Shown here in pieces: positions 1 to 21,108 of a stretch of 21,108 nucleotides of DNA (position 1 is its first letter; every line of letters starts with the position of its first letter). The notes under the pieces are model-generated. The model was not told the DNA's origin. It was given only the letters and a program-made list of their open reading frames with translations, and did no database searches. Made by a program: the position numbers and the translations under genes. The DNA is taken from positions 1 to 21,108 of IMG/VR virus record IMGVR_UViG_3300017751_000309; one strand, written 5' to 3'. This DNA is from a virus.

Positions 1-804
1 GGTAGTTTCATCTTTATGGGACCAACTGGTACAGGTAAAACTGAAACAGCAAAATCACTTGCTGAACAGTTAGGTGTAAACCTTGTGCGTTTTGATATGA
101 GTGAATATCAAGAAAAACATAGTATTGCTAAACTAATTGGTTCGCCTCCAGGATATGTTGGCTTTGATGATGACGCAGGACAGTTGATCACAAGGCTACA
201 AGAGAATCCTAACTGTGTATTACTACTAGATGAGATTGAAAAAGCACACCCTGACGTATCACAAATCCTATTACAACTTATGGACAATGGTAAGGTAACT
301 GGATCAAATAGTAAAGAAGCAGATGCACGTAATTGTGTGTTGATCCTTACTACTAACCTTGGTGCTAGTGATGCAGAGAAAAACTTAATTGGATTTAACG
401 ACGAGTTTGAATTAGAATACGAAGATAAAGCACTTAAAAAGTTCTTTGCTCCAGAGTTCCGTAACAGACTTGATGCTACTATTATCTTTAAGAAACTATC
501 TAAAGAAGTTATGCTTAAAATTGTTGGTAAGTTCCTTGTTGAACTTAAAGACATGGTTAAAGACAAAGGTGTTAAGATTGATATATCAAGTGAAGCACTT
601 GACTACTTAGTAGAAAAAGGATTTGATCCTAAGATGGGTGCAAGACCGTTAGCTCGTGTTATTGATAATGAAATTAAACGACCCTTATCACGTGAACTAT
701 TATTTGGCAACCTTAAAACAGGCGGTACTGTTAATATTACACTAACAGAAGAATCAAATAGTTTAGAATTAGAGTGTGTTGGGGAAGCTCTTGTTGAATT
801 ATGA
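1..804 (+). CDS. clpA: ClpA-type AAA+ unfoldase, C-terminal ATPase module (5' end cut by window)
   Basis: The reading frame is open from base 1, so the gene starts upstream. The visible 267 residues are the second AAA+ domain of a class I Clp/Hsp100 ATPase. In order they show Walker A (GPTGTGKT, fragment residues 7-14), the GYVG pore loop, Walker B (VLLLDE, about 73-78), sensor 1 (LTTN), an arginine-finger region (FRNRLD) and sensor 2 (GARPLARVID). An IGF tripeptide at about residues 130-132 sits where ClpA and ClpX carry the loop that docks on ClpP; ClpB lacks this loop. In the family, such ATPases unfold proteins and feed them to the ClpP protease in the cytoplasm. In a phage it may redirect host ClpP or process phage proteins, which is inference. 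The end overlaps the next reading frame, suggesting translational coupling. Confidence 0.9.
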   Translation, partial: GSFIFMGPTGTGKTETAKSLAEQLGVNLVRFDMSEYQEKHSIAKLIGSPPGYVGFDDDAGQLITRLQENPNCVLLLDEIEKAHPDVSQILLQLMDNGKVTGSNSKEADARNCVLILTTNLGASDAEKNLIGFNDEFELEYEDKALKKFFAPEFRNRLDATIIFKKLSKEVMLKIVGKFLVELKDMVKDKGVKIDISSEALDYLVEKGFDPKMGARPLARVIDNEIKRPLSRELLFGNLKTGGTVNITLTEESNSLELECVGEALVEL

Positions 805-1456
805 AACAAAATCGCTGTTTTATAATCAATACCTTTATAAGTTAGTTATAAAGAACCATTGTTCTCATCTGTTTAGAGATAAGAATCTAAATCATGCACG
901 TATTAATTTAGATCGTATGCAATCTAGTCTTGATGAGAACAATGTAATACTTACTATGTATGGTATAAGAGAAAAGTTTATTTCTTACGATGACTTTCGT
1001 AATGCCAAAACAATGCTAAATGTATTTTCATCATTTGATCCGGACGAATACAAACTTAGAATTGAAAATTCGACTATGAATGTGTATACTAATAGTAATT
1101 CTGTGATTACAAACTTAGTTTCTCGCTTAACAATTAAAGAATACTGGCAACCAAATCCTAAAAATTTATCTAAGTTAGATAAGAATGTTATACTTGTTGA
1201 CACTGACACTGGGTTTGATTATAGAGTTACGTTTAACCATCGTAGTATTGACTATAGTTTTTATAATTGGGTACTAAACAACAAAGACAAAGTAAAAATA
1301 GGACGTATAGCATTAGAAGCTGTAGAACAAGGTGGTGCTTGCGGATTATACTTTTATGTTAGGGACGAAAAGATATTACAACTAATAAGTTTGTTGATAG
1401 GACACAATTTTCAGAGTGTACAAAGAATTGTTAGTACACAAGATCTAGATAAATAA
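794..1456 (+). CDS. Conserved phage protein of unknown function
   Basis: About 220 residues, no motif I can name. The frame is open from a GTG at 776. I prefer the TTG at 794 because GGGGAAG at 781-787 is a good Shine-Dalgarno about six bases upstream, and because residues from there (LNYETKSLFYNQY) look like the start of a folded protein. The start therefore overlaps the last 11 bases of clpA, a coupled arrangement. The sequence alternates charged and hydrophobic segments, with no signal peptide or membrane helix. The C-terminal part contains a glycine-rich turn (EQGGACGLYFYV) followed by a hydrophobic helix. The stop codon is embedded in a late promoter motif that serves the next gene. Confidence 0.7.
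   Translation: MNYETKSLFYNQYLYKLVIKNHCSHLFRDKNLNHARINLDRMQSSLDENNVILTMYGIREKFISYDDFRNAKTMLNVFSSFDPDEYKLRIENSTMNVYTNSNSVITNLVSRLTIKEYWQPNPKNLSKLDKNVILVDTDTGFDYRVTFNHRSIDYSFYNWVLNNKDKVKIGRIALEAVEQGGACGLYFYVRDEKILQLISLLIGHNFQSVQRIVSTQDLDK
1448..1455 (+). promoter_or_regulatory. T4-type late promoter element GATAAATA
   Basis: GATAAATA matches seven of eight positions of the T4 late consensus TATAAATA, which is read by RNA polymerase carrying the phage late sigma factor gp55. It overlaps the upstream stop codon and ends five bases before the next ATG. A second overlapping ATAAATA lies at 1453-1459. Expected initiation is at or next to the ATG at 1461. Confidence 0.6.
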
Positions 1457-1460
1457 ATAT

Positions 1461-1868
1461 ATGCAGAACAATAGCGAAACAATTTTAACAGCAAATACAC
1501 ACCCAGGAGGCGGTACCACTGAGACTGTCACAGGTGAAAAATTCAAAGGGGACGGGTACTACGGACGTAGTGACGGCCTTCATACAGTACAAGTAGACCT
1601 AACAGGGTTTATTGGGAAAGTAGCTATGCAAGGAACACTTGCAACTAACCCAGTAGAAGCTGACTGGTTTACTTTAGTTTTAGACTCCGGTGAACAAAGT
1701 GTTGACACTACTGGTTTAGTTGCAACTCAAAGCATTACTTCTGTAGAATATACTAGTGCTACTACTAATAGTAAAAACTATAATTTTACTGGAAACTATG
1801 TTTGGGTAAGAACATACGTTAGTAATTGGACTGACGGCACAGTTAACAGTATAAGACTAAATCATTAA
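1461..1868 (+). CDS. Probable virion structural protein (small, beta-rich)
   Basis: 135 residues, rich in Gly, Thr, Ser, Val and Asn with alternating beta-type sequence and no Cys, as is usual for tail or fibre-associated proteins. The N-terminal half has a glycine-rich stretch (GDGYYGRSDGLHTVQ) of a kind I associate with structural proteins of T4-like marine phages. It sits between a late promoter motif and a fibre-like gene, which supports a late virion role. The ATG has no Shine-Dalgarno; only AT-rich late promoter sequence lies upstream, and no other in-frame start is plausible nearby. The AGGAGG-like sequence just inside the gene is not followed by a start codon. The exact virion location is unknown. 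Confidence 0.6.
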   Translation: MQNNSETILTANTHPGGGTTETVTGEKFKGDGYYGRSDGLHTVQVDLTGFIGKVAMQGTLATNPVEADWFTLVLDSGEQSVDTTGLVATQSITSVEYTSATTNSKNYNFTGNYVWVRTYVSNWTDGTVNSIRLNH

Positions 1869-1879
1869 GGGCGTAATAG

Positions 1880-3112
1880 ATGGCAAAACAAACGATAAAT
1901 TTAGGAACAGGCGAATTAACCGGAGACGGTGAAAGCATACGTTCAGCCCTTGATAAAGTTAATGATAACTTTGACGAAGTATATCCTCGTGTTGAAGCAC
2001 TAGAGGATGGAAATATTACATCAGATGTTGTAGGTAGTGTGTTTGGTGATGATAGTACATTACTAGTAGATGGAGTTAGCAATAAGATTGTCGGCCCAGT
2101 AGATACAGCAAGTGTAGATGCAGTAAGTTTAAGAACAAGTGCGTCAAGTATAGCACTTGGTAGCAATGCAGGTAAAACTAATCAGGCAAACCTCGCAGTA
2201 GCAATTGGTTCAAGTGCAGGTGAAACAGGACAGGCTCTCTGGACTGTAGCAGTTGGTACTGGTGCAGGAAGTATCAACCAAGCAATGATGTCAGTAGCAG
2301 TTGGTAATAATGCAGGTTTAAATGAGCAAGGTCAAGATGCAACAGCAATTGGTCAATCAGCGGGTGCAGAATATCAAGGCCATGACACTGTTGCAGTTGG
2401 TGCAGCCGCAGGCGCCTTTGGGCAAGAAAATGGCGCTGTTGCAGTTGGCTATAGCGCAGCACCGGGTAACCTTCTTGTTCCTAGTTATGTAAGTGGCGGA
2501 ACTGGCGGTGCAGCACTTGTTGTAGATGATACAACAGGAATATATCCAGGGTTCCGAGTTCGTGGCACTGGATTTACAACACAAACTGTTGTTTCTGTAG
2601 ATAGCGGCACAACACTTACACTAAGCGCAAATGCAAGTCAAACACCTACGAACGATATGTTTTTCCTCGGAGGACAAGGTACAGACGCTATAGCAATTGG
2701 TAAAGACGCAGCCGCAATTCAACAAAGTACCTCTGCTATAGCAATTGGTAAAGACGCAGGTAAAACTACTCAAGGCGCAAATGCAATAGCAATTGGTAAA
2801 GAATCAGGTGTATCAAATCAAGGCGCAAATGCAATAGCAATTGGTGAAAAAGCAGGTTATTCAAACCAAGCCGCAAACTCGATTGTAATAAACGCAACTG
2901 GTGCAGAAGTATACAACTTTGGAGCAAATAGCACAATAATTACACCAATTAGAAACGATACAATGACAACCATACTTGGTTACGATGCTGACACCGGACA
3001 AGTTACACACAATGCGGCAATACCAGGGTATACTAATACAGCAGACTTGAAAGCATTAGTAGCAGCAAGTACAGACTTTGCAGACTTCAAAACAAGAATA
3101 GCAGCATTATAA
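1880..3112 (+). CDS. Fibre-like virion protein with YadA-head-type repeats
   Basis: 410 residues. The N-terminus (about 1-45) contains IRSALDKVNDNFDEVY, a segment I associate with structural proteins of T4-like marine phages. Residues 88-197 and 268-341 hold about eleven 16-residue repeats of the pattern AxAIGxxAGxxxQGAN, the motif of trimeric YadA-like adhesin heads, which form left-handed beta-rolls. A 70-residue beta-rich segment (198-267, containing GFRVRGTGFTTQTVVSV) interrupts the array. The C-terminus (about 345-410) contains ILGYDADTGQV and a helical end. The likely role is a trimeric tail fibre or other surface-exposed fibre involved in host recognition; the role is inferred. Start ATG is preceded by AAGGG at about 1867-1871. 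Confidence 0.7.
   Translation: MAKQTINLGTGELTGDGESIRSALDKVNDNFDEVYPRVEALEDGNITSDVVGSVFGDDSTLLVDGVSNKIVGPVDTASVDAVSLRTSASSIALGSNAGKTNQANLAVAIGSSAGETGQALWTVAVGTGAGSINQAMMSVAVGNNAGLNEQGQDATAIGQSAGAEYQGHDTVAVGAAAGAFGQENGAVAVGYSAAPGNLLVPSYVSGGTGGAALVVDDTTGIYPGFRVRGTGFTTQTVVSVDSGTTLTLSANASQTPTNDMFFLGGQGTDAIAIGKDAAAIQQSTSAIAIGKDAGKTTQGANAIAIGKESGVSNQGANAIAIGEKAGYSNQAANSIVINATGAEVYNFGANSTIITPIRNDTMTTILGYDADTGQVTHNAAIPGYTNTADLKALVAASTDFADFKTRIAAL
2141..2902 (+). repeat. In-gene tandem repeats of 48 bases (16 residues), split by an insert
   Basis: About seven units lie at 2141-2470 and four to five at 2681-2902, separated by about 210 bases of non-repeat sequence. Each unit encodes an AIG or AVG core, a small-residue turn and a Q/N-rich link. 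The second block is more uniform at DNA level: adjacent units share near-identical 25-27-base stretches 48 bases apart, which suggests recent unit duplication. The first block is more diverged. Confidence 0.8.
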
Positions 3113-3133
3113 AATGGCGTATAAGTTGATTAC

Positions 3134-3141
3134 GATAAATA
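3134..3141 (+). promoter_or_regulatory. T4-type late promoter element GATAAATA
   Basis: GATAAATA in the 45-base gap before the gene at 3158. Initiation would fall near 3147, leaving a short leader with the Shine-Dalgarno AAGGAAG at about 3148-3153 ahead of the ATG. Confidence 0.7.
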
Positions 3142-3157
3142 TTAAAAAGGAAGTATT

Positions 3158-3751
3158 ATGGAACATTTTGTAAGAGTAGTAATGGAGAAGAACACTAGTT
3201 TAAACGAAAGTTTAGATGAAAGCATTTTTCCAGGTACAGAATTATTAGAAACAGAGCAAGGAGCAAGTGTATATCATATACCGCTACCTAGACTACTAGA
3301 TGAATCGGAAGCAGACGAATATGCTGATAAACTAGCGAACTTCTTGTTTAGTGAGGGCTACGATGACTTTGATATTGAAATATCATCAGGTGACGATACA
3401 CCTGTCGTAGAAGAAACATACGATGATGACGACGAGTTTTTTGAAAACTACGGAGTTATGTGGTACAATGACGATGACGATCCGATAGATGAAGCAGAAT
3501 ATCAAGGACGTAAAGTTAAACTTGGTAAGCCTATGGCAGGTGATACTAAAAAGTTTAAAGTATATGTAAAGAATCCAAAAGGTAATGTAGTTAAAGTAAA
3601 CTTTGGACACGGCGGTTCAAGTGTCAAAGGCAAGTCTATGCGTATTAGAAAAAACAATCCAGCAGCAAGACGTTCATTTAGAGCAAGACACAACTGTGAT
3701 AATCCAGGACCGCGTCATAAGGCACGTTATTGGAGTTGTAGAAAATGGTAG
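3158..3751 (+). CDS. Late protein with acidic middle and basic Cys-paired tail
   Basis: 197 residues in three parts. Residues 1-75 include SLNESLDES near the N-terminus. Residues 78-112 are strongly acidic with runs of Asp. From about 115 the protein becomes very basic and ends in RRSFRARHNC (C180) and YWSCRKW (C194). I recognise this C-terminal tail (FRARHNCD then YWSC) from late proteins of T4-like marine phages but know no function for it. The charge split and paired cysteines fit a nucleic-acid or metal binding tail, perhaps on an internal capsid protein; that is inference. Late promoter and strong Shine-Dalgarno upstream. The stop overlaps the start of the next gene. Confidence 0.7.
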   Translation: MEHFVRVVMEKNTSLNESLDESIFPGTELLETEQGASVYHIPLPRLLDESEADEYADKLANFLFSEGYDDFDIEISSGDDTPVVEETYDDDDEFFENYGVMWYNDDDDPIDEAEYQGRKVKLGKPMAGDTKKFKVYVKNPKGNVVKVNFGHGGSSVKGKSMRIRKNNPAARRSFRARHNCDNPGPRHKARYWSCRKW

Positions 3752-3918
3752 AAAAATCAGCAGCAGAACAAATAAGAGATTTAGGCAATCGTTTAGCTAA
3801 GATAAACGGATTAGACAATGCGGAATCAGATAAACAACAGCCCGAAGATGATAATATTTTAATAGCATCTAGTCCATACGGAACTAAGTATGAAGATTTT
3901 ATAAACAAAGAGAGTTAG
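3745..3918 (+). CDS. Small protein of unknown function (57 residues)
   Basis: The ATG at 3745 overlaps the last codons of the upstream gene, and the TAG at 3916-3918 is one base before the next ATG, so this short frame exactly fills the space between two genes. The product begins MVEKSAAEQIRDLGNRLAK, probably an amphipathic helix, then a polar acidic middle and a C-terminal SSPYGTKYEDF segment. No signal peptide or membrane segment is visible. Its placement and codon use match its neighbours, which is the main reason to call it real. Confidence 0.6.
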   Translation: MVEKSAAEQIRDLGNRLAKINGLDNAESDKQQPEDDNILIASSPYGTKYEDFINKES

Positions 3919-3919
3919 T

Positions 3920-4249
3920 ATGAAGTTACTTGAATTAGCAAACAAAGATGATTTTACACTAGAATGGAATGTATCACATGATTGTCATACATACATGAAA
4001 AATGATCCTATGTTTTATAGAAAAGAATATTATCCTGTTATGACTAGCATATCAGATAAGTTTAGAAAAGGCGAGTCAGTAGACTTTGCAGAGACTTTAC
4101 GTCCATTAGTAAAAAATGCAATGGAACAGTATTGTACAAAGTACGGACTTGATGGTTCACAAAGTGTGTTTACAGAAGAAGATGAACTAAACATAATTGA
4201 ACGTATACGTGACGAAGAAGTAAAAAATATTGAAGAAGGGGAATACTAA
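3920..4249 (+). CDS. Conserved phage protein of unknown function
   Basis: 109 residues, mostly helical in character, acidic toward the C-terminus, with DPMFYRKEYYPVM near residues 29-41 and an ending IEEGEY. I recognise the overall pattern from T4-like marine phages (a MFYR..Y.PVM block and a terminal acidic helix) but no function is known to me. It starts one base after the previous stop and ends directly before the next ATG, with GAAGGGGA in its own 3' end serving as the next gene's ribosome binding site, so these genes are co-translated as a block. Confidence 0.65.
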   Translation: MKLLELANKDDFTLEWNVSHDCHTYMKNDPMFYRKEYYPVMTSISDKFRKGESVDFAETLRPLVKNAMEQYCTKYGLDGSQSVFTEEDELNIIERIRDEEVKNIEEGEY

Positions 4250-4849
4250 ATGTTTCTTAGAGAACTGTTTGAAGCACCAGCAAAAAGAGCGGTTCTTGCT
4301 TTTGGTAGATTGAACCCTCCAACTATTGGTCATCAAAAATTAGTTGACCAAATTAAGAAACAAGATGGTGATCATTATTTGTTCCTTAGTCAAACACAAA
4401 AACCTAAAACAGATCCACTAGACTTTACAACTAAATTAAATTTTGCAAAGAAGTTTTTTCCCGCTATTAACGTAGGACACCTAAGTGTACGTACACCTGT
4501 ACAAGCATTAGAAATGTTACAAAGTTTAGGATATACTGATTTAATCTTTATTGCAGGTAGTGATAGAGTAGATGGCTTTCAAAAAATGTTTGACACATAT
4601 AATGGCAAGCCTGATAAAACAGGTAAAATACCATTTTCTTTTAACACATTAAAAGTAGTAAGTGCAGGCGAGCGTGATCCAGATGCAGACGGTGCAGAAG
4701 GCATGAGTGCAAGTAAAATGAGACTTGCGGCTGCTGAAGGTAACTTAGAAGCATTTTCACAAGGTGTTCCAAATCGTAAATTAGCACAACCTTTATATAC
4801 CGCTGTACGTAAAGGCATGGGCGTAGTAGACAAAGAAACTAATGGATGA
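4250..4849 (+). CDS. Cytidylyltransferase-fold nucleotidyltransferase
   Basis: 199 residues. After an N-terminal MFLRELFEAP it shows the nucleotidyltransferase signature AFGRLNPPTIGHQKL with TIGH at residues 25-28 (the HxGH-type ATP/CTP binding motif), IFIAGSDR at about 99-106, and MSASKMR at 152-158, equivalent to the ISxSxxR motif. This is the HIGH-superfamily fold (NadD, NadM, TagD, CoaD). Which nucleotide and acceptor it uses cannot be told from sequence. It lies among late, probably virion-associated genes rather than metabolic ones, and its N-terminus LFE|A resembles a prohead protease site, so it may be packaged. That is inference. Confidence 0.8.
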   Translation: MFLRELFEAPAKRAVLAFGRLNPPTIGHQKLVDQIKKQDGDHYLFLSQTQKPKTDPLDFTTKLNFAKKFFPAINVGHLSVRTPVQALEMLQSLGYTDLIFIAGSDRVDGFQKMFDTYNGKPDKTGKIPFSFNTLKVVSAGERDPDADGAEGMSASKMRLAAAEGNLEAFSQGVPNRKLAQPLYTAVRKGMGVVDKETNG

Positions 4850-5063
4850 GTTACAGGACATAAAGCGCCTTGCTGGGGTAGGAGAATTTAGAGGATATTC
4901 AGAATATAAACTTGACGAAAATCCTAGTGAAACAGCTGCAGAGCTAAAGAAGAAAGAAAAGAAAATGGGACTAAAGCCAGGAGACCAAGAATGGTTTAAA
5001 CTTTGGTTCAGCAAACCTTATATGACAGGTGCTACTCAATTTAGGGGCCGTAAAAAGAAATGA
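4842..5063 (+). CDS. Small basic conserved phage protein
   Basis: 73 residues, starting inside the end of the upstream gene (8-base overlap) and overlapping the next start by four bases (ATGA). It contains DIKRLAGVGEF near residues 6-16, a lysine-rich helix (about 35-45), then LKPGDQEWFKLWFSKPYM and a basic end GRKKK. The WFKLWFSxPYMTG segment is familiar from T4-like marine phages. There is no enzyme motif. The basic tail and its place in the late block suggest a virion or DNA-associated role, which is inference. Confidence 0.65.
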   Translation: MDELQDIKRLAGVGEFRGYSEYKLDENPSETAAELKKKEKKMGLKPGDQEWFKLWFSKPYMTGATQFRGRKKK

Positions 5064-6256
5064 AGTTTCAAGAGATATCAGAAGACGGAAGAATTGTAAA
5101 AGGCGTTAACACTACTGTTGATGTTGATACTAACCAGATTCCTAAAGAAGCTGGAAAGTTTGGCAACAAGGTAGATAAAGACGGAGTACCGCCTACACTA
5201 AGTAAAAAAGTAAAAGGCAAGAGTACAAACGTACTATTCAACTTAGGACTTTCTGAAGGCAAGTATGCAGACATACATGATGTAAAAGACTATAGTCCTG
5301 ATAACTTAGAAATATGGGTAAAGGGCGTTGGTGTTTACACACTTAACGGACTTAAGAATAGATTAAAACAAAGACTAGAAGGCTTTAAAGATAACATGGA
5401 CTACAACGCTGAAGGCGTAGAGTCAGTGTTAAGCGGCACAGGTTACGATGCATTTATGAGTATGCTTAGAGGTTACAACGAAGTAATGAAAGCATTAGAA
5501 ACACCGCAAATGAAACGTAAAAAAACTATTGCAAAGCGTAAAGCACAATACAGTGAAGGTGAACAAATACCTAATCCTAAGAATACATTCTTAGCAAAGT
5601 CTGATACAGCATATGATCATTACAAAATTGGAACAAACTTAGCAAACTTAAAGTCAGTACCAAAAGGTGCAAACTATGATGAACCAGATGTAGTTATTGC
5701 TCCGTATGCTGGACAAAAAGAAATGAAGTATCTTATGAAACAACTTAACCGTATTGGTTATGATGTACAAGATGCTGAAGGATATAAAGATGCACACTTT
5801 GATGACGAGCCTACAGGCGGAGAAGCACCTCCACAAATTAAAGATCAAGGTAAATTAGGTAAAATCAAATTAAACAAATTACGTAGTGTACAAAAAGGTA
5901 GAAACTTCCGTAAACTTGAAAAGCAAATGACTAAAGTAAAAGATGGAAACTACAGTCCTTTAACTATTGATCCAAAAGGACGTATAGTAAACGGCCATCA
6001 TAGGTTTGATGCATTAAGACTTATGGGTGAAGAATTTGCAACTGTTAGAATGATTGACACTCCATTAGAAGAAGTTATTGCAGAAAACTTTGCTGATGGT
6101 AAGAAAAAAGGCAAAAGCAGACCTGGACGAGTAAAGAAGTCAGGTGCTAGTTGTAACGGATCAGTTACAGCACTACGCAAACGTGCTAAGAAAGCATCAG
6201 GTGAAAAAGCAAGAATGTATCACTGGTGTGCAAACATGAAAGGTGGCAAAAAGTAA
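5060..6256 (+). CDS. Late protein with ParB/sulfiredoxin-like domain and Cys-paired basic tail
   Basis: 398 residues. The N-terminus (IVKGVNTTVDVDTNQIPKEA, about 13-32, then VKGKSTNVLFNLGL) is a pattern I know from T4-like marine phage proteins. The middle (about 60-270) is helical and unrecognised. Residues about 280-345 resemble a ParB N-terminal/sulfiredoxin-type domain: FRKLEKQM, then PLTIDPKGRIVNGHHRFDAL with GHHR at 312-315, the phosphate-binding motif of that fold. The C-terminus is a basic module with C365 (SGASCNGS) and C390 (YHWCANMKGGKK). ParB-type folds bind DNA, cleave nucleic acid or hydrolyse NTPs; which applies here is unknown. The order of modules suggests a DNA-handling late protein. 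Confidence 0.7.
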   Translation: MKFQEISEDGRIVKGVNTTVDVDTNQIPKEAGKFGNKVDKDGVPPTLSKKVKGKSTNVLFNLGLSEGKYADIHDVKDYSPDNLEIWVKGVGVYTLNGLKNRLKQRLEGFKDNMDYNAEGVESVLSGTGYDAFMSMLRGYNEVMKALETPQMKRKKTIAKRKAQYSEGEQIPNPKNTFLAKSDTAYDHYKIGTNLANLKSVPKGANYDEPDVVIAPYAGQKEMKYLMKQLNRIGYDVQDAEGYKDAHFDDEPTGGEAPPQIKDQGKLGKIKLNKLRSVQKGRNFRKLEKQMTKVKDGNYSPLTIDPKGRIVNGHHRFDALRLMGEEFATVRMIDTPLEEVIAENFADGKKKGKSRPGRVKKSGASCNGSVTALRKRAKKASGEKARMYHWCANMKGGKK

Positions 6257-6459
6257 TGTTTAGTAAACAATGCAAACTACACTTAGAAAAACAAGGCGAA
6301 ACTGCCTTACAACATATGACAGCGGCACTAAAGACAGCCGCTAAACTTCAGTTACTTGTACCGGCATTAGTAGTACACAGTGTTGCTCCAAGGTTTTTTA
6401 CTGACACAGCAACAAAAGTAATGGAAGATATACTGGAAGATAGACATGAAAATAAATGA
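6256..6459 (+). CDS. DUF6356-like small membrane protein
   Basis: 67 residues from the ATG at 6256, which shares its A with the upstream stop (TAATG). The in-frame ATG at 6226 lies within the previous gene and is less likely. The pattern HLEKQGETALQHM, a hydrophobic helix (about 30-47) containing LVVHSVAP, and a terminal helix starting FFTDTATKV match my recollection of the DUF6356 family (HPxSVGETYxxHM, then HALxPFLF, then TTxS). One transmembrane or membrane-embedded helix is likely. No function is known for this family to me. It overlaps the next gene by 14 bases. Confidence 0.6.
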   Translation: MFSKQCKLHLEKQGETALQHMTAALKTAAKLQLLVPALVVHSVAPRFFTDTATKVMEDILEDRHENK

Positions 6460-6784
6460 TATAATATTAGAATCCCAAAAAGACACACATTGTTCAGACA
6501 AGTGTTGTGGTGCAGATACTAAAAGAGAAGATTGTGTTTGTCCAGCAGATTGTAAACATTGTAACTGTAACGATCCTAGTGTGGCAGAATCAGCAAGCGC
6601 AGGTGCTACTAGCTCGGGTAGTGTTGCTAGTGTAGTTAATCCTACGTATGCATACAGTAAGGGTAAGAAAAAAGGCAAACACGGTACACCACAAGCACCA
6701 CAAGCAAAGAATCCAGACGGAACAGCTAAAAATGCCTTAGATATTAAAAACAATTTAATGGGCGGCAAGGTCGCAAAAAGATAA
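6446..6784 (+). CDS. Cysteine-rich probable metal-binding late protein
   Basis: 112 residues. After MKINDIILESQ, residues 16-41 hold eight cysteines (C16, C20, C21, C30, C32, C36, C39, C41) plus H15 and H38, the density of a metallothionein-like or double zinc cluster. A low-complexity Ala/Ser/Gly linker follows (about 45-60), then a basic KGKKKGKHG segment and NPDGTAKNALD, which I recognise from other T4-like marine phage late proteins. No classical zinc-finger spacing fits all eight cysteines. Its role is unknown; metal binding is inferred from composition. The stop codon overlaps a late promoter for the next gene. Confidence 0.65.
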   Translation: MKINDIILESQKDTHCSDKCCGADTKREDCVCPADCKHCNCNDPSVAESASAGATSSGSVASVVNPTYAYSKGKKKGKHGTPQAPQAKNPDGTAKNALDIKNNLMGGKVAKR

Positions 6785-6787
6785 ATA
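6780..6787 (+). promoter_or_regulatory. T4-type late promoter element GATAAATA
   Basis: GATAAATA overlapping the upstream stop codon. Initiation would be near 6793, followed by the Shine-Dalgarno TAGGAG at about 6796-6801 and the ATG at 6808. Confidence 0.7.
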
Positions 6788-6807
6788 TATATTAGTAGGA
6801 GTTACTG

Positions 6808-7386
6808 ATGAGAGAAAAAGATTTAAAAGAAGGTTTAGGCGAATTAGCTGATAGAGCTGAGCAAGACCACGAAGTACAAATGGCACGTGCCGAGTTATAC
6901 AAGGCCGCTAAGTATTCAATTAAACTACACGATATGCTTAAAGGTGTAAGTGAAGCAGAAGGCTTAGAAGGCTGGGTACAAGCAAAGATTACGAAAGCCG
7001 CAGACTATTTAAGTTCTGTTTATCATCACATGGATTACCAAGAAGCTGACGATAGTGCAATGGCTCCTGATGCACTAGATAGTATTTCAAGTGGTAAAGA
7101 TGAAGTTGGTGAAGGCAAAGGTAAAAGCAACAAACAAAAAGCTGCTATTGCAATTGCTAAGAAAGAAAAAGGCTACAAAGAATCATTAGCAGACAGATTA
7201 TCTGAAGCTGTTGCTATATGCGACGAGTGCGGTAACCCAAGTTATAAAACATTAGGGTTATCAGAAGATGAATTATCTGAAGTAGCTGGTCCTGAAAAGT
7301 GTTGGAAAGGCTACAAAAGAGCTGGAACACAAAAAGGCACTGGCAAGAACGCAGGCAAACGTGTTAATAAGTGCGTAAAGGCCTAA
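6808..7386 (+). CDS. Conserved T4-like marine phage late protein with Cys-paired tail
   Basis: 192 residues. The N-terminal 70 residues form a helical domain (LADRAEQDHEVQMARAELY, then AAKYSIKLHDMLKGVSEAE and EGWVQAKITKAADYL) that I recognise as well conserved in T4-like marine phages. A lysine-rich linker follows (about 105-125), then a CDEC pair (C138, C141) and a basic C-terminal module KCWKGYKRAG ending VNKCVKA (C165, C189). The start resembles a prohead protease site, DLKE|G at residues 5-9. It has its own late promoter and good Shine-Dalgarno, so expression should be late and strong. Function is unknown; a virion or internal capsid role is inferred. Confidence 0.75.
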   Translation: MREKDLKEGLGELADRAEQDHEVQMARAELYKAAKYSIKLHDMLKGVSEAEGLEGWVQAKITKAADYLSSVYHHMDYQEADDSAMAPDALDSISSGKDEVGEGKGKSNKQKAAIAIAKKEKGYKESLADRLSEAVAICDECGNPSYKTLGLSEDELSEVAGPEKCWKGYKRAGTQKGTGKNAGKRVNKCVKA

Positions 7387-7387
7387 T

Positions 7388-8260
7388 ATGGATTTTCAAA
7401 AACTTCAACAAAAACTATTCCAAATAGAACCAACTGATCGAGCTGCTGATAGAGCGGCGATGGTTGCAAGTATGCAAGGCGCTAACCCGCAAGAAAGTGT
7501 ACAAGTTGAAGAAAACTTCCTACAAGAAAGTGTAAATGTACCGCAAGGTACTATGCCAGTTGAAGGTAATTACAGCATAAGTGATTTTGCTAAACTAGCA
7601 GGCGTAACACTTAACGAAGGTAAACAAAAACATGGTAGTGCAGGTCAACTCAAAGGCAAGGATGCCTTTACTAAGAGTTCTAAACCAGGTGGCAACGAAT
7701 CACCACACCCTGCTAGAAATAAACTTGTTGGTGACAGCATGGACAATGATATTGAAGAAGGTCCAATCGATGCTGTTAAAGCTGTTAACAAATCCAAAGG
7801 TTTAGGCGGCGCATTTCAAACAGGTTATAATGCAACACAAAAAGGCGGAGCACTTGCTCCTGATGCTCTAAACAAAGCATTAAGCGGAGTATTTACAGGC
7901 AACGATAAGAAAGATAAAACAGACACTAAAGGCAAGAATAGTGTAGCTGATAAGTATGCAACATCAATACAAAACATACTTAAAGATCCTGCACTAAAAA
8001 GAGAACTATTAATACTAATGAAGAAGGCAAACTCAAAGAGTCAAATGAACTCTGAGGCACAAAAGAAACCTAAGAAACCGTTAATCAAGGCACGTAATCC
8101 GGGATACAAAGATCTACAAGCACTACGCACTAGTGGAGCAGGTGGTTCACATACGGATAAAACAAAAGTACTTCCACGTAAGCAAAAGTACAAAACAGAT
8201 CCTACTCAGGAATCTATCAAAGAAATGCTTTTTCGTAAATTAAACGAAAAAAGTTCTTGA
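7388..8260 (+). CDS. Conserved late phage protein, probably virion-associated
   Basis: 290 residues starting one base after the previous stop. The N-terminus (MDFQKLQQKLFQIEPTD) and a later VPQGTMPVEGNYSISDFAKLAGV segment (about 51-75) resemble late proteins of T4-like cyanophages. The middle is low-complexity, rich in Lys, Gly and Asn. A helical part (DKYATSIQNILKDPALKREL, about 188-207) precedes a very basic end with SGAGGSHTDK near 249-258. Several [L/I]xE|[G/S] sequences occur, including LQE|S and LNE|G. No enzymatic motif. Its stop codon lies inside the -35 box of the next promoter, marking the end of the late block. Confidence 0.65.
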   Translation: MDFQKLQQKLFQIEPTDRAADRAAMVASMQGANPQESVQVEENFLQESVNVPQGTMPVEGNYSISDFAKLAGVTLNEGKQKHGSAGQLKGKDAFTKSSKPGGNESPHPARNKLVGDSMDNDIEEGPIDAVKAVNKSKGLGGAFQTGYNATQKGGALAPDALNKALSGVFTGNDKKDKTDTKGKNSVADKYATSIQNILKDPALKRELLILMKKANSKSQMNSEAQKKPKKPLIKARNPGYKDLQALRTSGAGGSHTDKTKVLPRKQKYKTDPTQESIKEMLFRKLNEKSS

Positions 8261-8285
8261 CAAACCCTTCATAATACCGTATAAT
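8257..8285 (+). promoter_or_regulatory. Consensus sigma70 promoter for dsbA-like gene
   Basis: TTGACA at 8257-8262, a 17-base spacer, and TATAAT at 8280-8285: a perfect match to the vegetative sigma70 consensus in both boxes. Initiation is expected near 8292, then AAAGGAG at about 8300-8306 and the ATG at 8316. It lies over the stop of the last late gene and so starts the early/replication block. Confidence 0.88.
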
Positions 8286-8315
8286 AGTATATAAATTACT
8301 AAAGGAGATCCTCAT

Positions 8316-8576
8316 ATGGGAAGTCGTGTATTCGGTGCCGATGAAAAGGCAAAATTAGAAAGACTAGTAAATGAAGGCGTAACAGTCTATCAAGAAGTAG
8401 AAGACCTTACAGCAGGTCTAAAAGATACAGTTAAGGCTGTAGCTGAAGAACTTGACATTAAGCCAAGTTTAATTAACAAAGCAATTAAAATTGCACAAAA
8501 AGGTGACTGGGAAAGAGTTTCCGATGAGTTTGACGATCTTGAAACATTGGTCGTAACTGTCGGTAAGGACAAATAA
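8316..8576 (+). CDS. dsbA: DsbA-like double-stranded DNA-binding protein
   Basis: 86 residues, close to the 89 of T4 DsbA. Mostly helical, with FGADEKAKLERLVNEGV, then VKAVAEELDIKPSLINKAIKIA and a C-terminal DDLETLVVTVG. This pattern is what marine T4-like phages carry as the DsbA double-stranded DNA-binding protein. In T4 that small protein binds DNA at late promoters. The LxIKPSLINKAI segment looks like a DNA-contacting helix pair. The assignment rests on length, helix pattern and context rather than on a catalytic motif. It has a perfect sigma70 promoter and a strong Shine-Dalgarno and heads the run into the polymerase gene. Confidence 0.65.
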   Translation: MGSRVFGADEKAKLERLVNEGVTVYQEVEDLTAGLKDTVKAVAEELDIKPSLINKAIKIAQKGDWERVSDEFDDLETLVVTVGKDK

Positions 8577-8855
8577 GTGCAAGGGATTAAAGACTTTTAT
8601 AGAGATAGTCTCACCTCAGACCCGGTTGCACACTATGCAGAGATGATAGGTGCTGTTAGTGTTATTATAGGTAGCTCTATATTAACATGGACTGTACTCA
8701 CTCCAAGACCAGATATCTTCATACCGTTCTATTTTGTAGGAAGTTGTGCAAGTTTCTTTGGAGCATATAGACGTGGACTACCTTGGGTATTAGTACTCAC
8801 TGGTTGGTTCATTATTATGAACATCATAGCTCTTAGTAGACTATATATTATATAA
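8577..8855 (+). CDS. Small integral membrane protein, three predicted helices
   Basis: 92 residues from a GTG directly after the dsbA stop; AAGGAC about eight bases upstream serves as ribosome binding site. After a polar start (FYRDSLTSDPVAHYAEM) there are hydrophobic segments at about 24-42, 48-63 and 70-90, separated by short loops, one with YRRG on the presumed cytoplasmic side. There is no signal peptide cleavage site. It is probably in the inner membrane. Function is unknown; it is co-transcribed with dsbA and the polymerase gene. Confidence 0.65.
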   Translation: MQGIKDFYRDSLTSDPVAHYAEMIGAVSVIIGSSILTWTVLTPRPDIFIPFYFVGSCASFFGAYRRGLPWVLVLTGWFIIMNIIALSRLYII

Positions 8856-8890
8856 CGCCAATAGCAATAGCTAGGCATGTAGAAGGTTAA

Positions 8891-8906
8891 GTTGGCCATA
8901 AGCAAC
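8891..8906 (+). promoter_or_regulatory. Possible hairpin operator just before the polymerase ribosome binding site
   Basis: GTTG, an 8-base loop, then CAAC, lying immediately before TAGGAG (8908-8913) and the polymerase ATG at 8919. T4 gp43 represses its own translation by binding a small hairpin with an 8-base loop at this same place. The stem here is only four pairs and the loop differs from T4, so this is tentative. Confidence 0.3.
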
Positions 8907-8918
8907 GTAGGAGAATGA

Positions 8919-11591
8919 ATGAGTTATGTAGACGCAATGTTTGATCGCGACTCTGATATTATCAGAGTAGTTGAACGCAAAGACGGTAAAAGAGAATACC
9001 GCGAGTACAACGCAAAGTATACGTTTTACTTTAAAGACCAACGTGGCAAATACAAAAGTGTGTATGGCGATCCGCTAACACGTATTGTATGTAAGAACAC
9101 AAAAGACTTTAGAAAAGAAGTTGCTATTAACCGCGACAAAGATCTTTTCGAAAGCGACATCAATCCAATATTCCAATGTTTAAGTGAAAACTATCTTAAC
9201 CAAGATGGTCCTAAGATGAATATTGCATTCTTTGATATTGAGACAGACTTTGATCCTGAGAAAGGCTTTGCTGATCCTAGTGATCCGTTTATGCCTATTA
9301 CTTCTATATCTGTATACTTACAGTGGATGGAAACCATGGTGTGTCTTGCTGTTCCGCCTAAGACACTTACAATGGATCAAGCAAAAGCAGAACTTGAAGG
9401 CATTGAAAATGTAATGTTATTTGAAAAAGAAGGTGACATGATTGACACTTTCTTAACGCTAATTGAAGACGCTGATATTTTATCAGGTTGGAACAGTGAA
9501 GGTTATGATATTCCGTATACTGTAAACAGAACAAGTCGTGTACTAAGCAAAGATGATACACGCAGATTCTGCTTGTGGGGCCAATTGCCTAAGAAGCGTG
9601 AATATGAAAAGTATGGCAAGACAGCACAAACATTTGACTTAGTAGGTAGAGTACACTTAGATAGTTTAAACTTGTATCGTAAGTACACATATGAAGAACG
9701 TCATACATATCGACTAGATGCTATTGGTGAAATCGAAGTAGGCGAAAACAAAGTGCCATATGAAGGCACACTAGATCAACTGTATAACAATGACTTCCGT
9801 AAGTTTATTGAATATAACATACAAGATACAGCACTACTTGACAAACTAGACAAGAAACTACGCTTTATTGATCTATCAAATACTGTTGCACATGAAAACA
9901 CAGTGCTGTTACAAACAACTATGGGTGCTGTTGCTGTTACAGAACAAGGCATTGTTAACGAAGCACACAACAGAGGCCTACAAGTTCCTAATCGTAAAAG
10001 ACGCGACGACACTGAGAATACACAAGCGGCTGGTGCGTATGTTGCATTTCCAAAGAAAGGCTTGCACAAATGGGTAGCGTCAATGGATTTGAATTCACTG
10101 TATCCTAGTGTTATTCGTGCATTGAATATGGCACCTGAAACTATCATAGGACAGATACGTCCTGAGATATCAGAAGCCCGTGTGCATGAAGATATGACTC
10201 TTAAGAAAAAGTCATTTGCAGGTAGTTGGGAAGGACGTTTTGCAACAGAAGAATACGATGCTGTTATGGAACAACGTAAAGATATTCCTCTTACAGTTGA
10301 TTTTGAAGGCGGACAAACAGAAGTAATGAGTGGTGCTGAAATATACAAACTTATATTTGACTCACACAATCCTTGGATGCTTAGTTCGAATGGTACAATC
10401 TTTACACAGGAGTATGAAGGTGTTATTCCAGGACTACTAAAGCGTTGGTATGCTGAACGTAAAGACATGCAGGCACAACTTAAAAAAGCAAAAGATGCCG
10501 GCAATGCTGTTGAAATTGAATATTGGGATAAAAGACAGTTAGTTAAAAAGATTAACTTGAACAGTCTGTATGGTGCTATTCTTAATCCTGGTTGTAGATT
10601 CTTTGATAAACGTATTGGACAATCGACAACACTAACAGGACGTAGTATTGTTAAGCATATGTCAGCAGAAGTAAACAATTGTATCACAGGTGAATATGAT
10701 CATGTCGGTAAGGCAATGATATATGGCGATACTGACTCTTGTTACTTTAGTGCTTGGCCTATGCTAAAAGATGACGTCGAAAGCGGAAAACTTGAATGGT
10801 CTAAAGAAAAGTGTATTGCACTTATGGATCAGGTATGCGAACAAGCAAATACAACATTTGCAAAGTTTATGGCAGACGCATTTCATTGTCCAAAGTCACG
10901 TAGTGATGTTATTGCGGCAGGACGTGAAATTATTGCACAGTCGGGCTTGTATATTACTAAGAAGCGTTATGCGGCACTAGTAATTGATAACGAAGGCTTT
11001 AGAACAGACCTAGACGGTAAAGCAGGCAAGGTAAAGGCAATGGGCTTAGACTTGCGTAGATCAGACACACCTGTGTTTATGCAGGAGTTTCTAAGTGAAA
11101 TCTTGCTTATGGTACTTACTGATATTCCGCAAGCAGATGTTTTGCAACGTATTACAGAGTTCCGTAAGGAGTTTGAAAATCGTCCTGGTTATGAAAAAGG
11201 ATCTCCTAAACGTGCTAACAAAGTAGGACACTACAAACGTTTAGAAGAAAAGCAAGGCAAGGCAAATATGCCAGGTCATGTACGGGCAAGCATTAACTGG
11301 AATACGCTAAAGCGTATGAACGGAGACAAATACTCGCAAGAGATTGTTGACGGTATGAAAGTTATTGTTTGTAAATTAAAACAGAATCCGCTGGGTTACA
11401 CAAGTGTTGCGTATCCAACAGATGAATTACGTATTCCGGAATGGTTTAAAGAACTACCATTCGATGATTCAGCAATGGCGGAGACTATTATTGATAACAA
11501 ACTAGACAACTTGATTGGTGTGCTAAACTATCCATTAGAAGATACTAAGCAACATAATACATTTAGTAGTTTGTTTGATTTCGGAGAATAA
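8919..11591 (+). CDS. 43: Family B DNA polymerase, T4 gp43 type
   Basis: 890 residues, close to the 898 of T4 gp43, apparently complete and unsplit. The proofreading exonuclease motifs are present: FFDIET (D106, E108), WNSEGYDIP (D197) and YNIQDTALLD (D303). The polymerase motifs follow: DLNSLYPS (D390, motif A), KKINLNSLYGA (543-553, motif B) and YGDTDS (D604, D606, motif C). All catalytic residues are intact, so an active replicative polymerase with 3'-5' proofreading is expected, working with the clamp encoded at 13416. The ATG follows TAGGAG at good spacing. Unlike in some cyanophages and T4 relatives, I see no intron or split in the gene. Confidence 0.97.
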   Translation: MSYVDAMFDRDSDIIRVVERKDGKREYREYNAKYTFYFKDQRGKYKSVYGDPLTRIVCKNTKDFRKEVAINRDKDLFESDINPIFQCLSENYLNQDGPKMNIAFFDIETDFDPEKGFADPSDPFMPITSISVYLQWMETMVCLAVPPKTLTMDQAKAELEGIENVMLFEKEGDMIDTFLTLIEDADILSGWNSEGYDIPYTVNRTSRVLSKDDTRRFCLWGQLPKKREYEKYGKTAQTFDLVGRVHLDSLNLYRKYTYEERHTYRLDAIGEIEVGENKVPYEGTLDQLYNNDFRKFIEYNIQDTALLDKLDKKLRFIDLSNTVAHENTVLLQTTMGAVAVTEQGIVNEAHNRGLQVPNRKRRDDTENTQAAGAYVAFPKKGLHKWVASMDLNSLYPSVIRALNMAPETIIGQIRPEISEARVHEDMTLKKKSFAGSWEGRFATEEYDAVMEQRKDIPLTVDFEGGQTEVMSGAEIYKLIFDSHNPWMLSSNGTIFTQEYEGVIPGLLKRWYAERKDMQAQLKKAKDAGNAVEIEYWDKRQLVKKINLNSLYGAILNPGCRFFDKRIGQSTTLTGRSIVKHMSAEVNNCITGEYDHVGKAMIYGDTDSCYFSAWPMLKDDVESGKLEWSKEKCIALMDQVCEQANTTFAKFMADAFHCPKSRSDVIAAGREIIAQSGLYITKKRYAALVIDNEGFRTDLDGKAGKVKAMGLDLRRSDTPVFMQEFLSEILLMVLTDIPQADVLQRITEFRKEFENRPGYEKGSPKRANKVGHYKRLEEKQGKANMPGHVRASINWNTLKRMNGDKYSQEIVDGMKVIVCKLKQNPLGYTSVAYPTDELRIPEWFKELPFDDSAMAETIIDNKLDNLIGVLNYPLEDTKQHNTFSSLFDFGE

Positions 11592-11592
11592 T

Positions 11593-11706
11593 ATGAAAAT
11601 TAAGATGGAAGTGGAAATAGATACTGATAACAATCAAGACCTAAATACCATTGAAGAATTAATTGCAATGCTAAGAAACTTAGCAGAAAACTATTACGAG
11701 GAGTAA
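11593..11706 (+). CDS. Very small acidic protein of unknown function
   Basis: 37 residues, filling the space between the polymerase stop and the ATG at 11711. The polymerase end contains CGGAG, a usable Shine-Dalgarno, eight bases before this ATG. The product is acidic with a short beta-like start (MKIKMEVEID) and a helix (NTIEELIAMLRNLAENYYEE). The helix ends in GAG GAG codons that also serve as a ribosome binding site for the next gene. Reality is supported by position and signals only. Confidence 0.55.
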   Translation: MKIKMEVEIDTDNNQDLNTIEELIAMLRNLAENYYEE

Positions 11707-11710
11707 TATA

Positions 11711-11893
11711 ATGTGGACATTAGTATTTGTATACTTTTATGATGCAACGCCTTACGTTGAGCATGTAAGTACCCATACTAATATGGTAGAGTGTTTCCAA
11801 GCAAGAGAAGCATTAAGTGAAAATCATGGCAAAGGCGGAGGTTACTTTAAACCTGAACAGCAAGCTCTTTGTATTAACATGAACGAAAGTTAA
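11711..11893 (+). CDS. Small conserved phage protein of unknown function
   Basis: 60 residues starting MWTLVFVYFYD, with a central VECFQAREAL helix, a glycine-rich loop (GKGGGYF) and an end QALCINMNES. I associate this pattern with small proteins in T4-like phages. The first 12 residues are hydrophobic but too short for a membrane helix. GAGGAG upstream gives a good ribosome binding site. No function is known to me. Confidence 0.6.
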   Translation: MWTLVFVYFYDATPYVEHVSTHTNMVECFQAREALSENHGKGGGYFKPEQQALCINMNES

Positions 11894-11903
11894 AGGATGA
11901 TAA

Positions 11904-12233
11904 ATGAAATACAGTGAATGGGATATTGGCGGCGATGAAGTTAAAAACGATGATCGCTACATTGTAAAAGATAATACATTATTAAATAACTTGGTAGTAA
12001 GCAGTACAATGTTATCAGCTCATAAAAGTACAACTGGACATCGACATGCCGGGCAAGAAGAAGTATATATGTTTGTCAGCGGCAGTGGCCAGATGGAACT
12101 TGATCATAAAATATTTGATGTTACAGCAGGTGATACTGTACTAATTGAGGACAATGTATTCCACAGAGTACATAATAATACAGACTTTGGTTTAAAGTTT
12201 ATTTGTGTATTTGACGGTGGGAGGAATCACTAA
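11904..12233 (+). CDS. Cupin-fold protein, possible sugar-modifying enzyme
   Basis: 109 residues forming a single cupin barrel. Motif 1 is TTGHRHAGQEEVYMFVSGSG (about 43-62) with the two His and Glu metal ligands. Motif 2 is GDTVLIEDNVFHRVHN (about 77-92) with a fourth His. Metal ligands appear intact, so a metal-dependent isomerase, epimerase or dioxygenase or a small-molecule binder is possible. It is the first of three overlapping genes (cupin, TagD-like cytidylyltransferase, epimerase), which favours work on a sugar or polyol. AAAGGATG precedes the ATG; the stop overlaps the next start. Confidence 0.75.
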   Translation: MKYSEWDIGGDEVKNDDRYIVKDNTLLNNLVVSSTMLSAHKSTTGHRHAGQEEVYMFVSGSGQMELDHKIFDVTAGDTVLIEDNVFHRVHNNTDFGLKFICVFDGGRNH

Positions 12234-12649
12234 TGAAAGTAGGATTTACATGTAGTGCATTTGACTTACTTCACGCAGGACACGTACAAATGTTACGTGA
12301 AGCAAAAGAACAATGTGATTATCTCATATGCGGTCTGCAGGTTGATCCTAGTAATGATCGTAAAGATAAAAACTCTCCTATACAAACAGTAGTTGAGCGT
12401 TACACACAATTAAAAGCTGTAAGTTATGTAGATGAAATTATTCCTTATGGTACTGAAAAAGACCTTGAGGATATACTAGAATTATACACTATTAATGTAA
12501 GAATTCTAGGAGAGGAATATAGAGACAAAGAGTTTACAGGCAAAGATATATGTCGTAGACGTGATATAGAATTGTATTTTAACAATAGAGATCACAGATT
12601 TAGTAGCTCATACTTACGAGAAAGCGTTATAGAATCGGAAAAGCGATGA
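12233..12649 (+). CDS. Glycerol-3-phosphate cytidylyltransferase-like protein (TagD family)
   Basis: 138 residues, the family's usual size. MKVGFTCSAFDLLHAGHVQML shows the HxGH motif (HAGH at about 15-18), and RFSSSYLR near residues 122-129 takes the place of the RTSGISTT-type second motif. Family members transfer CMP from CTP to glycerol-3-phosphate, or use related nucleotides with other alcohol phosphates; the substrate here is not determined. A short strand-loop-helix core is intact, with no truncation. It overlaps the cupin gene by one base and the epimerase gene by four, so the three are translated together. CDP-glycerol or another CDP-activated group is the best guess. Confidence 0.8.
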   Translation: MKVGFTCSAFDLLHAGHVQMLREAKEQCDYLICGLQVDPSNDRKDKNSPIQTVVERYTQLKAVSYVDEIIPYGTEKDLEDILELYTINVRILGEEYRDKEFTGKDICRRRDIELYFNNRDHRFSSSYLRESVIESEKR

Positions 12650-13419
12650 ATATATTACTAACAGGTTCAAGTGGCTTTATAGGAAGTGAACTACTAAAGC
12701 GTTTAACACTAAAGTATGGACACAATGTACATACAATTGATATTGCTAATGGTGTAGAACAAGACTTAATGTTTTGTCAGTTTCCAAAAGAATCTACAAT
12801 TGATTTAGTAATACACTTAGCAGGTAAAAGCGGTGTACGTGAAAGCATCAAAGACCCTGCTAGTTATTGGTTAAACAACATCGAAGCAAGTAAACGCTTG
12901 TTTAATGCTTTCCCTGACACAAGAGTGCTTTATGCAAGCTCTAGTAGCGCATATGAGCCCGATTTAAACCCTTATGCGGCGTCTAAGTATTGCTTAGAAG
13001 AACTAGCAAGTCGTTACCCTAACACACTAGGTATGCGCTTTCATACAGTATATTCAGACATATGTCCTAGAAAGAATATGTTCTTTCAAAGACTACGCAA
13101 TGATACACTAGAATATGCTACTAGGCATTATAGAGACTTTGTTCATTTACAAGACTTGTTAGATGCTATTGATATACTAATAGCAAAAGTCAATGTAAAT
13201 GGAATAATTGATATAGGTACAGGAGCACCTGTACGTATTCAAGACCTTGCACCAAATGTACCCGTTCGCCTAAATACACCTGGAGAACGTGAATATACTT
13301 GTGCAAACACAGAAAAAATTAAAGCGTTAGGTTGGAAACCTAAATACTTTATAGAAAACTTCTTGACAAAAGAAGATAAAGGCAATATAATAAACATTAT
13401 AAACGGAGAACCCATATGA
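12646..13419 (+). CDS. NAD-dependent epimerase/dehydratase, short form
   Basis: 257 residues. The Rossmann glycine motif GSSGFIG (7-13) at the N-terminus and the catalytic YAASK (Y110, K114) with an upstream Ser cluster (YASSSSAY, 96-103) identify an extended short-chain dehydrogenase of nucleotide-sugar type. It is shorter than usual (about 310-340), with a reduced substrate-binding C-terminal lobe, but the active site is complete. It probably acts on an activated sugar made by the neighbouring cytidylyltransferase or the host. The gene overlaps its upstream neighbour by four bases. Its 3' end contains the promoter of the clamp gene. Confidence 0.82.
   Translation: MNILLTGSSGFIGSELLKRLTLKYGHNVHTIDIANGVEQDLMFCQFPKESTIDLVIHLAGKSGVRESIKDPASYWLNNIEASKRLFNAFPDTRVLYASSSSAYEPDLNPYAASKYCLEELASRYPNTLGMRFHTVYSDICPRKNMFFQRLRNDTLEYATRHYRDFVHLQDLLDAIDILIAKVNVNGIIDIGTGAPVRIQDLAPNVPVRLNTPGEREYTCANTEKIKALGWKPKYFIENFLTKEDKGNIINIINGEPI
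13363..13391 (+). promoter_or_regulatory. Consensus sigma70 promoter for the sliding clamp gene
   Basis: TTGACA at 13363-13368, 17-base spacer, TATAAT at 13386-13391, a perfect match, embedded in the last codons of the epimerase gene. Initiation is expected near 13398, then CGGAG at about 13404-13408 and the ATG at 13416. Confidence 0.88.
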
Positions 13420-14144
13420 AAGATATTTTACAAGACATTGTCGCTCACACACATGCACTAGGCTTTTTAAGTTTAGTAAAAGTAACAAGCGATACAGACA
13501 CAACAGTTGAAAGCATGGCTGAAGATAGATCTGTTATTTTAACAGCATCAACAAATAATCCTGTTGCAGAGTTTACAGGTACATTTGGTATGCCTAACTT
13601 AGATAAACTAAGTTTGCATTTAAAGAATCCTGAGTATCAGAAAGATGCTAAGATTGATGTAATACAAGCAGACCGTAATGGAGAAACTATTCCAACGCAC
13701 ATTCACTTTGAAAATGCGGCAGGTGACTTTGAAAATGATTATCGCTTTATGAACAAAGCAATCATTGAAGAAAAACTTAAGACTGTTAAGTTTAAAGGCG
13801 CACAATGGAACGTAGAGATTACTCCAAGCATGGCTAGTATTGCACGTATGAAACTAATGAGTGCGGCACATTCAGAAGAGCCTACATTTAATGTAAAGAC
13901 TACTGATGGTAACTTAGTGTTTAGTTTTGGTGATGCAAGTACACACGCAGGTGAGTTTGTATTCCAACACGGAATTGAAGGATCGCTACAACACCAATGG
14001 AGTTGGCCTGTAGCACAAGTACAAAGCGTCTTAAACTTAGACGGCGATGTAACAATGAGCATTAGTGATCAAGGTGCTATGATGATTAGTGTAGATAGTG
14101 GTATGGTCAAGTATGATTATATCTTACCAGCACAAAGTAAGTAA
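13416..14144 (+). CDS. 45: Probable sliding clamp (DNA polymerase processivity factor, gp45 type)
   Basis: 242 residues, near the 228 of T4 gp45. The chain alternates beta strands and amphipathic helices as in PCNA-like clamps: an N-terminal helix (DILQDIVAHTHAL), FGMPNLDKLSLHLKNPEY (about 57-74), a repeat of the fold after about residue 115, and a C-terminal strand block ending VDSGMVKYDYILPAQ. I recognise it as the divergent clamp variant of marine T4-like phages. It would encircle DNA and tether the polymerase encoded at 8919. Its own consensus promoter suggests high early expression, suitable for a stoichiometric replication factor. A non-clamp beta-rich protein is the alternative. Confidence 0.65.
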   Translation: MKDILQDIVAHTHALGFLSLVKVTSDTDTTVESMAEDRSVILTASTNNPVAEFTGTFGMPNLDKLSLHLKNPEYQKDAKIDVIQADRNGETIPTHIHFENAAGDFENDYRFMNKAIIEEKLKTVKFKGAQWNVEITPSMASIARMKLMSAAHSEEPTFNVKTTDGNLVFSFGDASTHAGEFVFQHGIEGSLQHQWSWPVAQVQSVLNLDGDVTMSISDQGAMMISVDSGMVKYDYILPAQSK

Positions 14145-14161
14145 AAAGAAAGAAATGTTTA

Positions 14162-14452
14162 ATGACGAGTTTTATTATTGATTGGTGGAATGTTATAATG
14201 GATAGTGATAAGAATCCATTATCTAACATTAAGGATCTAAGAGTCCGTCACATGGTGATGCAAATACTAGCATGGATGTGGTGTATTGCATTTACAGCAA
14301 TGACTGGTACTTGGATGTACTTGGGTGCTAACATACTAATACACACATTACTATTAGGTGCTGTATGTATAACAGTAGCAACATTTGAAGCTGCTAAACG
14401 CAAGCCTCAAATCTTTTACACATTACGTGGCAAAGGTGGCGAGCATGAGTGA
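14162..14452 (+). CDS. Small membrane protein, two predicted helices
   Basis: 96 residues. Residues 1-30 are polar and amphipathic (with IKDLRVRHMVMQ), followed by hydrophobic segments at about 34-53 and 57-76, then a basic tail (AAKRKPQIFYTLRGKGGEHE). It is probably an inner membrane protein with a cytoplasmic basic tail. The ribosome binding site is weak (AAAGAAA). The gene overlaps the next start by eight bases. Function is not recognised; the pair of small membrane proteins precedes the DNA-modification block. Confidence 0.6.
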   Translation: MTSFIIDWWNVIMDSDKNPLSNIKDLRVRHMVMQILAWMWCIAFTAMTGTWMYLGANILIHTLLLGAVCITVATFEAAKRKPQIFYTLRGKGGEHE

Positions 14453-14585
14453 TCCAAACAAACCGTATCACAATAAAGGCGCAGGACTAGCGTTCTTTAT
14501 TATTGCAGTAACAATGATTGGTGTGCCAGTTGTAATCGGAACATCAATGGGATGGTTTAACTTGTTTGGCATACTAGGACTATAG
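14445..14585 (+). CDS. Very small membrane protein, one predicted helix
   Basis: 46 residues from the ATG at 14445, preceded by GGTGGCGAG. An earlier in-frame ATG at 14385 lies deep in the upstream gene and is unlikely. After a polar start (MSDPNKPYHNKGAG) residues about 15-46 are hydrophobic with glycine breaks, probably one long or two short helices. It overlaps the upstream membrane-protein gene, so the two may be made together and interact. Function unknown. Confidence 0.6.
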   Translation: MSDPNKPYHNKGAGLAFFIIAVTMIGVPVVIGTSMGWFNLFGILGL

Positions 14586-14593
14586 GAAAATAA

Positions 14594-16132
14594 ATGAACA
14601 AAGATTTAACAGCAACACAAAATGATTATGCAACGTTCTTGCCTGCACTAAGCGGCTTTTATGCAACTTATGTAGGTAAGCAACGGTATGACGAGTATGT
14701 TGATAAGAATCGTGTTCCAAGTAACTTTGCTAATGGTGTTGAGAGTTTAAATTATCTTAATAAGAACGAAGGACAGTTTACATATAAATGGAGTTTGTAT
14801 TCAGCTGGACATGCTGACTTAGATACAACTAAGGTTGTTCCTAAAGAAGATATGGTTCGAAATAGAGATAGAGAAAACACTTGGCTACTAGGAGACTCAG
14901 GAGGTTTCCAAATTGGTAAAGGTGTTTGGGAAGGCGATTGGAAAGATATCAATTGTCCTAAAGCACAAAAGAAACGTGACGGCGTTCTCCGTTGGATGGA
15001 TGCTTATATGGACTATGGCATGGTACTTGATATTCCGGCTTGGGTAGCACGTTCGCCCGAAGGAGCAAAAGCAACAGGCATTAGCACATACCAAGAAGCT
15101 GTTAAAGCAACACGTATTAATAATGACTATTGGATGAAGCATAGAACAGGTGCTTGTAAATTGTTAAATGTTTTGCAAGGTGAGAATCATGCAGATGCAG
15201 ATGACTGGTACGAGCAGATGAAAGACTATTGCGATCCTAACATATACCCAGATAAGCATTTTAATGGTTGGTCAATGGGTGGTCAGAACATGTGTGATGT
15301 GCATTTGGTTCTTAAACGTATAGTTGCATTAAGGTATGACGGACTATTGGAGCAAGGCATACACGATGTAATGCACTTCTTAGGCACATCTAAACTAGAA
15401 TGGGCTACATTACTAACAGACATACAAAGAGCTGTTCGTAAGTATCATAACCCAAACTTTATGATTACATTTGATTGTGCTAGTCCTTTTCTTGCTACAG
15501 CAAACGGACAAATTTACATTCAAACTGAAACTGAAGATAGATCTAAATGGGTGTATCGAATGGTTCCAAGTGTAGACGATAAGAAGTATGCATCTGATAC
15601 CCGTGGTTTTAGAGATGCTGTATTACAAGATAACATTTTTAAGAACTTTACTGATAGCCCACTTAGTACCGGACTTAAAGTAAATGACATTTGTCACTAT
15701 GCACCAGGTATGCTAAACAAAATTGGTAAAGAAGGCAAGACTAGTTGGGATAGTTTTTCATATGCTATCCAAATGGGTCATAATGTATGGAGTCATATTA
15801 ATGCTGTTCAAGAAGCAAACAGACAATATGATGCAGGAATCATTCCAAATATGCTTGTACAAGAAAAGTTTGATAGGGTTCTATTTAGAGATGTTGTAGA
15901 AGCAATATTTGCGGCAGATGGTCGTGAAGAAGCAAATGCAATTATAGAAGAGTATAGTCGTTTTTGGATGACTATACCAGGTACTAGAGGTGCTGTTGGT
16001 AAGAAGACTGTAAACAGTAGCACTTATTTTGGTAGCTTGTTCGAAGAAGTAGAACAAGAAACTACTATTACAGACGAAGAAGACCTTGATGAAACTAAAT
16101 TAGAGGTATTAGAGGATGAGCAACTTTACTAA
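14594..16132 (+). CDS. dpdA: DpdA-type DNA transglycosylase (tRNA-guanine transglycosylase homologue)
   Basis: 512 residues. The TGT TIM-barrel signatures appear in order: LLGDSGGFQIGKG (D101, matching the general-acid Asp of bacterial TGT), VLDIPAW (145-150), LNVLQGEN (191-198, the VQGG strand), FNGWSMGGQ (223-231), HFLGTSKL (261-268) and MITFDCASP (290-298) with D294 in the place of the nucleophilic Asp. The CxCxxC...H zinc site of bacterial TGT is not visible, and the C-terminus beyond about 300 is unlike TGT, ending in an acidic tail. Phage DpdA exchanges guanine in DNA for a 7-deazaguanine. Its presence near a T-fold protein and FolE supports this over tRNA modification, though the substrate is inferred. 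It overlaps the following gene. Confidence 0.85.
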   Translation: MNKDLTATQNDYATFLPALSGFYATYVGKQRYDEYVDKNRVPSNFANGVESLNYLNKNEGQFTYKWSLYSAGHADLDTTKVVPKEDMVRNRDRENTWLLGDSGGFQIGKGVWEGDWKDINCPKAQKKRDGVLRWMDAYMDYGMVLDIPAWVARSPEGAKATGISTYQEAVKATRINNDYWMKHRTGACKLLNVLQGENHADADDWYEQMKDYCDPNIYPDKHFNGWSMGGQNMCDVHLVLKRIVALRYDGLLEQGIHDVMHFLGTSKLEWATLLTDIQRAVRKYHNPNFMITFDCASPFLATANGQIYIQTETEDRSKWVYRMVPSVDDKKYASDTRGFRDAVLQDNIFKNFTDSPLSTGLKVNDICHYAPGMLNKIGKEGKTSWDSFSYAIQMGHNVWSHINAVQEANRQYDAGIIPNMLVQEKFDRVLFRDVVEAIFAADGREEANAIIEEYSRFWMTIPGTRGAVGKKTVNSSTYFGSLFEEVEQETTITDEEDLDETKLEVLEDEQLY

Positions 16133-16316
16133 TGAACACAATAAAATAGCAGGCTATTTACAAGAATTATACAAAAAGCACAGGACACTTGACGAAGAAA
16201 TAAAAGTGTTGTATAATACATTTGCAAGCGACGGTGAAATTAATAGATTAAAAACAAAAAAACTTTGGTTTAAAGACGAAATACATAGACTAGAAACAAG
16301 GCTATCATCATTATGA
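16116..16316 (+). CDS. DUF465/YdcH-like small coiled-coil protein
   Basis: 66 residues, highly charged and helical throughout, with the DUF465-type pattern EHNKIAGYLQELYKKH then SDGEINRLKTKKLWFKDEIHRLE. The LKxKKLxxKDEI stretch is the family's best-conserved part. It overlaps the dpdA end by 17 bases and the next gene by four. No function is established for the family to my knowledge. The gene contains a promoter for its downstream neighbour, so its own transcription comes from upstream. Confidence 0.7.
   Translation: MSNFTNEHNKIAGYLQELYKKHRTLDEEIKVLYNTFASDGEINRLKTKKLWFKDEIHRLETRLSSL
16189..16217 (+). promoter_or_regulatory. Near-consensus sigma70 promoter inside the DUF465-like gene
   Basis: TTGACG at 16189-16194, 17-base spacer, TATAAT at 16212-16217. 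One mismatch in the -35 box, perfect -10. Initiation near 16224 would leave an 89-base leader to the ATG at 16313 and bypass dpdA and the coiled-coil gene. Confidence 0.65.
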
Positions 16317-16834
16317 AACGAGATTACGACACAGGCGAAGCAAACGACATTACTTTGTTTACAGGCGTAGAAGTTGAAAAGACTCCTGCGTTTGGAATGA
16401 AAACATTATTTGTTACAGGCATACAAGACTATAATAAGATCATAAAGTTCTACAAAGAAGAACAATGTGAACATATCTTCTTTGGTGCCAATCACAGTTA
16501 CAAGCCTGTTACTTCAGATGAATTTGAAGATTGGGATCTAATGATCCGTGCGTTTACAGATCAAGGTATACTATGTAGCCTAGACATTCCGAGTAACATT
16601 AACTTAGAATGGTTCTTAGACGGCGGACTAGTTGAAAGTGATTACTTTATTCCACAAATACGTGTTGTAGTACCTTATGTTAAACAGTGGAACTATAATA
16701 CAATGGTTAAAATTGATGACAAAGACTTTAAAGCAAGTAACCCAGGTGTTTGGTGTCATAGCCTACACGACTTAATGGATAGAGAAAAATTTACTGATTG
16801 GAGTAAATATTCACTTGACAAACCTTTAGAATGA
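16313..16834 (+). CDS. Conserved phage protein beside dpdA, function unknown
   Basis: 173 residues, alpha/beta in character. Distinct segments are RDYDTGEANDITLFTGVEVEKTP near the start, TLFVTGI (about 31-37), HIFFGANHSY (about 54-63), a SLDIPSNINLEWF strand-turn (about 89-101), IPQIRVVVPYVKQWNYNTMVKIDD (split across 114-138) and NPGVWCHSLHDL (143-154). I recall similar proteins in marine T4-like phages but no function. There is no CxxxCxxC, so it is not QueE. It lies between the DUF465-like gene and the T-fold gene with its own promoter, which makes a role in base modification possible but unproven. Confidence 0.65.
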   Translation: MKRDYDTGEANDITLFTGVEVEKTPAFGMKTLFVTGIQDYNKIIKFYKEEQCEHIFFGANHSYKPVTSDEFEDWDLMIRAFTDQGILCSLDIPSNINLEWFLDGGLVESDYFIPQIRVVVPYVKQWNYNTMVKIDDKDFKASNPGVWCHSLHDLMDREKFTDWSKYSLDKPLE

Positions 16835-16843
16835 AAGTATACT
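16815..16843 (+). promoter_or_regulatory. Near-consensus sigma70 promoter for the T-fold gene
   Basis: TTGACA at 16815-16820, 17-base spacer, TATACT at 16838-16843. Initiation is expected at about 16850, which argues that the ATG at 16850 is not the start and that the ATG at 16907, behind AGAGGAAGAG, is. Confidence 0.75.
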
Positions 16844-16906
16844 AATACTATGCAAGAACGCTATTACGATTATATGCTAAGGCGCTACAGAGAGGAAGAG
16901 AATAAA

Positions 16907-17317
16907 ATGGAAGATACACTAAATAATGCACAACGAAGTATATGGGTAACCTTTAATAAAGAAGGTGTCCATAAGTATCCAGGAGCAGATAGTGATCCAA
17001 AATTGGCAACAGGTGATTGGGACGATGTGTCGTTTCTTGGTATTATGCACCGTCATATCTTTCACTTCCGGGTGCGCATTGAAGTGTTCCACAACGATAG
17101 GGACATCGAATTCATCCAATTTAAGCGATGGCTTGAAAGATTATATCAAAACATTGACAGTAACACGTCAGTGCTTGATCTAGATTACAAGAGCTGTGAG
17201 ATGATCGCAGATGACTTGTATACTCAAATCTCTAACAAATACCCCGGCCGGTTTGTAGAGATCAGCGTTGCAGAAGACAACGAAAACGGCTGTTCAATTT
17301 ACTACCCTAAATCTTAA
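16907..17317 (+). CDS. Divergent tunnelling-fold protein, QueD/PTPS-like
   Basis: 136 residues from the ATG at 16907, chosen because it follows a strong Shine-Dalgarno (AGAGGAAGAG) and because transcription probably begins near 16850, where an earlier in-frame ATG lies. The pattern follows 6-pyruvoyl/6-carboxy-tetrahydropterin synthases: VTFNKEGVHKYP with H22, then MHRHIFHFRVRIEV with H48 and H50 (the three zinc ligands), DIEFIQFKRWL (the VMDFxxLK helix), a helix SCEMIADDLYTQI and SVAEDNENGCSIYY with E123. The catalytic Cys normally just before the HxH is absent. QueD makes a 7-deazaguanine precursor; this one may be a diverged or non-catalytic relative. GC content is higher than its neighbours. 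Confidence 0.6.
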   Translation: MEDTLNNAQRSIWVTFNKEGVHKYPGADSDPKLATGDWDDVSFLGIMHRHIFHFRVRIEVFHNDRDIEFIQFKRWLERLYQNIDSNTSVLDLDYKSCEMIADDLYTQISNKYPGRFVEISVAEDNENGCSIYYPKS

Positions 17318-17344
17318 AGTGCTATTAATAGAGGATATTAAAAA

Positions 17345-17578
17345 ATGGCAATCGACTTTAATAAGCCGGCTTATGACAAAATTTTTCGAGACTTGGAAAA
17401 CTTCAAAGATTTTTGTCGCTACGTTGGTGACGCTAAAAACGTGGCTTTTTCATTCAATGAAAAAGATTTGTACAACGATCGCTCTTACGTATGGCGTTCA
17501 TACCAAAGGCATGTTAACCACCTTAAGGCAAAAAATCGCTCTTCAGGTAAAAACTATAACAACAAACGGAGATACTAA
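17345..17578 (+). CDS. Small basic conserved phage protein
   Basis: 77 residues. An N-terminal helix (YDKIFRDLENFKDFCRYVG), a short FNEKDLYNDRSYVWRSYQRHV segment and a basic tail (KAKNRSSGKNYNNKRRY). I recognise the FxxDLExFxxFCR ... FNEKDLYN pattern from T4-like phages of marine bacteria; no function is known to me. The basic tail suggests nucleic-acid contact, which is inference. AGAGGA about ten bases before the ATG is its ribosome binding site, and its stop overlaps the glycosyltransferase start. Confidence 0.65.
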   Translation: MAIDFNKPAYDKIFRDLENFKDFCRYVGDAKNVAFSFNEKDLYNDRSYVWRSYQRHVNHLKAKNRSSGKNYNNKRRY

Positions 17579-18639
17579 TGACTATTCATATTGTAGATAT
17601 TGAGGCTGTAGATACACGCTACACTAAGCAATGGAAAGAGTATCTTCCAAAGCAACTCAAGAGATTTACAAATGAAAATGTAAACGTCATTAGTGGCGGG
17701 GATACACCTCAGGCAACTACGCCTGGGGCGTTCCTTAACTTTGGTGGTACTAATGTTTATAAAAGCAAACAACTAGAACAAATAGGCGAAATGTTTTGTA
17801 ATGGTAAAGTATCAAATGGCGATTACTTTCTATATACAGATGCATGGAATCCTACTGTCGTACAATTAAAGTATATGGCAGAACTACTAGGTGTTGAGAT
17901 TACTGTTGGTGGCTTATGGCATGCAGGGTCTTATGATCCGCAAGACTTCTTAGGCAGACTTATAGGTAATAAACCTTGGGTTAGACATGCTGAAATGTCA
18001 ATGTTTGAATGTTATGATGATAACTTCTTTGCTACGGACTTTCATATTGATATGTTTACAGATGTATTTGACGAAGACTATGCAATAGACTATGACAAAA
18101 TAAGTCGTGTAGGATGGCCTATGGAGTATCTAAAGGATAGCTTAACTAGCTACAAAGGTATGGAAAAGCGTAACCTTATACTATTTCCACATAGAGTTGC
18201 TCCAGAAAAACAAGTTGATATTTTTAACGACTTAGCACAACAGCTACCAGAATATGAGTTTGTTGTTTGTCAAGAACGTGAACTTACAAAGAACGAATAC
18301 CATAACTTACTAGGTGAAGCAAAGATGGTGTTTAGTGCTAACCTACAAGAAACACTAGGTATTAGTTGGTATGAAGGCGCACTAGTTGACGCTATTCCAA
18401 TGATGCCTGATAGACTTAGTTACAGTGAAATGGCATTACCTGAATTTAAATATCCTAGTAAATGGACTGAAGACTATACAACATATAGAAAGCATCGAGG
18501 TGAAGTTGTTGACAAGATACGTAACTATATGGAAAACTATAGCGACTATTTGGTTAGTTTGCAAAAACAACGTCAAGCACTTAACAAAGATTTTTTCAGT
18601 GGTAGTGCTCTATATGAGAGGATTAAGGATGGGAGATAA
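17578..18639 (+). CDS. GT-B fold glycosyltransferase (GT4-like)
   Basis: 353 residues in two lobes. The N-terminal lobe holds FLNFGGTNVYKSKQ, DYFLYTDAWNP and GGLWHAGSYDP (about 53-120). The C-terminal lobe holds NLILFPHRVAPEKQ (199-212, with the Arg/Lys donor-phosphate contacts) and ETLGISWYE (258-266), the E-x7-E motif of GT4-type enzymes. It transfers a sugar from a nucleotide donor in the cytoplasm; the acceptor is unknown. In T4-like phages such enzymes may glycosylate modified DNA bases or surface structures. Location in the same part of the genome as dpdA and folE makes DNA the more interesting candidate, but that is inference. It starts by ATGA-type overlap with the gene before. Confidence 0.8.
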   Translation: MTIHIVDIEAVDTRYTKQWKEYLPKQLKRFTNENVNVISGGDTPQATTPGAFLNFGGTNVYKSKQLEQIGEMFCNGKVSNGDYFLYTDAWNPTVVQLKYMAELLGVEITVGGLWHAGSYDPQDFLGRLIGNKPWVRHAEMSMFECYDDNFFATDFHIDMFTDVFDEDYAIDYDKISRVGWPMEYLKDSLTSYKGMEKRNLILFPHRVAPEKQVDIFNDLAQQLPEYEFVVCQERELTKNEYHNLLGEAKMVFSANLQETLGISWYEGALVDAIPMMPDRLSYSEMALPEFKYPSKWTEDYTTYRKHRGEVVDKIRNYMENYSDYLVSLQKQRQALNKDFFSGSALYERIKDGR

Positions 18640-18982
18640 TTTTAATTATTCATTTAGTGGCGATGATAGTAGTACTATTACTATAGACACAAGTTCTTGG
18701 GATGATAGTTTTACTACTAGTCCTTCATCTATATATACTAATGACTCGTTTACATTTACAAATGCGTTAGACGGAAAATACGGTCTTTCTGTTGAAGGTG
18801 ATTTAAAAGTAGATGGCATAGACGTTATGCAATCTATTAAAGATATACAACGTGTACTAGGTGTTGTAGGTAGAGATATTGAGAAAGAAGAAAAGTATGC
18901 AGGCCTAAAACGTGCCGCAGAAGCATATGAACGTGAACTAGCAAAGATTGAAACTTTTGAAGCACTGAAAGAGAGTAAATAA
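18629..18982 (+). CDS. Small phage protein with virion-like C-terminal segment
   Basis: 117 residues from the ATG at 18629, which overlaps the glycosyltransferase end by 11 bases and follows GAGAGGATTAAGG. Upstream in-frame ATGs lie inside the glycosyltransferase. The N-terminal half is low-complexity, rich in Ser, Thr, Asp and Phe. Then LSVEGDLKVDGIDVMQSIKDIQRVL (split at about 53-77) resembles a short strand plus helix module seen in T4-like phage structural proteins, followed by a charged helix with YAGLKRAAEAYEREL. Function unknown; possibly a virion or chaperone-like protein in an otherwise metabolic block. Confidence 0.6.
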   Translation: MGDNFNYSFSGDDSSTITIDTSSWDDSFTTSPSSIYTNDSFTFTNALDGKYGLSVEGDLKVDGIDVMQSIKDIQRVLGVVGRDIEKEEKYAGLKRAAEAYERELAKIETFEALKESK

Positions 18983-19446
18983 TGTTTGGGTTTTTAAAAG
19001 GTCGTAAACGTGTAATTAAAGATAGAGATAGTAACGAGCCTTACTTGGTTCGTTGGTACTTGTTCCTAAAGGATAGAAAGAACTTTCCGTTTAATGTCAC
19101 TTTACACAAAGTCTTAAAAAGCGACGAAGCAACATTACACGATCATCCTTGGAGTTATGCAACACTTATACTTAAAGGTGGTTATTGGGAGAATGTACCT
19201 GTTGTTAGTAAAGAAGGTAACATAGTAGGTTCACATGGTATTTGGCGTGGGCCAGGTCATTTTAGATTTCGTAAAGCAGATGATCTACATTTCTTAACAC
19301 TTGAGAAAGACGCTAACGGAAAAGAAATACCGTGCTGGAGTTTGTTCTATATGGGCAAGAAAGCACAGGCATGGGGCTTTGTACCGTTTGTACAAGGCAT
19401 TGGTTATAGATGGCAAAATAGCGAAGATTACCTCGCTAAGGAGTAA
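18982..19446 (+). CDS. Cupin-like protein of unknown activity
   Basis: 154 residues. The core is LHDHPWSYATLILKGGYWE (about 52-70), a cupin-type first motif with HDH and a later Glu as likely metal ligands, then GPGHFRFRKADDLHFLTL with further His residues (about 90-108). The N-terminus is short and basic. The HDHPWSY..L.GGYWE pattern is known to me from small phage and bacterial cupins of unassigned function. It shares the A of its ATG with the upstream stop (TAATG). An isomerase, hydroxylase or binding role is possible. Confidence 0.7.
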   Translation: MFGFLKGRKRVIKDRDSNEPYLVRWYLFLKDRKNFPFNVTLHKVLKSDEATLHDHPWSYATLILKGGYWENVPVVSKEGNIVGSHGIWRGPGHFRFRKADDLHFLTLEKDANGKEIPCWSLFYMGKKAQAWGFVPFVQGIGYRWQNSEDYLAKE

Positions 19447-19452
19447 AGTAAA

Positions 19453-19719
19453 ATGAGCGAATTTGACGAAGAAGTTGAAAATCAAAGGTTGAAGCTAGAA
19501 GCAATAGAATGGGCTAGTAAAGTTAAGTCGGTTCATGCACATAGTCTTACATCGTTATGGTATGAAACAAACCCTGAAGACATTGAGCAAGGTGGCGTTG
19601 TAGATGTTGAATATAACAGCGGTATCATTGAACGTACTTTAAAAAACGGTACGAAAAGAACAATTGGTAAAGTGCTTTCAGAAGATGAATTAGTTTACGA
19701 ATATACAAGGAAAACATAA
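19453..19719 (+). CDS. Small protein of unknown function
   Basis: 88 residues. A charged N-terminal helix (EFDEEVENQRLKLEAIEWASKV) is followed by a beta-rich half (VVDVEYNSGIIERTLKNGTKRTIG, split) that could form a small SH3-like barrel. No Cys, no membrane segment, no enzyme motif. AAGGAGTAAAGTAAA upstream is the ribosome binding site, overlapping the end of the cupin gene. AAGGAAA in its own 3' end serves the next gene. Confidence 0.6.
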   Translation: MSEFDEEVENQRLKLEAIEWASKVKSVHAHSLTSLWYETNPEDIEQGGVVDVEYNSGIIERTLKNGTKRTIGKVLSEDELVYEYTRKT

Positions 19720-19723
19720 TACT

Positions 19724-20284
19724 ATGATTAAGAAACATTATTACAGTTGGCGTCATGTTGAAAAAATGTGTATAGATATTTCTATGCAGATGCAAAAAGA
19801 TAATTGGAAGCCTGACTATATTGTAGGTATTACAAGAGGTGGAAACATTCCTGCAAGTATTCTTAGTCACATGCTAGGTGTACGTTGCGAAGCTGTTAAA
19901 ATTAGTTTACGTGATGACGATAGTGAAAGCGAAAGTAATACTTGGATGTCAGCTGATGCATTTGGTTACGTAGACGAAGATGAGCGTGGCACTTATAAAA
20001 GTCGCTGGGATATAGCTAAACGTAAAAATATACTTGTAGTTGATGATATAAACGACTCGGGTAATACACTTAACTGGTTACAACAAGATTGGATGAAGAG
20101 TTGCTTACCTGATGAATCATCATGGAGTACTGTTTGGGGTCGCAATGTAAGATTTGCTACACTAACTGAAAATCTTGCAAGTACGTTTCATGGTGTACAA
20201 TATTCTGCACATGAAGTTAACAAAGCAGAAGATGATGTTTGGTTAGTTTACCCTTGGGAAATAGTAGGTAAGTATGACGCTTGA
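19724..20284 (+). CDS. Type I phosphoribosyltransferase
   Basis: 186 residues. YIVGITRGGNIPASILSHML (32-51) is the PPi-binding loop region, a flexible hood segment rich in Asp and Ser follows (62-90), and ILVVDDINDSGNT (103-115) is the PRPP motif with D107 and D108. This is the purine/xanthine phosphoribosyltransferase fold: base plus PRPP gives nucleotide plus pyrophosphate. The base used cannot be told. In a phage it would serve salvage of host purines, or possibly handling of a modified base, which is speculation. It overlaps the HIT gene by 11 bases, so the two are translated together. Confidence 0.85.
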   Translation: MIKKHYYSWRHVEKMCIDISMQMQKDNWKPDYIVGITRGGNIPASILSHMLGVRCEAVKISLRDDDSESESNTWMSADAFGYVDEDERGTYKSRWDIAKRKNILVVDDINDSGNTLNWLQQDWMKSCLPDESSWSTVWGRNVRFATLTENLASTFHGVQYSAHEVNKAEDDVWLVYPWEIVGKYDA

Positions 20285-20648
20285 TACATTAGAACAAGCT
20301 CAGCAAGAAGGCAGAGCACCATGGGATAACGTATACTTAGATACTAGAGACTTTGTAGTATACGAAGACAAGTATCCTGTAACTGAAGGACATTTGTTAG
20401 TAGTACCCAAAGTAAATGTTATGGATTGTGTAGAAAAATGTTTTAAGTTTGCTATGTCAATGGGAAACGATAATGTTACAACAACCAAGAATAACGTTAC
20501 TGGTTATAATATTGGCCTAAATATAGGTACTAGTGCGGGACAAACAGTAATGTATCCGCATGTACATTTAATCTTCCGTCGTGATGGAGACATGGAAGAT
20601 CCGAAAGGTGGCGTACGAGGCGTCATTCCATCTAAACAAAAATACTAA
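20274..20648 (+). CDS. HIT-family nucleotide hydrolase
   Basis: 124 residues. The order matches Ap4A-hydrolase-like HIT proteins: DTRDFVVYEDKYPVTEGHLLVVPK near 23-46, NIGTSAGQT (83-91), the histidine motif YPHVHLI (94-100) and GDMEDPKGGVRGVIP at 105-119. In the H-x-H-x-H-xx motif the second (nucleophilic) and third His are kept as H96 and H98, and the first is Tyr94. Family enzymes cleave dinucleoside polyphosphates or nucleoside phosphoramidates. Coupled to the phosphoribosyltransferase, it suggests nucleotide housekeeping or clearing of alarmone-like dinucleotides. Confidence 0.83.
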   Translation: MTLDTLEQAQQEGRAPWDNVYLDTRDFVVYEDKYPVTEGHLLVVPKVNVMDCVEKCFKFAMSMGNDNVTTTKNNVTGYNIGLNIGTSAGQTVMYPHVHLIFRRDGDMEDPKGGVRGVIPSKQKY

Positions 20649-20661
20649 AAGGAAAGGAACT

Positions 20662-20868
20662 ATGGACTTGAAGGAACAAATGATTAAAGCGGCAAGACTA
20701 CACGCTGAAGCGGAAATAGAATTGCATAAGACTAACGTCGAAGTTTACATGCAAAAAGTTGTAGGCATTGGAGAACACTCTGATATCATTGAAACAATTC
20801 AAAAAGAATTAGATGCAATGGCTACAGCACATGATCGTCTTGATATGTTAAACACATATTTTGTATAA
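20662..20868 (+). CDS. Small conserved phage protein of unknown function
   Basis: 68 residues from the ATG at 20662, chosen over an earlier in-frame ATG at 20581 because that lies in the HIT gene and AAAGGAAAGGA precedes this one. The product is helical: KEQMIKAARLHAEAEIELHK, then VYMQKVVGIGEHSDIIETIQKELDAM and a C-terminal LDMLNTYF. The VGIGEHSDIxETIxKELD stretch is familiar from T4-like marine phages. No function is known to me. It closes the operon before the folE promoter. Confidence 0.7.
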   Translation: MDLKEQMIKAARLHAEAEIELHKTNVEVYMQKVVGIGEHSDIIETIQKELDAMATAHDRLDMLNTYFV

Positions 20869-20873
20869 CATAC

Positions 20874-20902
20874 TTGACAAAAACCTAAATACAATGTATA
20901 AT
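20874..20902 (+). promoter_or_regulatory. Consensus sigma70 promoter for the folE-like gene
   Basis: TTGACA at 20874-20879, 17-base spacer, TATAAT at 20897-20902, a perfect match. Initiation near 20909 gives a leader of about 59 bases containing a small GGCA/TGCC hairpin (20933-20946) before CGGAG at 20954-20958 and the ATG at 20968. Confidence 0.9.
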
Positions 20903-20967
20903 GTAAGTTATATTGTGCATTGTATTATTAACGGCAATCCACTGCCTAAACATCGGAGATTAAAAAA

Positions 20968-21108
20968 ATGGATAAATCCAAAGAAATAAAAGCCCGTTTG
21001 CAATCAGCAGACAAACGCTTCTGGGCCGGCGACAACATTTCAGACTTTATTAAAGACGGCGAAAAGCAAGTACTAATTGACGAGCTTGCTGTTAAGTTTG
21101 AAGACGTA
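20968..21108 (+). CDS. folE: Probable GTP cyclohydrolase I (FolE), N-terminal 47 residues only
   Basis: The frame runs off the window end. The visible part (KARLQSADKRFWAGDNIS, then DFIKDGEKQVLIDELAVKFEDV) resembles the N-terminal helices of phage GTP cyclohydrolase I proteins as I remember them; no catalytic residue is in view, so the call is tentative. FolE converts GTP to dihydroneopterin triphosphate, the first step toward 7-deazaguanines such as preQ0 and also toward folate. Its GC content is clearly above that of the surrounding genes. Perfect promoter and good ribosome binding site suggest strong early expression. Confidence 0.55.
   Translation, partial: MDKSKEIKARLQSADKRFWAGDNISDFIKDGEKQVLIDELAVKFEDV

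Follow-up and report, generated by a model that had tools for sequence, protein, structure and literature searches.

The window, as we call the whole 21,108-nt stretch of viral DNA analyzed here (positions 1 to 21,108 of IMG/VR record IMGVR_UViG_3300017751_000309), very likely encodes a phage module for 7-deazaguanine DNA modification. In it, a DpdA-type transglycosylase is followed by a T-fold-like protein, a glycosyltransferase (GT) and the start of folE, all on the plus strand like every other feature located below. With moderate confidence, we read the whole as a hypermodification module that includes a glycosylation step of its own: the linkage of GT and DpdA genes across relatives leads us to propose that 7-deazaguanine is decorated with a sugar after insertion. 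The preliminary description, made from the sequence alone, had listed the TGT-fold protein, the three-histidine protein and the folE start, and this inventory is borne out.

A near-identical contig (L001) matches positions 8314–21,108 in two blocks at 99.7–99.9% identity and lacks 334 bases at 11,898–12,231, the site of a cupin gene. It runs past the end of the window, where it holds a full-length FolE gene (229 aa) with the QueE gene next to it.

The DpdA-like transglycosylase

The gene at 14,594–16,132 encodes a 512-aa protein assigned as a DpdA-like DNA-guanine transglycosylase from its AlphaFold2-predicted TGT fold, a DpdA2-type profile match and invariant aspartates. D101 lies within DSGGFQ and D294 within TFDCASP; by motif, their counterparts in E. 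coli Tgt are D89 and D264, respectively. D101 and D294 are invariant in alignments of 20 and of 24 proteins. All 50 matches listed in a Foldseek search of the PDB with the model (pLDDT 81) are tRNA-guanine transglycosylases (best E-value 9.6e-8), and the best match in a VIA comparison is likewise a TGT (Z 18.8). Both the fold and the catalytic aspartates noted earlier are thus confirmed. As sequence searches gave no TGT, it is the predicted structure that settles this identity: the window protein had no matches in Pfam, PHROG, NCBIfam or PDB, and its homologue sets retrieved no TGT from these four collections, with two of the 20 aligned members matching the unnamed phrog_10773.

Profile comparison with a DpdA2-type set gave a 97% match across residues 101–296, and identity to the DpdA2-type proteins of phages ACP17 and X1 is 17–18%. 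An hhalign comparison of the DpdA profile with the single E. coli Tgt sequence was weak (22%), with FDCASP aligned to FDCVMP. Single-sequence scans with the PAC2 and X1 DpdA proteins yielded no matches, and the ACP17 protein matched only itself. Further subfamilies, DpdA3 and DpdA4, have reportedly been distinguished.

The structure searches returned the TGT fold, with tRNA TGTs of bacteria, archaea and eukaryotes scoring nearly equally (Z 18–19). Such a result would also suit a module acting on tRNA in a queuosine-like manner during infection, with DNA not the target; this we consider highly improbable, as the window DpdA lacks the CxCxxC zinc motif of TGTs, which E. coli Tgt possesses, and as dpdA adjoins a sliding clamp gene, an arrangement also found, in reverse order, in phage 9g, whose DpdA modifies DNA. 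The clamp gene in question (13,416–14,144) encodes a probable T4-type sliding clamp, has a homologue in phage PAC2, where the gene preceding dpdA is annotated as proliferating cell nuclear antigen, and was found at 39 of 40 distant loci. The data support a DpdA-type transglycosylase encoded together with FolE, and we infer that its substrate is DNA.

Precursor genes and the likely base

The last gene of the window (20,968–21,108) is truncated after 47 codons, where the window stops. The encoded residues are identical to the N-terminal part of the 229-aa FolE of L001, so that its earlier identification as FolE, a GTP cyclohydrolase I, is correct. The same contig bears out the expectation of queE just downstream; for queC, also looked for there, L001 gave nothing over the cut-off. 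QueC exceeded the cut-off in one of 20 related IMG/VR contigs (L001 being among those without it) and in none of 12 others, with a match below the cut-off in one further contig; these 32 contigs span 15–358 kb and many are fragments. The related isolates PAC2 and Phosso (0/2) likewise gave no QueC over the cut-off. Since QueC is so rare in related contigs, the product is likely carboxy-7-deazaguanine or a derivative rather than preQ0, the end product assumed earlier.

Fourteen of the 32 contigs, and all six isolate genomes searched, proved to encode a separate PTPS/QueD, and QueD is probably encoded in this very phage as well. Possibly, QueC is supplied by the host: most hosts of DpdA phages are stated to encode the queuosine pathway (PMC6884629), in which case preQ0 could be made and inserted after all. 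We regard this as improbable in view of the single QueC among 32 contigs against 14 with QueD, and of a Cys-less T-fold protein being kept instead.

This T-fold-like protein (16,850–17,317; phrog_17812) has three histidines, H41, H67 and H69, that are invariant in alignments of 16 and of 19 proteins. Of the earlier assignment as a T-fold protein with three zinc-ligand histidines, the histidines stand firmly, and the fold is suggested by motif order together with a weak hhalign match to a QueD profile (14.5%), in which the SCE and E regions are in register. None of 16 family members matched Pfam PTPS, and the phiST homologue is 28% identical. Bacterioferritins returned at E-values of 0.5 to 0.9 by a PDB profile search with the alignment were disregarded. 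Judging by motif spacing, L63 occupies the position of the QueD catalytic cysteine, four residues before HGH/HGY; leucine is found there in 16/16 and 19/19 rows of the two alignments, whereas the aligned QueDs read CxxxHG. Those QueDs were usable at seven of ten loci (six aligned), the other three seemingly lying on the opposite strand. With leucine in place of the catalytic cysteine, and with a further gene for QueD present in many relatives, the protein is not QueD, contrary to what had been implied. It is a candidate for an enzyme acting on the QueE product; our best guess, by analogy with DpdL, which we take to be a decarboxylase of 7-carboxy-7-deazaguanine (CDG), is that it may decarboxylate CDG.

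The supply of the base may differ elsewhere. Five alphaproteobacterial loci carry a gene for a Vut_1/YhhQ-like transporter and gave no FolE, QueE or QueD profile match, so the base may be imported there. In X1, the gene 3′ of FolE is annotated as PAPS reductase family and possibly encodes a QueC-like ATPase.

Glycosyltransferase and conservation of the module

A gene at 17,578–18,639, absent from the preliminary description, encodes a 353-aa GT4-type glycosyltransferase with an EX7E motif (E258…E266). Pfam Glycos_transf_1 matches 12 of 22 family members (best E-value 3.4e-7), with no match for the window protein itself; position 258 is Glu in 18 and Asp in four of the 22, and position 266 is Glu in all. 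The EX7E motif is a mark of retaining GT4-like enzymes.

The DpdA family counts at least 597 relatives in viral contigs. Among 80 loci of near relatives, the T-fold gene lies no more than 4 kb from the dpdA start in all 63 that are long enough, and the GT gene within 5 kb in all 55. Where 7.5 kb of downstream sequence is available (n = 34), U173, the conserved protein encoded next to dpdA, as well as the T-fold protein, GT, phosphoribosyltransferase and QueE are each present at 34 loci, and FolE at 33. Distant relatives comprise 80 loci whose DpdA is 36–52% identical to that of PAC2; the 40 with 6 kb downstream contain GT in 40, the T-fold protein in 39, U173 in 37 and the phosphoribosyltransferase in 29 cases, and FolE and QueE follow within set distances at 26/33 and 25/33, respectively. 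Two loci cut right after dpdA, with no DpdA ORF called (L174 and L179), are left out of the distant-locus counts. Much of the linkage seen in IMG/VR may reflect shared ancestry of a single genome region.

Such ancestry is central to a different account, in which FolE, QueD, QueE and the T-fold protein make plain CDG or 7-deazaguanine, DpdA inserts it, and GT acts elsewhere, for instance on a virion protein or on sugars of the host surface, being linked by descent only. We consider this possible but doubtful. It would fit the T-fold genes of phiST, RHph_I1_18, Ahp1 and Bakedbeans, phages without a GT match, and the sugar gene clusters of cyanophages, which are described as thought to alter outer polysaccharides (PMC7824862). 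T4-like phages are also described as bearing sugar genes for other purposes, which counts against base glycosylation, as does the fact that the product would offer no obvious handle for a sugar if the T-fold protein were a decarboxylase. However, GT recurs with at least three DpdA types in unrelated phages and alphaproteobacterial contigs, and therefore descent within one phage lineage is an insufficient explanation.

All 19 phage records with GT also hold a DpdA-type gene in the genome, although these records include near-identical phages and represent about five lineages by eye. Sixteen of the genes were detected by tblastn with the window DpdA, four of them weakly (E-value 3e-3; Ep032 and three PhiXhv phages, of which PhiXhv-12 alone was confirmed by profile, 6.4e-7), and three are of DpdA2 type. 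Cellular assemblies have GT near DpdA or FolE at 18 of 19 loci and DpdA near GT at 17 of 19 (16 by profile, one DpdA1-like, L220). The arrangement varies: in Phosso, GT, T-fold, FolE and QueE genes are clustered about 170 kb from dpdA, and in PhiXhv-12, a distant GT has Gat-QueC, an oxidoreductase and a PIG-L deacetylase as neighbors. Weighing against the proposal, no GT match was obtained for Vibrio phage 2.275.O, whose DpdA is of the window type and which also has QueC and an annotated QueF. Cultured GT carriers include PA5oct-like phages (some grown on P. aeruginosa PAO1), Acidovorax phage ACP17 and Xanthomonas phage X1.

Genes for sugar modification (epimerase, UDP-glucose-type dehydrogenase, oxidoreductases and nucleotidyltransferase were sought) lie near the module at 39 of 46 near loci and at 19 of the 39 distant ones; that the other 20 distant loci showed none of these kinds weighs against the proposal. 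Two possible sugar-nucleotide supply genes precede the clamp gene in the window: those of a cytidylyltransferase-like enzyme (12,233–12,649; Pfam CTP_transf_like, 2.1e-13) and of an NAD-dependent epimerase/dehydratase (12,646–13,419; Pfam Epimerase, 1.8e-22).

In the hypermodification pathway that we favor, FolE and QueE, together with a QueD whose gene lies at another place in the genome, would produce CDG, which the Cys-less T-fold protein would process or hand on. The TGT-fold DpdA would then exchange guanine in replicated DNA for the modified base, and the released guanine may be salvaged by the xanthine/guanine-type phosphoribosyltransferase. Finally, GT would place a sugar on the inserted base, an activity to which its linkage points, with sugar-nucleotide enzymes differing among relatives. 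We see about even chances for a wider picture in which this phage and its very abundant relatives carry a sugar on DNA 7-deazaguanine, diversified by swapped sugar-nucleotide enzymes. In this picture, U173 and the Cys-less T-fold protein would both be new enzymes of the pathway, and alphaproteobacterial genomes would have acquired the same GT–DpdA pair, perhaps through integrative elements.

Known systems and the remaining genes

The alpha- and beta-glucosyltransferases of phage T4 glucosylate hydroxymethylcytosine. The proposed module would work in a similar way, with a modified base in DNA subsequently decorated by a glycosyltransferase; however, the sugar would here be attached to a purine that enters the DNA after replication, and the comparison concerns the mode of action. 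If the proposal is true, a bulky, variable sugar would be carried on a purine, as T4 carries one on cytosine. We know of no earlier example of a glycosylated purine base in DNA, and searches of a limited literature library turned up no account of DNA containing a glycosylated 7-deazaguanine. Given how frequently DpdA-family genes occur in viral contigs, a modification of wide distribution could so far have gone under-described. Modification with 7-deazaguanine is stated to shield phage DNA against restriction (PMC6884629).

The 9g/CAjan module (DpdA1, Gat-QueC, FolE, QueD and QueE) likewise has dpdA between clamp and FolE genes, and in both 9g and the window module, genes for DNA polymerase and for 7-deazaguanine synthesis are close by, in reversed order in 9g. 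Unlike the 9g cluster with its Gat-QueC and QueD, the window module has no QueC in sight and includes the Cys-less T-fold protein, U173 and GT. Phage 9g gave no match to the GT profile, and the two DpdA proteins are without detectable sequence similarity (hhalign probability of 0.1% for our profile against the single 9g sequence), the 9g motif being DSGAFS instead of DSGGFQ. Va3_013, presumably a DpdA2 of the Vibrio phage nt-1 type, shares DSGG(F/L)Q and a second Asp motif with the window DpdA; in contrast to the window module, Va3 has annotated QueC and QueF and no GT match. In PAC2, one of the PA5oct-like jumbo phages (Wroclawvirus), DpdA (36% identity), GT (44%), T-fold protein (52%), QueE and phosphoribosyltransferase are encoded in a single block; it differs in having FolE and QueD about 54 kb and U173 about 28 kb away. 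A published overview ascribes to Pseudomonas phage PA5oct a system of deazaguanine synthesis and incorporation, and its passages on that system do not mention glycosylation.

Three unknown proteins interleaved with the module had been put forward as pathway candidates, and they fared differently. U173 (16,313–16,834) belongs to the conserved core, being present at 77 of 80 near loci in addition to the distant ones counted above. Its AlphaFold2 model (pLDDT 84) had no fold match in the PDB at E ≤ 0.001; among BFVD entries, the ACP17 homologue alone stands out (E-value 1.7e-3). An identity as degenerate QueE is now considered doubtful: one QueE chain scored Z 5.9 with unrelated folds equal, viral QueE gave an E-value of 0.36, and hhalign gave 8%. 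The small protein encoded between the T-fold and GT genes (17,345–17,578) is conserved but fast-evolving, detected by tblastn at 71 of 80 near loci, and at distant loci in five of 40 by single-sequence search and 28 of 80 by profile. The protein encoded from position 18,629 was found at none of 40 distant loci.

A purine-type phosphoribosyltransferase (19,724–20,284; Pfam Pribosyltran, 2.9e-15) carries the PRPP motif VVDDINDSG and matches the xanthine phosphoribosyltransferase model at 1e-12, below the cut-off of that model. Its presence at every one of the 34 near loci would agree with the enzyme making a 7-deaza nucleotide that a polymerase then incorporates. We give this very little credence, as the gene is less frequent at distant loci and a transglycosylase would be needless. 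The next gene (20,274–20,648) encodes a less conserved HIT-domain protein (Pfam HIT, 1.7e-8), found at 12 of 40 distant loci.

Predicted transglycosylase and its genomic setting

The window, a virus record of 21,108 bases, looks T4-like from its sequence and encodes homologues of the DNA polymerase (8919–11591; annotated as T4 gp43-like) and the clamp (13416–14144) of PAC2, a PA5oct-like Pseudomonas jumbo phage; the dpdA module (14594–21108) follows. In phage 9g, which carries a DpdA1 module, dpdA also lies beside the clamp gene, but in the reversed order. Three unlike window proteins (3158–3751, 5060–6256 and 6808–7386) end alike in short basic tails, each containing two Cys, which may be a common C-terminal tag.

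The 512-residue protein of the module went unrecognised in searches of sequence libraries (Pfam, PHROG, NCBIfam and PDB), yet IMG/VR yielded at least 597 relatives, of which the best 80 were taken. Related proteins occur in PA5oct-like Pseudomonas phages (36%), Sinorhizobium phage Phosso (27%) and Vibrio phage 2.275.O (34% across residues 4–223). An AlphaFold2 model built from 24 diverse sequences (pLDDT 81) predicts the TGT fold proposed in the preliminary description: all of the 50 Foldseek matches listed are TGT. The two catalytic residues named there, D101 and D294, are invariant and in register with a DpdA2-type profile (97%). A structure search agrees on the fold and is silent on substrate, since VIA scores are comparable for bacterial (Z 18.8), mouse (18.6) and archaeal TGT (18.3), so that the fold does not separate DNA from tRNA activity. 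The protein lacks the TGT zinc motif and any detectable similarity to 9g-type DpdA1. DpdA3 is reportedly a DpdA subfamily of Cui 2023.

T-fold protein and the probable deazaguanine pathway

A near-identical contig, L001, matches window positions 8314–21108 at 99.7–99.9% identity, apart from a 334-base stretch that it lacks (window 11898–12231, with a cupin gene at 11904 inside). It extends beyond the window end with a complete FolE (229 aa) and a QueE (298 aa), bearing out the earlier reading of the last window gene as the start of FolE and the expectation of QueE downstream; the best NCBIfam matches (FolE, E 2.7e-40; QueE, E 1.3e-11) are both under curated cut-offs. QueE of this family (L001:13022–13918, alignment A11) has its third cluster Cys shifted by a ~50-residue insertion (C31-x3-C35-x50-C86), unlike the CxxxCxxC of QueE from ACP17 and 9g.

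The T-fold protein (16850–17317) retains H41, H67, H69, C116-E117 and E142 in all aligned rows, so its three His stood, whereas its identity as QueD was rejected because Leu occupies the position of the catalytic Cys, and many relatives encode a separate PTPS/QueD (5/20 and 9/12 IMG/VR contigs, 6/6 isolates). None was found in L001 or among the window proteins scanned. ACP17, phiST and RHph_I1_18 carry a T-fold gene near FolE together with a separate QueD; in ACP17 and phiST, QueE is nearby too. The phage-encoded QueC that preQ0 synthesis would call for found little support: it exceeded the cut-off in 1/20 IMG/VR contigs (a second match fell under it) and 0/12, had no match in PAC2 or Phosso, and is present in Vibrio phage 2.275.O. 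The contigs scanned span 15–358 kb and may be fragments, so a single absence weighs little; taken together, the absences suggest that the phage-encoded pathway usually ends at 7-carboxy-7-deazaguanine (CDG).

Glycosyltransferase linkage and independent carriers

An ORF absent from the earlier reading (17578–18639) belongs to a glycosyltransferase (GT) family with an EX7E motif, 12 of whose 22 members match Glycos_transf_1, the window protein itself having no match. Among near relatives, every sufficiently long locus (55/55) has GT no more than 5 kb from the dpdA start. Forty distant loci (DpdA 36–52% identical to that of PAC2) with at least 6 kb downstream carry GT in 40, T-fold in 39, U173 (16313–16834) in 37 and a phosphoribosyltransferase in 29; tighter limits on distance give 40/40, 39/47, 46/51 and 26/36, respectively, with FolE in 26/33 and QueE in 25/33. 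Single-sequence searches of the same 40 loci for small window ORFs found u66 in 4, u77 (17345–17578) in 5, and u117 and u88 in none; by profile, u77 occurs in 28/80 distant loci. This linkage could reflect common descent of a single genome region, so the independent cases carry the weight.

In all 19 phage records with GT, representing about five lineages, the genome as a whole also contains a DpdA-type gene; in four of them the match is weak. Phosso clusters GT, T-fold, FolE and QueE ~170 kb from dpdA, and ACP17 and X1 combine the same four genes with a DpdA2-type enzyme. In Xanthomonas phage PhiXhv-12, a distant GT (25%) adjoins Gat-QueC (PF06508, 2.3e-49), a PIG-L deacetylase and an oxidoreductase; the gene annotated there as L-glutamine-D-fructose-6-phosphate aminotransferase (L092:5669–7192) is a Gat-QueC fusion by Pfam. 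The PhiXhv DpdA is distantly related to the window type and does not count as a separate one, so GT occurs with at least three DpdA types.

A GT profile search of genome contigs from cellular assemblies yielded 19 loci, with the window-type DpdA profile on the same locus in 16 and T-fold in 14. In L220, GT and T-fold occur together with a DpdA1-like protein (28% to 9g DpdA); L207 (GT and FolE) and L219 (GT alone) are contigs under 5 kb. Four loci (L204–L206, L222) with the order clamp–DpdA–U173–T-fold–GT appear, from gene order, to be phage contigs placed in the bins of other organisms; the first three sit in Neomarinimicrobiota, Euryarchaeota and Pacearchaeota bins. The contigs with loci from Devosia, Rhizobiales, Azospirillum, Methylobacterium, Aurantimonas and Magnetospirillum range in length from 17 kb to 1.4 Mb. 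The alphaproteobacterial contigs L208–L217 hold small DpdA and GT clusters with T-fold, QueD or a Vut_1/YhhQ-like transporter; a phage-type integrase gene lies near L208 (Pfam) and, judged solely from the look of the sequence, near L210, L212, L213 and L215. The transporter is present in L208–L212, where FolE, QueE and QueD profiles found no match, whereas the five Magnetospirillum loci (four assemblies) carry QueD; carriers may thus vary in their base yet keep GT.

Proposed pathway and sugar supply

Beyond the predicted TGT fold, we infer every step: FolE, QueD and QueE would convert GTP to CDG, the T-fold protein would process or deliver the base, DpdA would swap guanine in DNA for it, the phosphoribosyltransferase could recycle the released guanine, and GT would add a sugar to the inserted base. 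We are highly confident that the module carries out 7-deazaguanine DNA modification, and lean slightly towards the view that GT serves to glycosylate that base. The weakest point is the sugar acceptor, with no obvious handle if the T-fold protein strips the carboxyl group. A literature search of limited coverage met no description of glycosylated 7-deazaguanine in DNA.

An epimerase, UDP-glucose-type dehydrogenase, oxidoreductase or nucleotidyltransferase gene lies near the module in 39/46 near and 19/39 distant loci, with none of these four kinds in the other 20 distant loci. Phages carry such genes for other uses as well, according to one source (PMC7824862). The varying sugar genes around a constant GT would fit a diversified DNA decoration; the window itself encodes a cytidylyltransferase-like gene and an epimerase gene.
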